Shown: positions 1 to 64,000 of the stretch, piece after piece
Numbering within the stretch: the first letter of the stretch is position 1
Layout: every line of letters begins with the position of its first letter
DNA from: Fructilactobacillus carniphilus
Lineage (GTDB): Bacteria > Bacillota > Bacilli > Lactobacillales > Lactobacillaceae
DNA length: 64,000 nt
Reading direction: 5' to 3'
Assembly: GCF_024029675.1 (NCBI RefSeq)
Contig: NZ_CP097121.1
Span: 1,116,001-1,180,000 of the forward strand
Notes under the pieces: generated by a model
The model's database searches: none
Seen by the model: only the letters and a program-made list of their open reading frames with translations
What the model was told of the DNA's origin: nothing
Made by a program: the position numbers and the translations under genes

Positions 1-70
1 TTAACATGATTAAGGCCGTTGCCAATCCAATTAGTAAGACGGCCGGCCCCCACGTACGGAATTTTTGCAC
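1..70 (-). CDS. 5' end of a gene leaving the window, probable membrane or exported protein
   Basis: Only about 23 codons are visible on the reverse strand. The start is a GTG at 70 (a TTG at 73 is also in frame), placed 5-8 bases after a strong GGAGG at about 79-84. The translated start is short and basic (VQKFRTWG) and then hydrophobic (PAVLLIGLATALIML). That is what the first transmembrane helix or signal sequence of a membrane protein looks like. The remainder lies outside the window, so no family can be named. Confidence 0.5.
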   Translation of the reverse strand, partial: MQKFRTWGPAVLLIGLATALIML

Positions 71-113
71 CAATTATTCCTCCTTTCCGTTTTCAACCTT
101 TTCATTTTACACC

Positions 114-149
114 AAAAAAGCACCCCTCACCACGACGAGCGGGGGATGC
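114..149 (-). terminator. Rho-independent terminator of the 3009-154 operon
   Basis: On the reverse strand, GCATCCCC and GGGGTGC arms form a G+C-rich stem and are followed by six T. It lies directly after the stop of the small membrane-protein gene at 154. Confidence 0.75.
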
Positions 150-153
150 CTGG

Positions 154-369
154 TTAGTCTTGTTTTCTGCGTTTCCACACGTAATACAACGTAACGGCAC
201 CGTACGGAATGTAAGCACAAACTACGAGAATCGCGAGAATGATTACTAAAGGTGTGACTTCTTTTTGCACAAAGTAAGCCACAATCAACGCTAAACACAG
301 CGGGGTAATCGTCCAATTAGCAATCCGCCGCAGTTTAATTAAACGTTGATCAATTTCATCTTGCTTCAT
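154..369 (-). CDS. Small two-helix membrane protein, function unknown
   Basis: A 71-residue protein with a charged N-terminus (about residues 1-17) and two hydrophobic segments (about 20-36 and 39-62), ending in a basic tail KRRKQD. The pattern fits a small inner-membrane protein with two helices. The start is supported by AAAGGAG seven bases upstream. It is the last gene of the operon containing the nitroreductase and the two D-2-hydroxyacid dehydrogenases, 18 bases after the nitroreductase stop, and is followed by a terminator. I do not recognise a family. Confidence 0.6.
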   Translation of the reverse strand: MKQDEIDQRLIKLRRIANWTITPLCLALIVAYFVQKEVTPLVIILAILVVCAYIPYGAVTLYYVWKRRKQD

Positions 370-387
370 GGTGGACTCCTTTAGATT

Positions 388-993
388 CTAGTCAAAGACC
401 TTGAACCGTTGGTCATCATCCATAAATTCTTTTTCAGCAGCAGGTTTTTCAATGGAACCAAAGTTCATTTCGGCCCGTAATTGCCAACTAGCTGGAATAT
501 CAAATTGAGCAGCGACAGCCGAGTTAATTAGTGGATCGTAGTGTTGAATGTTTACGCCCAAACCGTTTTCTTCTAATCCGGTCCAGACCGCAAATTGTGC
601 GTTACCCTGTGCTTCTTCAGCCCAGTTATACTCTTGGTATTGGTAAGTAGCTAGGTGGGGATTATCTGCGTAAGCTTGCACCACGTCCATGTCCGTGTAG
701 AACAAGATGGAGGCAAACGCGTCTCGGAAACTACTAATTTTTGCTTTCGTCCGTAAAAAGGCATCGGGCGCCACCTTTTCTTCTAGTGCCGTTTCCACGA
801 TGTCCCACAGTTTTTCGTGGTTATCGTTAAACAATACCACGGCCCGGACTGGTTGGCTGTTAAAGGCCGATGGAGTGTGCCGAATCACTGCCTTAATGTA
901 TTGATAGAGTTCCGCTTGGGGAATCTGGACGTTGCGCCCTAAATTATAAATGGTGCGCCGGTGCTTCATTAAATCTAATAATTGCGTATCCAC
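388..993 (-). CDS. Nitroreductase-family protein (Frm2/Hbn1-like)
   Basis: A 201-residue protein of the FMN-dependent nitroreductase superfamily, close in layout to the short Frm2/Hbn1/YdgI-like branch. These enzymes use NAD(P)H to reduce nitro or quinone compounds. Visible features are HRRTIYNLG near residues 11-19 (FMN phosphate-binding start), TPSAFNSQPVR near 40-50 (substrate/FMN loop), and a C-terminal GSIEKP segment. The start is a GTG, supported by TAGGAGG seven bases upstream; this Shine-Dalgarno overlaps the stop of the preceding dehydrogenase gene, so the two are translationally coupled. The physiological substrate cannot be read from the sequence. Confidence 0.85.
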   Translation of the reverse strand: MDTQLLDLMKHRRTIYNLGRNVQIPQAELYQYIKAVIRHTPSAFNSQPVRAVVLFNDNHEKLWDIVETALEEKVAPDAFLRTKAKISSFRDAFASILFYTDMDVVQAYADNPHLATYQYQEYNWAEEAQGNAQFAVWTGLEENGLGVNIQHYDPLINSAVAAQFDIPASWQLRAEMNFGSIEKPAAEKEFMDDDQRFKVFD

Positions 994-1004
994 GGTATGA
1001 CCTC

Positions 1005-1997
1005 CTATTTGATCTGGTTTTCGGTTTCGCCCGTTTCAATGGCATCCTGGAAATTTTGGAAACTAACCTTAATCATATCTTCCGTTGCCGGTTGGGTGTC
1101 ATAACCCATGTGGGGCGTAATAATCACGTTTGGGTAGTGTTTCATGAGGCTTAACAACTCTTGGTCTGGAATGTCATCCAGGCTATCAAATTGCTTGCCG
1201 TCAATCGCATTTTCGTCTGGGATTACATCGGCAGCATAGCCGGCAAGGTTCCCGTCTTCGAGCGCATCTGCGACCGCAGCTGTGTCCACTAATTCACCAC
1301 GAGCGGTGTTGACCAGCACGGCGTTACTCTTCATGTTCCCGATTTCAATAGCTCCAATCATCAAATCATTTTCGCCGGGGAAGTACGGAACGTGAAGTGA
1401 CACGATGTCTGACTGCATTAACAACTCGTTTAACGAGACAAAATCAACGTCCGGATTATCGTTTGGATGACGTTGAAACCCTAACACGTTGGCGCCGAGG
1501 TTGTGCCACAACTGCGCTTCGGCTGCACCCATGTGACCGACTCCGATAATTCCAACCGTCAAGTGATCAATTTCATTGGCAAAGTAATCTGGTTGCAGGA
1601 AGAAGTCCCCCTGGTTCGTGTTATCAGTTGCTGCCGTAACGTGCCGAGCCAGGTCTAATCCCATTGTCAACGCCAATTCAGCCACTGAGTATGGAGAATA
1701 ACTAGGTACCCGGGCTACCATGATGTCTCTGGCATTAGCAGCATCCAAATCGATGTTGTTGTAACCCACAAAGCGAGTAAAGCAGTATTTAATCCCCAGG
1801 TTTTTAAGGGCCGCTAATAATTCGGCATCCGCCGTAGTCGTTCCGTCAATTAAAACCCCAATCGAACCATCAGCAGTGTCCACGTTTGCTTCTGATAAAG
1901 GTTCCGTTAGTAAGTTCAATTCAAAGCGACCGTGATTCAAATCCTCGTACATGGGTTTTTCAAACTCACGGACGTTATAAACCGTAATTTTATCCAT
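1005..1997 (-). CDS. D-2-hydroxyacid dehydrogenase (D-LDH / D-HicDH family), copy 1
   Basis: A 330-residue NAD-dependent D-2-hydroxyacid dehydrogenase that reduces 2-keto acids (pyruvate or branched-chain analogues) to D-hydroxyacids. The Rossmann motif GVGHMG is at about 152-157. The catalytic Arg (NTARGEL, R233), Glu (PDENA, E262) and His (TPHMG, H296) are all present. I chose the ATG at 1997, which has AGGAAGGA upstream; the reading frame stays open further upstream only because it overlaps the 3' end of the next gene. It lies 13 bases downstream of a paralogue that it resembles throughout, so the pair arose by tandem duplication. Substrate preference (lactate versus hydroxyisocaproate) is not decidable here. 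Confidence 0.9.
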   Translation of the reverse strand: MDKITVYNVREFEKPMYEDLNHGRFELNLLTEPLSEANVDTADGSIGVLIDGTTTADAELLAALKNLGIKYCFTRFVGYNNIDLDAANARDIMVARVPSYSPYSVAELALTMGLDLARHVTAATDNTNQGDFFLQPDYFANEIDHLTVGIIGVGHMGAAEAQLWHNLGANVLGFQRHPNDNPDVDFVSLNELLMQSDIVSLHVPYFPGENDLMIGAIEIGNMKSNAVLVNTARGELVDTAAVADALEDGNLAGYAADVIPDENAIDGKQFDSLDDIPDQELLSLMKHYPNVIITPHMGYDTQPATEDMIKVSFQNFQDAIETGETENQIK

Positions 1998-2010
1998 CTT
2001 TCGTTCCTTC

Positions 2011-3009
2011 CTACTCGTTGATTGGGTACAACGGTTCCCCGTTGGCCAACGTATTGGCAAAGTTTTCAAAGCTAATCCGAATCATGTCTTCTACCGCTGG
2101 TTCCGTAAAGAAGCCCATGTGTGGCGTTACTAAAACGTTGGGATAATTCTTCATTAGTTCCACATTGAGCGGGTTCGGTAAATCATCGAGCGAATCAAAC
2201 TGCTTGCCGATAATGGCATCCTCATCAAGAATTACGTCAGTTCCGTAGCCACCAATGCGGTTACTCCGCACCGCGTCAGCCACTGCTTGGGTGTCCACAA
2301 CTTGACCCCGAGCAGTGTTAACCAAGATGGCACTGTCCTTCATCTTCGCGAGTTCTTCATCTCCAATTAGATTGCCAGTTTGGCCGGGAATGTAAGGAAT
2401 GTGTAACGAAACGATATCTGACTTTTTAAGTAAAGTATCTAAATCGGTAAATTGAACCACGTCATTATCAGGTTCTGGGTGGCGCTTGTAAGCCAAGACT
2501 TGCGCTCCTAAAGCCCGGTACAGTTTAGCTTCGGTCATTCCAATTTTACCCGCACCAATGATTCCAACCGTGGCGCTGTGAATTTCGTTAGCATAGTAGG
2601 TTGGCAGCAGTCGGAAGTCTCCGGCATGCGTGTTAGCAGCGGCACGAGACACATTTCGAAAGAGAGTTAGTCCCAAGCTCAGCGATAACTCTGCTACCGC
2701 CCGCGGGGAGTAGTTTGGCACGTTGGCCACTTGAATCCCTAAATTACGGGCGGCTTTTACGTCAATATTGTTAATTCCCACTACCCGGGTGTAGATGTAC
2801 TTAACTCCGTGGCCAGCTAGTTTTTCAATTACCTCAGCATCACAGTCGTCAAAGGCCGTGATTAAAACGGCATCGGCGCCCTCAGCCCGGTCCACGTTAT
2901 CAAGCGTCATCCGTTCTGCAACTAAGGTTAAATCATAATCATCTTTATTCAACTTTTCGAACAGTGGGGTTTCCACCTCACGCACATTGTACACAGTTAT
3001 TTTAAACAT
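2011..3009 (-). CDS. D-2-hydroxyacid dehydrogenase (D-LDH / D-HicDH family), copy 2
   Basis: A 332-residue enzyme of the same family and the first gene of its operon. The NAD-binding motif GAGKIG is at 152-157, catalytic R234 in NTARGQ, E263 in LDEDA and H297 in TPHMG. The N-terminus MFKITVYNVRE matches that of copy 1 (MDKITVYNVRE). The start has GAGGAG seven bases upstream, and a good promoter precedes it at 3042-3071. The product acts in the cytoplasm to regenerate NAD+ from a keto acid. The two copies may differ in substrate: the segment after position 75 (RVVGINNID versus RFVGYNNID) and the C-terminal tails diverge. Confidence 0.9.
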   Translation of the reverse strand: MFKITVYNVREVETPLFEKLNKDDYDLTLVAERMTLDNVDRAEGADAVLITAFDDCDAEVIEKLAGHGVKYIYTRVVGINNIDVKAARNLGIQVANVPNYSPRAVAELSLSLGLTLFRNVSRAAANTHAGDFRLLPTYYANEIHSATVGIIGAGKIGMTEAKLYRALGAQVLAYKRHPEPDNDVVQFTDLDTLLKKSDIVSLHIPYIPGQTGNLIGDEELAKMKDSAILVNTARGQVVDTQAVADAVRSNRIGGYGTDVILDEDAIIGKQFDSLDDLPNPLNVELMKNYPNVLVTPHMGFFTEPAVEDMIRISFENFANTLANGEPLYPINE

Positions 3010-3041
3010 ATTTATTCTCCTCGTTGGGTCGTCTACTTCTA

Positions 3042-3071
3042 ATTATAAGGTACTTGGAATTTAGATGGCAA
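3042..3071 (-). promoter_or_regulatory. Sigma-A promoter of the D-2-hydroxyacid dehydrogenase operon
   Basis: On the reverse strand, TTGCCA (3071-3066) and a perfect TATAAT (3047-3042) are separated by 18 bases and lie about 35 bases before the start codon. Confidence 0.7.
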
Positions 3072-3100
3072 GAAATTAGGAAAATCTTACATTTTGCTAA

Positions 3101-3144
3101 CAAAAGAAAAACCACTTAAATTGGATCATCCAATTTAAGTGGTT
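3101..3144 (-). terminator. Strong Rho-independent terminator after the oleate hydratase pseudogene
   Basis: A 15-bp perfect stem (AACCACTTAAATTGG and its complement) with a 5-base loop ATCAT at 3110-3144. On the reverse strand it is followed by a T-rich tract. Confidence 0.9.
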
Positions 3145-3159
3145 AACTACAATAACTAA

Positions 3160-4804
3160 TTATTGATCCTTCTTCACTAAGTGGCTCTCTTCCAACAAGT
3201 CATTTAGCCACGTTCCCTTAATTTTGTTCAAAGCAAAATTCAAGCCGGACCGCTCCACTGAGTTTAAATCCATTTGCTCCAGCGTTTTTTGATCGCTTAA
3301 ATAATACAGTGATCTCATTAACGTTCTAATGTCGCAAACCGATGGATAGACCTCTGGAATTGTATGGTCAATGTTTAACAAACCGTAGACAGCTTCAAAA
3401 GCAGTTCTAACCGAATATTCCGTTGTAAACACCACGTCGCGAGTGGCGGATTCGGCAAAGTTCCCGATGAAAGCTAGGTTGGTGGATCCATTGGGAATAA
3501 CATCTGGCCGGTCGCCTGGTTTGCGCATTTGGAAATAGCTCGTGATAAACGGCATATAGTCAGGAATGGCTTGAATATTCTCAACGTTTGCCATTTCATC
3601 AATCTGATCTTCGAGAACCCCAAGGTGGTATAGCAGTTCCTCAGTTAATTCCTTCCCGGAACAATCTGTGATGTTCTTTTTAATGTAATTACCTTTAACG
3701 TCGGAATACAAGCCATACAGCCATAAGACCACTTCATTCTTTGGTTTCCCTTTATAAGCTGGTTGGCGGTGGATCGTGAAACTCATACCCCAATTAGAAT
3801 CCGTAATCGTGTCACAAAAGACCTCGGGGTGTCCAAATCGTTCATCTTGTGCGGCCAACTGCCACCTAAACTGTTATCGGTAACTGGAGCCGCATCATGA
3901 GAACCGTATGTAGTTGCCTCCGTAATCGAACCATTTGTGACAAAGACCAGATCATTATCGTCTAAAGGAATGGTGTCTTCCTGGTTATCCTTTTTGATAA
4001 TCAGTTGGTTCGCCATCACTTGGTCAGCTTTAGTTTCAACCTTGACGTTTTCTACTGTGGTTCCATATTGGAAAACGACCCCGTGGTCCTGCAAAAAGGC
4101 CACTAGTGGTTCGCTCATGGACTGATAATCATCATATTTATTAAATTTCAATGCCGTAAAGTCGGCTAATCCATCCACGTTGTGAATAAAGCGCATTAAA
4201 TAACGCCGTATTTCGATGGCAGATTGCCACGTTTCGAACGCGAACATGGTTTGCCAGTCAATCCAGAAATTAGAACTGAAGAAGTTGTCATCAAAGACTT
4301 CCTCGATGGATTTTTCGACTAATTTTCGTTCCGGTGTTATTACCAACTTAATCATTTGCTTCAACGCTTTTTTATTAAGCATGTAGTACTTATCGTCAGG
4401 TAATTTTTCTCCTTGATTATGAATTAATCGGCAATTCGATTGGTTGGGATCTTCCTGGTCAAGGTAATAATAAAGATCTAAACAACTTTGCTGGGGATCC
4501 TCTAAAGACGGAATGGTACTAAAGAGATTCCACAAGCACTCAAAGTGGTCCTCCATCTCCCGACCACCTGGAGTCACATAACCAACATTGATGTTCTCAA
4601 AGGCTTCCAAAGAGCCACTTGCCTGGTCCTTTTCTTCAAAAATTGTAATGTTTTCACCCGGCATGTAGCCATCGCGAATCAATAAAGCTACCGAAGCTAG
4701 TCCTGCCAATACGGCTCCAACGATATATGTTTCTTATCCTTAACTCCCGGTGTTGCTTTGGGTCGCACCAACCCATAATAATTTCCTGTCGCAAACTTAA
4801 CCAT
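3160..4804 (-). pseudogene. Oleate hydratase (myosin-cross-reactive antigen family), broken by two lesions
   Basis: The region encodes a recognisable FAD-dependent oleate hydratase, which adds water to the cis-9 bond of oleic acid, but split over three frames. The N-terminus (MVKFATGNYYG, ATG at 4804) runs to KKHI near 4727. There one base is missing, and the frame resumes as VGAVLAGLASVALLIRDG. A second break near 3862 joins GGSW directly to LAAQDERFGHPEVFC in another frame; the residues usually between them are missing, apparently deleted between two TTGG repeats. The FAD motif reads GAVLAGL instead of GxGxxG, a further sign of decay. The rest (NVGYVTPGGREMEDHFE, SYFQMRKPGDRPD, FAESATRDVVFTTEYSVRTA) is conserved. 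Family length is about 560-590 residues; about 548 codons remain. Confidence 0.85.
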
Positions 4805-5011
4805 CACGCTCACCCAATATCCCTTTTCTTAATTATAACGCTGAAATGAGTGGGTTATGGGAAATGGACGCCAATTATATTTACCAGATTTCATCAGGAT
4901 CAGTCGCCATAAATACACATAATTAATATCTCAGAAAAAATAATGCAATTTTTTCCTATCAATGTCATACTTAAATCAATGTTTATAAATTATTAAGAAA
5001 GGTATAACCAT

Positions 5012-6031
5012 ATGAAAAAAAGAATTATTTATATCGATTTAATTAACATTGTGGCAATTTTTTCGGTACTAATGCTTCACTCCTCTCAGTACATTAGTAA
5101 AAATGGCATGGTACAAAAAAATGGCATTATCCAGGACATCTTTATTCCCGCCGTTTATCTCTTTTTTATTAACTCGGGAGCGACCCTTTTGAATTATCGA
5201 ACTAAATACTCCACGAAAACCTTTTTAATCAAAAGAATTAAACGAGTTGGAATTCCGTTAATTGTTTGGAGTATTATTTACTACCTATACGACATTAAAT
5301 TTACAGCATTTCCAGGTCCGATTCCTCATCCTAATCCTGGGATTAAAGACTTTATTTACAGTTTTTTGAACAATAACATTAACAACATATTTTGGTTCTT
5401 CTACGCCATTATCCTACTGTATTTACTAACCCCAGTACTAGCGGTCTTAGCTGAAAAAAATAAGACTCTACTCCTATACCTAGTCGGATTAAATTTCATT
5501 GCTAATTACGTCTATTTAGACTTTGTCCATGCACTTAACCTTCCAATTGTCGGTGGTACATCCGGTTTACAACTAAACCCGATTGCTTCTGAATTCGTAG
5601 GGTTTTTCATCATGGGTTATCTACTTAAAATCAATTACTTTTCAAATAAAGCTCAAAAAATAATGATTGGTGTTGGAATGATTGCGCTAGTAATTTCTCT
5701 ACTGACGACAGCATTCAAAATAAATAATGGTCCCATTGGGGGAATTTTGCTATTCTGGTACGCAATTGCACTCTACTTGATCATTAAAAAAACCAGTGAA
5801 AAAACCGACTTTTTCAATAAGCACGAAAAGTGGTTCGCAGGAGCTGCTTCAGTTAGCTTAGGAATTTATATTCTTCACCCAATTTTCTTTAAAGTTTTTG
5901 AAGATTTCTTCAAGCCGCAACCAAATAGCTTTATTTTTGTTTGGATCATGCCAATTGTTACCTACTTGATTGTAGGTCTAATCATATTTGTAATTAGAAA
6001 AACACCAATAATTAAGGATATTCTTCCTTAA
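5012..6031 (+). CDS. Acyltransferase-3 family membrane protein, probable polysaccharide O-acyltransferase
   Basis: A 339-residue polytopic membrane protein of the acyltransferase-3 family, which moves acyl (usually acetyl) groups onto sugars. It begins with the family's typical short start and first helix, containing YIDLINIVAIFSVLMLH, where the His near residue 23 is the conserved catalytic candidate. About ten hydrophobic helices follow, with a late YILHPIFF segment also typical of the family. AGAAAGG lies upstream of the start. It is AT-rich like the adjacent EPS cluster and transcribed towards it, so O-acetylation of the EPS is a reasonable inference. There is no C-terminal SGNH domain, unlike the gene at 21525. 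Confidence 0.8.
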   Translation: MKKRIIYIDLINIVAIFSVLMLHSSQYISKNGMVQKNGIIQDIFIPAVYLFFINSGATLLNYRTKYSTKTFLIKRIKRVGIPLIVWSIIYYLYDIKFTAFPGPIPHPNPGIKDFIYSFLNNNINNIFWFFYAIILLYLLTPVLAVLAEKNKTLLLYLVGLNFIANYVYLDFVHALNLPIVGGTSGLQLNPIASEFVGFFIMGYLLKINYFSNKAQKIMIGVGMIALVISLLTTAFKINNGPIGGILLFWYAIALYLIIKKTSEKTDFFNKHEKWFAGAASVSLGIYILHPIFFKVFEDFFKPQPNSFIFVWIMPIVTYLIVGLIIFVIRKTPIIKDILP

Positions 6032-6129
6032 TATTATTTAACTTGTAAGTTGTATTTACTTTGTTTTAACATTTTTAACACCTTTAAAATTTAAGCCTTT
6101 TTCCTATATTAAAAAATATCTATTGAATA

Positions 6130-6723
6130 TTAACGGGAAAAATTCACGCTTAACTCAAGAAAAAATATCAGATCTTTTGCTATGAAAATATTAAAATCAA
6201 AGCGAAATGAATTATTTTGAACATCACTCACATATAATAATTTATTCCAAAGAAATCGATCGATACAATTAGCACCTAATAATTCACACAACCCATCGTT
6301 ATATAAATATACATGATTAAACTTAAATTTTTTAGGGTTTAGTCTTAAGCATGTTCTCACACCGGTAACTTCAATTATCAAATTATTAATTTCAATCAAA
6401 TCAACTAATTTACTAATATAATTAGTTAATAAAACATCATCTGAATCTAAAAAGGTAACATACTTACCCTTTAGCTGTTCTAAAGCTCGATTTCGAGAAT
6501 AAGGAACTCGTTATTATATTAATTATTTAAAAACATAAATTTAAACCTGGGTTCTTGCTGATTATTTCTCATAATTTTTAAAGAATCATCAGTGGAGTAA
6601 TCATTAACAATAATCGGACGAATGTTCTGATAACTCTGTTTTTCAACTGATTCTAAACATTCATATAAATATTTTTCGATATTATTAAGAGGGAATTATA
6701 AAATAAACCATTGAATCCATCAT
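6130..6723 (-). pseudogene. GT2 family glycosyltransferase remnant with frameshifts and lost C-terminus
   Basis: On the reverse strand the pieces MVYFIIPS, NNIEKYLYECLESVEKQSYQ, IIVNDYSTDDSLKI, SRNRALEQLKGKYVTFLDSDD and an 89-codon tail are those of a GT2 glycosyltransferase, including the nucleotide-sugar DSDD motif. They lie in different frames. One T is missing between IIPS and NNIEKY (about 6688). A second break with a stop follows FMFLNN (about 6515) before RVPYSRNRALEQ. The last piece ends at 6130 after LELSVNFSR, roughly 100 residues before such proteins usually end. It lies beside the EPS cluster and is presumably a lost member of it. Confidence 0.75.
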
Positions 6724-6763
6724 TAAGTTATTCTCATATAATATTATCAAAAATTAATTATAC

Positions 6764-6796
6764 AAAAAAAGTGAATCAACTAAGATTCACTTTTTT
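6764..6796. terminator. Bidirectional terminator at the distal end of the EPS cluster
   Basis: A symmetric hairpin with AAAAAAA before GTGAATC and GATTCAC before TTTTTT, loop about 6 bases. It overlaps the stop codon of the priming transferase gene (6795-6797). Confidence 0.8.
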
Positions 6797-7460
6797 AATA
6801 TGCAGCGTTTGGCCTTATCATAATTTTTACAGTATCAAACATTAACTTTAAATCAAATAATAGTGAACTTTTTTGAATGTATTCTAAATCAAGATTAACC
6901 ATTTCACCAAAGTCAGCACTATTGCGAGCGGTTGTTTGCCATAACCCAGTACATCCAGGAACTACCAGCAATCTTTGCATGTCATATTTAGTGTATTCTG
7001 CCACTTCACTCGGAATTGGAGGACGGGGACCAACTAAAGACATGCTTCCACTAATAACATTAAATAACTGTGGCAATTCATCCAGACTGTATTTGCGAAT
7101 AAATTTACCAATTTTAGTCACTCGAGGGTCATCTTTCATTTTAAACATAGCCCCGTGAACTTCATTTTGAGCTTTCAATTCGGCTAATTTTTGATCAGCA
7201 TTTGGAATCATTGAACGAAACTTAAACATTTTAAAATGTTTTCCATTTTTTCCAACTCGTTCTTGAATATAAAATATTTTCCCATGGGAACCATCAAACT
7301 TAACAAACAGACAAATAACCAATAACAATGGACTGATTAAAATTAAACCTAGACAGCTTAAAAAAATATCCATTATTCTTTTAACGGAAAAATAAATTGG
7401 TCGATTTTGTACTTTTGAAGGATCCAGCCAGATTTTTTCATGAACTTTTTCCTTTACCAA
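6795..7460 (-). CDS. Undecaprenyl-phosphate sugar-1-phosphate transferase (EPS priming glycosyltransferase)
   Basis: A 221-residue bacterial sugar transferase (PF02397 type) that moves a sugar phosphate from a nucleotide sugar to undecaprenyl phosphate, the first step of EPS repeat-unit assembly at the membrane. There is one N-terminal membrane segment (about residues 27-50, RIMDIFLSCLGLILISPLLL). The conserved cytoplasmic blocks are MFKFRSM, KIGKFIRKYSLDELPQLFNV, GSMSLVGPRPP and PGCTGLWQ. The start is a TTG with AGGTGA six bases upstream. It is the only priming enzyme seen and is separated from the rest of the cluster by a terminator, with its own promoter candidate. The sugar (Gal, Glc or GalNAc phosphate) is not decidable from sequence. 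Confidence 0.92.
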   Translation of the reverse strand: MVKEKVHEKIWLDPSKVQNRPIYFSVKRIMDIFLSCLGLILISPLLLVICLFVKFDGSHGKIFYIQERVGKNGKHFKMFKFRSMIPNADQKLAELKAQNEVHGAMFKMKDDPRVTKIGKFIRKYSLDELPQLFNVISGSMSLVGPRPPIPSEVAEYTKYDMQRLLVVPGCTGLWQTTARNSADFGEMVNLDLEYIQKSSLLFDLKLMFDTVKIMIRPNAAY

Positions 7461-7527
7461 ATCTAATCACCTTTTCCTCGAAAATAAAAATACAACAATT
7501 TATTGATTATCAGCCCAAAACGTTTAA

Positions 7528-7556
7528 ATTATATCATATAAAGCAATAAAAAGACA
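7528..7556 (-). promoter_or_regulatory. Candidate promoter of the priming transferase gene
   Basis: On the reverse strand, TATAAT (7533-7528) has TGTCTT 17 bases upstream (7556-7551). It lies between the terminator after wzx and the TTG start at 7460. The -35 match is poor. Confidence 0.45.
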
Positions 7557-7561
7557 GATGG

Positions 7562-7608
7562 ATAAAAAATAACCATTTAAACTATCAAATAGGTTTAAAT
7601 AGTTATTT
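7562..7608 (-). terminator. Terminator closing the main EPS operon after wzx
   Basis: 16-base arms (AAATAACTATTTAAAC and GTTTAAATGGTTATTT, one G-T pair) around a 10-base loop, followed on the reverse strand by six T. It begins 5 bases after the wzx stop at 7613. Confidence 0.7.
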
Positions 7609-7612
7609 TATT

Positions 7613-9040
7613 TTAATTGCCAAGTTTAGTCTTAGCTTTTAAAATTATTTCTTTAATTAAGTGTGGTCTTAAAATTAAAAGCATAAGTGCGTAACAAATC
7701 ACTCCAATAATGATTTCCAAGAAAAGAATTGACCATTTATCCGGAGATTTTAAATCAATTGCAAAAACCACGATAAACATTACCAATCCGGCAAGGAAAT
7801 ATTTAAAGTATCCTTCAAATAATTTTACTAGGCTCACTTGATTACGAATTGCATAAATTTGATAAGCAGTAACACAAATTTCGGATAAAATCGTTGCTAG
7901 CGTCGCTCCCACTGTTCCAATCAATAAAATTAAAGGAACGTTAGCCACAATGTTGACGACAGCTCCAACAATTACAGAATAGTTATATGCTTTATTTTGT
8001 CCAGTTGGAACTAGATACTGAACTCCAATGGCATTACTCCATGCAATCAAAATAATGACCACCGATTCTAACATCATTAACGGAATTACTGGCATAAATT
8101 TGGGTGTAAAAAACAATGGCACGAATGTATTGGCAACTGCTGCGATTCCAAATGTTAGAGGAACAGATAAGGCCGTAACAAACTCAAAAGTCGTATACAA
8201 ATAACCTCGTACTTTTTCCATTTCACCACGTTGAAAGGCATTTGCAACATGAGGAAGCATAACCATTCCAGTTGCTGTCACAACTGCTAATGACATTTTA
8301 ATTATTTTATCAGATTGCCCAAAAAATCCAGCTTGAGTAACGTTAGTCATCATCCCAAGCATATATTTATTAACATATAAATAGATTTGAGTAGCAATCT
8401 CCGGAATAAAGAGCACCAATGAAGGATAAAAATGATGCCACAAATGGAATTTCTTCCAATTAGGTAATCCAATGTACCTGCGTAAACTCGGGAACAAAGT
8501 TAGGTTCCCGATTAGTCCAGAAAGCGACAAAATTAAGATATAGATTGCCAAATCATCATAAGATTTAACCAGAGTAAAAATACTAATTAACGTAATTATT
8601 TTAACAATCAGGTTTCTTAATACTGTGACCGCAAAATTTTCCACTCCCTGGAAAAACCAAGAAACATCAAATGCTGCCGCTAATAAGGAAAATGACTGCG
8701 CTAAATAATAAATTTGAAACCGATGAACAAGGGAAAGAAAGATAAAGAACGCAATATACGCAATTCCAATTGTAATAATACGCATGAAAAGGATTTCATA
8801 AAAAGTGTTGGTTAATTTCTCACGATTATTTCGAACATATGCAACTTGTCGATTCCCATACAGTGCTACGCCTACGCTACCAAAAATGATAAAGAACTGA
8901 ATAACGGCATTGGTAAAATCATTAATTCCCACCCCTTTAGGACCTAAAACTCGGGCTAAATAGGGAGAAGTTACCAATGGAACCAGTAACACAAATATTT
9001 GATAAAAAGCATTGTATAGGTAATTTTTAATTACCTTCAT
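7613..9040 (-). CDS. wzx: Wzx-type flippase (polysaccharide biosynthesis / MOP superfamily)
   Basis: A 475-residue polytopic membrane protein with about 12-14 hydrophobic helices, of the MATE-like MOP superfamily. It starts with the family hallmark NYLYNAFYQIFVLLVPLVTSPYLARVLG followed by GINDFTNAVIQFF. It flips the lipid-linked repeat unit from the inner to the outer face of the membrane. It is the last gene of the main EPS operon, 6 bases after glf, and is closed by a terminator. Together with the Wzy polymerase and the priming transferase it defines a Wzx/Wzy-dependent pathway. Confidence 0.93.
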   Translation of the reverse strand: MKVIKNYLYNAFYQIFVLLVPLVTSPYLARVLGPKGVGINDFTNAVIQFFIIFGSVGVALYGNRQVAYVRNNREKLTNTFYEILFMRIITIGIAYIAFFIFLSLVHRFQIYYLAQSFSLLAAAFDVSWFFQGVENFAVTVLRNLIVKIITLISIFTLVKSYDDLAIYILILSLSGLIGNLTLFPSLRRYIGLPNWKKFHLWHHFYPSLVLFIPEIATQIYLYVNKYMLGMMTNVTQAGFFGQSDKIIKMSLAVVTATGMVMLPHVANAFQRGEMEKVRGYLYTTFEFVTALSVPLTFGIAAVANTFVPLFFTPKFMPVIPLMMLESVVIILIAWSNAIGVQYLVPTGQNKAYNYSVIVGAVVNIVANVPLILLIGTVGATLATILSEICVTAYQIYAIRNQVSLVKLFEGYFKYFLAGLVMFIVVFAIDLKSPDKWSILFLEIIIGVICYALMLLILRPHLIKEIILKAKTKLGN

Positions 9041-9046
9041 TATTAA

Positions 9047-10165
9047 CTACTCACCGAATTCTGTTTTAACTAAACGTAGGGCCGACATAATGGTTTGATC
9101 CATGTTGTAGTACCGATACTGACCTAAACGACCACCAAAGACAACATTATCTGCTTTTTCAGCAACTAAATCGGTATATTGTTTATACAATGAACGGTTT
9201 TGTTTATTATCAACTGGATAGTATGGTTCATCACCACGATGCCAGTCCTTAGGATATTCGTGGGTAACCACGGTCTTCCCCTTGTTACCCTTTCCAAATT
9301 CAAAGTGTTTGTGTTCAATAACACGCGTATATGGGATCTCTGCATCGGTATAGTTGACCACCGCGTTCCCTTGATAATTGTCAACATCCTTTATCTCTGT
9401 TTCAAAACGAAGACTCCGATATTCCAACTCACCTAAAGCATAGTCAAAGAATTGATCAATCATCCCAGTAAAAATAATGCGTTTCCCAGAATTTAGGTAC
9501 TCTTCTTTGTGAGCAAAAAAATCCGTGTTCAATTTTACGTCAATCAAATCATCAGCTAACATTTTTTCAATAATTTGGGTATACCCACCCTTGGGAATTC
9601 CCTGGTATGGATCACTAAAGTAATTATTGTCATAGATAAAACGAACTGGAATACGCCGAATAATAAACGATGGTAGATCAACTGCCTTTCTTCCCCATTG
9701 TTTTTCCGTATATCCCTTAATTAGTTTTTCATAGATATCAGTTCCAACTAACGAAAGAGCTTGTTCTTCTAAATTAGTTGGTTTCTCTGGGACGTTAGCA
9801 TTCCGTTTTTGCTCTTCAATTTTAGCTTGCGCTTCAGCGGGAGTCCGAACACCCCAAAGTTTGCTAAAAGTATTCATATTAAACGGCAAGTTATAAATTT
9901 CACCATTATAATTTGCAATTGGACTATTAATGTAATTATTAAATTCAGCAAATTGTTGTACATATTCCCAAATATCTTTCATTTTCGTATGAAAAATGTG
10001 GGCTCCATACTGGTGAACCTGAATCCCTTCTACTTCTTTTGTATAGATATTTCCGGCAATGTGATCACGTTTTTCAATTACTTGAACATGATTCCCGCGT
10101 TTAGCTGCTTCGTAGGCAAAAGTAGCTCCAAATAGTCCTGAGCCAACTACTAGATAATCAGTCAT
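9047..10165 (-). CDS. glf: UDP-galactopyranose mutase
   Basis: A 372-residue flavoenzyme that converts UDP-galactopyranose to UDP-galactofuranose. The N-terminal FAD-binding stretch DYLVVGSGLFGATFAYEAAKRG (GxGxxG near residues 8-13) is followed by YGAHIFHT, KQWGR, VRFIYDNNYFSDPYQGIPKGGYT and YRYYNMDQTI, all typical of prokaryotic Glf. The length is normal. AAAGAGG precedes the ATG. Its presence means the EPS very probably contains galactofuranose, in line with the neighbouring gene at 11232 that resembles galactofuranosyltransferases. Confidence 0.97.
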   Translation of the reverse strand: MTDYLVVGSGLFGATFAYEAAKRGNHVQVIEKRDHIAGNIYTKEVEGIQVHQYGAHIFHTKMKDIWEYVQQFAEFNNYINSPIANYNGEIYNLPFNMNTFSKLWGVRTPAEAQAKIEEQKRNANVPEKPTNLEEQALSLVGTDIYEKLIKGYTEKQWGRKAVDLPSFIIRRIPVRFIYDNNYFSDPYQGIPKGGYTQIIEKMLADDLIDVKLNTDFFAHKEEYLNSGKRIIFTGMIDQFFDYALGELEYRSLRFETEIKDVDNYQGNAVVNYTDAEIPYTRVIEHKHFEFGKGNKGKTVVTHEYPKDWHRGDEPYYPVDNKQNRSLYKQYTDLVAEKADNVVFGGRLGQYRYYNMDQTIMSALRLVKTEFGE

Positions 10166-10180
10166 AAATAAACCTCTTTC

Positions 10181-11242
10181 CTAAAAACTCAAAAAATACT
10201 TTAGTGAGTTAACAAACCGAGCGTCATAATTTTTGTCGTATAAAAAATTAATGGATTCTTTTACTTTTTGAGGAACAAAATTAACTTTATTTTCACAAAA
10301 TAGAGTTAAATCATTTGCTAGCAAAGTATAATCTCCAACTGGATACAAGAAACCATTCTCATTATTTCTTATTATATCATTTGGTCCAGCCTTACAGTCA
10401 GAGGAAATGCAAGGAATTCCATAACTCATCGCTTCAGCTAAAACCATTCCAAAACCTTCAAAGTTAGAATTCAATAATAAGGCGTTAGCATGTTCAATCT
10501 CATCCCAAGGATTTTGACTCCAACCTTTTAAATGAATTTTTTCTTTTAAATTGGAGTTGGAATTAACAATAGCTTTCACTGCAGCAAGGTCTCGCCCACT
10601 GCCATAGACATCTAATTCCCAATTACCATTCAAATTTTTTAATACTTCTAACAACCCTCGCAGATTTTTTTGACCGTCCAAAATTATCCTACTGACGTAA
10701 ATAAAAGTTGTTTTATCTATATTAGGAGTAATCGTTTTTGTCTTGGGTTCAATTGGATTATAAATAACTTTAATTTTATCGGATGATACTCCAGTATCTT
10801 CGATCTCATGTTTTATTTCATTTGAAATAGCTAAATGAAAATCAGCATTGGGCAATAGATTAAAATTTAATGCAGCATCAACATTAGAATTATGCATCCA
10901 CGAAATAATTTTATATTTTTTTCGGAAAATTTTTTTTACCCAGCGAGCCACTAAAATTTCTTTAGGCCCCATAAAAACTAAGGCATCTCCCTGATAACTA
11001 ATTAAAAATATTAACAATCTAATCAAACACGAATAATTATTAGTTAAATTAGTTTTATATGTCTTTATATCTTTAAGACCAGCAAAGAATTCTTGATATC
11101 TAACTTTTCTAAATAGAAAAAAAGATAAATTAAAATTAGAATTGATAATTTTACTTTTCAAAACGTGCGTCAAAACCGTTTCAATTCCGCCTCTACCGGT
11201 GACAGATCCAACAAAAGTTATATCATCCTTCTTATCGGTCAT
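10181..11242 (-). CDS. GT4 family glycosyltransferase (EPS), copy A
   Basis: About 353 residues of a GT-B fold family 4 glycosyltransferase, acting on the cytoplasmic face of the membrane. Visible landmarks are GSVTGRGGIETVL near the N-terminus, FIYVSRI and GQKNL in the second Rossmann domain, LKGWSQNPWDEI, and the retaining E-x7-E-like motif in NFEGFGMVLAEAMSYGIPCI. I prefer the ATG at 11242, which has AAGGG eight bases upstream, over an in-frame GTG at 11251; either way it overlaps the preceding gene. It closely resembles the gene at 12185, so the two are paralogues that probably add different or successive sugars. Confidence 0.88.
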   Translation of the reverse strand: MTDKKDDITFVGSVTGRGGIETVLTHVLKSKIINSNFNLSFFLFRKVRYQEFFAGLKDIKTYKTNLTNNYSCLIRLLIFLISYQGDALVFMGPKEILVARWVKKIFRKKYKIISWMHNSNVDAALNFNLLPNADFHLAISNEIKHEIEDTGVSSDKIKVIYNPIEPKTKTITPNIDKTTFIYVSRIILDGQKNLRGLLEVLKNLNGNWELDVYGSGRDLAAVKAIVNSNSNLKEKIHLKGWSQNPWDEIEHANALLLNSNFEGFGMVLAEAMSYGIPCISSDCKAGPNDIIRNNENGFLYPVGDYTLLANDLTLFCENKVNFVPQKVKESINFLYDKNYDARFVNSLKYFLSF

Positions 11243-12173
11243 TTTCCACACCCTTATCTAACTTCTTATCTAAATATTCAATTTTAGGGCTAAACCAAAT
11301 TCCCGACCATAAACCATGAATTAATACACCATTTTTTTTAAATTTATCACTGGATCTAGAAAATAGTATTTCAAAAATCATAAACACTCGATTCAAAAAA
11401 TACTTAATTGTAGTTTTTAATCCTCTTTGTTTGGCCATATAGAAACGATTTCTAGTGTCATAAAAATGTCTCCCAATTCGATTTTTATTTTCTGTTAATA
11501 AATTGACTCCGGCATTTGCTTTCATTTTATGGACAACTTCACTATGACCAACAAAGTAGCAAGAATAATGTGATGAAATCCTTTCAGAATATTCAACATC
11601 ATCGCCCCAAATAAAGAACTCACTAATCGGTAACCCTAATTTTTCTACTGCATCATTATTAATTAGCATAGAAACAAAAGACGCTGAAGAAAGCCCTACT
11701 AGATTTTCAGAAATATCTTTATTCCATTCTGGACTAACCACTGGAATATTCATTTTAACGGGATTTCCGTCCGTAAAAATCACATTACTAGACAAAAAGC
11801 CAACGTTCTCCTTTTGATTAATGAGTTTCTCATCAGCGTTTAACAATTGTTCAAGCGCGTCTTTTTTAGGATATGTGTCATCGTCCATTACCCAATAAAA
11901 ATCATAGTTACCATTTTGAGCAGCAAATTTGATTCCCTCATTAAAACCGCCGGCTCCACCAATATTTTTATCCAAATTTTTTATCTTAATTTGTGGATAT
12001 TCATTCTTTAAATTATCTAAATATTCTTTGGTTCCATCTGAACTAGCATTATTAATAATAAACAAGTTTTTAACTGCAACAGTCTGCTCTAATAAAGATC
12101 TAATTGATCCCTTTAGTAATTCTAATCGGTTAAACGTCACTAAAACCCCAGCAACATCAGTATCTTTAGTCAT
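11232..12173 (-). CDS. GT2 family glycosyltransferase, galactofuranosyltransferase-like
   Basis: A 313-residue inverting GT-A enzyme. VAGVLVTFNRLELLKGSIRSLLEQT, FIINNASSDGT, DKNIGGAGGFNEGI and the metal-binding MDDDT are laid out as in GlfT-type galactofuranosyltransferases. FIWGDDVEYS and a C-terminal basic amphipathic stretch follow. With glf in the same operon, a role in adding galactofuranose to the growing repeat unit is likely but inferred. It overlaps the downstream GT4 gene by about 11 bases, indicating coupled translation. AAGGCGG precedes the ATG. Confidence 0.88.
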   Translation of the reverse strand: MTKDTDVAGVLVTFNRLELLKGSIRSLLEQTVAVKNLFIINNASSDGTKEYLDNLKNEYPQIKIKNLDKNIGGAGGFNEGIKFAAQNGNYDFYWVMDDDTYPKKDALEQLLNADEKLINQKENVGFLSSNVIFTDGNPVKMNIPVVSPEWNKDISENLVGLSSASFVSMLINNDAVEKLGLPISEFFIWGDDVEYSERISSHYSCYFVGHSEVVHKMKANAGVNLLTENKNRIGRHFYDTRNRFYMAKQRGLKTTIKYFLNRVFMIFEILFSRSSDKFKKNGVLIHGLWSGIWFSPKIEYLDKKLDKGVENDR

Positions 12174-12184
12174 AAATTACCGCC

Positions 12185-13270
12185 TTAATCATTATTAATA
12201 ATTTCATCAATTTCCGAAATGAATCTTTTATCATATTCATTATTATACATAAAGTGAATACTCTTTTTGATTTCAACTGGATTGAACTTAATCCTATTAT
12301 CTACAAATAGATTTAAATACTTACTAAGCTGATCATAATCGCCCACTTTATATAAAAATCCATTTTTTTTCGGAATAATTAAGTCATCTGGACCAGTTGG
12401 ACAATCAGATGAGACACATGGAATTCCATAACTCATAGCCTCAGCCAGCACCATCGGCAATCCTTCATAATTAGAGTTTAGTAACAATGCATTGGCCTCA
12501 GAAACCATTCCCCAAGGATCTAATTGCCATCCTTTGAAAATGACTTTATTACGCAAATTATCATGATTTTTCACAAATTCTTGGGCCTTGGGATAATCAT
12601 TCCCAGAACCATAAATCTCTAAAATCCAGTCACCTTTTACCTTGTCTAATGCAGTCAAAAGTCCCTTCAAATTCTTTTGACCATCCATTTGAATTCTAGC
12701 GATATAAATAAATTTGCAGTTGCTTGGGGAAGGTAAAATAGTTTCAGTTTTGGGAGTAAGTGGATTATAAATTACTTTTATTTTTTCTGATGGAATCCCA
12801 TTAGAAATCAATTCTTTTTTAATTCCAGTAGAAATTGCCAAAAAATAATTAGATTGTTTCAACTTATTGAAATCAATATAAATTCCAGCATCATTTTCTT
12901 TAAGCACAACATTATCTAAAGCATAGTGACTCCAAAAAACAATTTTATATTTTTTAAATAAGACCTGTTTAACTATTTTAGTAATTGGGATGAGTTTAGG
13001 ATCAGTAATAATCACAACTGATCCTTTAAAGTTAACCAAAAATTTAACCAATTTAATTAACCTGATCACTTTACTTTTTAATTCAGTTTTATAGACTTCT
13101 GAATAGCCACAATGATCAAAAAAAGATTCATCTTTAACTTTACTAAAAACAAAAAGGACTAAATCAAAATGTTTTTTAATTTCTCGTGAGTTACCAACAT
13201 AAGATAAAACCGTTTCTGTTCCGCCTTTACCACTCAGACCATTAGATAATATTGCAATTTTATTATCCAA
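12185..13270 (-). CDS. GT4 family glycosyltransferase (EPS), copy B
   Basis: A 361-residue GT-B glycosyltransferase, paralogous to the gene at 10181 along its whole length. Both share the ILSNGLSGKGGTETVL-type start, FIYIARIQMDGQKNLKGLL, IFKGWQLDPWGMV and NYEGLPMVLAEAMSYGIPC. The start is a TTG five bases after AGGAGG. The gene lies 11 bases upstream of the GT2 gene in the same operon. It is strongly AT-rich. Donor and acceptor sugars are unknown. Confidence 0.88.
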   Translation of the reverse strand: MDNKIAILSNGLSGKGGTETVLSYVGNSREIKKHFDLVLFVFSKVKDESFFDHCGYSEVYKTELKSKVIRLIKLVKFLVNFKGSVVIITDPKLIPITKIVKQVLFKKYKIVFWSHYALDNVVLKENDAGIYIDFNKLKQSNYFLAISTGIKKELISNGIPSEKIKVIYNPLTPKTETILPSPSNCKFIYIARIQMDGQKNLKGLLTALDKVKGDWILEIYGSGNDYPKAQEFVKNHDNLRNKVIFKGWQLDPWGMVSEANALLLNSNYEGLPMVLAEAMSYGIPCVSSDCPTGPDDLIIPKKNGFLYKVGDYDQLSKYLNLFVDNRIKFNPVEIKKSIHFMYNNEYDKRFISEIDEIINND

Positions 13271-13292
13271 AACTACCTCCTAAACTAGATAA

Positions 13293-14126
13293 CTACTCTA
13301 CCTCGTTCACTGCCTTCCCTTTAACTGGAACTCTTTTTGTATCCCCATTTAGATACCAGCTATACTCAATATCCATATGTCCAACATCTAATACTTGTTT
13401 TCCAGTTAACCTAGTCAAATCATAAGCAAGAATGGTCGCAGTTGGCCCCAAAGCAACCAACACAATGTCGATTTGTTTTTCATAAATTCTTACTTTGGCA
13501 TCCTCTAAAATTCGATTATAATTTTCAAATGCGTTTTTACTTGGACAGATCAACCTGGTAATTTTTCTGGAATTACTTAATAAATCGTTTTCCTTCCCAA
13601 AATTAGTTTGGTCTCCCTCAATCATCAAAACATTTTTATCCTGCAAATGCTTTTTAAAACGATTAAAAACGTAGGTAGCCACAGATTTATCAATTAAATC
13701 CATATATGGCCTCGTGACAGAAGTATTTAAATAATAGTGCTCAGGATTGGGATCATTAGACCATTTGGATCCGTATTTTCCCATTTCTCGTTCCCAGTAT
13801 TTTGTAGCAGTTAAAATTTTAGGATCACGAAATGCTTGAGGTAAACAAATTCTTACCATTGGATCAGTGGAATTAAGAACCTCTAATAATCGCTTACTTA
13901 ATTTTGGAGATTCTATTTCATAAGAATTTTGTTCCGTCATATGAATCCATTTAAACTCTCCATCACCGAATCTGCTGATGGAAATATTTTTATCGGCAAC
14001 CGCATCTATAGTTTCTTCAATTTTAGCAATATTAAACTTTAAATATTTCTTTTTATACACAAGTTGATAAATTGGAATATAGATAATATCATTAATTGCT
14101 TTGCTAAGAAAAGTACTAAATTTCAT
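13293..14126 (-). CDS. GT-D fold glycosyltransferase (DUF1792 / SP_1767 family)
   Basis: About 277 residues. The diagnostic SRFGDGEFKW segment near residue 50 is the signature of the GT-D (former DUF1792) family, whose founding member adds glucose during streptococcal Fap1 glycosylation. Other visible blocks are VRICLPQAFRDPK, VTRPYMDL, GPTATILAYDLTRLTG and the C-terminal DVGHMDIEYSWYL. The ATG at 14126 has GAGG six bases upstream; an earlier ATG at 14138 directly follows the stop of the preceding gene and has no Shine-Dalgarno. Within the EPS operon it presumably adds one sugar of the repeat unit. Confidence 0.88.
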   Translation of the reverse strand: MKFSTFLSKAINDIIYIPIYQLVYKKKYLKFNIAKIEETIDAVADKNISISRFGDGEFKWIHMTEQNSYEIESPKLSKRLLEVLNSTDPMVRICLPQAFRDPKILTATKYWEREMGKYGSKWSNDPNPEHYYLNTSVTRPYMDLIDKSVATYVFNRFKKHLQDKNVLMIEGDQTNFGKENDLLSNSRKITRLICPSKNAFENYNRILEDAKVRIYEKQIDIVLVALGPTATILAYDLTRLTGKQVLDVGHMDIEYSWYLNGDTKRVPVKGKAVNEVE

Positions 14127-14138
14127 CGAAGACCTCAT

Positions 14139-15095
14139 CTAATTTTTATGTTTATACAAATTAATGTAAATCTGGGGTAAAAATCTTGCTATCAATAAAG
14201 CAATCCCATACTTAACTTGCAAATTTTTGAATGTTTCCAAGGAAATATATGGCTTTAAAATTTTAACTTGTTGCTTTGAAGTCCAAGCTTGATTAGTTAA
14301 GATATTTCGGTGAATATAAAACAAATATATTCTAGCCTTAAACGCTGGTAAAAATTGTTTTAGATGATTTTCGTTCACCAGTAAACTAACCTTGTTGATG
14401 TAATTGTGACACTTTTCTAATAACTTAGAATCAAAGGTATTAGTAGTCGATCCATTTCTTTTTTTCAAATCATATAATGGTTCATTAATAAAATAAATTT
14501 TCCGATAATTGATTGCTAAAAGATAATCTAATACAAATAAACTATCTTCAAAAAAATTGTCATTACTCATACTAATGTTATTATCTTCAATGACTTTTTT
14601 TATGAAAATTTTGTTCCACAATCCTACATCCATTTCTTGATTCTTAGTCAGATAAATTCCGATTAATTGTTCTTTACTATCAGCACTTTCTAATAACGAA
14701 TTCGTCTCTAAATTTATCTCACCATTATTTTCTTTTTGAATTCCAGCAATAACTAGTTGTTTTTCAGCAATACTATTCCCCATTTTTTCGATAAACCCAT
14801 GCAAATATAAATCGTCATCATCCGCAAACATAATAAATTTACCTTTTGCTTTTTTTATCCCGAGATTTCTTGCTTTAGCTTGAAATTGGTGGTCTTGTAA
14901 TAACAAATTAATGTTATTCCCATTAGCTGCTTTTCTCTTGACGATCTGAATTGTGTTATCTTTTGAACCATCATCAACGACAATTAACTCAAATTTATAC
15001 TTCGTCTTTTGCTTAATAATCGAATCAATCGCTCTTCCAATTGTTTTTTCTGAATTATAGGCTGGCATTATAATACTGATATCAAAATCATTCAT
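14139..15095 (-). CDS. GT2 family glycosyltransferase (EPS)
   Basis: A 318-residue GT-A glycosyltransferase with the textbook start DISIIMPAYNSEKTIGRAIDSI, followed by ELIVVDDGSKDNT, ARNLGIKKAKGKFIMFADDDD (DxD-type metal site) and an acceptor region. The C-terminus is basic and hydrophobic (ALLIARFLPQIYINLYKHK), suggesting membrane association. AGAGG precedes the ATG. It is in the middle of the operon with short spacing to both neighbours. Confidence 0.88.
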   Translation of the reverse strand: MNDFDISIIMPAYNSEKTIGRAIDSIIKQKTKYKFELIVVDDGSKDNTIQIVKRKAANGNNINLLLQDHQFQAKARNLGIKKAKGKFIMFADDDDLYLHGFIEKMGNSIAEKQLVIAGIQKENNGEINLETNSLLESADSKEQLIGIYLTKNQEMDVGLWNKIFIKKVIEDNNISMSNDNFFEDSLFVLDYLLAINYRKIYFINEPLYDLKKRNGSTTNTFDSKLLEKCHNYINKVSLLVNENHLKQFLPAFKARIYLFYIHRNILTNQAWTSKQQVKILKPYISLETFKNLQVKYGIALLIARFLPQIYINLYKHKN

Positions 15096-15107
15096 ACATA
15101 ATCCTCT

Positions 15108-15893
15108 TTAATAATGGGTATTATCTTCACCAACATTACTTGAAATTTTTCTTTTTAAAAAACCAATGGCTTTTTTAACTAAGTGACGATCACCAGTTTG
15201 AATCCAGTTACACTCTACATAATCAATGTTATTGGTTTTAATCCAAACATCCATTAATAGTTCTGATAAATATCCAAATACTCGGGCTTCTTGTTCCGAA
15301 TAATCAGAAATGTCTAATTGACCCCTTACTTTAAATAATATTCCAAACAACCATTCACAGTATTTATTAAAATAATCGGTTTTCATAATGAACATATTGA
15401 ACATATGAGCAGAGCGACTTTCCATGACCTGATTAAAAGCCAGTAAATAATCAGGATAATCAGTTGCAATGATTTTTTTGGTTAGTTCCAAGGGTTCCTT
15501 GTGGTGAGAATGAACATAGTGTGAATAAATTGTCTCAACAACATAATGTCTCTTCCTTGGTAAAACAATTGGTGCTTTTTTTAATAACTCTTCAGCCTCT
15601 TGATAATCTAAAACATTGTTGATATTACGAGACAAGTGTTTACTAAACAAACGACGATAATGAACAAGCCCAACGGCATCAACATTATGTAAATTTTTAA
15701 ATGCCCAGTATACAGCCGTAAGTTCATTAAAATTTGGATTCAAACGAGAAATATTTTCACCCTGATTATCAAGTTGATATCCCTTTTGATCCTTAAAATT
15801 TTGATCAGCACCCACCAATACAGGAAGATAGAGATCATCTTTAACTGGCATTAGGGCATCTTTATGAGTAGCAACCAAAATTTTAATCCTCAT
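15108..15893 (-). CDS. DUF4422 glycosyltransferase-like protein
   Basis: A 261-residue protein of the DUF4422 family, found in capsule and EPS clusters and regarded as glycosyltransferase-like. Diagnostic stretches are ILVATHK at the start, LPVLVGA, LNPNFNELTAVYWAFKNL, VGLVHYRR, and FNMFIMK with a C-terminal NWIQTGDR. It overlaps the 3' end of wzy by 11 bases. It probably transfers one sugar of the repeat unit, but the reaction has not been defined for most of the family. Confidence 0.82.
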   Translation of the reverse strand: MRIKILVATHKDALMPVKDDLYLPVLVGADQNFKDQKGYQLDNQGENISRLNPNFNELTAVYWAFKNLHNVDAVGLVHYRRLFSKHLSRNINNVLDYQEAEELLKKAPIVLPRKRHYVVETIYSHYVHSHHKEPLELTKKIIATDYPDYLLAFNQVMESRSAHMFNMFIMKTDYFNKYCEWLFGILFKVRGQLDISDYSEQEARVFGYLSELLMDVWIKTNNIDYVECNWIQTGDRHLVKKAIGFLKRKISSNVGEDNTHY

Positions 15894-17145
15894 TTATTCC
15901 AATCCTTTCTCTTGTTGCTTGTAAAAATTTCTTTAAATTAAATCGATCAATAACTTCAACAATAATCAAAGCAAATGGAGAATACTGTAAATAAATCAAC
16001 TGGGGATCCCCAACACTGTGAAGAGCAATGAAAATGAAAATCAATAAAACATACCAATGCTTTTTCTTAAACTCGATCCACAACGCTGCTGTTAGCAAAA
16101 TGACAATGACAAGTAAGAATATAATTCCAAAATTCAATAAATATTGAATAAAAGAATTATCTAAATAAAAATACTTTCCATGAAGCGGATGACTAGGACT
16201 AAAAGTCTTAAATTTAATTACCGTTCCAAAGAAACTAAGTCCATATTTTTCAATTCCAAGGTGAGATAAACCAATTCTTCCCGACATAATTGAATCAAAC
16301 TTAACCATAAATGGAGAAGTTGGACCAATATAAGAAACAATAATCGTCAAAATTGAAGCAATAGGCATTGATAATATCGAAAGATATTTAAATAAATTAG
16401 TTTTGAAGAATTTAAGAAATTTATATTTAAATCCTACTTGCATTAATAAGAAAAACGCAATCAATAATAGTTCTAATAGAAATGGATTTCTAGTATTAGT
16501 TTGTGAATACAAGAAGCAACTAATCAAAAACAGTAAAAATAGAGATATTTTATTTAATTTCCCTTTTTTAATAAAAATATAGCAAAGGAATAAATAGAAA
16601 AATAATTGTGATGGTAACGTTACCCAATTGAATCCTAAAGCTTGCCTAAATGACATTTGGCCATTATTAGTAAATCCTCTAAATGTAGAAAAAGTTGGAA
16701 TTAGATTAAAATATCCCAAAATTACTGTGCAAATCGTCATAACCGCGGTAACCAGAAAAAAAACTTTAACAATCTTTCTAAAATCGATGTGATTAATCAT
16801 CAAAAGCATTACAAAGAACCACAATGGAAAAGATAATGTTGAGGTCCTCTTTACGATTAATCCCAAAGCAATCAATAAAAAATATACAATATATGATGAA
16901 TCCGGTTTCCGTAATAAAATACTTTCCAAGCAACCTATTATTAATACTGCTGAAGCTATTTTTGTGACCGGACTAAAAAACAACCCATATTCTTTCGTCC
17001 AATAGGTATAGATTAATGTAAAAAACATTAAAAATGTGTAGATGCCAAAAAACGCACAGACCAACGTAGTCCGTGTTTCTTCAGTTTCTGGCTTCGCATA
17101 AAAATTATTAAAAAATCTAGTAATTTTACTCAAAACATTTTCCAT
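15883..17145 (-). CDS. wzy: Wzy-type EPS repeat-unit polymerase
   Basis: A 420-residue polytopic membrane protein with about 10-12 hydrophobic helices and a larger extracytoplasmic loop around residues 260-330 (MSGRIGLSHLGIEKYG, then KYFYLDNSFIQYLLNFG). The SGR...G...YLDNSF pattern is characteristic of Wzy/O-antigen polymerases. It joins flipped repeat units on the outer face. As usual for Wzy, overall sequence conservation is low; the call rests on topology, the loop motif and the operon context. Confidence 0.85.
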   Translation of the reverse strand: MENVLSKITRFFNNFYAKPETEETRTTLVCAFFGIYTFLMFFTLIYTYWTKEYGLFFSPVTKIASAVLIIGCLESILLRKPDSSYIVYFLLIALGLIVKRTSTLSFPLWFFVMLLMINHIDFRKIVKVFFLVTAVMTICTVILGYFNLIPTFSTFRGFTNNGQMSFRQALGFNWVTLPSQLFFYLFLCYIFIKKGKLNKISLFLLFLISCFLYSQTNTRNPFLLELLLIAFFLLMQVGFKYKFLKFFKTNLFKYLSILSMPIASILTIIVSYIGPTSPFMVKFDSIMSGRIGLSHLGIEKYGLSFFGTVIKFKTFSPSHPLHGKYFYLDNSFIQYLLNFGIIFLLVIVILLTAALWIEFKKKHWYVLLIFIFIALHSVGDPQLIYLQYSPFALIIVEVIDRFNLKKFLQATRERIGINED

Positions 17146-17192
17146 TAAACACCATCTTTTCTCCCAAACAATATCAAATCGACATTTATTAA

Positions 17193-17945
17193 TTAATAGT
17201 AATCTGTCTCAGCTGCGTATGGAGATTGGACTGCGTGTGTTTTTGCTTGTTTTTTTGTTACTTGTTTCGGTGTATATTTCTCTACATAACCATTAACTTT
17301 GGCTCTGTTTAACAAAGTAATTTGTTTTAAAGCAGCTTTGTCATTACCAAACTGAGCATGGTTTTTATATTTAAACTGGTAAGGATGGTACTTAATTTCT
17401 ACATCGTCACCAGGATTTAATTTTAAAAATTCATTGTTAGAAATCATCGTTCCCTTGTAAGGAGTTACTACAGGTGCATCAGTGGGAATGGGAACATTGT
17501 TGATTTGCGCAACAATCGCATTTTCACCTTTATGGTCATCAGCGTTAATCCCTAAACTTCCATTATTATATTTCATCCATACAACTTTTCCTTTAGTAGC
17601 TATTTTAGTTTTACTACTATTATTGATTTCAAATGGGCTATCAACTTTTGCCAAAGAAGAACGAGAAACAAACATGATGGCTAAAATTACAATTAAAGCA
17701 ACTCCTAGCAGTACTTCATTGCGAAAAACATGCTTTCTACCTGAGTGCTTTCCTCGTTCATTATCAACGTTTTCATTGGATCTATTCTTATTACTAGACA
17801 AAATCGGTCCATGATTTTGGAAATCATATATGAACAATACAGTTACAACAATAACAATCAGAATAGCCGCAATTAGATTAAAAATGCTGCTATTGAAAAG
17901 TGAACCTAATTTATACAAAAAATATTGCCAATTAGAGTACTCCAT
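17193..17945 (-). CDS. Membrane protein of unknown function in the EPS operon
   Basis: A 250-residue protein with two predicted membrane helices (about 17-43 and 76-93), a charged cytoplasmic linker between them (NKNRSNENVDNERGKHSGRKH), and a C-terminal domain of about 150 residues presumably outside the cell. That domain is rich in beta-like segments (KGKVVWMKYNNGSLGIN, GTMISNNEFLKLNPGDDVEIKY). I do not recognise a family. AAAGGAG supports the start. It sits directly after the LCP gene and before wzy, the position where EPS clusters often carry a chain-length regulator, but it lacks the helix arrangement and proline-rich motif of Wzz/Wzd. Confidence 0.65.
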   Translation of the reverse strand: MEYSNWQYFLYKLGSLFNSSIFNLIAAILIVIVVTVLFIYDFQNHGPILSSNKNRSNENVDNERGKHSGRKHVFRNEVLLGVALIVILAIMFVSRSSLAKVDSPFEINNSSKTKIATKGKVVWMKYNNGSLGINADDHKGENAIVAQINNVPIPTDAPVVTPYKGTMISNNEFLKLNPGDDVEIKYHPYQFKYKNHAQFGNDKAALKQITLLNRAKVNGYVEKYTPKQVTKKQAKTHAVQSPYAAETDYY

Positions 17946-17962
17946 TTATTCAAAAATCTCCT

Positions 17963-18952
17963 TTAATTTAAAGCGATATCACCAGTCGTAGCATGTGGTA
18001 AGTCTAGACTACTTCTGATTTGATCTGTCTTTTTTTGCAATTCAGATTGCGGTGTAACTTCCATGTCTTGTCCATCAATCATTTCTCCAGACTGTCCACT
18101 CAAGTAGGTATTTTCAATGTTCTTTCGAGCAGAAAGATATCCAGTTGCAATCGCAGATAAATCAGAGAATTGCAAATCAGTTTGGGTGTTTTTAGCAATG
18201 GAATCGATAAAGCCTTGATTTAATAAGGAAGTTACGGAACCACTCTTAGTAACTACTCCTTCGAGCAATTGCCGTTGCCGCTGTTCCCGACCAAAGTCAC
18301 CCCGAGGATCGTCGTAACGCATCCGCGAGTAAGCTAGTGCCTTTTTCCCGTCCATCTTAGTGGGTTGCCCCTTTGTGAAGTGGTAACCCTCATAATCAAA
18401 GGTTAATTCGGGAGAAATAGTTACTCCCCCGACTTGGTCAACCACTTGCACCAACCCCCGCATGTTAATCATGGCGTAATAGTCAATCGGGATATTTAGC
18501 ATCTTTTGCACCGTTTGAATGGCAGTTTTAGCACTGCCGTAAGCATAAGCAGCGTTGATCTTAGCGGGAGACTGGTCTGGGTAACCAGGAATGTTAACGG
18601 CTGTATCCCGCGGAATACTGGTAATCAACGTCTTGTGTGTATTCGGATTGATGGTCACTACCATCATGGTATCTGTCCGACCCTTGTAAGTCCGCCCCAA
18701 TTCCCCTGTATCAGTTCCCATTAGTAAAATAGAAATGGGCTTTTTGTTCTTCAACAGTGCACCTGTATCTCGCTCTTTTTGTAACCCAGCACTGTTGTAT
18801 GCCTTGTTAACAGCATTTTTAACCGCAAAGTATTTATAAGATCCAAAGGCAACTCCACCTACCAAAAGGACCAAAATAATCGTCAAAATAATGTTGCGGG
18901 TTCGATGTGATCTTTGGGGCTTTTGATCACGATCTAGTCGACTTTCGTCCAT
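17963..18952 (-). CDS. LytR-CpsA-Psr (LCP) family cell-wall polymer ligase
   Basis: A 329-residue membrane-anchored protein. A basic cytoplasmic start is followed by one helix (about 19-42, RNIILTIILVLLVGGVAFGSY) and an extracellular LCP domain. Conserved blocks include ISILLMGTDTG, RTDTMMVVTINPNTH, SIPRDTAVNI, KINAAYAYGS, and the catalytic or lipid-binding region KALAYSRMRYDDPRGDFGREQRQRQLL. LCP enzymes transfer undecaprenyl-linked glycopolymers to peptidoglycan. As first gene of the EPS operon it probably attaches the polysaccharide to the wall. AAGGAG precedes the ATG. Its G+C is closer to the core genome than that of the downstream genes. Confidence 0.93.
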   Translation of the reverse strand: MDESRLDRDQKPQRSHRTRNIILTIILVLLVGGVAFGSYKYFAVKNAVNKAYNSAGLQKERDTGALLKNKKPISILLMGTDTGELGRTYKGRTDTMMVVTINPNTHKTLITSIPRDTAVNIPGYPDQSPAKINAAYAYGSAKTAIQTVQKMLNIPIDYYAMINMRGLVQVVDQVGGVTISPELTFDYEGYHFTKGQPTKMDGKKALAYSRMRYDDPRGDFGREQRQRQLLEGVVTKSGSVTSLLNQGFIDSIAKNTQTDLQFSDLSAIATGYLSARKNIENTYLSGQSGEMIDGQDMEVTPQSELQKKTDQIRSSLDLPHATTGDIALN

Positions 18953-19127
18953 ACTGATAATCTCCTTTTCCTACATAAGTCCAAACGACAATAGTTACAG
19001 TTTACCAAACTAAAGTAGATTTTAAAACATTAAGTTGGACGTGTCCCCCGTGACGCTTGCATTTACCCTCTTATTTTACCCTGATTTTAACTTTTTTAGA
19101 CTTTGTGAGCTAATTCCTTTTCTTTTT

Positions 19128-19144
19128 GGTTAAGAAAGGTTAAA
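19128..19144 (+). promoter_or_regulatory. CtsR-like operator upstream of clpL
   Basis: GGTTAAG-AAA-GGTTAAA is a tandem heptamer with the 3-base spacing of the CtsR operator (consensus RGTCAAANANRGTCAAA), with T replacing C in both halves. It overlaps the -35 region of the clpL promoter. Confidence 0.6.
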
Positions 19145-19158
19145 CTATTAAGTATAGA
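19130..19158 (+). promoter_or_regulatory. clpL promoter
   Basis: TTAAGA (19130-19135) and TATAGA (19153-19158) are separated by 17 bases. The leader of about 65 bases contains an AGAGAT/ATCTCT hairpin at 19156-19175. Confidence 0.5.
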
Positions 19159-19231
19159 GATTAAGAAATATCTCTGATGGGAATTCATCTAATAAGTGCC
19201 TTCCCAATAACTTAGGAAAGAAGGACTTTCT

Positions 19232-21382
19232 ATGCCAAGCAATTTTGGAAATGACCCATTCGGAAACAACGGAATGGATGACTTATTTAACAGCTTTTTT
19301 AACAATATGGGTAACAACCCCCATGCTCGTTACGTCGTTAACGGACATGAATTAACTCCAGAACAAGTGGCTGAAATGCGCCGCACTGGTCAAATTCCTG
19401 GTCAAACTGGACAACACAATGTCACACCAAATCAAGCTAATCAACAAGCAAATCAAAAACAAGAAAGTTACCTTGATAAAATCGGTCGTAACTTAACCAA
19501 CGAAGCTAAACAAGGTTTACTGGATCCCGTAATTGGTCGGGACAAAGAAATTCAAGAAACTGCCGAAATTTTGAGCCGGCGAATTAAAAACAACCCGATC
19601 TTAGTTGGAGATGCTGGAGTTGGTAAAACAGCCATCGTTGAAGGATTGGCACAAAAAATTGTCAATGGTGATGTTCCAGCTACCATCAAGGACAAGGAAA
19701 TCATTTCAATTGACCTTTCTTCTCTAGAAGCCGGAACTCAATACCGGGGAGCCTACGAAGAAAACATTCAAAAGTTAGTTAAAGAAGTGGAACAACGTAA
19801 AAACGTCATTCTATTCTTTGATGAAATTCACCAAATCGTTGGTGCCGGTGCTTCTGGGGATGAAAATGGCGGTAAAGGTTTGTCTGATATCTTGAAGCCG
19901 GCTTTATCTCGTGGTGACATCTCTGTAATTGGAGCTACTACCCAAGATGAATACAGAAACACCATCATGAAAGACGCTGCTCTGGCCCGTCGTTTTAATG
20001 ACGTTGTGGTTAATGCACCTAGCAAGAAGACGACCTTTGAAATCTTACAAGGGATCCGGAAGTCTTACGAAGAACACCACCAAGTTAAATTACCTGATGA
20101 TGCTTTGAAGGCTGCCATTGATTACTCAGAACAATACATTCCACAGCGATCATTACCTGACAAGGCCATCGACTTAGTTGATATGACCGCAGCCCACTTA
20201 GCTGCTAAGCACCCAGTAACTGACAAAGTTAGTCTGGAAAAAGAATTACAAGCTGCTAAGCAACAAAAAGAAGACAACGCTAACGCGGAAAACTTCGAAG
20301 CTGCTGCTAAAGACAAGGCTCGGATTGAAGAATTAGAAAAACAATTAAACAATGAGTCTGACAATTCCGAAACTCCAGTCGCTACTCCAGCTGATATTGC
20401 TGAATCAGTAGAGCGGTTAACCGGAATCCCAGTTTCACAAATGAGCTCAGACGACATGGAGCGTCTGAAGGGAATGGGCGACCGGCTCAAGTCCCACATC
20501 ATCGGTCAAGATGAAGCTGTGGATGCCGTTGTCAATGCCATTCGGCGGAACCGGGCTGGTTTTGATGATGGTAATCGTCCAATTGGATCATTCCTCTTCG
20601 TTGGACCAACTGGGGTTGGTAAAACTGAATTAGTGAAACAACTGGCTAAAGACATGTTTAACAACCAGGATTCCATTATCCGGCTTGACATGTCTGAATA
20701 CCAAGATGAAACCGCCGTTTCTAAGATGATTGGTGCCACCGCTGGATACGTTGGCTATAACGACAACGGTAACACCTTAACGGAACGAGTACGGCGGAAT
20801 CCTTACTCCATTGTCTTACTTGATGAAATTGAAAAAGCTAACCCCCAAGTAATTACCTTATTACTACAAGTAATGGATGATGGTCGGTTAACTGATGGGC
20901 AAGGAAACGTTGTTAACTTCAAGAACACGGTGATTATTGCTACTTCGAATGCCGGATTTGGTAACAACTCCATGACGAAGGATGACGATGAGAACGAAAG
21001 CATCATGGATCGTTTAGCTCCATTCTTCCGTCCTGAATTCTTGAACCGGTTCAACGCCATCGTAGAATTCTCTCACCTGACGAAAGATGACTTAAGTCAA
21101 ATCGTGGATTTGATGATTCAGGACTTGAACGAAACTTTGGCTCGCAAGGGAATGAAGTTGGCCATCTCTCAAGATGTCAAAGACTGGTTGATGGAACAAG
21201 GTTACGATGAAGCCATGGGGGCTCGTCCATTGCGGAGAGTAATCGAACAACAATTACGTGACAAGATTGCTATGTACTACCTCGACCACCAAGATGTTAA
21301 GGACATCAAGGCTGTCTTGGATAAAGAAAACGACACCATTAAAATTGAAGCAGATCACGTCGCTGAAAAGGCTGACAAATAA
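19232..21382 (+). CDS. clpL: ClpL, Hsp100 family ATPase/chaperone
   Basis: A 716-residue two-domain AAA+ disaggregase. The N-terminus is short, Asn-rich and disordered ([21 protein letters not shown]), lacking both the Clp_N repeats and the zinc finger of ClpE, which marks it as ClpL. The first Walker A GDAGVGKT is at about 125-132 and the second GPTGVGKT at about 458-465. A short coiled middle region (about 330-385) links the two, and [14 protein letters not shown] with [12 protein letters not shown] mark the C-terminal small domain. No ClpP-binding tripeptide was recognised. It protects proteins in heat and stress. The upstream CtsR-like operator fits class III heat-shock control. A GAAAGAAGG stretch precedes the ATG. 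Confidence 0.93.
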
Positions 21383-21398
21383 TCTTCTTCACTAATAG

Positions 21399-21432
21399 AA
21401 AATAACCTGTCATTACGGCAGGTTATTTTTTT
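21399..21432 (+). terminator. Terminator after clpL
   Basis: AATAACCTG and CAGGTTATT arms around an 8-base loop, followed by a run of T. Confidence 0.85.
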
Positions 21433-21524
21433 TACTTAATTTGCGCTTGCCTATTGTAACGCCATTCTTCGGGATATATTATTAAAGATGTGCTAAAAAA
21501 TTTTGCAAAAGAGGTTTCATCACC

Positions 21525-23393
21525 ATGCCAACTGATCACCCTAAAAACCGCTTCATTACTGGATTTACCGGTTTACGAGCCCTAGCCGTTATTTGTGTTA
21601 TTCTGTATCATTTTAATCCTGCTCTTTTTAGTGGAGGTTATTTAGGGGTTCCGGTCTTCTTGACCCTATCAGGATACCTAGTCACAGACCATCTGCTTAA
21701 TGAATACCAAACGACTGGTACCTTCAGTTACGGTCATTTTTGGTACAAACGCTTAAAACGTCTGTACCCAACCTTGATTGTGATGCTCTTTGCCACAGCT
21801 GCCTACATTACCTTTTTCCAACGTAATATTTTAGCCAACCTCTGGCAGAGCATCGTGACAAACCTTGCGTACGTGTATAACTGGTTTGAAATTTTAAACG
21901 GTCAATCTTACTTTCAAAAATTTGCCGGTTCAGAGTCTCCCTTTACACACCTTTGGACCCTCTCCATTGAGGGTCAGTTCTATCTAATCTGGCCTCTGAT
22001 TGTCATCTTATTGCTTCGCTTTTTCCGTAAATCTAAACGTGGAATCTTCTGGACGGCCCTAATTCTTTCCGTGATTTCGGCTCTCTTAATGGCCTTCTTG
22101 TTTAAACCTGGTGTTGATCCCAGTCGAGTTTATTATGGAACTGATACCCGCATGTTTTCCATCTTGTTAGGGGCTTGCTTAGCGGTCCTCTGGCCTAGTC
22201 AAAAGACACTTAGTAGTCCGAATTCCCAACAACGCTGGTTTTTCGAGGTGATTGGTGCCATTGGAATGGCTGGAATGGTAATCACCGTCTTTACGGTCGG
22301 CGCCCAATCACCATTCTTATACCGTGGGGGGATGTTCCTCTTTTCCATCTTCACCGTCCTCGCAATGTGGGCCATCGTGGCCAACGCCAGCGTTTGGAAT
22401 CGCTTGTTAACGAATCCTGTCTTTGATTGGATTGGATCAAGAAGTTATGAAATCTATGTCTATCAATTACCAGTCTTCGTATTCTTTGGCGATAAAATTA
22501 AGAACCTCGCTGATTATCAGTGGCTCTACGCCCTCATTGAAGTCGCCATTATTCTAGTGATTTCAGAGCTTTCCTATCGTTACGTGGAAGTTCCTTTTAG
22601 CCACTATGATTATGCCCACGCTGCCCGACAGATCTTAAATTTTGTCAGTCACATCACACCCCGGCGAGCCATTCTCTCCTTAATCATCGCATTAGGAATG
22701 GTGGGTTTCATTCAATCCACCATCGTGGACCCCAAGGTGGCGAACCATTCCCCCCTAGCTAACCACATTAAGCAAAACGCCAAAAAGGAAAAACAATATA
22801 ACCAAAAACTAGCCCAACAAATTAAAGACGGTAAAAAAGTTAAACGAACTTCTGCTGACGAAGCCAAAATTCAAAAAGACGGGCTTACCAAGGCACAACT
22901 CAAACAAGCACAACAATTATCTGGGAGTGCTGTGGGAGACTCCGTCATGTTAGCAGGACGGGATGATTTACAAAAGATCTTCCCACAACTCTACATCGAC
23001 GCTCAGGTCTCCCGTCAAGCTGATGTGGCTGTTTCTTCTTTAAAGACGATGCAAAGTAAGGGTGTCTTGGGTAAAAATGTTATCATTGGGCTAGGTACCA
23101 ACGGGAATATTAATCAAGATACCATCGACGAAGTGATTAAAATTGCGGGTCCTAACCGCAACGTTTTCTGGATTAATAACCACATTCCGTCTCAACCGTG
23201 GCAAAACAAAAATAACGAGCTCTTAACCGAAGCCCACCAGAAGAACAAAAACTTCTACGTGATTGATTGGAATGACTACGTTGAAAACCATCCGGATTGG
23301 CTTTACAATGACCAAGCACACCCGAACACCACTGGTGCGCCTAAGTATGCTACGTTCATTGCCAAAAATGTCTTAGAACATGAAAAAAAATAA
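21525..23393 (+). CDS. oatA: OatA-like O-acetyltransferase (acyltransferase-3 plus SGNH domain)
   Basis: A 622-residue membrane protein. Residues about 10-390 form the acyltransferase-3 domain with roughly ten or eleven helices, starting with FITGFTGLRALAVICVILYHF, where the His is conserved. Residues about 430-622 form an extracellular SGNH-type domain with the nucleophile in SAVGDSVM (Ser about 472), a GLGTNG block and the DxxH pair in YNDQAHPN. This matches OatA, which O-acetylates N-acetylmuramic acid of peptidoglycan and gives lysozyme resistance. An EPS-directed role cannot be excluded, given the EPS cluster upstream. AAAGAGG precedes the ATG. The next gene starts 23 bases downstream and is probably co-transcribed. 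Confidence 0.88.
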   Translation: MPTDHPKNRFITGFTGLRALAVICVILYHFNPALFSGGYLGVPVFLTLSGYLVTDHLLNEYQTTGTFSYGHFWYKRLKRLYPTLIVMLFATAAYITFFQRNILANLWQSIVTNLAYVYNWFEILNGQSYFQKFAGSESPFTHLWTLSIEGQFYLIWPLIVILLLRFFRKSKRGIFWTALILSVISALLMAFLFKPGVDPSRVYYGTDTRMFSILLGACLAVLWPSQKTLSSPNSQQRWFFEVIGAIGMAGMVITVFTVGAQSPFLYRGGMFLFSIFTVLAMWAIVANASVWNRLLTNPVFDWIGSRSYEIYVYQLPVFVFFGDKIKNLADYQWLYALIEVAIILVISELSYRYVEVPFSHYDYAHAARQILNFVSHITPRRAILSLIIALGMVGFIQSTIVDPKVANHSPLANHIKQNAKKEKQYNQKLAQQIKDGKKVKRTSADEAKIQKDGLTKAQLKQAQQLSGSAVGDSVMLAGRDDLQKIFPQLYIDAQVSRQADVAVSSLKTMQSKGVLGKNVIIGLGTNGNINQDTIDEVIKIAGPNRNVFWINNHIPSQPWQNKNNELLTEAHQKNKNFYVIDWNDYVENHPDWLYNDQAHPNTTGAPKYATFIAKNVLEHEKK

Positions 23394-23416
23394 TTAGAAA
23401 CAAATAAGGAGTACCC

Positions 23417-24094
23417 ATGAAATTACCCCGAATCAGTCGAATGGATCTCATTAAAATCGGTGCCATCATCATCGGAATTTTAATTTTAATAATGATGTTT
23501 AAGGACTACCTACCACAAATTAAAATGATGTTTGATCCCTCAAAACGGCCCCAAGCTATCCAAGAAATCCGACAACATGGTGCGTTTGATGCCATCCTTT
23601 TAATGTTGCTCTTGTTTATCGGAACCGTTGTTCCTGGGATTCCCGTGATGCCCATCGCGATTTTAGCAGGGTTATGCTTTGGCACCCTCTTTGGAACGCT
23701 AATTAACGCAGTAGCCATTGGACTAGGTAACTTGGCCGCCATTCATCTAATTAGCCTCTTCAAACGGGACGTTCAAAAGGAATACAAACATAATCGGTTT
23801 GCCGATCACCTAAAAAACAGTAAAAACCCCCTCATGGCGCTGGTTGTGGGTTACTCAATTCCGGCAATTCCATCTTATCTAGTTAGCTTGCAAGCTGCTA
23901 ACGATGAGAAACAGTTTGGGAATCAATTGGTCCAAGTGGCCGCTTGTTTGGGAACGATTCCCCTAGCTTTGATTTATGCCCTCGGGGGAAATTCACTGCT
24001 AGCCGGGAAATGGCTAGAATTATTGATTGTGGTGCTGATTCTCTTGCTATTTTTCTTGGGAGCGGATCGCTTCTTGAAGTATTTAGCGGGATAA
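23417..24094 (+). CDS. TVP38/TMEM64 (VTT domain) family membrane protein
   Basis: A 225-residue protein with about five or six hydrophobic helices. GTVVPGIPVMPIAILAGLCFGTLFGTLINAVAIGLGN, with its glycine/proline pattern, and a later YSIPAIPSYLVSLQAA are typical of the VTT (SNARE-associated) domain, a DedA relative. Members are proposed lipid scramblases or transporters; the bacterial role is not settled. AAGGAG lies upstream of the ATG. It probably shares a transcript with oatA and is followed by a strong terminator. Confidence 0.85.
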   Translation: MKLPRISRMDLIKIGAIIIGILILIMMFKDYLPQIKMMFDPSKRPQAIQEIRQHGAFDAILLMLLLFIGTVVPGIPVMPIAILAGLCFGTLFGTLINAVAIGLGNLAAIHLISLFKRDVQKEYKHNRFADHLKNSKNPLMALVVGYSIPAIPSYLVSLQAANDEKQFGNQLVQVAACLGTIPLALIYALGGNSLLAGKWLELLIVVLILLLFFLGADRFLKYLAG

Positions 24095-24133
24095 AAAAAG
24101 TGATGCTAACTTTTTAGTTAGCATCACTTTTTT
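24094..24133. terminator. Bidirectional terminator
   Basis: A perfect 18-bp stem (A-tract, GTGATGCTAACT and complement, T-tract) with a 4-base loop, serving the convergent genes on both sides. Confidence 0.92.
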
Positions 24134-24172
24134 GTTTATGAAGTTTTTTAACTCAATGGATTAAACTACTAA

Positions 24173-24556
24173 TTAGCAGCCAATCACACCATCCATGCCA
24201 GTGTTTTCAATGCCCTTAGTAGCATCGTTAGTAGTCATTTGACCGTCCAAGAGTTCACTATCACTCTTTAATTGTAACCAGTTGTGATTAAAATCAATCT
24301 TCATTCCTTTATCAAAGAATGACATGTCATTTTTACTCGTATAGAAAGGAGCATCCTGATTATTATCCATTTTAACGTCATATGGGGCTTCTAACTTAGA
24401 AACACCCACCACTTGGAAAGTATCACCAACGGTACAAGAACCGCCACCCTTTGAGTATTGGTTGGAACCATCATCAGTGGCTAACAAGTAGTATTTAGCG
24501 TCTGGCATGCGTTTCTTGATGTAGTCCATTGCTGGGTCAGTAATCGTTAAGTTCAT
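24173..24556 (-). CDS. Iron-sulfur cluster biosynthesis family (HesB/IscA-like) protein
   Basis: A 127-residue protein of the Fe-S biosynthesis (PF01521-like) fold as found in lactobacilli: ITDPAMDYIKKRM start, YYLLATDDGSNQYSKGGGSCTVGDTFQVV core, and NHNWLQLKS near the end. The single Cys in GGSC and a C-terminal Cys (GVIGC) are not the CxxC arrangement of true A-type scaffolds, so a carrier or regulatory role is uncertain. The start has GAAGGAGG upstream. It is monocistronic by spacing. Confidence 0.75.
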   Translation of the reverse strand: MNLTITDPAMDYIKKRMPDAKYYLLATDDGSNQYSKGGGSCTVGDTFQVVGVSKLEAPYDVKMDNNQDAPFYTSKNDMSFFDKGMKIDFNHNWLQLKSDSELLDGQMTTNDATKGIENTGMDGVIGC

Positions 24557-24739
24557 AATAATATTCCTCCTTCAATTAGTTTACTAATTCATTCTAACAG
24601 CTTCACCAGCTGAACCCCAATATTTAGCTCACAAAATTTAATTTTTAACAACTTAATTTTCGAGAAGGCTCCGGCTACAGTTCCGAAAGAGGTATGGTAA
24701 AATTGAATTATCCTCACACACAGAAAAGGAGTAACTAGT

Positions 24740-25531
24740 ATGGTTATGTACAAAGATCTTGAAGGTAAGACAGCTGTGATTACCGGAGGAGACTCTGGAA
24801 TTGGGGCTGCAATTGCTGAACGGCTCGGTCAAGAGCACATGAACGTGGTCATTAACTATCATCGCAATGAAGAGGCAGCTAATGATACAGCTGCTAAGGT
24901 CGAAGCTGCTGGTGGAAAAGCCACGATCATTCAACAAGACATTAGTGACGAAGCCGCTGCTGACGCATTAGTGAAAAAAGCTGTTGATACTTTTGGCGAT
25001 CTCGATGTGTTCTTTAACAACGCCGGTATGGAAAAGCATTGCCCCACGGATCAAATCGAACTTAACGACTGGAATGCTGTTTTAGATGTTAACTTGACCG
25101 GAACCTTCTTAGGCACCAAAGCTGCTTTAGATTACTGGTTGGCTAACAAGAAAAAAGGGGCCATCATCAACACCTCTTCCGTGCACCAACAAATTCCATG
25201 GCCCAACTTTGCTAGTTATGCGGCCAGTAAAGGTGGGGTAAAACTCTTTACAGAAACCACGGCGATGGAATACGCTAACCAAAACATTCGAATTAACCAA
25301 ATCTGTCCAGGAGCCATTAATACTCCCATTAATGCTAAAAAATTTGCAGATCCAGAACAATACAAATCCACGGTTTCCATGGTGCCGATGAATCGGATTG
25401 GAACCCCAGAAGAAGTCGCTGCTGGTGCTGCTTTCTTAGCCTCCGACCAAGCCAGTTACATTACAGGGGTTTCCCTCTACATTGATGGTGGAATGACGCT
25501 TTATCCTGCCTTCATGGATGGTAAGGGCTAA
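24740..25531 (+). CDS. Short-chain dehydrogenase/reductase, glucose 1-dehydrogenase-like
   Basis: A 263-residue classical SDR. The cofactor motif TGGDSGIG is at about 14-21, followed by NNAG (about 93-96), the catalytic Ser in NTSSVHQ, YAASK (Tyr and Lys about 158-162), and ICPGAINTPI. The C-terminal YIDGGMTLYPAF matches the glucose 1-dehydrogenase subgroup. It oxidises or reduces a hydroxyl or keto group with NAD(P)H in the cytoplasm; the physiological substrate is unknown. AAGGAG is eight bases from the ATG. It is a single gene with its own terminator. Confidence 0.88.
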   Translation: MVMYKDLEGKTAVITGGDSGIGAAIAERLGQEHMNVVINYHRNEEAANDTAAKVEAAGGKATIIQQDISDEAAADALVKKAVDTFGDLDVFFNNAGMEKHCPTDQIELNDWNAVLDVNLTGTFLGTKAALDYWLANKKKGAIINTSSVHQQIPWPNFASYAASKGGVKLFTETTAMEYANQNIRINQICPGAINTPINAKKFADPEQYKSTVSMVPMNRIGTPEEVAAGAAFLASDQASYITGVSLYIDGGMTLYPAFMDGKG

Positions 25532-25558
25532 ACCATCTAAACAGCAAAATTTAATCAC

Positions 25559-25593
25559 AAAAAAACGCTGATTCGAATGAATCAGCGTTTTTT
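25559..25593. terminator. Bidirectional terminator between the SDR gene and galU
   Basis: AAAAAACGCTGATTC-GAAT-GAATCAGCGTTTTTT, a perfect symmetric hairpin. Confidence 0.9.
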
Positions 25594-25603
25594 CTATGGT
25601 TAT

Positions 25604-26479
25604 TTATTTTAAGTCGTTGGCTAATTCGATAATGTAATCTTTCAAATCAGCGCTTAAATCAGGCCGTTGCAACCCAAATTGAATGTTCGTCTTGAGCCAG
25701 CTCAATTTGTTTCCGGTATCAAACCGTTCACCTTTAAATTCGTGTGCATAGACCTTTTGTGACTTATTTAACGTGTCAATCGCATCCGTCAGCTGTACTT
25801 CGTTTCCTTTACCAGGTTTAGTCGTTTCTAAGACATCTAAAATCTCTGGAGTAAAGAGGTAACGTCCGATAATGGCGAGATCACTTGGTGCGTCTTCTGG
25901 ACTCGGCTTTTCTACGAACTGACGTACATCGTAAGTTTCGTCATCCACCTTTTCAATCGGATCGATCACCCCGTATTTAGAGGTATCTTCATGTGGGACC
26001 CGCATCACAGCTAACGTTGACGAACCGGTCTTTTCATAACTGTTAATCAATTGCTTAGTCAACGGAACTTGATCAGTCATCAAGTCATCCCCAAGCATAA
26101 CCACAAATGGTTCATTGCCAAGGAAGCTTTTTCCAGTTAAAACTGCATCCCCTAATCCCTTCGGATAAGGTTGACGGACAAAATAAACCTTTACGTCATC
26201 AGAAGCTTGCACCGATTTCAACATGTCAAGCTTCCCTTTACTTTCCAGGTTTTCTTCCAACATGTAGTTCGGTGAAAAATGGTCTTCAATTTCGTTTTTG
26301 CCACTTCCTGTAACAATCACAATGTCGGTAATTCCAGAAGCCTGCGCTTCTTCCACTATGTATTGAATCGTTGGGGTGTCAATCACCGGCAACATTTCCT
26401 TGGGAACTGCTTTAGTTTCTGGCAGGAACCGGGTTCCTAATCCAGCCGCGGGAATAATCGCTTTTGTAACTTTTTTCAT
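25604..26479 (-). CDS. galU: UTP-glucose-1-phosphate uridylyltransferase
   Basis: A 291-residue GalU of normal length, making UDP-glucose from UTP and glucose 1-phosphate. The nucleotidyltransferase signature [26 protein letters not shown] is at residues 8-33; [32 protein letters not shown] and FVEKPS follow. UDP-glucose (and, via epimerase, UDP-galactose for Glf) feeds the EPS cluster located about 7 kb away, so the two are functionally linked though not co-transcribed. AAAGGTGGA precedes the ATG. Confidence 0.97.
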
Positions 26480-26622
26480 GTGCTTTAATCCACCTTTGAT
26501 TGTAATAACATCATCGTTTAATCCGATAATATTTTGTTTTTAAACAAGAAATTTATCTTTAGCATATCAATTCTACCACTTTTTGTAAATATCTTTTCAA
26601 GCATCGAAAAGTCTATAACCCC

Positions 26623-27549
26623 TTACGGACGGGAGTTAAACCACTGTTCAGCAAAGGCCTGCGTTCGGTGCTGATATTCCTCTGGATCCATAGAGCGAGC
26701 TTGAGCGTGACCTGCCCCCTTCACAATCCAGATTTGTTTATTCTTACCGTCGTTGTTCCGGTAGTTCTGGTAGGCAAATTTAGTGGGTACGAACTGATCT
26801 TTATCACCGTGAATAATAAAGAGTGGAATCTGATTCTTATGCAAACTCTGCTTCGTGTTCGCCCGTTGGAAATCATACTTGGCTAAGATCTTCGAGTAAA
26901 CGTTAGCTAACGGCAGGATTGGGAACGATGGCAATTTAAACATCGTCTTCAGTTGATAAGCCAGCTCGGCATTAATGCTAGCGTACCCACAGTCAGCAAT
27001 CGCAAACTTCACGTTTTTCGGTGCCAAGGGCAGGGTGTACATCACTTCGGCCGCTCCCATGCTAACCCCAAACATTCCTATTTCTGCGTGGGGATTGTAT
27101 TCGTTTAACTGCTTCATCCAGTTAGCCAGGTCAATCCGATCCAGCCAGCCATAACCCACGTAATGACCCTGACTTTTCCCAAACGCACGATTATCGGGCG
27201 CTAAAACGTTGTAGCCGTCATTATGAAACATTTTAATGTAGGAACTCATTTTTCGTGCGGAGCTCCCATAACCATGCACCACCACGACCGTTTTGTCGGT
27301 TGGTTGAGCGGCTGCAAAGTAATGAGCTTTCAGCAGTAGTCCATCTTTGGTTTTTTGGGTCCAGGTTTGTGACGGAGTCTTGTCGTAAAATTCAGTGTTA
27401 ACGTTTGCACCTTGTTGGGAAGCAAACCCACCCCTTTGAAAGGCAAAGTTAAAGAGATAATAAACTGCGAAGCCGCTAGCAACGATTACAATAATCAGGA
27501 TTACGACCAGTACGCGGGGCCACACCCGCTTTTGTTTTACTTTATCCAT
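26623..27549 (-). CDS. Alpha/beta hydrolase with N-terminal membrane anchor
   Basis: A 308-residue protein. One N-terminal helix (about 11-34, VLVVILIIVIVASGFAVYYLF) places the catalytic domain outside the cell. The hydrolase fold shows VVVVHGYGSSARKMS (oxyanion loop), the nucleophile elbow FGVSMGAAE (Ser about 166), Asp in GDKDQFVPT and His in GAGHAQARS, a complete triad. Lactobacilli carry several such membrane-anchored esterase-like proteins; the substrate is unknown. GAAAGATGG precedes the ATG. It is monocistronic. Confidence 0.85.
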   Translation of the reverse strand: MDKVKQKRVWPRVLVVILIIVIVASGFAVYYLFNFAFQRGGFASQQGANVNTEFYDKTPSQTWTQKTKDGLLLKAHYFAAAQPTDKTVVVVHGYGSSARKMSSYIKMFHNDGYNVLAPDNRAFGKSQGHYVGYGWLDRIDLANWMKQLNEYNPHAEIGMFGVSMGAAEVMYTLPLAPKNVKFAIADCGYASINAELAYQLKTMFKLPSFPILPLANVYSKILAKYDFQRANTKQSLHKNQIPLFIIHGDKDQFVPTKFAYQNYRNNDGKNKQIWIVKGAGHAQARSMDPEEYQHRTQAFAEQWFNSRP

Positions 27550-27763
27550 TTCTAACCATCTTTCTTTTTATTCAGATTAAGTGACGGCTCCATTCTCGAA
27601 AATTAACCGCCAACTTTTTATCATTACTCGTTAGCTTAATAATGATGGAAAATTACGACCATCATCAGCATTCTATTGTTCCTTATTTTACCACATCTCG
27701 AACTAGCGCCGGAAAATGATACAATAATGAATGTTTTAAACAATCATGGAGGAGATGGAAGTT

Positions 27764-29317
27764 GTGGCAAAACCACACTGGTTAGCATTAGCAAACTTAA
27801 AATTCGTGGGAATTAGCGCCGTCATTGGAATCGCAACGGGAGGAGTCATCTCTGTGTTTCGCGTTCTAATTGAACACGGACTCCAGTTCAGTACGCACTT
27901 ATACCAAACCATTCCCCATCACTGGCAAAATCTTTGGATTGTCATTCCTCTGGCCCTCTTGTTGGCCATCGTGGTTGGCTTGCTGGTTAAATCCGAACCG
28001 AGCATCCGTGGTTCTGGAATTCCGCAGGTAGAAGCGCAGCTAGCCGGAAACCTCGAAATGAACTGGATCCAGGTCCTCTGGAAGAAATTCGTAGCGGGCG
28101 TGCTTACCAACTCTACCGGAGTTTTCATGGGACGTGAAGGACCATCCATTCAACTTGGAGGTGCCGTAGGCCAAGGAATTGCCGCTGGCTTAAAACAACA
28201 AGGCGGAACCAGACGGCTTTCGATTGCTACTGGAGCTGCTGCAGGACTTTCCGCCACGTTTAGCGCGCCGTTAGCCGGCACTTTCTTTGTCCTTGAAGGC
28301 GTTTATCGGAACTTTCAACCCACCATCTGGCTCTCCTGCCTGACTGGGGCACTGTGTTCTAACTTTGTTTCAGAAAACGTGTTTGGCTTAGCTCCCGTCC
28401 TTCCAATTACCTATCAAAGATTACTCCAACCGGTAATGTACTGGCAGTTACTGCCGCTCGGATTAGCTTTGGGAATTCTGGGTCACTTCTATAACTTAGG
28501 TTTGCTCAATTTCCCAGCGTGGTATTCCAAAATCAAGTTGATTCCGAGTTGGCTCTACTGTGCAATTCCTCTGCTCCTCATCATTCCAATTGGCATGTAC
28601 TTTCCTGCTACCACCGGTGGGGGAAGTAAAATCATCATGCTCCTGGCTACCCACCACTATGCCGTGCTGCTGATTTTAGCTTGGTTAGCGTTGCGGTTTA
28701 GCTTTGGACTAGTATCATATGGCGCTGGCTTACCGGGTGGTTTCTTCATGCCCATCCTAACCATTGGGGCTTTAATTGGAGCTGGCTACGGTACCATCAT
28801 GCACCAACTGGGCTTTTTACCCGCCAACTTAATGAATAATCTGATCATTTTCGGCATGGCCGGCTGTTTGACGGCCGTTTGCAAAGCCCCGTTTACTTCC
28901 ATCATCCTGATTACTGAATTAGTGGGTAGTACCAGAAACTTCATGTCATTGACCATTGTGGTTTTAATTGCCTACCTCACCGCTGATTTAATGGGAACTC
29001 AACCGATTTATCAAGTGCTCTCAGAAAGACTCACGAGCATCAAACGTTACATTGATTCACTGGAAGCCACCGACCAACTCCAGGTGCCGGTCTTTGGTTT
29101 TAGCGAGGTCGCCAACCAGCAGGTCCAAGACGTTAAGTGGCCGGAAAATACCATTCTGATTACGATTAAACGGGGTAACCTCACGATTCTGCCCCATGGT
29201 TCAACCGTAATTAAACCCGGGGATACGTTGATTTTCCTGGTCCACAAGGACGCTGTGGGTTATCTGTACAAGGAACTACGACAGATGGCAACAAATCAAA
29301 CGGATGATTTAGGATAA
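27764..29317 (+). CDS. ClC family chloride/proton (or fluoride) transporter with TrkA-C domain
   Basis: About 517 residues. The ClC core shows GSGIPQVEAQL (first anion-binding loop), GREGPSIQLGGAVGQG with the gating Glu, and GGFFMPIL; about a dozen helices follow the ClC order. A soluble C-terminal part of about 80 residues (EVANQQVQDVKWPENTILITIKRG, then LPHGSTVIKPGDTLIFL) is a TrkA-C (RCK_C) regulatory domain. I prefer the GTG at 27764 because GGAGGAG lies nine bases before it; the in-frame ATG at 27746 overlaps that Shine-Dalgarno. It probably exchanges chloride for protons, aiding acid tolerance. Confidence 0.92.
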   Translation: MAKPHWLALANLKFVGISAVIGIATGGVISVFRVLIEHGLQFSTHLYQTIPHHWQNLWIVIPLALLLAIVVGLLVKSEPSIRGSGIPQVEAQLAGNLEMNWIQVLWKKFVAGVLTNSTGVFMGREGPSIQLGGAVGQGIAAGLKQQGGTRRLSIATGAAAGLSATFSAPLAGTFFVLEGVYRNFQPTIWLSCLTGALCSNFVSENVFGLAPVLPITYQRLLQPVMYWQLLPLGLALGILGHFYNLGLLNFPAWYSKIKLIPSWLYCAIPLLLIIPIGMYFPATTGGGSKIIMLLATHHYAVLLILAWLALRFSFGLVSYGAGLPGGFFMPILTIGALIGAGYGTIMHQLGFLPANLMNNLIIFGMAGCLTAVCKAPFTSIILITELVGSTRNFMSLTIVVLIAYLTADLMGTQPIYQVLSERLTSIKRYIDSLEATDQLQVPVFGFSEVANQQVQDVKWPENTILITIKRGNLTILPHGSTVIKPGDTLIFLVHKDAVGYLYKELRQMATNQTDDLG

Positions 29318-29395
29318 GATGAGCAGCTTTAACAATCCGCTAGATTTAGCTAAGTTAATTCTTAAAATTGGACGACAACTTGGTCAAAATGCCAT

Positions 29396-29441
29396 TTTTG
29401 TTCAAGTTATAGTCAGAAATGATGATGCAACTTGAACAAAA
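29396..29441. repeat. 13-bp perfect inverted repeat with 20-base spacer
   Basis: TTTTGTTCAAGTT at 29396-29408 and its exact complement at 29429-29441. Neither strand has a T-tract after the stem, so it is not an intrinsic terminator. It lies in the 265-base gap between the ClC gene and the hisS terminator, which otherwise holds only a doubtful 38-codon ORF (29319-29435). Confidence 0.6.
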
Positions 29442-29530
29442 CAGCTAATTTGTTGAAATTATAATAATTATAAATAACATTTCAATCGTAAATTAAGCAC
29501 TTTAAAATACGTAAACGAATTTTTACATTG

Positions 29531-29574
29531 AAAAAAGAGGCTCGCTACCAATTTCTGGTAATGAGCCTCTTTTT
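29531..29574. terminator. Bidirectional terminator at the end of hisS
   Basis: AAAAAAGAGGCTC and GAGCCTCTTTTT arms with an inner TACCA/TGGTA stem. It starts 9 bases after the hisS stop. Confidence 0.88.
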
Positions 29575-29582
29575 AACTTTAG

Positions 29583-30770
29583 CTATTCAATTACAATGAT
29601 GTTTTTCGCGTTTAGCTTAAAGGCTTCCTTCTTTTGACTCTTCATACTACGTTCTTGGAAGTTTACTTCCACTACGTTTCCGCTACTACGCAACTCTGAT
29701 GCCTTAGCTAACGCTTCGTCTAGAATGCGATTAACTTCTGCGGATTCTTTGTCCTTGGTATCAGTACAAATGAAGTAATCCACCGCGTGTTCGTTTTCGT
29801 CGGCTTGAACGACCGTGGCTAACCGTTCTTCTCCAAACGCAAACCCAACGCCACCCATTTCGGGTCCGCCAAATTCCTGGACCATGTTGTTATAACGACC
29901 ACCGGCACAGATGGTGGTGTATTCGTCACCAAAGGCAGGCGCCTTCGCCTGAATTTCAAATACCGTATCGGTGTAGTAATCAAGCCCCCGCACTAACCGA
30001 TCATCAACCGTATAGTCCACGTGTAAAATGTCCAACGCCCGTTTAACGGCTGCAAAGTATTGTTGCGAACGTTCGTTTAAACTATCTTCCAGTTTCGGAG
30101 CCCCCGCCACAATTTCTTGATCATGCCGGTCTTTACTATCAAGGATCCGAAGTGGGTTTTGATCCAACCGCCGTTGCGAATCATTACTCAACTCGTCTTG
30201 GTACTGTTTAAAGTAGTCCACCAACGTGTCCCGATAAGCCGCCCGACTTTCATCGTCTCCGAGGGTGTTGAGTTCCACTCGCAGATTCTGGATGTCTAAG
30301 CCTTGGAAAATGTCGATGGCTAAGCGAATCACTTCAGCATCAATCTGCGGGCTTACGGTTCCAATCGTTTCACAACCGATTTGGTGAAATTCCCGGTTGT
30401 GCGTAGCGCCCGGCCGTTCGTACCGAAACATTGGTCCCATGTAGTAAGTCTTAACTGGCTTGGGATGTTCTGGTCCAAATAACTTGTTTTCGACAAACGA
30501 ACGGACAATTCCGGCCGTTCCTTCCGGACGCAGCGTGATGCTTCGTCCCCCTTTATCTTCAAAGGAATACATTTGTTTCGTCACAATGTCTGAGGAATCC
30601 CCGGAGGTCCGACTAAAAACGTCCGTTTTTTCTACCAGTGGGGTTCTAATTTCAGCGTAGTTATAGCGCGCAAACACGTTACGGGCTGTATCTTCGATTC
30701 GTTGCCAGATCGCAGTTTGTTCCGGCAGGATGTCTTCCATCCCCCGCACTCGCTTGAATTTTCCATCCAT
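29583..30770 (-). CDS. hisS: Histidyl-tRNA synthetase, short C-terminus
   Basis: About 395 residues (ATG at 30770; an in-frame TTG at 30782 is the alternative). It is a class II synthetase charging tRNA-His. Visible are RGMEDILPEQ at the start, RTPLVEKTDVF, GGRSITLRPEGTAGIVRSF, motif 2 FRYERPGATHNREFHQIGCE, the HisRS-specific LVRGLDYYTDTVFEI, and motif 3 GGVGFAFGEERL. The anticodon-binding domain ends at NAKNIIVIE, about 25-30 residues earlier than in usual HisRS (about 425 residues). The motif 2 loop has GATHN where most HisRS have a QKGRY-like sequence. The Shine-Dalgarno is weak. aspS, its usual partner in Firmicutes, is not adjacent. Confidence 0.9.
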   Translation of the reverse strand: MDGKFKRVRGMEDILPEQTAIWQRIEDTARNVFARYNYAEIRTPLVEKTDVFSRTSGDSSDIVTKQMYSFEDKGGRSITLRPEGTAGIVRSFVENKLFGPEHPKPVKTYYMGPMFRYERPGATHNREFHQIGCETIGTVSPQIDAEVIRLAIDIFQGLDIQNLRVELNTLGDDESRAAYRDTLVDYFKQYQDELSNDSQRRLDQNPLRILDSKDRHDQEIVAGAPKLEDSLNERSQQYFAAVKRALDILHVDYTVDDRLVRGLDYYTDTVFEIQAKAPAFGDEYTTICAGGRYNNMVQEFGGPEMGGVGFAFGEERLATVVQADENEHAVDYFICTDTKDKESAEVNRILDEALAKASELRSSGNVVEVNFQERSMKSQKKEAFKLNAKNIIVIE

Positions 30771-30907
30771 GAATTCAACCAACTTTCTTTTTTGGGTGTT
30801 TAGTTAAATTCTACCATTATTCTTAAATTTTGAATAATTTCCCCGCTAATTCCAAACATTTTTCCGCGTCAAAATGGTTACGTACATTAATTTACAATAG
30901 TGGAGTT

Positions 30908-30920
30908 AGTGTTCGTGATT
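30908..30920 (+). promoter_or_regulatory. Possible PurR box upstream of guaBA
   Basis: AGTGTTCGTGATT matches the reverse PurBox (AWWGTTCGGWWWT) at about 10 of 13 positions, just upstream of the guaB promoter. A single weak box, suggestive only. Confidence 0.3.
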
Positions 30921-30924
30921 TTCT

Positions 30925-30953
30925 TTGATTTTCCGCGCTCTTTCTGCTATTCT
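30925..30953 (+). promoter_or_regulatory. guaBA promoter
   Basis: TTGATT (30925-30930) and TATTCT (30948-30953) with 17-base spacing, 40 bases upstream of the guaB start. Confidence 0.5.
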
Positions 30954-30983
30954 ATGATATTAATAACAGTCATAGATAATTAG

Positions 30984-32129
<1,146 letters not shown>

Positions 32130-32139
32130 GAGGATTGGA

Positions 32140-33693
32140 ATGCCAAATCTAGCCAAAAAATATGATTCAGTGGTTGTGTTGGACTTCGGAAGCCAATACA
32201 ATCAGCTCATCACCCGGCGGATTCGGGAAATGGGCGTTTATTCCGAACTAAAACCACATACCATGTCAGCTGAAGAGATTAAAAAGATGGATCCCAAAGC
32301 CATCATCTTTTCTGGTGGTCCCAACAGTGTTAACGGTCCGAACGCCCTCGGAGTTGACCCTGAAATCTTTAATTTAGGCCTCCCAATTCTGGGAATTTGT
32401 TACGGAATGCAACTGATGGCCCACGATCTGCCCGGTGGCGAAACCGTTACCGCTGAAAACAGTGAATACGGTCAAGCTGACATCGACGTCACGGACCACA
32501 ATTCCGAGTTCTTCAAGGATATGAACGAAAAACAACGCGTGCTCATGAGTCACGGGGACTTCGTTACCAAGGTTCCCGATGGCTTTGCTGCGACCGCTAC
32601 CAGTGCTAATTGTCCTATCTCAGCCATGGCTGATCCCGAACGAGGCTTTTACGCCGTTCAGTTCCACCCCGAAGTAAACTTGACGGCTCAAGGTCGGGAA
32701 ATGTTGCGCCACTTTGTCTTTGACATTGCTGGTGCCGAAGCTAACTGGTCGATGGACGACTTTATTGAAGATGAGATTCAAACCATCAAGGAAACCGTAG
32801 GCGACAAGCGGGTCTTACTCGGGTTATCCGGTGGAGTTGATTCTTCAGTGGTATCAGTGCTATTGCACCGTGCCATTGGCGACCAACTAATTCCGGTGTT
32901 CGTGGACCACGGTCTGTTGCGGAAAAACGAAGCCGAACAAGTGCTCAAATCATTGGGGGAAGACTTTGGCTTAAACATTGATTTTGTAGATGCCAGCGAC
33001 CACTTCTTGAACAAGCTCAAGGGCGTTACGGATCCCGAAAAGAAACGGAAAATCATCGGAAAAGAGTTCATCGAAACCTTCTCCAACGAAGCCCGCAAGT
33101 TTAAGAACGTGGATTTCCTAGCCCAAGGAACGCTCTACACTGATGTGATTGAATCTGGAACTGATACGGCACAAACCATCAAATCCCACCACAACGTGGG
33201 TGGATTGCCCGAAGACTTACAATTCAAACTGATTGAGCCTTTAAACAAGCTCTTTAAAGACGAAGTTCGGGAACTCGGGGAAAAACTGGGGATGCCCAGT
33301 GAACTAGTTTGGCGCCAACCCTTCCCTGGTCCTGGGTTAGCCATTCGGGTAATTGGTGAAGTGACGCCAGAACGACTCCGGATGGTGCGTGATTCCGATG
33401 CCATTTTACGGGACGAATTTGCCAAAGCTGGCTTAAACAAGACCGTTTGGCAATACTTCACTGCCCTTCCCGGCATTCGCAGTGTGGGCGTCATGGGGGA
33501 CGAACGGACCTATGACGAAGCCGTTACAATCCGAGCCGTCACTTCAGTTGATGGAATGACCGCTGAATTTGCGGAAGTTCCTTGGGAAGTTCTAGGTAAG
33601 GTTTCCAAACGAATCGTCGATGATGTTCCGGGCGTTAACCGCGTCCTCTACGACATTACGGGTAAGCCACCTGCAACGATTGAATACGAATAA
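32140..33693 (+). CDS. guaA: GMP synthase (glutamine-hydrolysing)
   Basis: A 517-residue bifunctional enzyme converting XMP to GMP. The N-terminal class I glutamine amidotransferase has [15 protein letters not shown], the nucleophile in GICYGMQLM and FHPEV. The ATP pyrophosphatase domain has [15 protein letters not shown], and the C-terminal dimerisation domain ends [14 protein letters not shown] chose the ATG at 32140 because TAGGAGG lies 7 bases upstream; the frame is open further upstream only within guaB. Length is normal. It is followed by a strong terminator. Confidence 0.98.
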
Positions 33694-33694
33694 G

Positions 33695-33745
33695 AAAAAT
33701 AGTCACTTGAATGTGTTTGCTTGCATAGTTCAAGTGACTATTTTT
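33695..33745 (+). terminator. guaBA terminator
   Basis: 17-bp arms AAAAATAGTCACTTGAA and complement around a 17-base loop; the second arm ends in TTTTT. Confidence 0.88.
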
Positions 33746-33755
33746 GTGTTATATA

Positions 33756-33932
33756 ATGAAATTATCAAAATATCGAAAAACTGATCTTAATCCAGCAGAA
33801 GCACTTAAAATCCAAATGGTAATGGGAATTTCCAGCACCCTACTCCTAAACCTAGACAGTAATTACCTAGTAAACGAACAAAAAGACAAAATCAATATCC
33901 CTGACCAGAATGTCTATGAATGGGCAAAATAA
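33756..33932 (+). pseudogene. Probable remnant of a HigA-type (XRE) antitoxin
   Basis: A 58-codon ORF (MKLSKYRKTDLNPAEALKIQ, continuing with VMGISSTLLLNLDSNY) with no Shine-Dalgarno. It resembles the C-terminal half of HigA-family antitoxins, where a conserved 'ISPEMALRLSKALGTS..FWLNLQ..YDL' segment follows the HTH. The helix-turn-helix itself and any toxin partner are missing. The assignment is by motif resemblance only. It lies at the start of a stretch of decayed genes. Confidence 0.35.
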
Positions 33933-33954
33933 CGGATAGATTAATAACGAACTG

Positions 33955-33983
33955 AAAAGCAGGCTCCTCAGAGTCTGCTTTTT
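33955..33983. terminator. Small bidirectional terminator
   Basis: AAAAGCAG and CTGCTTTTT arms with an inner CTC/GAG pair, between the HigA-like remnant and the 3' end of the XRE pseudogene. Confidence 0.6.
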
Positions 33984-34616
33984 AGTTATATTTATCTAAC
34001 ATTAACGACACGTGAAAAAGCTGTCGTTTCAAGTTTCGTTGCACTTTAATCTCCGTCAGGTTGGCATTCTCATCCACCATAAAAAGGTGGTTCTGCCACT
34101 TTCGGAGCCGGCCGAGTTGAAACTTCTGATTTTGGACCAATACAACCATCTGATTAATTAAATTATCGACCTGTTCAAATTCAGTGAGCAGTAACAAAGA
34201 TTCGTGCCCAATCTGGGAAGGCCAGCGTTTCATCGTGTAGCGAATTAAATACTTACTGTTAATGTTAACTTGGGACTTTAAAAAGGGAAGATAGCAAATG
34301 AGGTTTTCAGGATGATTTAGATTGCTCTTCACCAACGTGATTTTTCAACAATGGCAATTGAAAAACTGGTGTTGGTTATCTCCCTGCTCATAAGCAGGAT
34401 CAAAACCGGCGTGCCGTAGGAGCGTTTGCTCGTCAATCCGTAACCCACTGGCTAATTTTTTCAAGGTACTGGGATTAATTTCATGCGTAGTCCGCCCATT
34501 TTCCAATCGAGAATGTAGGAAGCAGAAACGTCTGCTTGTAAGGCTAGTTGGCGGACGGAATAATTACGTTTCGTCCGTTCCTCTCTTACATACTCACCCA
34601 AACGTTCATTTGCCAT
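33982..34616 (-). pseudogene. XRE-family transcriptional regulator broken by a frameshift and a nonsense codon
   Basis: Reverse-strand reading from ATG 34616 gives MANERLGEYVREERTKRNYS, then VRQLALQADVSASY, a clear XRE helix-turn-helix. One base is missing in the next codon; the following frame continues as SRLENGRTTHEINPSTLKKL (recognition helix and HTH end) and on to FDPAYEQGDNQHQFFNCHC. There a TGA stop interrupts the same frame, which then continues for about 120 codons (VKSNLNHPENLICYLPFLKS and on, to 33982). The original product would have been about 210 residues: an N-terminal HTH plus an unknown C-terminal domain. Unless the sequence has errors, the gene is dead. Confidence 0.75.
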
Positions 34617-34767
34617 GAAATCATCCTTCCCTCGATCTCAATTATCAGGTTCTTGCTTAATTTTAATGCACCGTTGAAGAAAATTCATTACAGTTGAAGT
34701 TATCTTTCTTTTTTATATTGTTTTTATTTCAACATAAATTTATAATGAATGTGGGAGGGAGGTAAAA

Positions 34768-35292
34768 ATGATTCTAGTTGTTAAAGATTCTCACGATTTC
34801 AAAGGAACTATTTCAGTTAACTATCGCTCAATTAGAGTTGATGAATGTAATACCGTATTCTTCGGCTTGATTCCGGCAGGTAAATCTGTCCAAAACATTC
34901 CTATTAATAACGTTAGTGGAGTAACGATTAATACCGCTTATAAACTAAGTCGAATGGTTTTAGGAGTTATTGAATTTTTAAATGGAATCATCACCACTCT
35001 ATCAATTGAAAAAAGTGGTTCCTCATATGATTTAGCAGTCCCCTTCTTCGATAAAAGTAAAATTCAAGAAGCCGCCGATGCGATTAACAAAAATCTTGAT
35101 ACGCATGAAGATAAGGGAGATCTAAACCTCTAACATCAACGTTTGAATTCGACTGATCACAGCAATCCTAAAAAAGATGATGCTGATGATAAGAATATCT
35201 CCCAAAAATTAATTAAATACAAAGAATTACTAGATCAAAAAGTAATCACTCAAGAGTAATTCAATAGTTTGAAAAATAAATTATTAAAATAA
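34768..35292 (+). pseudogene. PH-like protein whose SHOCT tail is cut off by two in-frame stops
   Basis: The open part (34768-35133, 121 residues, start after GGGAGGGAGG) has a beta-rich core (ISVNYRSIRVDECNTVFFGLIP, then NIPINNVSGVTI), like bacterial PH-type domains that precede SHOCT modules. In exactly the same frame after the TAA at 35131 come 30 codons including NPKKDDADDKN, then ISQKLIKYKELLDQKVITQE, a second TAA, and FNSLKNKLLK with a third stop at 35290. This is a textbook SHOCT (short C-terminal oligomerisation) sequence, 'LIKYKELLDQGVITQEEF..KK..LL', with the E of EEF replaced by a stop. The short protein may still be made; the SHOCT tail is not. Confidence 0.7.
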
Positions 35293-35318
35293 ATCATTAT
35301 TGATAGTTAGGAATAAAA

Positions 35319-35975
35319 ATGAAAAGTAATTATCGAAAATCATTATTTGCGACAGTAGCTTTTAGTTTATTGCTCATGTTAATCACACCGCTAAACAGTT
35401 TTGCAAAGACAAGTAGCTTTAAACAGTCAGAAACTGGAACCTATGTTAACCAGGCAAAGGGAAATTTAGTGGTTAGTTCTAAAGATGCTACTTTGAATTT
35501 AAAGCAAAAAAATGAAAATAAAAAATTTGTTTTCAAAATTAAAAGTAATAATAAATCGTCATATGCGCTTATAAAGCAAGATGATAAAACCAAAAAGAAG
35601 CATCACTATTATCTTTCATTTAAAGAATCCAAAGCAAATTTTAAAATGGACAAAAAGACCATTAAGTTCGAAAAGCAGTTGTCAAATCAACCAAACAACC
35701 AGGCAAGCACCAATAACCAGCATAGCCAAACCACCAGTAATGAATCCCATTCTTCTACAAATGAGAAGACCAACGATAACACTACCCAAAATAGTAATGT
35801 TAATTCTAATCCGCAACCGGATAACAACAACGCTGGAAGGATTTATGGTGACCCGTATCAAAAGGATGCCAATGGAGAGACGGCCTACGAAGCATTTCCA
35901 AATGCTGGTCAGCCTAATACCTACACATTTATAACTGGTGGCGGTTATTGGGAAACTAGACCGGTAGGATACTAA
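35319..35975 (+). CDS. Secreted protein of unknown function
   Basis: A 218-residue protein with a clear signal peptide (basic MKSNYRKSLF, hydrophobic core to about 27, cleavage after NSFA). The mature N-terminal part, about residues 30-125, is beta-rich and lysine-rich. Residues 126-170 form a low-complexity Asn/Ser/Gln/Thr linker, and the C-terminal segment (RIYGDPYQKDANGETAYEAF, ending YWETRPVGY) is aromatic. There is no LPXTG, LysM, WxL or lipobox, so it is either released or held by the C-terminal segment. TAGGAA lies upstream of the start. I do not recognise a family. Confidence 0.65.
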   Translation: MKSNYRKSLFATVAFSLLLMLITPLNSFAKTSSFKQSETGTYVNQAKGNLVVSSKDATLNLKQKNENKKFVFKIKSNNKSSYALIKQDDKTKKKHHYYLSFKESKANFKMDKKTIKFEKQLSNQPNNQASTNNQHSQTTSNESHSSTNEKTNDNTTQNSNVNSNPQPDNNNAGRIYGDPYQKDANGETAYEAFPNAGQPNTYTFITGGGYWETRPVGY

Positions 35976-36012
35976 TTTAAATACATGCTTTATAGATAAA
36001 TGCATACCATCA

Positions 36013-36057
36013 AAATATCCTTGTGGACTTAAAAATAAATTCCACAAGGATATTTTT
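36013..36057 (+). terminator. Terminator after the secreted-protein gene
   Basis: 15-base arms AAATATCCTTGTGGA and TCCACAAGGATATTT around a 14-base A/T loop, followed by further T. Confidence 0.85.
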
Positions 36058-36164
36058 ATTCATAATCAGAACATCTAGTAGCTCATTTCCCAATAACATT
36101 TCATAAACCCGCCCACCTCCGGTATAATTGAATTATTAATTACTTTTATATAGGAGGACTCGCG

Positions 36165-38294
36165 ATGACCATTTTAGAAGCCGTGCTCATTTTACTCGGT
36201 CTAGTTTTAATTTCCAACGTTGCCAGCCACTACATCACGATTGTTCCCGTCAGTTTGATTCAAATCGCGCTCGGGGTAGGGATGGCCTTAATTTTCAACT
36301 TCAAAATTGACTTAGATACCACTTGGTTCCTCTTGCTGTTTATCGCGCCGTTGCTGTTTAACGACGGACGTGATTTCCCGAAAAAGGAACTCTGGGAGCT
36401 TCGGGGACCGATCTTTGAAAATGCCATTTGGCTGGTCTTTTTGACCACGATTGTTGGTGGTTTTCTCGTTAACTGGTTAATTCCCTCAATGCCATTGGCT
36501 GTTTGTTTTGCCCTGATTGCCATTCTGTCACCGACCGATCCAGTGGCAGTACAATCAATCTCCAAACGAGTTAACTTACCCAAAAGCATCCTTCACTTGG
36601 TCAGTGGTGAAAGCCTTATCAACGATGCCAGCGGTTTGATTGCCTTCAAATATGCAATTGCAGCCGTGGTAACCGGCTATTTTTCCATCTACAAAGCAGC
36701 CGGGGACTTCATCTACATGTCGCTGATGGGACTTTTCATTGGGTGGTTCCTGATGCAAATTCTCCTCTGGATTCGCAATAAACTCGATAGTATCAACTTT
36801 CACGATGCCATCTTTAGCGTCGTGCTCCAGATTCTAACCCCCTTTTTAATCTACGTCGTAGCCGAAGAATATCTTCACGCATCTGGGGTAATCGCAGTTG
36901 TTACCGCCGGGATTCTCGACCACCTACAAAGCAAGCGAGACGCCGGTCAAACGCCCGAAATTACGCTGCTTACCAATCGAACCTGGGACATCATCGTCTA
37001 CTGTCTAAACGGAGTGGTCTTCCTGATTCTCGGAATCGAACTTCCGATTGCCATGCGCAGCGTAATTAAAGGGAATAAATACGGAACTTTACAATCAATC
37101 GGCTATGCCTTCTTAATCTGGTTAATGATCTTGATTATTCGAGTCGTGTGGATTCTTGGTTACCAGTCTTTCTCCTACTACGTCACCAAAAAAGAAAAGA
37201 AGAAGCCCCAGTTTAAAATTGGACTCTTAGCTGGACTGTCTGGAGTTCGGGGCGCCATCACCATGGCCGGGGTGCTCTCTGTTCCCGCTATAATTGACAC
37301 CGGAGCACCATTCCCTGACCGAGCGTTAATGCTCTTTATTGCAGCGGGGGTGATCGTGATCAGTTTGATTGCCGCTTCGATTACCCTGCCCTTGATTGCT
37401 CCCGGGCAAGGTACCATCGAAACCCGAGCCTCTAGCATCAGAGATGATGAACCAGAAGACGACAATGAGGAAGAAAACGAGAAACAAAATAGTTCTTACG
37501 TCGGTTACGGTGTGGCCAAACTGTACATGATGAACTCGGCAATTGCCTATCTGGAATCCAACAAAACGGAATCAAACCAGCGGGCCGTATTTGACATCAT
37601 CATGGACTACGAAGCGTCAATTAGAAAACAACAACGGCGTTTCCACGATCGACCCGAAGTGACCAAGAATCTCAATGAAACCATTGCGCTCCGGCGGGTC
37701 GCCCTCAAGGGTCAACGCAACGCAATTGAGCAGCTTTACGAACAAAAACTCATCGGTCCTGACGCTTACTGGATTGCTTCCCGGCATTTGAATCAGCTTG
37801 AATACCGCTTAACCCAGATAACGGGTACCAAGCAAACCCGATTAAAAATTCAACACTTTAGCCTCTGGACCCGGTTTCTTCGGCTCGTTAAATTCTGGCA
37901 GTGGAATCAGGGTGAGAGTCAAAAGACGAAGGATGATCTCCGCTTAATCCAACGAGTTAGCTCACAGGGAGCCATCAAAGCCATTAATCAATTCTTGGAT
38001 CGTGACGATATTAACCGCAAGGACTTCTCAGCGCAAAACGTCCACTTCCTGTTGGTTTACTACCAAAATCAGATTCAGGAAGCCAAATTCTTCGGGGATA
38101 CCGAACAGGAAGAACAAAAGTACAATCGTCAGGTTCTCGAGTTAAAAACGCAGGCGTTAGAGGCCGAACGGAAAGCAATTGAAACATTGATTGATAACGG
38201 TCACATTTCCCGGAACATGGGCTTACATTTACGGCAAAACGTGAACTACGAAGAAACGATTTTACTCAATGACTACAAAAAGGAAGAAGATTAA
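36165..38294 (+). CDS. CPA1 family Na+/H+ antiporter (NhaP-type)
   Basis: A 709-residue protein: about twelve helices in residues 1-415 and a long cytoplasmic tail of about 290 residues. The ion-binding signature SPTDPVAVQSISKRV and GESLINDASGLIAFK are those of NhaP/NHE exchangers; a later GLSGVRGAITMAGVLS has the conserved Arg. The tail contains acidic DDEPEDDNEEENE and helical coiled-coil-like segments (QAQVLELKTQALEAERKAI-like), common in Firmicute members. It exchanges Na+ (or K+) for H+ for pH and salt homeostasis. AGGAGG precedes the ATG. Probably monocistronic. Confidence 0.93.
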   Translation: MTILEAVLILLGLVLISNVASHYITIVPVSLIQIALGVGMALIFNFKIDLDTTWFLLLFIAPLLFNDGRDFPKKELWELRGPIFENAIWLVFLTTIVGGFLVNWLIPSMPLAVCFALIAILSPTDPVAVQSISKRVNLPKSILHLVSGESLINDASGLIAFKYAIAAVVTGYFSIYKAAGDFIYMSLMGLFIGWFLMQILLWIRNKLDSINFHDAIFSVVLQILTPFLIYVVAEEYLHASGVIAVVTAGILDHLQSKRDAGQTPEITLLTNRTWDIIVYCLNGVVFLILGIELPIAMRSVIKGNKYGTLQSIGYAFLIWLMILIIRVVWILGYQSFSYYVTKKEKKKPQFKIGLLAGLSGVRGAITMAGVLSVPAIIDTGAPFPDRALMLFIAAGVIVISLIAASITLPLIAPGQGTIETRASSIRDDEPEDDNEEENEKQNSSYVGYGVAKLYMMNSAIAYLESNKTESNQRAVFDIIMDYEASIRKQQRRFHDRPEVTKNLNETIALRRVALKGQRNAIEQLYEQKLIGPDAYWIASRHLNQLEYRLTQITGTKQTRLKIQHFSLWTRFLRLVKFWQWNQGESQKTKDDLRLIQRVSSQGAIKAINQFLDRDDINRKDFSAQNVHFLLVYYQNQIQEAKFFGDTEQEEQKYNRQVLELKTQALEAERKAIETLIDNGHISRNMGLHLRQNVNYEETILLNDYKKEED

Positions 38295-38413
38295 AAATGA
38301 GCTTCTAGACGGAAGGTTTCAAATTATCATAAATATCCCTATTTATTCCAGTTGAAAATAGCAATACGTTTATTTTGATAACTTTATCAACCTTTGTAAA
38401 TTTTAATTTTTTC

Positions 38414-38441
38414 TTTCATTTTGCAGTTTATAGGTTATAAT
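38414..38441 (+). promoter_or_regulatory. Promoter of the WxL surface cluster
   Basis: TTTCAT and a perfect TATAAT (38436-38441) spaced 16 bases. The leader of about 85 bases carries a short hairpin at 38461-38477 (TGCATTG / CAGTGCA, one G-T pair) followed by five T, possibly a weak attenuator. Confidence 0.5.
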
Positions 38442-38530
38442 GGAACTGTACTATTAGATTTGCATTGCTTCAGTGCATTTTTAATATTCAAAGTTACACA
38501 TTTCTAAAATATTTTAGGGGGTCTTCAATT

Positions 38531-39229
38531 ATGAAGAAGAATAAACTTATCATTGGCGGAGTTGCTTCATTCGCCGCTGTACTTGGTTTAGCCGTTGCTG
38601 CACCTGCTGCACATGCCGCACCTGACAACAGCGCTTTACCACTTAACACCAGCACTACTCAAAATGATACAACTGGTAGCGTTGCTGCAACTTCAAATGC
38701 TCATGTAGCTGTTCAAAATGGTTTCTTGACTTTGAACCAAGTTCCTGATTTGAACTTCATGCCTACTAGCATGTCTAACTCAAACCAAACTCAAGGCTTG
38801 ATGAACAACAACACTGGTAACCAACAAAGCCAAATTTCTGTTACCGATAGCCGTGGTGCTGATGGTAAAGATACAACCGCTCAAAATGGTTGGAGATTAG
38901 ATGCTCAATTGGGTCAATTTACCAAAGAAAATAGTTCAGCCGCTACTACTTCTCCATGGACTATTAACTTGAAGAACACTGGTTATTCAAACAGTAAAGG
39001 AACTCGTGTTTCTGTGAACCCAGATGCACAAATCACTTCAAATGGTGGTAGTTCTAACGTTATTACTGCTGCCGCAAACCAAGGTCTTGGTACTACTACA
39101 ATCGACTACAGCAAACCAGGTTCACGGATTGCTAGTTTAGATGTTCCTGCTAACACCGATACTGGTGCATACGATGCCCCTATCACTTGGACATTAAGCG
39201 CCGGAACATCTGCAAACCCTACTAAATAA
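38531..39229 (+). CDS. WxL domain surface protein
   Basis: A 232-residue secreted protein. The signal peptide has a KKNK start and an Ala-rich core ending AHA about residue 29. The mature part is a C-terminal WxL domain with the two motifs NGWRLDAQLGQF (Trp about 120) and PITWTLSAG (Trp about 219). WxL domains bind peptidoglycan non-covalently and interact with DUF916 proteins, which follow in this cluster. The ATG at 38531 has AGGGGG nine bases upstream; the frame is open further upstream without a plausible start. The codon usage (GCT, GGT, AAC, CAA) suggests high expression. Confidence 0.93.
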   Translation: MKKNKLIIGGVASFAAVLGLAVAAPAAHAAPDNSALPLNTSTTQNDTTGSVAATSNAHVAVQNGFLTLNQVPDLNFMPTSMSNSNQTQGLMNNNTGNQQSQISVTDSRGADGKDTTAQNGWRLDAQLGQFTKENSSAATTSPWTINLKNTGYSNSKGTRVSVNPDAQITSNGGSSNVITAAANQGLGTTTIDYSKPGSRIASLDVPANTDTGAYDAPITWTLSAGTSANPTK

Positions 39230-39250
39230 GGGTTTCATGTTTCCATAGTT

Positions 39251-39295
39251 AAAAAAAGGGAACCACTTATTTTGTAATGAGTGTTTCCCTTTTTT
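39251..39295 (+). terminator. Terminator (probably partial) after the first WxL gene
   Basis: An A-tract with GGGAA..CACT and AGTG.TTCCC arms followed by six T. Genes downstream continue the same cluster, so some read-through is likely and would give an expression gradient. Confidence 0.75.
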
Positions 39296-39323
39296 ACTAA
39301 ATAAATAGAAGTAGAGGAAGATT

Positions 39324-40352
39324 ATGATTTCAAAGCATCACAAGTTAAAATTATTATTGGGAGTCGCTTTCTTTTCCTTCCTGTTTACATTGTTAGCTCC
39401 AGTTGTCCATGCTACTCCCGGACCTGGGGTAGCGGTTAAACCAAATTATCCAGCAACCGAAATTGAAAGAGGAGGTTCATTCTTCTTCAAAACCAAGCCG
39501 GGTGAACCGCAAACCATTACAATGGACGTTGCAAATTTGGCTAATTATTCGCAAACTTTAAGGATTGAACCAACCACTGCCTACACTTCCAAGGATGGTG
39601 CGATTACCTATAACCCTGGAAAAGTTCCTCATGATAAAACGCTAAAGTATAAAATGCGCGATTTGATTAAGGAAAAGAAACAAGTTATTACAGTTGGTGC
39701 CAATAAAACCAAACAAGTTAGCTTCACCGTTGTTCCACCTAAAAAAGACTATAAAGGGATTATTCTCGGTGCGTTATACGTTAAAACCGAAAATAAAAAC
39801 GACAACGTTAACGCTAACAACATCAACATTAATAACAAGATGGCTTTAGTAATGCCGGTCATGATTAAGTCCCAAGATAAAAAAGTTAATCCTAAGTTAA
39901 CCGCTCTTAGCATCAAACCTAACAAGAGTGGCTCTCAAACCATCATTAACACTAAGTTGGCTAACGAGCGCCCAACTACGATTCAAGGATTACAAATTAA
40001 GGACCGAATCTACCGGAAGGGTAATCCTAAGAAAACTTTGTCTAAGAATAAATTATATCAACTGAGCATGGCTCCTAATTCCAATTTTCAAACACGGAAT
40101 GACTTTGGAAAAAATGCCCTACTGCCTGGAACATATCACTTGAGTTTACGTGCTCATGATGAAAATGGTAATCACTGGAAAATTGAAAAGGACTTTACGG
40201 TTTCAATCAAGGATTCAGTAATTTACAACAATAACAACTGGTGGTGGATTGCTCTTCTGATTGCCCTTCTATTAATCATTCTGCTTTTGCTGTACTTAAT
40301 TTACAGACAAAAGAAGAAGCAAAAGGAACTCCTTCAAGACCAAGAAAAATAG
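39324..40352 (+). CDS. DUF916/DUF3324 cell-surface protein with C-terminal membrane anchor
   Basis: A 342-residue protein with a signal peptide (cleavage near VVHA), an extracellular DUF916 domain (GVAVKPNYPATEIERGGSFFFKTKPGEPQ and on), a DUF3324-like second domain (about 190-290), and a C-terminal helix (WWWIALLIALLLIILLLLYLIY, about 306-328) before a basic tail RQKKKQKELL. This is the WxL-interacting subunit (CscA type) that anchors the WxL assembly in the membrane. The LPXTG gene starts 12 bases downstream. Confidence 0.9.
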   Translation: MISKHHKLKLLLGVAFFSFLFTLLAPVVHATPGPGVAVKPNYPATEIERGGSFFFKTKPGEPQTITMDVANLANYSQTLRIEPTTAYTSKDGAITYNPGKVPHDKTLKYKMRDLIKEKKQVITVGANKTKQVSFTVVPPKKDYKGIILGALYVKTENKNDNVNANNININNKMALVMPVMIKSQDKKVNPKLTALSIKPNKSGSQTIINTKLANERPTTIQGLQIKDRIYRKGNPKKTLSKNKLYQLSMAPNSNFQTRNDFGKNALLPGTYHLSLRAHDENGNHWKIEKDFTVSIKDSVIYNNNNWWWIALLIALLLIILLLLYLIYRQKKKQKELLQDQEK

Positions 40353-40364
40353 GTAGGTGATTAG

Positions 40365-40763
40365 ATGAAGCTTGATAAACAAAAGGCGCTCTTATTTGCT
40401 GTTTTAGGACTTGCTTTAATTGCCATCATTTTTGGGACGAGTAGTATTTATGCTGATAATCAAACCAATAACAATTCAGCTAAAAGTACAGCAGCAGTTA
40501 GCGTTGGCAAAAAAAATAACAACGAAAAACCTAAGCAAGAAAAGAAGCCTGACAAAACAAAGGAACAACCTAAAAAAGAAACTCCTGCTCCCATGGCTAG
40601 TGTAAAGCCAGCTCCCGTAACGGAACTTCCACAGACAGGACAGTTCCTCCACATTGGAGTAACTGCCACTGGAATTATGGTGCTCTTTTTAGTTGTTTTA
40701 ATTGTGCTTAACAGCCAATTCCAAACTAAGCTTCAAAAATTGGCCAAGAGCCATGAGAACTAA
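40365..40763 (+). CDS. Small LPXTG-anchored protein of the WxL cluster (CscB type)
   Basis: A 132-residue protein with an N-terminal signal/membrane segment (about 8-29), a Lys/Pro/Glu-rich stalk (residues about 47-80, GKKNNNEKPKQEKKPDKTKE), and a sortase motif LPQTG (about 91-95) followed by a hydrophobic helix. The tail after the helix (NSQFQTKLQKLAKSHEN) is unusually long and not simply basic. It is presumably linked covalently to peptidoglycan by sortase A and holds the complex at the wall. TAGGTAGGTGA precedes the ATG. Confidence 0.88.
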   Translation: MKLDKQKALLFAVLGLALIAIIFGTSSIYADNQTNNNSAKSTAAVSVGKKNNNEKPKQEKKPDKTKEQPKKETPAPMASVKPAPVTELPQTGQFLHIGVTATGIMVLFLVVLIVLNSQFQTKLQKLAKSHEN

Positions 40764-41610
40764 AACTTGGTTTACGCTAGCCTTAGTGTGCATAACAACG
40801 ATCGTTACGGTAAGCTTGCCGAGTTTTAGTCATGCCCAGTCTGTTCCTAGTGACTTTTCCGTGACGCCACAATTGGGAGGCTTACCACTCCAAAAAGGTG
40901 CTGGCTACTTTGCTCTCCGGTCCAAGGATCATACGACCTACAAACTACCTTTGTTGGTCACGAATGATAGCAATCAACAACTACATGTGACGACCCGGCT
41001 CAACAATGCCGTGACGTCCCCTAATGGTACGATCAACTATCAAGATTCATCGGCCCAACCGCGTGGCAAGCAAAGTCTCACTAATAAAGTAATTGGCAAG
41101 CGGACCAAGCACGTTACCGTTGCCCCCCATTCGAATCAGGTTGTTACCTACCAGATTAATTCAGGGAATCAGGGACGGGGAATTACGTTAGGAGGCATTA
41201 CTGCCACCGCACCAGTTGGTCAGACTAACCACGTTCAAAATGATGTGACCTTTGTAACTGGTGTATCCTTAAACGCTCAGAAAAATCAACCAAATTTACA
41301 GCAGCTACGCCTGACTAAAGTTGAAGTTGCTCCCCTAGCAACCTCCGCAACGGTCGTTGCTAGGATTAGCAATAACCATCCCCAATTGTTGCAACATCTA
41401 CGGGGAAAGATAACGCTAGAACAAGGTTCTAAAATTATCAGCTCTAAACGTTTAACCAACGTTAACATTGCTCCCAATTCAAGGGTGAAATTTGATTTGC
41501 CCCCGAAAAAGGTTGCGACTGGTAATTATCAGGTAGTGGTCAAGCTTCAGGGTCATGGTCAAAATCTGAACGTCCACCGTAACATATCAATTAAACAAGC
41601 TTTAAATTAA
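40753..41610 (+). CDS. DUF916-like secreted protein without a membrane anchor
   Basis: About 285 residues from ATG 40753, which overlaps the stop of the LPXTG gene by 11 bases (translational coupling). Signal peptide (MRTKTWFTLALVCITT, cleavage after SHA). The mature part resembles DUF916/DUF3324 proteins (DFSVTPQLGGLPLQKGAGYF, RGITLGGITATAPVG, and a final KLQGHGQNLNVHRNISI) but has no C-terminal helix. The related gene at 39324 has one. It may be a soluble partner or chaperone of WxL proteins. The frame extends upstream to 40702 with no signal peptide, so I prefer 40753. Confidence 0.78.
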   Translation: MRTKTWFTLALVCITTIVTVSLPSFSHAQSVPSDFSVTPQLGGLPLQKGAGYFALRSKDHTTYKLPLLVTNDSNQQLHVTTRLNNAVTSPNGTINYQDSSAQPRGKQSLTNKVIGKRTKHVTVAPHSNQVVTYQINSGNQGRGITLGGITATAPVGQTNHVQNDVTFVTGVSLNAQKNQPNLQQLRLTKVEVAPLATSATVVARISNNHPQLLQHLRGKITLEQGSKIISSKRLTNVNIAPNSRVKFDLPPKKVATGNYQVVVKLQGHGQNLNVHRNISIKQALN

Positions 41611-41654
41611 AGTCATGAGCCTTTAATATCATTCAAAGAAAGGAGGTCAACACC

Positions 41655-44375
41655 ATTAAAAAGTTAAAAAAATTGCTAGCAAGTGGGGCGCTCGGTTTAA
41701 TTACCATGGGAGGTTTGCTCTCAGGAGTAGCCCCAGCTGCGCATGCTAGTAATGATCTCAACATCCCAGCTCCGCCTGAATCAGGTCCTAGTATGAGTAA
41801 TTTTACGTACAAAGGAAATCCACCTGCTGCACTTGATTATCCTAATGCCCAAGTAGTTACTGATTATTCCAAAGGCCAATCCCGTGGATTATGGTGGAAA
41901 AATCAAGTTGATTTATCGAGACAGTTTACTCTGAAGTTCTATATCTACATTGCTTCCGATGATCCGGAAAATGCAGCCGATGGTTTAACCTTTACGTTGC
42001 AAAACGATCAGAATCAAATTTCCACCGACAAAAAGGGATCTGTTGCTACGGGAACTAACGGTGAATCATTAGGTGCCTACGGTAATTTCCGTAATTTTAG
42101 TGAATATTATCCTGACTTAAATGGCGCTAAATCTGCTTATGATTCCTCTAAGCAAATAATTAGAAATGCTATGTCGTTAGAATTTGACCCATACTACAAC
42201 GGAGATTATAGTGATGCTTATCAGATTGAAAAGAATTCGGCTGCAAAGTCGCATTTAGCATTTACGCTTCCTGATAAAAACCACATTAACGTCCACAAGT
42301 TTGGTAGTGGCTATTTCACAGGAATTAATCACTATGGTAGTGGAAGCCAGTGGTACCAAAACCAACCTAGCGGCAGCAATTCTCTTAATCCGTTCCCTAA
42401 TGCCAACGATAATTATGGAGCTGTTCCAGCTCCTAGTATGGTGGGAAATACCAAGAGTTCTGGAATTGATAAACCACGTTGGGAACCAGTTGTTTATACT
42501 TGGAACCCCGATAAAAGTGGAACTACCGGAAGTGCTACTGCAACGTTTGGTTACTCTGACTCCAGTAAAAATACCAATAACTTTCAACAGTTGAAACTTT
42601 CTTCTCCAACCATTAACATCGCCGATACCTTTGGCCCTGAGAAAAAAGCTTACTGGGGAATGACTGGTTCGACTGGTGATAACTACATGATTAGTGCTAT
42701 TTCAGCTTCTGATATCCCTGGGACTCCAGGAGTTAGTAAAACAGCTGCTGATTTAACCAAGTTAGGTCAACAAGGTCTCCGAATTAGTAAAAAGGACGGT
42801 GGAACTGTTGTACCAAAGACTGATGAAACTGGATTGCTTCCGGATGATCATTCTTTAACTACCGAAGAACTAATGCATGCCTTATCATTTGACTCGCAAT
42901 TTACCGGAGACGATGGTAACAAATACCCTGTCTTCCGGAATATTATTGATAAAGCGGACGTTGGAGATATTCTTCTTTATCGGTCTGATATCTATAACTA
43001 CTACGATAGTATTTATAATCCTAAGGATCCCGATTTAGGAAATCATTGGTTAGATGTTCATGTAACTGATGACTTGCCTAAACAATTGCGGTTATTGGAC
43101 GGAAGTGAGGACGTAAACCTCTACTACCCTGATATCCCACCAATTAAGAAGGATGCTGAAAAACCGACTCCACAATCACACGGCTTCAAAGCAGCATTGA
43201 TTTCCGATCAACTGGATTCAGGGCAACAAGCTGTAGTTAATACGGTGAAAGCTTCTGGCTCTAACTTCGCAGATAAAACACCAATTGAATCTAGTGATGT
43301 GAAAGTAATCCCGAGTCATCGTCCACCTGGTAGACCATCGATCTACATTAATAATCAGATGCAAAACGTGACCCAAAATATGCAAGATTGGTCTGACCAA
43401 TTGTATAACGTTCGAGATTACGATAACATCAACTATCGGATTCCACTGTATAACTTTAGTCAAGTTCCGTTAATCAATGGTCAATACACCTTCTACTTAC
43501 CAAGTCTCAAGGATAACAATCCAAATAACTTGAAACTCCAGTTTGAGGGTCAGGATATTCCTTATGATTCAACGGACAAATCTAACGGTCTGCATTACAC
43601 CATAAGTGATGATAATCTCACCCAGAATGATGGATCGACTTACAAGAACTGTAAGAAGATTGTGATTAAAGGTTTGCCAACTCTCGACGCTTACTCGACC
43701 AAGAACATCACGGCTAACGTGAACCTCGGTGAAAATCAAGGGAAGTACTTCTCAAGTACGCCGAAATTAACTGGGCAATCGCAAGGTGGGGATCAGACTT
43801 CCACGTATTATGGTAAAGAAGAAATTTATAACCTAAATGCTGGAAATCTAAAAATTGCTCCGATGAGTTTTGAATACGGAACGCATGCTTTCTTTACCCC
43901 TAACTCAGATATGCTTCCCCTTGATACTTACACCTTTGACGAATCCGGTAACCCGGTTCTGACCACGCCTCGAATCAATCCTAAGCTTGGTTACCAGGCT
44001 CTTTCCATTAAGGATACCCGGCAAAAAGCTGAACGAAAAGAATACTCAATTAGTCTGTCACAGGCTAAAGACAACAGCCAAAGTGTGGCAGGTCAACTAA
44101 GTAACGCTGACGTCATCGGAACCAAAGATTCGCCGTTCCAGTTAGTTTACTTCGATGGTAAAGGAGATAAGCATCCCCTCACCCCTGGAAATAACGACAA
44201 TGTGAACGTTTATTCCTCTGGTGATAATTTACCAGATCTAAAGAGTGTGGATTGGAATAGTCGCAACGGTTTGAAGTTAAATGTACGTAAAGCTCCTGAT
44301 GCTCCGCAAAGTGGGCAAAAGAGCGACTACGGTGCTACTTTAAACTGGACCGTGAACTCCACAGAAACTCCTTAG
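41655..44375 (+). CDS. L-type lectin / WxL-like large surface protein, apparent ATT start
   Basis: About 906 residues. The only start that fits is ATT at 41655, eight bases after a perfect AGGAGG (41641-41646). It gives the n-region KKLKK before a signal peptide ending AAHA. The first ATG/GTG/TTG in frame is a TTG at 41673, which has no Shine-Dalgarno and would remove the basic n-region. An upstream in-frame TGA at 41616 rules out a longer start. After the signal comes a bacterial L-type lectin domain (about 45-270; RGLWWKNQVDLSRQFTLKFY, DGLTFTLQND). Several repeat-like beta regions follow, then a final LNWTVNSTETP resembling the second WxL motif. Probably a carbohydrate-binding adhesin (CscD-like role). 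Confidence 0.85.
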   Translation: MKKLKKLLASGALGLITMGGLLSGVAPAAHASNDLNIPAPPESGPSMSNFTYKGNPPAALDYPNAQVVTDYSKGQSRGLWWKNQVDLSRQFTLKFYIYIASDDPENAADGLTFTLQNDQNQISTDKKGSVATGTNGESLGAYGNFRNFSEYYPDLNGAKSAYDSSKQIIRNAMSLEFDPYYNGDYSDAYQIEKNSAAKSHLAFTLPDKNHINVHKFGSGYFTGINHYGSGSQWYQNQPSGSNSLNPFPNANDNYGAVPAPSMVGNTKSSGIDKPRWEPVVYTWNPDKSGTTGSATATFGYSDSSKNTNNFQQLKLSSPTINIADTFGPEKKAYWGMTGSTGDNYMISAISASDIPGTPGVSKTAADLTKLGQQGLRISKKDGGTVVPKTDETGLLPDDHSLTTEELMHALSFDSQFTGDDGNKYPVFRNIIDKADVGDILLYRSDIYNYYDSIYNPKDPDLGNHWLDVHVTDDLPKQLRLLDGSEDVNLYYPDIPPIKKDAEKPTPQSHGFKAALISDQLDSGQQAVVNTVKASGSNFADKTPIESSDVKVIPSHRPPGRPSIYINNQMQNVTQNMQDWSDQLYNVRDYDNINYRIPLYNFSQVPLINGQYTFYLPSLKDNNPNNLKLQFEGQDIPYDSTDKSNGLHYTISDDNLTQNDGSTYKNCKKIVIKGLPTLDAYSTKNITANVNLGENQGKYFSSTPKLTGQSQGGDQTSTYYGKEEIYNLNAGNLKIAPMSFEYGTHAFFTPNSDMLPLDTYTFDESGNPVLTTPRINPKLGYQALSIKDTRQKAERKEYSISLSQAKDNSQSVAGQLSNADVIGTKDSPFQLVYFDGKGDKHPLTPGNNDNVNVYSSGDNLPDLKSVDWNSRNGLKLNVRKAPDAPQSGQKSDYGATLNWTVNSTETP

Positions 44376-44393
44376 TTCAATCCTATAAACATG

Positions 44394-44433
44394 AAAAGGG
44401 ACCCTCGAGCAACTGCCCGAGGGTCCCTTTTTT
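44394..44433. terminator. Terminator closing the WxL cluster (also serves metF)
   Basis: AAAAGGGACCCTCG and CGAGGGTCCCTTTTTT arms around a 10-base loop; G+C-rich and symmetric. Confidence 0.92.
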
Positions 44434-44440
44434 GTTGGGT

Positions 44441-45265
44441 TTATTTAATTGTTTTCCAAATGGTTTGTAATAGTTGCACGTCGTTAAAAGTATAAATTTG
44501 AACGCCTACACCCACTCGTTGCAAGCTGTAAATTTGTTCCAGAGCCACCTGAATTCCAATGGCTCGTAACTCTGATTCCGTCTGGGCTACTGCTAATCGA
44601 TTTTTAAGCTCCATCGGTAAAGGATGTCCCAGCATGATTTCAGCCTGCTGAATTCGGGTTTGACTCGTCAACGGTAATACCCCCACTACCACAGGAACTC
44701 GGATATCAGCAATATGAATGCGGTCTAACCACCTGAAAATAGTTGGTACATCAAAACAAAATTGAGTAAACAACTCCGTGGCTCCAGCCTGGACCTTAGC
44801 CCGTAAATAAAAAAGTTCCGTTCCCCAACTATCCGATTCCGGATGACGCTCAGGATAGGCCGCAGCAGCAATTTTCAATTGACTGTGTTGCTTAATGTAC
44901 CGGATTAAGTTAGTTGCGTGCGGAAAATAGCCCGTGGGTCGTTGGTGGTGGTTTACATCACCACGTAAGGCGAGCACCCGTTTAACTCCTAATCGCGTTA
45001 ATTCATGCAGTTCCTGGGTTATTGCAGTGGGAGTTTTGTACAACCCGGTGAGATGGGGAAGCACCTGCAGCTGGTTTCGTTCCAGTTGTTGAATCAAATC
45101 ATATGGTTTTCCTGGATTATCTTTTCCACCGGCACTCCATGTAACCGAGACAAAGTCAGGACGGATGGTGGTTCCTATTCCACTAGCTTCGATAAACCGT
45201 TGATTAGCAAGCGATGTTGTTGCTGGCGAAATTTCAATCCCAAGTGGTGATGTCATCATAGCCAT
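44441..45265 (-). CDS. metF: Methylenetetrahydrofolate reductase
   Basis: A 274-residue FAD-dependent reductase making 5-methyl-THF from 5,10-methylene-THF for methionine synthesis. Visible are GIEISPA near the N-terminus (catalytic Glu), DFVSVTWSAGG, VLPHLTG, RVLALRGD, AAAAYPERHPES and FTQFCFD. Length fits the bacterial enzyme (about 280-300), slightly short at the end. Three ATGs (45265, 45259, 45256) are possible; GAGG lies five bases before the first. No metE or other methionine gene is next to it, which is unusual because metE-metF pairs are common. Confidence 0.9.
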   Translation of the reverse strand: MAMMTSPLGIEISPATTSLANQRFIEASGIGTTIRPDFVSVTWSAGGKDNPGKPYDLIQQLERNQLQVLPHLTGLYKTPTAITQELHELTRLGVKRVLALRGDVNHHQRPTGYFPHATNLIRYIKQHSQLKIAAAAYPERHPESDSWGTELFYLRAKVQAGATELFTQFCFDVPTIFRWLDRIHIADIRVPVVVGVLPLTSQTRIQQAEIMLGHPLPMELKNRLAVAQTESELRAIGIQVALEQIYSLQRVGVGVQIYTFNDVQLLQTIWKTIK

Positions 45266-45298
45266 CCCTTCCTCTAATTCTCTTTATTCCCAACCGAA

Positions 45299-46204
45299 TC
45301 ATTTTCGTAAAATCGGATCCGTCTGCTTTAATAAGTATTTTTTCAGCCAGATCTGCATGCTGAAAATGATTAAAGCCGTAATAAAGAACGAAAACGTCAC
45401 GTCCGATAAGAAATGCGCTCCGATTACCAAGCGACTCAGTGCAATCAAAATACTATCCAACAGTCCCAGACGCCACAACCACCGGTGCCAGCGGCCGCGA
45501 CCAAACCACGAAAAGACAAGTGCCAACGTCGCTGCCATCGTGTGTCCGGAGGGAAATGAATAGTGACCGTTATTTCCATTGATGTGATACCAACTGGTAA
45601 AATCCTGGAGGTGCTGTTGCACCTCGTAAGGCCGGTACCGACCCCAGATTGTTTTTAAAGTAACGTTTACCGTCAGTGCTAAAAATACCGTTCCACTGGC
45701 AAAGATGGCGATAGTTAAGAGCTGGTGCAAGCGAAAATCAGACTGTCGGTGTAGCCACCACTGGCAAACGAACGTGATGATTCCGTACAAAAACAGCCCC
45801 GTAATGACCAAACTCCAACCGTGCTCATGCGATTGCAGTTGCGTATGCGTCCCAACCGCTAGACCCTGTTGCACGTTTTGTTGCGCTTTGAAAAAGTACG
45901 AACTACTTTCTCGCCCAAAATGTTGCAGTTGACTAACAGACAAAGTCAGTCCCACTGCAAATTCCAGTAAAGCCAGCCAGCGTCGTGGTTGTCGCAATGC
46001 ACTTCCAATTGCAACCTCCCCACTTAGAATTAACACCAAGTACAAGGGAAATGAACCAATGGTTTGGCCCACGGTGGCTCCATAACTATGATAATTAGTG
46101 ATGGTTTGACTCAACTGCAGATCAAATCTAGTAGCGAATCCCATTAATCCAATAAACAGCAGGATGGCGCAGAATAACATCCAGTATTGTTGTTGTTTTG
46201 ACAT
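45299..46204 (-). CDS. PAP2 family phosphatase (membrane)
   Basis: A 301-residue protein with about six helices. It has the three phosphatase motifs KTIWGRYRP, FPSGHT and SRLVIGAHFLSD in order. PAP2 enzymes dephosphorylate lipid phosphates such as undecaprenyl pyrophosphate or phosphatidylglycerol phosphate on the outer membrane face. The N-terminal half (about residues 1-140) adds extra helices and a loop beyond the minimal domain. AGAGGAG precedes the ATG. It lies divergent to the GT8 gene. Confidence 0.9.
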   Translation of the reverse strand: MSKQQQYWMLFCAILLFIGLMGFATRFDLQLSQTITNYHSYGATVGQTIGSFPLYLVLILSGEVAIGSALRQPRRWLALLEFAVGLTLSVSQLQHFGRESSSYFFKAQQNVQQGLAVGTHTQLQSHEHGWSLVITGLFLYGIITFVCQWWLHRQSDFRLHQLLTIAIFASGTVFLALTVNVTLKTIWGRYRPYEVQQHLQDFTSWYHINGNNGHYSFPSGHTMAATLALVFSWFGRGRWHRWLWRLGLLDSILIALSRLVIGAHFLSDVTFSFFITALIIFSMQIWLKKYLLKQTDPILRK

Positions 46205-46284
46205 GTTTTTCTCCTCTAAGTGATGGTCAAGCTCACCATAAATTAATATAATTAAAGTAATCTAAATATCAAAGGAGTCCCGCT

Positions 46285-47124
46285 ATGACTAGTACAGAAC
46301 CCATTGAGATTTTGGTTACCAGTAACCAAAACTACATTGATCCGCTTAAAGTAATGCTTTATTCACTCCGGCTGAATAATCAGAAGGCTGCCTTTCGAGT
46401 CTGGTTGTTACAATCAGACATTAGCGCAGAAACCAATGCTAATTTGTTAAACTACGCTGGTCGCTTAAACTTAGACTTAAACGTCATTAAAATGGACGAA
46501 CGGGTGAACTTACCCAAGTCCTTTTTAAGCGTCTATGACTACCCGCAGGAAATGTACTTCCGCCTGCTCTGTGCTGATTCATTACCCAATGATCTTCACA
46601 AGGTTCTATACCTAGATCCTGATTTGCTGGTAGTTAATGATATCATGCCCCTCTGGGAAACTAACTTAGACGGCAAAATGTTTGCAGCCGCTGTCCACAA
46701 GGGATTAACCGACATCATGCGTTCCATCAATAACCTTCGCTTAGGAACCGACGGCGGGTACTACAACTCGGGAGTTATGCTGATGGATCTCGATCAGATG
46801 CGACAAAAAATTAAAGTTAAGGATATCGTGGAGACGGTTGAAAAGTATCATGATTACCTAGTTTTGCCTGATCAAGATATTCTCAACTACCTCTATAGCA
46901 ATGATACCAAGGAAATCTCTGAAGATCTTTGGAACTTTGATGCCCGTAAATCACTGATGTACCTCACCCGCAGTGGTGGTAAAGAAAATCTGGACTGGAT
47001 CATGAAGCACACCAGGATTATCCACTTCTGCGGAAAACCCAAACCATGGCAAGCCGACAGTAATTCCCCATATACCGCCCTGTGGCTCAACTACCAACAA
47101 ATTGTCACTAACCATTTTAACTAA
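46285..47124 (+). CDS. GT8 family glycosyltransferase
   Basis: A 279-residue retaining GT-A enzyme of family 8. EILVTSNQNYIDPLKVMLYSL is at the start, metal-binding VLYLDPDLLVVNDI (DPD about 111-113) follows, then YYNSGVMLMDL and the C-terminal IIHFCGKPKPW. Such enzymes add galactose or glucose to lipopolysaccharide-, teichoic-acid- or glycolipid-type acceptors. It is a single gene outside the EPS cluster with core-like base composition, so its acceptor is probably a different wall or membrane glycan. AAAGGAG precedes the ATG. Confidence 0.9.
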   Translation: MTSTEPIEILVTSNQNYIDPLKVMLYSLRLNNQKAAFRVWLLQSDISAETNANLLNYAGRLNLDLNVIKMDERVNLPKSFLSVYDYPQEMYFRLLCADSLPNDLHKVLYLDPDLLVVNDIMPLWETNLDGKMFAAAVHKGLTDIMRSINNLRLGTDGGYYNSGVMLMDLDQMRQKIKVKDIVETVEKYHDYLVLPDQDILNYLYSNDTKEISEDLWNFDARKSLMYLTRSGGKENLDWIMKHTRIIHFCGKPKPWQADSNSPYTALWLNYQQIVTNHFN

Positions 47125-47130
47125 CATTTT

Positions 47131-47165
47131 AAGCAGTCCCAATTCATGCTTGGGCTGCTTTTTTA
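47131..47165 (+). terminator. Terminator after the GT8 gene
   Basis: AAGCAGTCCCAA and TTGGGCTGCTT arms around a 6-7 base loop, followed by TTTTTT. Confidence 0.88.
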
Positions 47166-47173
47166 TTTCATGC

Positions 47174-47206
47174 TATAATGAGGCCACTAGGGAGTGGTTC
47201 CCTAGT
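47174..47206 (+). promoter_or_regulatory. -10 element and adjacent inverted repeat before the 87-residue gene
   Basis: A perfect TATAAT at 47174-47179 is followed, at about +1, by ACTAGGGA-GTGGT-TCCCTAGT (47186-47206). The repeat could be an operator or a 5' mRNA stabilising hairpin. Confidence 0.5.
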
Positions 47207-47245
47207 CGGATATTTGAAAATTGAATCAGAAAGGATGAGGAGTTT

Positions 47246-47509
47246 ATGCGTAATGATGAACCTGTCTATCGAAGTGTGAGCGTTGGCATGGTGAAAGTGG
47301 CAATCAAAAACGATGGCAATCAGATTATTGCTAATGTAATTGGTAATAATGTAATTGCGATTGATGACAAAGTGAGCCGCGCCACCGTAACCGGTCCAGA
47401 TCGAGCTGGCTATTACGGAATTGGTGATTACGTCTACTTTACCACCGATAAGCGCAAGAAACACACAGCAATTCTCGCAGAAGTGATTAAGCAACGGTGG
47501 GTCAACTAA
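47246..47509 (+). CDS. Small conserved-looking protein of unknown function
   Basis: An 87-residue cytoplasmic protein, beta-rich by pattern (VSVGMVKVAIKNDGNQIIANVI, then GYYGIGDYVYFTTDKR), with no signal or membrane segment. It is clearly a real gene: AAAGGATGAGGAG lies upstream, it has its own promoter element with a leader hairpin, and a terminator follows. Lactobacilli have many small genes of this kind; I do not recognise the family. Confidence 0.7.
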   Translation: MRNDEPVYRSVSVGMVKVAIKNDGNQIIANVIGNNVIAIDDKVSRATVTGPDRAGYYGIGDYVYFTTDKRKKHTAILAEVIKQRWVN

Positions 47510-47522
47510 TCCTTTCGGATGC

Positions 47523-47559
47523 AAAAAACGTCTTGAGCATAATGCTCAAGGCGTTTTTT
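47523..47559. terminator. Bidirectional terminator between the 87-residue gene and scrB
   Basis: AAAAAACGTCTTGAGC and GCTCAAGGCGTTTTTT arms around ATAAT, with one G-T pair. Confidence 0.85.
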
Positions 47560-48973
47560 AGTGGAGTTGATAACCAGTGAGTTGCACCGTCACTGGTGCA
47601 TCCGCTGCGAGCGTTACTTCTGGTGCGGTAAGTGGATAAAAGCGTTCGCTAAAGGCCGCGGCACCGTGGTTAACAAAGATTTCCACCGAACTAGTATCGG
47701 TCCAGATTTGCAGATCTAATTCAGCTTGGGGTCGAACTTGAGCAAACCGTTGCGCATCTTGCCCCGCCCTGGTAACCACCACCTCATGCTGGGCTTTGTG
47801 ATAGGTAATTTGCAATCGTTGGTCACCCGCTTGGAATTGCAGGGTTAGTTGTGATACCGGCCAACTGGCTAACTTGGTCTGCAAGTGCAGTTCGAGATGC
47901 TGCGCATCGGGCACTGCCAGGTTACGTTCCGTGCCATGCCATTCTTCATCAATCACTTGCTGCGTCCGTAACTGGGTTACTTCAGCAACCGGTAGCATGC
48001 ATAGTTGACCGGCGCACCAAGTTAATTCCCGTGGGAGCGTCATCGCACCGGCCCAACCATCGGCTTGTTCGGGGAACTCCGCTTCCCACATGTCCATCCA
48101 GCCAACTACAATCCGGCGTCCGTCCGGGGCTAACATCGTTTGGGTCGCATAAAAATCGTGCCCATGATCTAGCTCCTGCAGGTTACCGTGCTGATAATCG
48201 AGCGTCTGAAAATCAAATTGACCGACTAAATAACTGGTCTGGTAGAGGTTTAAATTTTCTTTCTCCGTTGCCGCGATTCCTTGTGGCGACAATAGCAACA
48301 CGTCCTGACCGTTAAGCCGGAAGAAATCAGGACACTCCCACATAAAGCCGGATTCACTAGCAGTCGAAGCTGCGGTGATCACTCCTTGATATTCCCAATC
48401 GACTAAATTAGTGGATTGATAGAGCAGGGCTCGTCCCGTCTGCGTAGTTGCAAGCTGACTTCCCAACACTAGATAGTACTGGCCGTCTCTTTCAAAGACC
48501 TTGGGATCCCGGAAATGCTGGCTATTATCAGCTGGTGGCGTTTCAATGACCGGATTCGTGGCTAATTTATAGAAATGAATCCCATCATCACTGACCGCCA
48601 CGTTTTGGGTTTGCCAAAAATCATCTGGTTTGCTTTCATCCGGAACGTGATGACCCGTGTAAACGAGAAACAACCGGTTATCTTTAACGATTGCGCTCCC
48701 CGAAAAACAACCGGACTCATCAGCTTCACTATCCGGAGCAAGTGCCGGTGGCAAGGTTTCCCAGTGAAGCAGATCCTGACTACGGGCGTGCCCCCAATGC
48801 ATTGGTCCCCATTCTACTCCGTACGGATGGTACTGGTAAAACAGATGGTAGTAACCCTGAAAGTAGACGAAGCCGTTCGGGTCGTTCATCCAACCCTGGG
48901 GTGGCATCAGATGGTAGTGTAGGCGAAACCGGTCGTTTGTAACGGCGGGCATCCGCTGTTGCTCAAGTTTCAT
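47558..48973 (-). CDS. scrB: Sucrose-6-phosphate hydrolase / invertase (GH32)
   Basis: A 471-residue GH32 enzyme that cleaves sucrose or sucrose 6-phosphate (fructosidase). The three catalytic blocks are visible: WMNDPNGFVYF near residue 30 (nucleophile Asp), FRDPKVF (transition-state Asp) and WECPDFF (acid/base Glu). A C-terminal beta-sandwich domain ends the protein. There is no signal peptide, so it acts in the cytoplasm. No sucrose PTS or ScrR regulator is adjacent; the gene lies 38 bases after the UvrA-like gene on the same strand. CGGAGG precedes the ATG. Confidence 0.93.
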   Translation of the reverse strand: MKLEQQRMPAVTNDRFRLHYHLMPPQGWMNDPNGFVYFQGYYHLFYQYHPYGVEWGPMHWGHARSQDLLHWETLPPALAPDSEADESGCFSGSAIVKDNRLFLVYTGHHVPDESKPDDFWQTQNVAVSDDGIHFYKLATNPVIETPPADNSQHFRDPKVFERDGQYYLVLGSQLATTQTGRALLYQSTNLVDWEYQGVITAASTASESGFMWECPDFFRLNGQDVLLLSPQGIAATEKENLNLYQTSYLVGQFDFQTLDYQHGNLQELDHGHDFYATQTMLAPDGRRIVVGWMDMWEAEFPEQADGWAGAMTLPRELTWCAGQLCMLPVAEVTQLRTQQVIDEEWHGTERNLAVPDAQHLELHLQTKLASWPVSQLTLQFQAGDQRLQITYHKAQHEVVVTRAGQDAQRFAQVRPQAELDLQIWTDTSSVEIFVNHGAAAFSERFYPLTAPEVTLAADAPVTVQLTGYQLH

Positions 48974-49011
48974 GTGCTTTCCTCCGTGATGAGTTAAAAT
49001 CGTCTATCTGC

Positions 49012-51276
49012 TTAATCCGTTTTTAAATACTCCGTCAGTGCCTTCCCCGTCACTGAAGTCGGCGTCGTCATTGCTCCTGCCGGAATCCCGCTATAGAGAA
49101 CCTGACCGCCGTAAATCCCGGCCCCCGGACCAATGTCAATCAGCCAATCGGCCTGACTAATCACATCTAAATTGTGTTCCACCAGGATTAGGCTATTTCC
49201 AGCTGCAACTAAGCGGTGAAACAGCTCAACTAGTTGGGCAGTATCTTTGAGATGCAGGCCCGCCGTCGGTTCATCGAGAAAGTAGGTCTGCCCGTTTTCA
49301 CCGAGCGTTTGGGCTAACCGGAGCCGTTGCAGTTCTCCTCCCGAAACCGTCGTCAAAGATTGATCCAGACCGAGATAGCCGAGTCCGACCTCTTGGAGCC
49401 GTTTTAGTGGAGTTGCTAAGTCGGGTTCCGCGGCAAAGAAATCCACCGCTTCGTCCACGGATAACGCTAGCACGGCCGCAATATCCTTACCATGGTACTG
49501 ATATTGTAAAGCTTCCTGGCTATACCGCTTACCACCACACAGTTCACAAACCTGTTTGACCGGGTCCATAAACGCCATGTCGGTAATCGTGATTCCTTTC
49601 CCCTTACACCGTGGGCAAGCGCCCTTCCCGTTGTAACTAAAGAGTTGGGTTGAAACCTTGTTAGTTTTCCCAAATAAACGTCGAATCGGGTTCAATAAGT
49701 TTAGATACGTCACTGGCGTCGAACGAATGCTAATTCCAGCTGCTTGCTGGGTTAAATCAACGTAGTTACCGTTTAGCTTCCGTTTTAAGGCCAGGGCCAG
49801 CGAACTCTTTCCCGAACCAGCCACTCCCGACAGCACGGTCATGATTTCCATTGGTACTTTGACGCTAACGTCTTGCAGGTTGTGCAGCTGAACGTGTTCT
49901 AAGGACACAAACTCGTGCGGTTCGTGGGGCGTAGCCAGCTGGTGCGGTTTACGCAACCATTCTCCGGTTAGAGTGTTAGAGGCCCGTAGTTCCGGATAAG
50001 TTCCCGTAAAGGTGATTTTACCGCCGGCAGCTCCGGCTTGCGGTCCGACTTCCACGACGTGATCGGCAATCGTAAACAAGGCCGGATTGTGGTCGACCAC
50101 AAAGATGGTATTGCCCTTATCCTTCAGCTTTAGCAAGGCTTTTTTAATCAGTTGAATGTCGTGCGGATGGAGTCCGACGCTGGGTTCATCAAACACGTAC
50201 AGCAGGTCTGACAGTGAATTCGTGAGGTGCTTGGCAATCTTAATCCGCTGCACTTCACCCCCAGAAAGCGTGCTGGTGGTTCGGTCCAAGGTCAAATAAC
50301 CGAGACCAATCTCAATCAACGGGTTAATTTTGGTGGTTAAACTCCGGATGATTTCGTCACCTAAGTTGTTTTTAATTCCCCGTAAAAATTCCAGAAATTG
50401 GACCAGGTTCATCTTGGTTGCTTTCGCAATGTTCACGTCGTTAATGGTGACACTCAGCGCCTGGTGGTTTAACCGATCGCCCCGACAGACCGGGCATTCC
50501 CGTTGGGTGACGACCTCGTTAATCGCCGCCTGATGGTGTTTTCCTTCCGAGCTGTGCAGAATCGAGCGAACAATCCGGGGCACCACCCCTTCGTAGTCTG
50601 CACTCTTAAAGGAAGCGGGAGAGTTAGGAAACGGCTGCTTGGGAGCGTGCATTAATAGTTCATATTCGGCCGGGGTGTAATCCTTAATCGGTTTATCGTT
50701 ATCGAATAACCCTGAATCTCCGTAACGACGCCACCGCCAACTACCCGGACGGAAGCTGACGAAGGTAATGGCCCCTTCGTTCAACGATTTCTCCAGATCA
50801 ATCAGCTTGCTTTCGTCCACGTCATCCACGTAGCCGAGTCCCTGACAGTTGGGACACATTCCCTGAGGCAGGTTAAACGAAAAGACTTCCGAATAACCCA
50901 CAAAGTGGTCTCCGATCCGAGAGTACAGCAACCGAAGTAGCGAGTAGATTCCGGTATAGGTGGCCAAGGTCGAGCGAGCGTTTCCCGTCAGTTGTTTTTG
51001 TTCAATCGCAATCGCTACCGGCAGGTTCTCAATCTCACCGACCTCTGGCTGTCCGTACTTAGGTAGATACTGCTGGGTAAAACTCGGGAAGGTTTCGTTC
51101 AGTTCCCGCCGTGACTGCGCTGCCACCGTGTCAAAAACTAACGAGGATTTTCCAGATCCTGATTCTCCTAGAAAAACGGTGATTTCGTGTTTGAGTAATT
51201 GAATATTAACGTGCTTTAAGTTATTTTGGTGTGCATCTTTAACAATTATTTCGGTTGCCACCTGTTGTTTCTTCAT
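49012..51276 (-). CDS. UvrA-like ABC ATPase (short UvrA paralogue)
   Basis: A 754-residue twin ABC protein related to UvrA but shorter than true UvrA (about 940 residues). Walker A motifs are GESGSGKSSLVFDT (near residue 40) and GVAGSGKSSLALAL (near 485); signatures are LSGGEVQRIKIAKHL and VSGGELQRLRLAQTL. Cys pairs of zinc modules occur in CPNCQGLG, CPVCRGD, CPRCKGKG and CELCGGKRY. The UvrB-binding and insertion domains appear reduced, as in UvrA2/DrrC-like proteins linked to drug tolerance. Its ATG overlaps the stop of the MFS exporter gene (ATGA), which supports an efflux or resistance role over general excision repair. Confidence 0.88.
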   Translation of the reverse strand: MKKQQVATEIIVKDAHQNNLKHVNIQLLKHEITVFLGESGSGKSSLVFDTVAAQSRRELNETFPSFTQQYLPKYGQPEVGEIENLPVAIAIEQKQLTGNARSTLATYTGIYSLLRLLYSRIGDHFVGYSEVFSFNLPQGMCPNCQGLGYVDDVDESKLIDLEKSLNEGAITFVSFRPGSWRWRRYGDSGLFDNDKPIKDYTPAEYELLMHAPKQPFPNSPASFKSADYEGVVPRIVRSILHSSEGKHHQAAINEVVTQRECPVCRGDRLNHQALSVTINDVNIAKATKMNLVQFLEFLRGIKNNLGDEIIRSLTTKINPLIEIGLGYLTLDRTTSTLSGGEVQRIKIAKHLTNSLSDLLYVFDEPSVGLHPHDIQLIKKALLKLKDKGNTIFVVDHNPALFTIADHVVEVGPQAGAAGGKITFTGTYPELRASNTLTGEWLRKPHQLATPHEPHEFVSLEHVQLHNLQDVSVKVPMEIMTVLSGVAGSGKSSLALALKRKLNGNYVDLTQQAAGISIRSTPVTYLNLLNPIRRLFGKTNKVSTQLFSYNGKGACPRCKGKGITITDMAFMDPVKQVCELCGGKRYSQEALQYQYHGKDIAAVLALSVDEAVDFFAAEPDLATPLKRLQEVGLGYLGLDQSLTTVSGGELQRLRLAQTLGENGQTYFLDEPTAGLHLKDTAQLVELFHRLVAAGNSLILVEHNLDVISQADWLIDIGPGAGIYGGQVLYSGIPAGAMTTPTSVTGKALTEYLKTD

Positions 51277-52469
51277 GCTTTCCTCCGTGATGATGTCGTC
51301 GTATGGTTATAAAATAACACGACCGCCAACGCGATTAAAATGGAGAGGCCGGCCAACGCAAACAGAATGGAATAGTTCAGCCATTCGACCATCAGACCAC
51401 CAAACAAGGGGCCGACTGCCCGGCCAAAGGACATGAAGACGTTGAACATCCCCTGGTACTGCCCCTTAGAGCGCGGATCAGCTAAACTGTCAATCCACGC
51501 GGGAATGGCGGGAAGTCCGTTCATTTCTCCAATCGTTAGGATAATCATGATGATAATGAACCAGTGATACTGACGCGCCCAAATTAACATGAAAAAGGTC
51601 GAAGCAAATAGAGTAACTCCAAACGCAATTTGGGGTACCATCCGAAAGCGCATCCCGATTCGATTGATCAGTGGTTGCCCAATCACAATTAATAACCCGT
51701 TAATCGGCCAAATGAAACTGTACTGTTCAAAGGAGATGTGTAGGTCTTGCATATGAACTGGCATGACACTTTCCCACAGGGTGTAACTCAAATAAATAAA
51801 AAAGACCATGCCACAAATGAGCCAGATTAACCGCGGATTCGGCTGCGGTGCGGGGCCCATGTCCACCTGAGCATCGGGTTGCTGGTGACGATGGACTTGC
51901 ACTGGCGGAAACTTCACGTTAAACTCAAGAATCGTCATAATCAATAGAATGACGTAGAAAAACGAAGCAACCGCAAAGACAACTCCAACGCCGTACTTCA
52001 TTAAGTACCCAACTGCGGCAGTTCCAATTACAACCCCCAGGTTCACGCCGATGTACACTGAGTTAAACACCTGCCGGGTACTTTTACTGCGCACCTTGGC
52101 CGCATACGCGTTAAGGATGGTTAAACTGGATCCTTCTCCCAGCCCATACACGAACAACATGATGGCAAACATGGGCCAGCCGTGGGAGAAGATCAGTACC
52201 ACGACCGCCGCCAGGGCAATGGAGATGCTGATGATGGCAGTTTTGTACGGCGACCACCGGTCAAAGAGCCGGCCACCGAGATAATTTCCCAACACCATGA
52301 AACAAGACATGATAAACAGCACCACTCCCGCGACCGTTAAGGACTCGTGGAGCGTGTTGTGCATGTAAACGGTGGTCAACGGCCACATTAAGGCTGCTCC
52401 AGAATTAAGAAGTAATGAATAAATTAAGACTGAAGTCAGTCGAATTTCCGAACGAGGCGTTTTCGTCAT
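51273..52469 (-). CDS. MFS transporter, probable drug exporter
   Basis: About 398 residues with 12 hydrophobic helices. The motif A-like loop GNYLGGRLFDRWSPYK after helix 2 and the symmetric halves separated by a hydrophilic loop (about 190-215, PPVQVHRHQQPDAQVDMG) mark a DHA1-like MFS protein. I chose the ATG at 52469, with GGAGGG seven bases upstream; the TTG at 52475 overlaps this. It is translationally coupled to the UvrA-like gene downstream. The substrate is unknown. Confidence 0.88.
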   Translation of the reverse strand: MTKTPRSEIRLTSVLIYSLLLNSGAALMWPLTTVYMHNTLHESLTVAGVVLFIMSCFMVLGNYLGGRLFDRWSPYKTAIISISIALAAVVVLIFSHGWPMFAIMLFVYGLGEGSSLTILNAYAAKVRSKSTRQVFNSVYIGVNLGVVIGTAAVGYLMKYGVGVVFAVASFFYVILLIMTILEFNVKFPPVQVHRHQQPDAQVDMGPAPQPNPRLIWLICGMVFFIYLSYTLWESVMPVHMQDLHISFEQYSFIWPINGLLIVIGQPLINRIGMRFRMVPQIAFGVTLFASTFFMLIWARQYHWFIIIMIILTIGEMNGLPAIPAWIDSLADPRSKGQYQGMFNVFMSFGRAVGPLFGGLMVEWLNYSILFALAGLSILIALAVVLFYNHTTTSSRRKA

Positions 52470-52631
52470 GCGCAATCCCTCCTAGATAATTAGTCATTTC
52501 TTCTATTCTCGCACAAATTCATGGGTTTCAAAAGAAACGGTTCTGGCTTTAAAGCGTGGTAAAATATGGATACTTAGTTCTGAAACAACCTAATTTTAAC
52601 CAACAATAGCAACTCGAAAGGAAGTCCCATT

Positions 52632-53471
52632 ATGATTCATATCGTTACGGATTCAACCGCTCAACTAACCTCCGAAGAAATTAAAGACAATGATTTACAC
52701 GTCATCCCGTTGCAGGTTAGCTTTGAAGGAAAAACTTACCAGGATAAAGTGGACATCACCCGGCAACAATTTTCCGAAATGCTCCATGATGACGAAACGG
52801 AATTCCCCAAAACTAGCCAACCAGCCATGGGTCAATTCGTAGAAACTTACGAACAAATCTTAAAAGACGATCCCGATGGAAGTATCGTTTCAATTCACAT
52901 CACACGCATCCTTAGTGGAACCGTCGAAACGGCCCAATCGGCTGCCCAACAAGTGAACGGTGACATTCGGGTGATTGATAGTAAATCAACCGACCGGGGA
53001 CTTGGTTTTGAAGTCCTAAAAGCTGCTGAATTAGCAAAAGCCGGAAAATCGGCGGAAGAAGTGGAAAATGGCGTGATTGCCATGATTCCTGAAATTAGCT
53101 TACACGTGTTCGTGAACAGCTTTGATTACCTGGTTAAGGGTGGTCGTGCTAGCCGTGCTGTTGGGTTCATTTCCTCCCTCATTCAGCTCAAACCCGTCTT
53201 AGCTCTTAACGAGGGTAAGCTCGAAATCGTGGCTAAATGTCGTGGTGCTAAAAAGATGCGGAAGGTCCGCGATGAAATTACGGAAACCCTCATTAACGAT
53301 CCGAAGGTGAAGGAAGTCGGCCTCTCCTACGTGGACTCTACCGAAGACGTTGACGCTGTGGCCGCTCGCATTAAGGAAGCCCGTCCAGATATTAATGTGT
53401 TAGTCCGCCTCACCTGCCCCGTCATTATGACTCACGTGGGTCCTGGTGGCTTTGCCATTATTTACAACTAA
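52632..53471 (+). CDS. DegV family fatty-acid-binding protein (FakB-like)
   Basis: A 279-residue DegV protein. HIVTDSTAQL is at the N-terminus; FPKTSQPAMGQFVE and VSIHITRILSGT are the conserved loops contacting the fatty-acid carboxylate, and FDYLVKGGRASRA with a C-terminal HVGPGGFAIIYN completes the family pattern. DegV/FakB proteins present exogenous fatty acids to the FakA kinase. No fakA is adjacent. GAAAGGAAG precedes the ATG. Only in the broad sense does the fatty-acid theme recur with the broken oleate hydratase at 3160. Confidence 0.93.
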   Translation: MIHIVTDSTAQLTSEEIKDNDLHVIPLQVSFEGKTYQDKVDITRQQFSEMLHDDETEFPKTSQPAMGQFVETYEQILKDDPDGSIVSIHITRILSGTVETAQSAAQQVNGDIRVIDSKSTDRGLGFEVLKAAELAKAGKSAEEVENGVIAMIPEISLHVFVNSFDYLVKGGRASRAVGFISSLIQLKPVLALNEGKLEIVAKCRGAKKMRKVRDEITETLINDPKVKEVGLSYVDSTEDVDAVAARIKEARPDINVLVRLTCPVIMTHVGPGGFAIIYN

Positions 53472-53489
53472 ATTTATGAAGCAAAAACT

Positions 53490-53539
53490 AAGCGCTCCCA
53501 CAGAATTAGCTATTTTTCTAATTCCATGAGAGCGCTTTT
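53490..53539 (+). terminator. Terminator after the DegV gene
   Basis: AAGCGCTC...CAGAATTAG and CTAATTC...GAGCGCTTTTC arms around an 8-base loop. Confidence 0.85.
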
Positions 53540-53684
53540 CGGTTAATTAGCAATCATTTTTGAATGCTTGCATAAAGGGCAAATTTATTGGTTATCTAAT
53601 CCCAACTTAAATTACTCCCAAAGTTATTGTACTTCTAGTTGGAATAAACGGACCTGTAGCAAGGGTTCTATGTCCAAAGAAAAA

Positions 53685-53715
53685 AGTGTACCTAAATGGG
53701 TAATTTAGGTACACT
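53685..53715. repeat. 13-bp perfect inverted repeat in the gap before the accessory island
   Basis: AGTGTACCTAAAT and its complement with a 5-base spacer. The gap 53540-53845 otherwise holds a palindrome ACTATA-C-TATAGT (53753-53765) near the putative promoter of the next gene and no ORF. There is no T-tract on either strand, so it is not a standard terminator; it could be an operator or a trace of a mobile element. Confidence 0.55.
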
Positions 53716-53845
53716 CAAAAGACACACGTCTCTTATTTTAAAACACTCAAGAACTATACTATAGTAGATAAGTATATTATGTTGTGATAAAAATACTGTT
53801 AGCTAATTTAATGACATTTATAGTTAAAACTAAAGGAGACATTTG

Positions 53846-54346
53846 ATGACAGCAACGGAAGATCCTAACGAAACATATAAACATATCAAAATAATCTATA
53901 GAGTATATTTTGTATTGGCATTAGTGCTTGTATTGATTGGCACCCTTGCAACTTTGGTGGCAATTATTTTGAAAAAGGTGAATATTTATTTATTGTTCTT
54001 TGTTGTTTTAGGATTTATCCTTTTTGTCTTTTTAAAATTAACAATTCCTTATCTAAAAAGACACTCTAGGCATCAAGCAACTGGGTATAAAGTTCCAATT
54101 TATAGAGATCTATTATATTGGAATTTAATGAAGAGCAAAAAAATTTATTCTTGGATATTTGCATTACTAATTCTTTGTTTGCTAAGTTTAATGATTTTTC
54201 ATGATAACTTCCATATAACTGACTGGCGTTATTTATTCTGTGCAATTGTTTATGGGTATGTCATTGCAGATTTAGTTGTTTGTTCTTTTATACTTAAATT
54301 TTTGCAAAAAAGAGAGAAACATCATGAACTTATTCAAAGGAACTAA
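53846..54346 (+). CDS. Four-helix membrane protein, unknown function
   Basis: About 166 residues with four hydrophobic helices (approximately 20-43, 48-68, 100-118, 125-150) and basic loops and C-terminus (KFLQKREKHHELIQRN). Start ATG 53846 has AAAGGAG seven bases upstream; the TTG just before it is less likely. It is AT-rich and faces the DUF1906 gene tail to tail. The last 60-odd bases of the gene together with its terminator occur a second time at 58354-58471. I do not recognise a family; size and position would suit an immunity protein, but that is speculation. Confidence 0.65.
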   Translation: MTATEDPNETYKHIKIIYRVYFVLALVLVLIGTLATLVAIILKKVNIYLLFFVVLGFILFVFLKLTIPYLKRHSRHQATGYKVPIYRDLLYWNLMKSKKIYSWIFALLILCLLSLMIFHDNFHITDWRYLFCAIVYGYVIADLVVCSFILKFLQKREKHHELIQRN

Positions 54347-54400
54347 AAGGGTTAGTTTAGATATTTTAACTACTATCTAAACTAATCTTTTTCTTTACAT
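54284..54400. repeat. Left copy of the ~118-bp direct repeat flanking the island
   Basis: It covers the last 21 codons of the gene ending at 54346 plus its terminator. It matches 58354-58471 with about 11 mismatches and one 1-base indel, in the same orientation, ending in the shared CTTTTTCTTTACAT-like sequence. Confidence 0.8.
54350..54392. terminator. Terminator of the membrane-protein gene
   Basis: GGTTAGTTTAGATA and TATCTAAACTAATC arms around a 10-base loop, followed by TTTTT on the plus strand. Confidence 0.8.
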
Positions 54401-55078
54401 ACCAAATGCTTTTTGAATAAGAGAACACAAGCCGATAATTGCTGTATTTACAATGGCGTCTGTTGCAATACCTTCAATAACAGCCGGAGTTGCAATTAGC
54501 ACAGCCGTAATTGCAAGTGCAAAAAATATTTCGCTCGTATGTCCAAAAGCAAAGTCTACCGCTTCAATGCCTTGTTTTACTACTGGTAAATTTGATGGTT
54601 TAATTTTCAAGTCAATTTCTAAATTTACTTCAGTATCCCACTCAGTATTACCTAATTTAACTTTAAAGATATTAATGCTTAAGGAAACAGTGTAGAACCC
54701 ATCATCGTCAATTGAATACGATAGTGATAACTGACCATCCATGATGTTTTGTAATAAAGAAATATCCATCAACTTTCCAATAACTACATCTAGTACGGGG
54801 CTAGGCAAGTTGAATGTGTCAGAAAACCATTGGGATAAATCAATCTTAGACAGTGATCCTTTTGAAATGGTGAAAACATTACTACCATTTAAATTAGCAA
54901 ACGTATCCGTTGCCTGGAGAACAATTTTTAATGAGTTTGTTAGGTTAAAAGTCGTAATTGGAATGTCTAATTCAATATTGGTGTTTTTAGTAAGAGATTG
55001 TACGACATTCAACGCAGATTTAAATTTTGGATTTTCAACAAACCGATTAGTTTCCAGTATCCTTTCCTGATGATGCAT
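54395..55078 (-). CDS. C-terminal domain of the frameshifted DUF1906 protein, or separate protein of unknown function
   Basis: About 227 codons from ATG 55078 (MHHQERILETNRFVENPKFK and on). The beta-rich region of about residues 30-170 ends in a hydrophobic stretch (FFALAITAVLIATPAVIEGI, then NTAIIGLCSLIQKAFGM). There is no Shine-Dalgarno before the ATG. The DUF1906 frame ends DTGN-stop at 55047, where removing one A would read DTGTNRFVENPKFK, running straight into this frame. The most economical reading is one protein of about 710 residues split by a 1-base insertion. It could also be an independent gene expressed by reinitiation. Confidence 0.6.
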   Translation of the reverse strand: MHHQERILETNRFVENPKFKSALNVVQSLTKNTNIELDIPITTFNLTNSLKIVLQATDTFANLNGSNVFTISKGSLSKIDLSQWFSDTFNLPSPVLDVVIGKLMDISLLQNIMDGQLSLSYSIDDDGFYTVSLSINIFKVKLGNTEWDTEVNLEIDLKIKPSNLPVVKQGIEAVDFAFGHTSEIFFALAITAVLIATPAVIEGIATDAIVNTAIIGLCSLIQKAFGM

Positions 55079-56516
55079 CTTGGTCAATGGCAATCCCGGC
55101 AAAATTATACTCAGTAAACTGGTCAATTGCCCAATTTTTTGGCATTTTATAACCTAAGTTACCACTGTATCCAGTTGACATGTCAGAAACAAAAGCATTT
55201 ACGGCATAACCTTGTTCCAAGGCGTGGGTACAAACATTTCGAGTCCCATAAACACCTACTTTGTAATTATTACCCAAATGGCGTTTAACAGCTGCCAAAT
55301 AAGGAAGAACGGTCCCAGGAATATCTCCATCCAGAATGTCAGTATCCACAGCAAAATAAATGGTAGTTCCTTGAGGGAATCCCAGCCTAACTGCAGCAGC
55401 AGTTGCAACATTGGCATCATAACTTCCTTGAGCTGCAGTGAAATATGATTGATCACCATCATTATCTTGGTAAATGGGAAAAATATTTAAGCCAGCTTTG
55501 ACCAAACCTTCAATTTCACCAGTAGTTAAGTTTTTAGGCCGTCGATTTGAACCAGTACCCACCGTTCCAGTTAAATACCGACCAATTAAATTAAAACCAT
55601 AACTTTTGAGTTTTTTAGCTGTTGAACTGGAGACTTGGAATGAGGTATCACAAGCGTCAGAGTCACGGTTAGTATCACCATTGGAGGTTAATAATCCCTT
55701 GATTACAGCTAAGTTAGCGGATCCATTGTAAGGTGGAAGTTTCATAAAATTCCGAAAGTTGAATACCGCATTAGCAACGTTACTTCCATAAATCCCGTCA
55801 AAGGGTCCATCGTAAAATCCGTTTACCATTAAACCATATTGAATAACTTTAACAATCGGACCACTGGTACCTTGATAAATCGTTGGCGTTAATCTAATGG
55901 TACCGGGACCATAAACTCCATTTGCCTGACTAGTAGACATACCTTCAGTTGCTTGTAAGGCATAAATTAAAGCGGTATTAGTGTTTCGTTGGTAAAGACC
56001 ATCAGTGGGAACTAAGCCTAAATCATCACCAAAGTAACTAAGATAGTTATGATTCAGGTATTGTTGCATTTTTCGGATAGCAGTAGTACCCCCACCTAAT
56101 AATTTAAAGGCACTCATATCAAACAAAGCGGCCATTAAAGGAACCGTTAAATTACCACTGGGTAGCCCTGCATCTTGACGCAATTCGTCTACTGCAGTTT
56201 GCGTTCCTTTAGAAAATTTAGTGTTAAAGGCAGCTGGACTATAACCTTTACACCAAAAAGCACCTTGAATTAATTTAGCGATGTTGCCTTTATAACCTAC
56301 CCGATATTTAGCTACTTGGCCTGCTAAGGCTGACTTAGTATGGTCACCAAAGCCACTGGACACAGGATTAATGCCTAATTCGTGCTGTAATCCTTCACGT
56401 AAAGCATAAATGGTCTTCCAACCAGTTTGGCCATTTTCATTAACCTTGGTGTAGCCATTTACCTTTCCGTATTCTGAATTTAACCATTTTTGTACTTTTA
56501 AAACTTGTTGATCCAT
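55047..56516 (-). CDS. Leaderless DUF1906 (GH25-like) peptidoglycan-hydrolase-type protein
   Basis: A 489-residue protein. The C-terminal part, about 300-489, is a DUF1906 glycoside-hydrolase-like domain: CDTSFQVSSSTAKKLKSYGF, LIGRYLTG, GLNIFPIYQDNDGDQSYF, GTTIYFAVDTDILDGD, YKVGVYGTRNVC and NWAIDQFTEY with the DQDASS end. The preceding 300 residues contain peptidoglycan-binding-like repeats (VKVIQYGLMVNGFYDGPFDG, YGSNVANAVFNFRNFMKLP). No signal peptide is present at ATG 56516, which has GGAGG eight bases upstream, so export would need lysis, a holin or an unconventional route. It is divergent from the XRE-ImmA pair, which probably controls it. The reading frame is cut off from a C-terminal domain by an apparent 1-base frameshift. 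Confidence 0.82.
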   Translation of the reverse strand: MDQQVLKVQKWLNSEYGKVNGYTKVNENGQTGWKTIYALREGLQHELGINPVSSGFGDHTKSALAGQVAKYRVGYKGNIAKLIQGAFWCKGYSPAAFNTKFSKGTQTAVDELRQDAGLPSGNLTVPLMAALFDMSAFKLLGGGTTAIRKMQQYLNHNYLSYFGDDLGLVPTDGLYQRNTNTALIYALQATEGMSTSQANGVYGPGTIRLTPTIYQGTSGPIVKVIQYGLMVNGFYDGPFDGIYGSNVANAVFNFRNFMKLPPYNGSANLAVIKGLLTSNGDTNRDSDACDTSFQVSSSTAKKLKSYGFNLIGRYLTGTVGTGSNRRPKNLTTGEIEGLVKAGLNIFPIYQDNDGDQSYFTAAQGSYDANVATAAAVRLGFPQGTTIYFAVDTDILDGDIPGTVLPYLAAVKRHLGNNYKVGVYGTRNVCTHALEQGYAVNAFVSDMSTGYSGNLGYKMPKNWAIDQFTEYNFAGIAIDQDASSGKDTGN

Positions 56517-56552
56517 GTTAATTTCCTCCATTTGTAGAATTGAATTGTGAGT

Positions 56553-56566
56553 AATTAGTACTAATT
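56553..56566. promoter_or_regulatory. Palindrome near the DUF1906 gene start
   Basis: AATTAGTACTAATT, a perfect 14-bp palindrome 37 bases upstream of the start codon at 56516; operator candidate. Confidence 0.4.
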
Positions 56567-56596
56567 AAGCTATATAATCTATAATTACGTTGCTTG

Positions 56597-56617
56597 TTGT
56601 AGATAAATAGTCTACAA
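56597..56617. promoter_or_regulatory. Operator candidate in the divergent regulator / DUF1906 intergenic region
   Basis: TTGTAGA-TAAATAG-TCTACAA, 7-bp arms with 7-base spacer, in the size range bound by XRE-type repressors. Confidence 0.5.
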
Positions 56618-56725
56618 TGGTGACAAATAAAAATCCAACACGTCTGTTGGAGTTATTTGTTCTTCGTAATCAATTAGATTACAAGGAACACTATATATAC
56701 TAATCTTCTAAATGTCAACCAAATA

Positions 56726-56742
56726 ATAGAAAAATATTCTAT
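56726..56742. promoter_or_regulatory. Second operator candidate, next to the XRE gene
   Basis: ATAGAA-AAATA-TTCTAT, 6-bp arms, 24 bases before the XRE ATG; placed where an autorepressor would bind. Confidence 0.4.
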
Positions 56743-56766
56743 ATAACTGAAGGGAAAGTGCTGCAA

Positions 56767-57084
56767 ATGTCGATTTATCAACGGATCAAGGAATTAGCCA
56801 AAAACAAAAATATTTCCATTCGCGAATTAGAACATCAACTAGGTTTCCCTAATGGAACTTTACAGAAGTGGGTTGATAACGCTAATTCACAAAAATTAAA
56901 GAAAGTAGCCAATTACTTTAGCGTTTCCACTGATTATCTCTTGGGGAACGGGGAACGCCCTACCGCTGATTTAGACGATTTAGAAACTATTATGATGTTT
57001 GGAGGAAAACCGGTACCAGAAGAAGATAAGCAAACGGTTTTGGAAATTTTAAGGAGGCTCAGAGATGCAAGAGATCATAAATAG
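56767..57084 (+). CDS. XRE-family repressor (ImmR / CI-like)
   Basis: About 105 residues. The helix-turn-helix is at about 1-60 (IYQRIKELAKNKNISIREL, then LGFPNGTLQKW), followed by the common VSTDYLLGNG and a C-terminal helical tail. Start is ATG 56767 or GTG 56758; GAAGGGA lies between three and eleven bases upstream of either. It overlaps the start of the ImmA-like gene, so the two are co-translated. Such pairs in ICEBs1 and prophages consist of a repressor and the protease that removes it after a DNA-damage or cell-density signal. Confidence 0.88.
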   Translation: MSIYQRIKELAKNKNISIRELEHQLGFPNGTLQKWVDNANSQKLKKVANYFSVSTDYLLGNGERPTADLDDLETIMMFGGKPVPEEDKQTVLEILRRLRDARDHK

Positions 57085-57475
57085 CCTGTTTAACTACGCG
57101 TTAAATCATGATATTGGGGTGGTTTACACTGATAAGTTGATGCCAGAAACAAAGTCATTCGCTGACATTCCCACACGATCAATTGTGATTAATGCAAATG
57201 AGCCTAATCAGCGGCAATTACCCCTTATTATTGCTCATGAAATTAGTCATGTAGTCCAGTGCGATACGAATGATGCTCAGTTAAACTTCTCTACAGGCTT
57301 AAAGCCGCATTATGAACAGAAAGCTAACATCGGTGCCATTGACTTGTTAATTCCATTTTACGTAGAGGATAAAGAACTCTATCAAATTAACGTGGACGAA
57401 TTTATGCAGTTATTTGCAATTCCCAGTTCGTTACGAGATATTTGTATTACGGAAATGAAAAAGAACATTAATTAA
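57065..57475 (+). CDS. ImmA/IrrE-type metallopeptidase
   Basis: A 136-residue zinc protease of the ImmA/IrrE family. The catalytic LPLIIAHEISHVVQCD (HExxH at about 58-62) is followed by an acidic QKANIGAIDLLIPF, where the third zinc ligand is expected. It is expected to cleave the XRE repressor encoded just upstream. The ATG at 57065 lies inside the XRE gene, with GGAGG seven bases upstream. A strong terminator follows. Confidence 0.88.
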   Translation: MQEIINSLFNYALNHDIGVVYTDKLMPETKSFADIPTRSIVINANEPNQRQLPLIIAHEISHVVQCDTNDAQLNFSTGLKPHYEQKANIGAIDLLIPFYVEDKELYQINVDEFMQLFAIPSSLRDICITEMKKNIN

Positions 57476-57477
57476 AT

Positions 57478-57524
57478 AAAAGAAGCCAGCCTTACTAATT
57501 ATTTTAGTAGGGCTGGTTTCTTTA
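57478..57524 (+). terminator. Terminator after immA
   Basis: AAAGAAGCCAGCC and GGCTGGTTTCTTT arms with an inner TACTAA/TTAGTA stem. Confidence 0.9.
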
Positions 57525-57675
57525 AATTTTATAAGTAATTGCACAATTTGATTGTTATTTTTACTATCTAGGGATTCAGTGGGTTACTCAGCTAAAATTA
57601 ATTCACTAAATTTAATAGTATTCTGGAAATTTAAATACACTCAGAAGGCACAAATATATTTGTATACATTACAAC

Positions 57676-57701
57676 AAGTAGTAATGTAGATTTTACTACT
57701 T
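57676..57701. repeat. 9-bp perfect inverted repeat downstream of the toxin gene
   Basis: AAGTAGTAA and TTACTACTT with an 8-base spacer. It lies after the YafQ stop (reverse strand) but has no T-run; possibly a weak mRNA 3' end. Confidence 0.4.
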
Positions 57702-57732
57702 TATACTTGTTTCTGTAATTTATTAATATTTA

Positions 57733-58011
57733 TTATTCAAACAAGTCTGAATGACTACCGGTATCAATGAATTTAATATAATCACCATCGTACCGATAAA
57801 TCAAAAGCCAATCTGGTTTAATGTGAAGTTCTCGTTCAGGTTTTCGATTTATGAGGTTATGGTCGTTAAACTTAGCTGGAATTTCTTCATCGTTAATTAA
57901 TAAGTAATATATTTCATTGAATTGATTTTTGTTATATTTAGGCTGTTTTAGCATTTGTTTGTAATGTTTTTTGAATTGATTTTCAAAAGCAGGTTTGTAT
58001 TGTTTAGTCAT
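57733..58011 (-). CDS. yafQ: YafQ-family mRNA interferase toxin
   Basis: A 92-residue RelE-superfamily toxin. The start KPAFENQFKKHYKQML and the C-terminal ELHIKPDWLLIYRYDG, then FIDTGSHSDLF match YafQ, with the His in ELHIKPDW, the Asp beside it and the His in GSHSDLF at the positions used in catalysis. The expected action is ribosome-dependent cleavage of mRNA. It overlaps the antitoxin gene by 8 bases (ATG within the antitoxin end), the usual arrangement. Confidence 0.9.
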   Translation of the reverse strand: MTKQYKPAFENQFKKHYKQMLKQPKYNKNQFNEIYYLLINDEEIPAKFNDHNLINRKPERELHIKPDWLLIYRYDGDYIKFIDTGSHSDLFE

Positions 58012-58255
58012 TTAACCAATCTAAACCTTCCTGAGCATTATCAAACTTAACGTAATCATCACTACTAATTGCTGTTTTTAATCGTTTATTTGGTTGGTTT
58101 ACTTCAAAAGGTAATCCATTGTTGTTAATTGTTTGTTTCATAAAAATACGAAACGCTTCTGGAGCAGTTAATCCGTTTTCTTTTAAAACTTTTTCAAATT
58201 CGTCCTTATTAAGGGTACTAGTTCTAAAATGAATTTGTGCTGTATTTGTTTTCAT
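58004..58255 (-). CDS. dinJ: RelB/DinJ-family antitoxin
   Basis: About 83 residues from ATG 58255, with GGAGTG six bases upstream (another ATG three codons earlier is less likely). The N-terminal ribbon-helix-helix region TAQIHFRTSTLNKDEFEKVL and GLTAPEAFRIFMKQTI are typical of RelB/DinJ. The C-terminal half (ISSDDYVKFDNAQEGLDWL) should wrap the toxin. It probably represses its own promoter through the palindrome at 58279-58292. Confidence 0.9.
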   Translation of the reverse strand: MKTNTAQIHFRTSTLNKDEFEKVLKENGLTAPEAFRIFMKQTINNNGLPFEVNQPNKRLKTAISSDDYVKFDNAQEGLDWLND

Positions 58256-58278
58256 TAAAATCACTCCTTTACATCATA

Positions 58279-58292
58279 GTACCATTTGGTAC
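58279..58292. promoter_or_regulatory. Operator palindrome of the toxin-antitoxin promoter
   Basis: GTACC-ATTT-GGTAC, just upstream of the antitoxin start; typical of ribbon-helix-helix autoregulation sites. Confidence 0.55.
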
Positions 58293-58353
58293 ACAAAATA
58301 GCAAATTATATTAGTATACGATTTTAATAAAAAATATAAATATATTAATTGGA

Positions 58354-58471
58354 TCTTTTATACTTAAAATTTTACAAAAAATAGAGCAGCAACATGAACT
58401 GATTCAAAGGAAATAAAAAAGGTTAATTTAGATATCTTAACTATTATCTAAACTAACCTTTTTCTTTACAT
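58354..58471. repeat. Right copy of the ~118-bp direct repeat flanking the island
   Basis: A degenerate copy of 54284-54400. It includes a truncated coding tail (FILKILQKIEQQHELIQRK then stop at about 58418) with no gene body in front of it, followed by the duplicated terminator. The gap 58265-58607 holds this copy and the antitoxin operator, and nothing else I can identify. Confidence 0.8.
58421..58463. terminator. Duplicated terminator hairpin
   Basis: GGTTAATTTAGATA and TATCTAAACTAACC arms followed by TTTTT; second copy of the hairpin at 54350. Confidence 0.7.
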
Positions 58472-58607
58472 AAAGTAGTTGAATTTTAATTAAAGTAGTT
58501 TTCCCGCTCATTAAACAATAACAGTAGTTAACCTTATCTTATAATTATAAGAAACTGAAGTATACAAAGTATAATACAAGCTATATTCAATAGAGAAAAC
58601 AATTTCT

Positions 58608-58958
58608 TTAATGCTTGGTTATATATTTTAATATCTTCGTTATTACTTTTGACAATATACCAAGATTTATAGTAAATGATTTTTTGTTTATATAAATAAC
58701 AAAAAAGAAACAGATAAAAATAACGAATCTACCAATATCGTTATTCACAAATATCAATAACATTAAATATAACGCAATCAGAAATATATCAAAATATTTA
58801 TATTTTTTTGTTTTTTTCTTCTGAACAGCGTTTAAATCAAAATGTAATTTTCTTTTTTGAATAATAAAAACACTAAGTTGTATTACTATTAATACAGTTA
58901 GAAATATTAAAGGTATAAGTGATGTTAAAATTAACAAATTAAGCAATGTTTTGCTCAT
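58608..58958 (-). CDS. Small AT-rich membrane protein, unknown function
   Basis: A 116-residue, very hydrophobic protein with three or four helices (about 5-31, 53-70, 72-90) and basic loops (QKRKLHFD, QKKKTKKYK). GGGGA lies seven bases before the ATG. It is AT-rich and lies just outside the right direct repeat. I do not recognise a family. Size and composition resemble immunity or small phage-type membrane proteins, but nothing specific supports either. Confidence 0.55.
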   Translation of the reverse strand: MSKTLLNLLILTSLIPLIFLTVLIVIQLSVFIIQKRKLHFDLNAVQKKKTKKYKYFDIFLIALYLMLLIFVNNDIGRFVIFICFFFVIYINKKSFTINLGILSKVITKILKYITKH

Positions 58959-59031
58959 ATTACCATCCCCTTGTACGCTATATTGTACGTTATTTAGTAC
59001 GTTTAGTTCATTTTACTGAAATATGGATAAC

Positions 59032-59063
59032 AAAAAAGACGCCACCGAAGTAGCGTCTTTTTT
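59032..59063 (-). terminator. Terminator of apf
   Basis: AAAAAAGACGC and GCGTCTTTTTT arms around a 10-base loop, directly after the apf stop. Confidence 0.88.
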
Positions 59064-59082
59064 AGTAACCTAATTTACTTTT

Positions 59083-59814
59083 TTACCAGTAGTTGTGTGA
59101 GTTCCGGAATGCAACGGCGTTAGCAATTGAACCGTACCGGCTGATGGCGTATTGACGAGCAACCCGTTCTTGGTTAGCTGGGGAGTAGTCACCGTTCAAG
59201 TATGAAGCAGATAATTGGTATTTACCAATGTATTGACCGTTCCGAGCCGTGTATGAACCACCTGATTCAACGGCAGCGATTGAGTCTAATGAACCATCGT
59301 TGTCAGCAGCGTTGTTGCTTGAAGCTTGCGTGCTAGCGGCTTGGCTAGTTTGTTGCGTTTGCGTAGCAGCTGGTTGAGCAGCAACTTGACTAGTTTGTTG
59401 TGGTTGGGCCTGAGCTGCTGGTTGGGATGGAGTTTCAGCTTGAGCGGCTTGGCTAGTTTGTTGTGATTGTGCAGCCGGTTGAGCTGGAGTTTCAGCTTGA
59501 GCAGTTGCTTGTTTTACTTCGTAGTGTGGTTGTACGGCTGGTGCTACTGGAGTTTGCGTAGAAGCAACTTGCACGTTTCCGTCATCGCCAATGATGAAAG
59601 TTTCACCAACATAAATCTTGTTGATATCTTGAATCTTGTTAGCATCCTTTAAGCTTTGCACTGAAACATCGTGGTCAGCAGCGATTTGTGACAGAGTGTC
59701 TCCAGCTTTAACCGTTACAGTAGTAGAAGCGTCTGCACTGTTAGCGCCGGCGAATAATACACCAGCAGATACAGCAGTAATAGCGGCTACAGTTTTAATT
59801 CCTTTAAATTTCAT
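59083..59814 (-). CDS. Apf-like LysM surface protein (aggregation-promoting-factor type)
   Basis: A 243-residue secreted wall protein. Signal peptide (KFKGIKTVAAITAVSAGVLF, cleavage after ADA), LysM domain (about 31-76, VTVKAGDTLSQIAADHDV, then NKIYVGETFII), and an Ala/Gln/Pro/Thr-rich linker with repeated QTSQ units (about 100-170). The C-terminal Apf domain is about 180-243 (AAVESGGSYTARNGQYIGKY, then NGDYSPANQERVA, ending NSHNYW), distantly transglycosylase-like. Such proteins affect cell shape, aggregation and division. The codon usage is highly biased and there is a long leader, both signs of high expression. A WalR-type box overlaps its promoter. Confidence 0.9.
   Translation of the reverse strand: MKFKGIKTVAAITAVSAGVLFAGANSADASTTVTVKAGDTLSQIAADHDVSVQSLKDANKIQDINKIYVGETFIIGDDGNVQVASTQTPVAPAVQPHYEVKQATAQAETPAQPAAQSQQTSQAAQAETPSQPAAQAQPQQTSQVAAQPAATQTQQTSQAASTQASSNNAADNDGSLDSIAAVESGGSYTARNGQYIGKYQLSASYLNGDYSPANQERVARQYAISRYGSIANAVAFRNSHNYW
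59305..59515. repeat. Low-complexity tandem coding repeats in apf
   Basis: About five imperfect units encoding (Q)QTSQ(A/V)AxAxxPxxPAAQ in the linker region of the Apf-like protein; prone to length variation. Confidence 0.6.
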
Positions 59815-59903
59815 GAAATAATCTCTCCTTTAATAGTTGGGAAGTTGTTTTCAGTTTCGAATTCTTGAGTTCCGTTAAGTGATTACTGAATCATTTAACA
59901 GTC

Positions 59904-59939
59904 CCTATACTAAAGTCAGATTATTACAACAAGATTACA
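59904..59939 (-). promoter_or_regulatory. apf promoter with perfect WalR-type box
   Basis: On the reverse strand TGTAAT-CTTGT-TGTAAT (59939-59923) matches the WalR/YycF consensus TGTWAH-N5-TGTWAH. The -35 candidate TTGTTG (59932-59927) lies inside it and TATAGG (59909-59904) is 17 bases downstream. The leader then forms a hairpin at 59874-59899. Confidence 0.65.
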
Positions 59940-60084
59940 GCGATTTTAAAAAAACCATCGGCTTCTGTAATTCTGTAACACGCTTAACATATTCTGTAAT
60001 TAATCAATTGCTCTAATCTCACCTTTTCTCACTGGCTGTAAGCTTCATCAGCATTGGAACTTCGTTAATTATCACCCTATTTCG

Positions 60085-61776
60085 TCACAATTCTTCCATA
60101 ATCAGGGCTTGTTGGGGGGCTAATTGGTCAATAATTGTCCCTTTCTCGCTTACTTCAGTGCTTAAATTGTCCAAAAGAATCCGGCCTTGATACCTATGGT
60201 CTAGCGAAACGGGCTGCCGCTCCAGGTTCACCAACACCAATAACTGTTGTTGCTCATTTTGCCGGCGATATGCAATCACTGTGGCTGGACTAGCCAGTGG
60301 TTCAAACTGACCCATGCGGAGGACGTCCCGGTACTGTGGCTGCTGTTGCAACCGTAATAATTGCTGATAATAATACAGCACGGACTCTGGATCAGCTTGT
60401 TCAGCTGCCACATTAATCCCGCGCTTGAACGTTCCTGGTTTTAACCACGGCGTTCCCGTCGAAAAGCCCCCGAAGCGACTGTCATCCCAGGGCATTGGCA
60501 CCCGGGCGTTATCGCGGGAGCGCCAGTTAACAATCGCTAGTGCTTCATCAGGAGTTTTACCCGCTTTAATTAGGCGCTGATAGTTATTAATGGAAGAAAC
60601 GTCATTAAAGTCCTCGATGTGGTGGCGCGTAAAATTGTGCATCCCCAGCTCCTGTCCTTGATAAAGCACTGGAACCCCTGGAAGGAATACCGACAAAGTT
60701 GCCAAGACTTTGGCTGCTGCTGGAGTTCGATCCGCGGGATTTTTAATAAACTTGGTCAGGGCCCGGTTTTGGTCGTGATTTTCTAAAACATTGGCAAACA
60801 CGACCTGCGCAGCTTGGATGGCTCGTTGACTCGCAAAGATGGTGTCAGCCAGTTCTGCGACGGTCCAATCCCGTGGTTGCTCCCACTGATTTGCATCCAC
60901 TACGTCAATATTAAGGTAACTAAAGTCAAAGATCATGGAGAAATAGCCATCCGGACCCACAAATTCAGCTAGTTGGTCGGGCCGGACCCCAGCGGCTTCC
61001 CCAATCGTCACGGAATCATGCTGGGCAAAAGTGGCTTCTTTCAATTCTTGTAAAAATTTACCTAACCCCGGACGGTTAAGCCCCTTCCGGGTGACGCTAA
61101 CTAACCCATCGGGACCATCGGCCGGCAGATTCTCCCAGTCCTGATCCTTCTTTAAATGGGTAATCGCATCTAGTCGGAAGCCAGCAATTCCCTTTGCTAG
61201 CCACCAGTTAATGATGCGGTAAAGCTGTTGCCGCAATTCTGGATTTTCCCAATTCAAATCAGGTTGCGCTGCCGTAAAGGTATGAAAGTACATCGTTTCT
61301 GGATCATCAGGAACCGCAGTCCAAGTCGAGCCCCCAAAGATACCTCGCCAGTTGGTCGGAGCTTGGGCAGCCGGAGCGGACTTAAAGATGTAATAATCCC
61401 GGTATGGACTAGTTGGATCACGAAGTGCTTCCTGAAACCACGGGTGCTGGTCTGAGGTATGGTTCAATACTAAATCCATGATGACCTTCAAACCCCGGTC
61501 GTGGGCCGCGCTTAGTAGCTCTTCCATGTCTGCCATCGTGCCAAACACCGGATCAATCGCTTGATAATCGGCAATATCATATCCCATGTCGACCATCGGC
61601 GATCGGTAAACGGGCGCGAGCCACAGCATGGTCACGCCGAGTTCTTGCAAATAATCTAATTTTGCCGTAATCCCCGGCAGATCTCCAATTCCATCCCCGT
61701 TACTATCATTAAAGGAACGCGGATAAATCTCGTAAATAATTTCGTCCTGCCACCAGGATGGTTGAGTTCGTTGCAT
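60085..61776 (-). CDS. GH13 alpha-glucosidase (oligo-1,6-glucosidase / dextran glucosidase type)
   Basis: About 563 residues from ATG 61776, which follows GGAGG by five bases; the frame is open upstream without a good start. The family blocks are present: WWQDEIIYEIYPRSFNDSNG, VMDLVLNHTSDQHPWF, GFRLDAITHLKKD (nucleophile Asp), VTIGEAAGV (acid/base Glu) and VFANVLENHDQNRAL (transition-state Asp). It lacks a signal peptide. It hydrolyses alpha-1,6- or alpha-1,4-linked gluco-oligosaccharides or possibly trehalose 6-phosphate. No transporter is adjacent. A cre-like site lies 125 bases upstream. Confidence 0.9.
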   Translation of the reverse strand: MQRTQPSWWQDEIIYEIYPRSFNDSNGDGIGDLPGITAKLDYLQELGVTMLWLAPVYRSPMVDMGYDIADYQAIDPVFGTMADMEELLSAAHDRGLKVIMDLVLNHTSDQHPWFQEALRDPTSPYRDYYIFKSAPAAQAPTNWRGIFGGSTWTAVPDDPETMYFHTFTAAQPDLNWENPELRQQLYRIINWWLAKGIAGFRLDAITHLKKDQDWENLPADGPDGLVSVTRKGLNRPGLGKFLQELKEATFAQHDSVTIGEAAGVRPDQLAEFVGPDGYFSMIFDFSYLNIDVVDANQWEQPRDWTVAELADTIFASQRAIQAAQVVFANVLENHDQNRALTKFIKNPADRTPAAAKVLATLSVFLPGVPVLYQGQELGMHNFTRHHIEDFNDVSSINNYQRLIKAGKTPDEALAIVNWRSRDNARVPMPWDDSRFGGFSTGTPWLKPGTFKRGINVAAEQADPESVLYYYQQLLRLQQQPQYRDVLRMGQFEPLASPATVIAYRRQNEQQQLLVLVNLERQPVSLDHRYQGRILLDNLSTEVSEKGTIIDQLAPQQALIMEEL

Positions 61777-61900
61777 AAGACCCTCCTTTTTAATGAAGCA
61801 ATCAAAATCTTTCGGTTTCATTTTAACAAATTCGTCTCGGTTTAAAACCAAGCATCGAGAGCATCATTTGTGGTCTAATTTGGTTGTATCCCACAGTTTA

Positions 61901-61914
61901 AGATAGCGTTTTCA
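61901..61914. promoter_or_regulatory. cre-like CcpA site between the GH13 gene and zwf
   Basis: AGATAGCGTTTTCA matches the idealised TGAAAGCGTTTTCA at 12 of 14 positions. It lies between divergent genes, about 125 bases from the GH13 start and 100 bases from zwf, so it could repress one and affect the other. Confidence 0.55.
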
Positions 61915-62010
61915 TTCCAGCCGTACCGGGGAAACAAACCCCTTCCATTCTGACCAATTATGGTTTATCCTTGGTAGTGTATCTATCCAATTTTTGAAGG
62001 AGTGAATGTT

Positions 62011-63501
62011 ATGGCAACTGAAACACCAACACGAGCATTATTCATGCTTTTCGGTGGAGTTGGTGACTTAGCATTGCGGAAGTTATACCCCGCTATCTTT
62101 AACCTCTATAAAAAAGGTAGCTTGAGTAACGACCATTTCGCTTTGATAGGTCTCTCCCGAAAATCACTAACCGACGACGAATTTCGCGCTAAGATCATGG
62201 ACTCCATCGCTAGTGAAGCTGACAGTCAAGATCAAGCCCAAGAATTTGCCAGTCACTTTTACTGGAAATCTCACGACGTAAACAACAAGGATCACTACTC
62301 CGACCTAAAAGAGTTAGCTGATCAACTAGAACAAAAGTACGAAACCGAAGGAAACCGGGTCTTTTACGTTTCGATGGCGCCCCGATTCTTTGGTATCGTG
62401 GCTCAAAGCCTGCACGATCAAGGTGTACTTTCCACGAACGGTGGTTTCAACCGCTTAGTAATTGAAAAACCATTTGGTCGTGACTACGAATCCGCAAAGG
62501 AACTTAACGACGCTTTAACCAGTGCCTTTCACGAAAACCAAATCTACCGGATTGACCACTACTTAGGGAAGGAAACGACGGAAGCCATTCCAGTCCTCCG
62601 GTTTGGCAATCCGATGATTGAAGCCGTGTGGAACCACGAATACATCAAGGACGTTCAAATTACCCTGGCTGAAAAACTCGGGGTTGAAGATCGGGCTGGT
62701 TACTACGACACGGCTGGTGCATTGCGGGATATGATTCAAAACCACACCCTGCAAATCGTGAGCTATTTAGCCATGGACCAACCAAACTCCTTCGTTGACA
62801 CGGAAATCCGGCGCGAAAAAGTCAAAGCCCTGCAAAGCATGGAAATTTACGATGCTGACGGAGTTAAACAAAACTTTGTGCGCGGTCAATACGGTGCTGG
62901 TCCTGATTCAGTTCCATACCGGGAAGAACCCGGCGTACCAAGCGATTCAAACAACGACACCTACGCCGCTGGAAAGATTGTCTTTAATAACCATCGGTGG
63001 GGCGACACGCCGTTCTACATTCGTTCCGGAAAGAAGCTGGCTGACAAGCAAGGCCGGATTGACATCGAATTCAAGAAGCCGTTGGTAGACATCTTTGCCA
63101 AGGGAACCAAGCAAGCTCCTGAATTACAAGGCAACGTGCTCTCCTTCTACATCGATCCCAAGATTGGCATTACGCTCAGCATCAACACCAAGAATTCCGA
63201 ACAAGGGATGCACACGGAAACGATTGACCTAGGTTACTTACAATCCGACCACCGGGCTGCCAAAGTGCCGTTGCCATACGAACGGCTCTTCCACGACATT
63301 TTGACTGGTGACGGAACTTACTTCGCTAGCTGGCCAGAAGTAGCCGCCGCTTGGAAGTTCGTGGATCCCGTACAAAAACTGTGGGACAGCGAACCGGGTG
63401 ACTTCCCGAACTACGAATCTGGTTCCATGGGGCCAAAGGCTGCCGACGAGTTATTAGCTCGGGATGGCAACAGCTGGTACTGGCCAAATAACGTTCGTTA
63501 A
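62011..63501 (+). CDS. zwf: Glucose-6-phosphate 1-dehydrogenase
   Basis: A 496-residue enzyme oxidising glucose 6-phosphate to 6-phosphogluconolactone, making NADPH. The N-terminal FMLFGGVGDLALRKLYPAIFNL binds the cofactor (the usual GASGDLA is GGVGDLA here), the active site RIDHYLGKE is present, and IEKPFGRD, FNNHRWGDTPFYIRSGK and the C-terminal YERLFHDILTGDGTYF follow. Length is normal. ATG 62011 follows AAGGAG by eight bases; an ATG nine bases upstream is less likely. With gnd next to it, the gene forms the oxidative pentose phosphate (6-phosphogluconate) entry, central to heterofermentation. Confidence 0.97.
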   Translation: MATETPTRALFMLFGGVGDLALRKLYPAIFNLYKKGSLSNDHFALIGLSRKSLTDDEFRAKIMDSIASEADSQDQAQEFASHFYWKSHDVNNKDHYSDLKELADQLEQKYETEGNRVFYVSMAPRFFGIVAQSLHDQGVLSTNGGFNRLVIEKPFGRDYESAKELNDALTSAFHENQIYRIDHYLGKETTEAIPVLRFGNPMIEAVWNHEYIKDVQITLAEKLGVEDRAGYYDTAGALRDMIQNHTLQIVSYLAMDQPNSFVDTEIRREKVKALQSMEIYDADGVKQNFVRGQYGAGPDSVPYREEPGVPSDSNNDTYAAGKIVFNNHRWGDTPFYIRSGKKLADKQGRIDIEFKKPLVDIFAKGTKQAPELQGNVLSFYIDPKIGITLSINTKNSEQGMHTETIDLGYLQSDHRAAKVPLPYERLFHDILTGDGTYFASWPEVAAAWKFVDPVQKLWDSEPGDFPNYESGSMGPKAADELLARDGNSWYWPNNVR

Positions 63502-63514
63502 TAAAGCGTTTTCA
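63501..63514. promoter_or_regulatory. cre-like CcpA site between zwf and gnd
   Basis: ATAAAGCGTTTTCA matches TGAAAGCGTTTTCA at 12 of 14 positions and overlaps the last base of the zwf stop codon. Relative to gnd it lies about 100 bases upstream of the start. Confidence 0.45.
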
Positions 63515-63610
63515 ATTTACAATGAAAACTATTTCACAAATGTAAATTCTAATGATAAACTATGATTGTAGGATTTTACAAAAATAATATCCAAAAAAGG
63601 AAGGTATATT

Positions 63611-64000
63611 ATGGCTGACAAGAAAGCAAACATCGGAGTTGTTGGAATGGCCGTTATGGGTAAGAACCTGGCCCTTAACATCGAAAGCCGCGGCTACACC
63701 GTTGCGATTTATAACCGTTCCGCTTCTAAAACGGAACAAGTAATGAAGGACCACAGTGACAAGAACTTGATTCCTTCATACAACATTGAAGACTTCGTAA
63801 ACTCAATTGAAGCTCCACGGACGATTTTGTTAATGGTTAAGGCTGGTGCTCCTACTGATGCCGTAATCAACGAAATTCTTCCATTGTTAGACAAGGGTGA
63901 CACGTTAATCGATGGTGGTAACACGAACTTCCACGACACGATTGCCCGAAACAAAGAACTGGCTAAATCAGGAATTAACTTCATCGGAATGGGAGTTTCT
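63611..64000 (+). CDS. gnd: 6-phosphogluconate dehydrogenase (decarboxylating), 5' part
   Basis: The first 130 codons are visible and run off the right edge. The NADP-binding [21 protein letters not shown] (GxAxxG pattern typical of Gnd) is at about residues 8-28, followed by [27 protein letters not shown] and [12 protein letters not shown]. The enzyme converts 6-phosphogluconate to ribulose 5-phosphate and CO2, following Zwf. AGGAAGG precedes the ATG. The 109-base gap after zwf contains the cre-like site and a TATGAT -10 candidate, so gnd may have its own promoter. Confidence 0.97.

Follow-up and report, generated by a model that had tools for sequence, protein, structure and literature searches.

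Bac41 of Enterococcus faecalis combines BacL1, BacA and immunity, and in the parts of the literature available to us BacA is described as a co-factor required by the BacL1 endopeptidase (PMC9951850), the diversity of the system is linked to specific immunity factors, and GalU mutants are resistant to BacL1/BacA (PMC8532689; PMC3482391 is a further source). Polymorphic toxins, as characterized in the available excerpt of PMC12419801, join a constant front to a variable C-terminal toxin domain and are accompanied by a fast-evolving membrane neighbour. The ImmRA pair of TnSmu1 is activated by DNA damage according to the available excerpt of PMC10233336. Here we describe a locus in a stretch of 64,000 nucleotides from Fructilactobacillus carniphilus (NZ_CP097121.1, positions 1,116,001 to 1,180,000; hereafter the window), which likely represents the BacA-like component of a Bac41-type bacteriolysin, controlled by an ImmR/ImmA switch. 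Judged by comparison with its relatives, the locus is a real and conserved one of a Bac41-like effector/immunity type, with predicted ImmR/ImmA wiring and a broken effector in F. carniphilus.

Gene content of the locus and its interrupted effector

The F. carniphilus genome (1.49 Mb, one contig) contains a single DUF1906 copy, located in an AT-rich stretch bordered on the left by a DegV gene (52632-53471) and on the right by an aggregation-promoting-factor-like gene (59083-59814). GC content per kilobase is 24-39% at 54-59 kb, compared with 46-52% on the left (48-53 kb) and 46-49% on the right (60-64 kb), in line with the AT-rich island described in an earlier sequence-only reading of this DNA. 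On the plus strand, a gene (53843-54346) whose 167-aa product has four TM-like segments converges with the effector coding region (54395-56531, minus strand), and self-comparison places an inverted repeat (54345-54392) between them. A 226-bp intergenic region then separates the effector from two divergent, overlapping plus-strand genes, an XRE repressor gene (ImmR-like; 56758-57084) and an ImmA-like HExxH protease gene (57065-57475), the latter followed by a terminator-like hairpin (57479-57523, plus strand). Pfam and NCBIfam scans of 10 proteins from the ORFs of about 52.6-59.8 kb recovered no integrase, structural or conjugation genes, as the earlier reading had stated.

Farther to the right, the minus strand encodes the DinJ/YafQ pair noted in that reading (YafQ, 57733-58011; RelB/DinJ, 58004-58264) and a 116-aa membrane protein (58608-58958). 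Since the pair and the membrane protein are absent at the same site in the related genome G004, they are not core parts, and DinJ/YafQ looks like a bystander. Both small membrane proteins proposed earlier as possible immunity or release functions exist, and the one at 53843-54346 looks immunity-like. In another genome, a RelB/YafQ pair lies directly before a DUF1906 gene (L103, 5236-5842). Elsewhere in the window, a second and longer AT-rich stretch (5000-18000; GC 26-36%) contains ORFs that resemble glycosyltransferases and flippases by eye and is probably a polysaccharide cluster, and an ORF run at 38465-44375 resembles, also by eye, a WxL-type surface protein cluster.

The effector is encoded by two minus-strand ORFs in different frames. 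The front ORF (55047-56531; 494 aa) matches PG_binding_1 (PF01471), as PG-binding repeats, and the Rv2525c_GlyHyd-like family (DUF1906; PF08924), the latter at 162.8 bits; it resembles wall hydrolases and has an Rv2525c-like fold, with no TM-like segment at the N-terminus. No Pfam match to Glyco_hydro_25 (PF01183) was found in the effector, so the GH25-like active part proposed earlier is not borne out: the front belongs to PF08924, and the variable part linked to the neighbouring gene is the C-terminal domain. This domain is encoded by the second ORF (54395-55126), whose homology to relatives starts near 55051 and whose product is 50% identical to the C-terminus of the related protein P0001. 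Modelled as a separate piece, it is beta-rich with a hydrophobic tail that falls below pLDDT 50, and it gave no Pfam match and no clear fold match, including none, with the tail modelled at this level, to the helical pore-forming domain of colicins.

In five related genomes (G001-G005) the effector gene is uninterrupted by stop codons, and relatives encode a single protein of about 700 aa. The reading frame in F. carniphilus is thus broken, by either a mutation or an assembly error; the large divergent DUF1906 protein of the earlier reading stands, but its single intact frame (56516-54395) does not. In a comparison of the window with G001, the effector and one other gene are split in the window, with no splits the other way. 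An oleate hydratase-like gene (by eye; 3160-4709, minus strand) lies in two frames in the window, and its G001 counterpart is one ORF of 601 aa. Split or truncated effector copies are also found elsewhere (for example L037, L042, L062, L092, L097 and L101), and the uninterrupted effector of F. fructivorans (654 aa) has no hydrophobic tail. All that is left at L019 and L012 (G007) is a C-terminal piece of the effector and a neighbouring gene related to the immunity candidate of F. ixorae.

Among 2075 proteins matching the effector, the best five of the 120 listed are from Fructilactobacillus (654-719 aa). The entire effector front is homologous (52% identity) to P0103, a DUF1906 protein of the bacL1/bacL2 operon type. 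E. faecalis relatives are encoded in plasmid operons that comprise, in order, a peptidoglycan amidohydrolase (Phage_lysozyme, Amidase_5 and SH3_5 domains), bacL2 (so annotated), a phage holin, a hypothetical protein, the DUF1906 protein and membrane proteins. On the basis of this operon order and its size, we take P0103 to be the probable BacA of Bac41. Relatives of the effector occur in 546 of 72,556 plasmid records (384 of them named Enterococcus) and in 2 of 50,697 phage records, the gene is frequent on small mobilisable plasmids, and a DUF1906 match is present in 50 of 251 genomes of the family.

Linked exchange of the effector C-terminus and its membrane-protein neighbour

By blastn, the window and G001 are 97% identical at the same site over 52003-53546, 93% over 53661-53762 and 95% over 55058-60498, but positions 53763-55057 have no match at the corresponding place in G001. 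Because this unmatched stretch lies between flanks of 93-97% identity, the parts that differ are the four-TM gene and the effector C-terminal domain, and on this alignment the difference between the two genomes is an exchange of an effector/immunity cassette. The frame break adjoins the right-hand cassette junction. The 3′ end of the four-TM gene matches only a relic beyond the switch, carried by both the window and G001 and present at the same place in L017, in which 119 bp (58354-58472) form an 88% copy of the immunity-gene 3′ end and its hairpin (54284-54401); this suggests that earlier cassettes occupied the site. Comparable breaks in similarity are seen between plasmids: L002 and L003 agree over the first 2001 nt (91%), then differ and then agree again (87%), while L061 and L063 agree only up to nt 1517.

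Co-variation was measured in 59 effector/neighbour sets, comprising 58 sets plus the window, whose pieces were kept apart. Eighteen pairs, which share members, have fronts at least 0.85 identical. In all six of these with C-termini at least 0.95 identical the neighbours are at least 0.83 identical, and in all 12 with C-termini at or below 0.65 the neighbours are at or below 0.32. With the front controlled for, C-terminus and neighbour show a partial correlation of 0.61 (reached in 0 of 2000 permutations), which drops to 0.25 once fronts at least 0.9 identical are excluded.

A short membrane protein (110-260 aa, at least two TM-like segments, within 300 bp downstream) is the next gene downstream of 53 of the 74 effectors for which that gene is in view, from a sample of 76 unique full-length effectors that includes close relatives, compared with 22 of 258 control genes taken from these loci; some of the 21 failures are due to the strict threshold. 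By simple hydropathy, 61 of the 76 effectors have a TM-like segment within the last 90 residues (controls, 62 of 287) and none has one within the first 60, the latter being a crude test. The same front also precedes unrelated C-terminal domains, as expected of polymorphic toxins, including RHS repeats in a 2207-aa protein with PG-binding repeats, DUF1906 and DUF6531 (L059, 5521-12144) and a class-3 lipase (Lipase_3; L081, 5956-8727). On this comparison, BacA-kind proteins make up a polymorphic family that is frequent on plasmids from lactic acid bacteria and enterococci. Their C-terminal domain can be exchanged and is paired with a matched membrane neighbour, and a BacL1-type gene is often absent.

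The product of 53843-54346 has no Pfam, PHROG or PADLOC match. From gene order and co-exchange with a type-specific C-terminus, this four-TM protein looks like an immunity candidate. Because a matched neighbour gene is exchanged along with the effector, the pattern points to killing of neighbouring cells rather than self-lysis.

The repressor/protease switch, its predicted operators and a BacL1-type partner

Both switch proteins score above their Pfam cut-offs (HTH_3, 23.3 bits against 23; Peptidase_M78, 26.8 bits against 22), and PHROG assigns the XRE protein to transcriptional regulators and the HExxH protein to a metallo-protease family (phrog_87). An HTH repressor gene overlapping the gene of an M78-type HExxH protease is the arrangement that defines ImmR/ImmA, and it confirms the repressor and protease recognized from the sequence. 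Relatives keep the repressor start at the ATG at 56767. XRE and ImmA homologues lie divergent beside the effector gene in all six Fructilactobacillus genomes that hold the gene body (G000-G005; the ImmA gene of G005 is itself split between two frames), and no ImmA match was found in the other four genomes of the genus searched (G006-G009). Bombilactobacillus apium (L029) shares this layout, with homologues at E 1.4e-7 and 2.1e-10, and a Streptococcaceae MAG (L084) has a similar one composed of an HTH_3 gene and a HExxH gene; the association of immR/immA with DUF1906, which the earlier reading had named as a check, therefore holds in other genomes. More distant ImmR/ImmA-like pairs of the genus (L132 and L133) have neighbours that, judged by eye, resemble phage genes. 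The switch occupies the place of the BacL2 regulator. Among the loci searched, BacL2 relatives are found directly before the effector only in L043, L074 and L077, and on the same locus as the effector in L052, L066 and L068.

The palindromes reported between the divergent genes were recovered as two sites with the core TAGA-N7-TCTA, one on the effector side (56600-56614) and one on the repressor side (56727-56741), 127 bp apart. Both cores are perfect in the window and in four relatives (L017, L016, L014 and L018, the last with a spacing of 140 bp), and one is perfect in L015; L029 lacks a perfect core between its divergent genes, and L084 lacks the core altogether. On the 17-19-kb stretches of the five relatives L014-L018 the cores at the locus are the only occurrences, and in the window they are 2 of 6 in 64 kb. 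By simulation, the chance of two cores within 226 bp is about 1e-4 for a motif picked after being seen. Ten genomes (G000-G009) were also searched for two cores with a gap of 100-124 bp: the pair occurs once each in G000, G001 and G005, twice in G004, once in G006 but not at such a locus, and not in G002, G003 or G007-G009, while a reversed motif used as a control gave no pair in any of the ten. We conclude from these alignments that conserved predicted operators lie between the divergent promoters in this lineage.

Promoter-like sites are not above chance (17 found, 26.2 expected). The best one, in the effector direction (56690-56718, minus strand; 11 of 12 matches), is the only conserved one and is recognizable in six aligned relatives. 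A terminator-like hairpin between this promoter and the effector start (56634-56651, minus strand) is present in five of six aligned genomes, making attenuation possible.

The F. carniphilus genome contains neither an Amidase_5 match nor a BacL1-type gene, and so lacks the lysozyme/amidase of a complete Bac41-type system. Such an enzyme is present in G004 and G049. A second locus in G004 carries another copy of the switch, with the same operator core, whose two proteins match those of the window at 103 of 105 and 130 of 136 residues. Divergent to it is the gene of a 450-aa protein that combines Phage_lysozyme, Amidase_5 and SH3 domains and has 39% identity to the protein in the BacL1 position; one further operator core lies elsewhere on this 11-kb stretch. 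G049, from another genus, encodes an orthologous repressor (69 of 105 residues identical) and a HExxH protein (53 of 136 residues; M78 17.6 bits, below the cut-off of 22) divergent to a 502-aa protein of the same lysozyme/amidase domain order, along with a truncated DUF1906 gene. Three operator cores are found at this locus and no others in 9 kb; as the locus was not used in defining the motif, the motif predicted a site in another genus. Since the switch stands divergent to a BacL1-type enzyme in both G004 and G049, both Bac41-type components appear to be wired to ImmR/ImmA in this lineage.

The partner is rare. A BacL1-type query matched 4 of 251 family genomes at E ≤ 1e-40, two of them over the lysozyme and amidase front. 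Three of these four genomes have a DUF1906 match as well, and one of the three (G236) shows no switch beside it. Within the genus, matches outside G004 cover the SH3 part only, and the partner was not found in four of the five other Fructilactobacillus that carry the effector. Other wall hydrolases precede the effector elsewhere, namely Amidase_3 (L091), holin and GH25 (L094) and Amidase_5 (L061).

Proposed mechanism, alternatives and relation to known systems

In the intact relatives, the repressor would bind the two TAGA-N7-TCTA operators and silence the divergent effector promoter until the ImmA-like protease is switched on by a signal, which is probably DNA damage, and the repressor is removed. 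The leaderless protein of about 700 aa would then be made; its PG-binding/Rv2525c-like front may grip a neighbouring cell by the wall, and the beta domain at its C-terminus, with the hydrophobic tail, may act on the membrane. Where a BacL1-type lysozyme/amidase is present, it would be made simultaneously from the near-identical switch elsewhere and would open the wall. The four-TM protein encoded downstream and exchanged along with the C-terminal domain would shield the producer. With a broken effector frame and no BacL1-type partner, the F. carniphilus strain is therefore probably an immune non-producer. A more far-reaching proposal, which we put forward tentatively and consider doubtful, is that in this branch of the Lactobacillaceae a duplicated ImmR/ImmA module with shared operators gave rise to a damage-inducible regulon of two loci serving a split bacteriolysin, in which the BacA-type partner would be a polymorphic membrane-inserting toxin and not a mere cofactor, its beta domain (weakly Mog1/PsbP/Eag-like) shielding its own hydrophobic tail until delivery.

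An effector of this kind might instead kill its own cell, the repressor being removed upon phage attack or damage in a form of stress-induced self-lysis or abortive infection. Repressor/protease pairs control phage lytic genes and are noted for CBASS (PMC10233336, in the available excerpt), the XRE protein weakly matches capH in PADLOC (E 2.2e-7), and the front is similar to wall hydrolases. We nevertheless consider self-killing unlikely: a matched, exchanged membrane neighbour fits no such module, small mobilisable plasmids commonly carry the gene, and PADLOC returned no match at the locus other than capH. Of the stand-alone lysis or antagonism module suggested by the sequence-only reading, what remains is a switch wired to an antagonism-type gene without adjoining phage genes, and self-lysis is the part at odds with the matched exchange.

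It is less probable again that the locus is what remains at one decayed end of a prophage or integrative element, in which case the switch would be left over from it and the effector would be a remnant resembling an endolysin. The phage/ICE type of the switch, matches of PHROG endolysin families to the front, the broken effector and the immunity-gene relic at 58354-58472 would all suit such an origin, but six genomes share this compact gene set, which occupies more than one site and has no phage genes with it, and relatives are found far more often in plasmid than in phage records (546 against 2). An Rv2525c-like fold with PG-binding repeats would also be expected of a house-keeping autolysin, the cell's own wall-remodelling enzyme with a regulator adjacent by chance. 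This seems very improbable for a gene that is plasmid-borne and patchy within the family, broken in several genomes, exchanged at its C-terminus together with its neighbour and fused elsewhere to RHS or lipase domains, and whose products, by the crude test above, lack a TM-like segment within their first 60 residues in all 76 cases.

We therefore return to a Bac41-like antagonism locus and compare it with described systems. Pore-forming colicins are leaderless proteins with a hydrophobic C-terminal tail and a multi-TM immunity gene, carried on small mobilisable plasmids and under presumed stress control. By analogy, the effector locus appears to have these traits in common with them, but no homology was found, and the front domains and the target envelope are different. 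The effector and its neighbour resemble polymorphic toxins, among them PG-binding/Rv2525c-like/TelC proteins (PMC12419801, as excerpted), in their constant front, variable C-terminal domain and membrane-protein neighbour; the C-terminus described here differs in having no Pfam or clear fold match. In the Listeria monocin switch (cI-like/MpaR), a repressor/protease pair likewise controls an antagonism element (PMC6872733, in the available excerpt); that element is a phage-derived particle cluster, in contrast to the single wall-binding protein here, so that a phage-style switch is joined to a bacteriocin-type gene that is no phage particle. The ImmR/ImmA systems of ICEBs1 and TnSmu1 share the XRE repressor overlapping a HExxH protease gene and the divergent promoter region; they differ in that the present locus is without integrase or conjugation genes and has a bacteriocin-type effector as its predicted output. 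Compared with Bac41, regulation appears to be by ImmR/ImmA with predicted operators and not by BacL2, the two components are encoded apart, each with its own copy of the switch, or the BacL1-type gene is missing, and the effector is broken in F. carniphilus. What the locus has in common with Bac41 is the homologous front, the polymorphic C-terminus with membrane-protein neighbours and, in relatives, an enzyme of the BacL1 type whose domains follow the same order.
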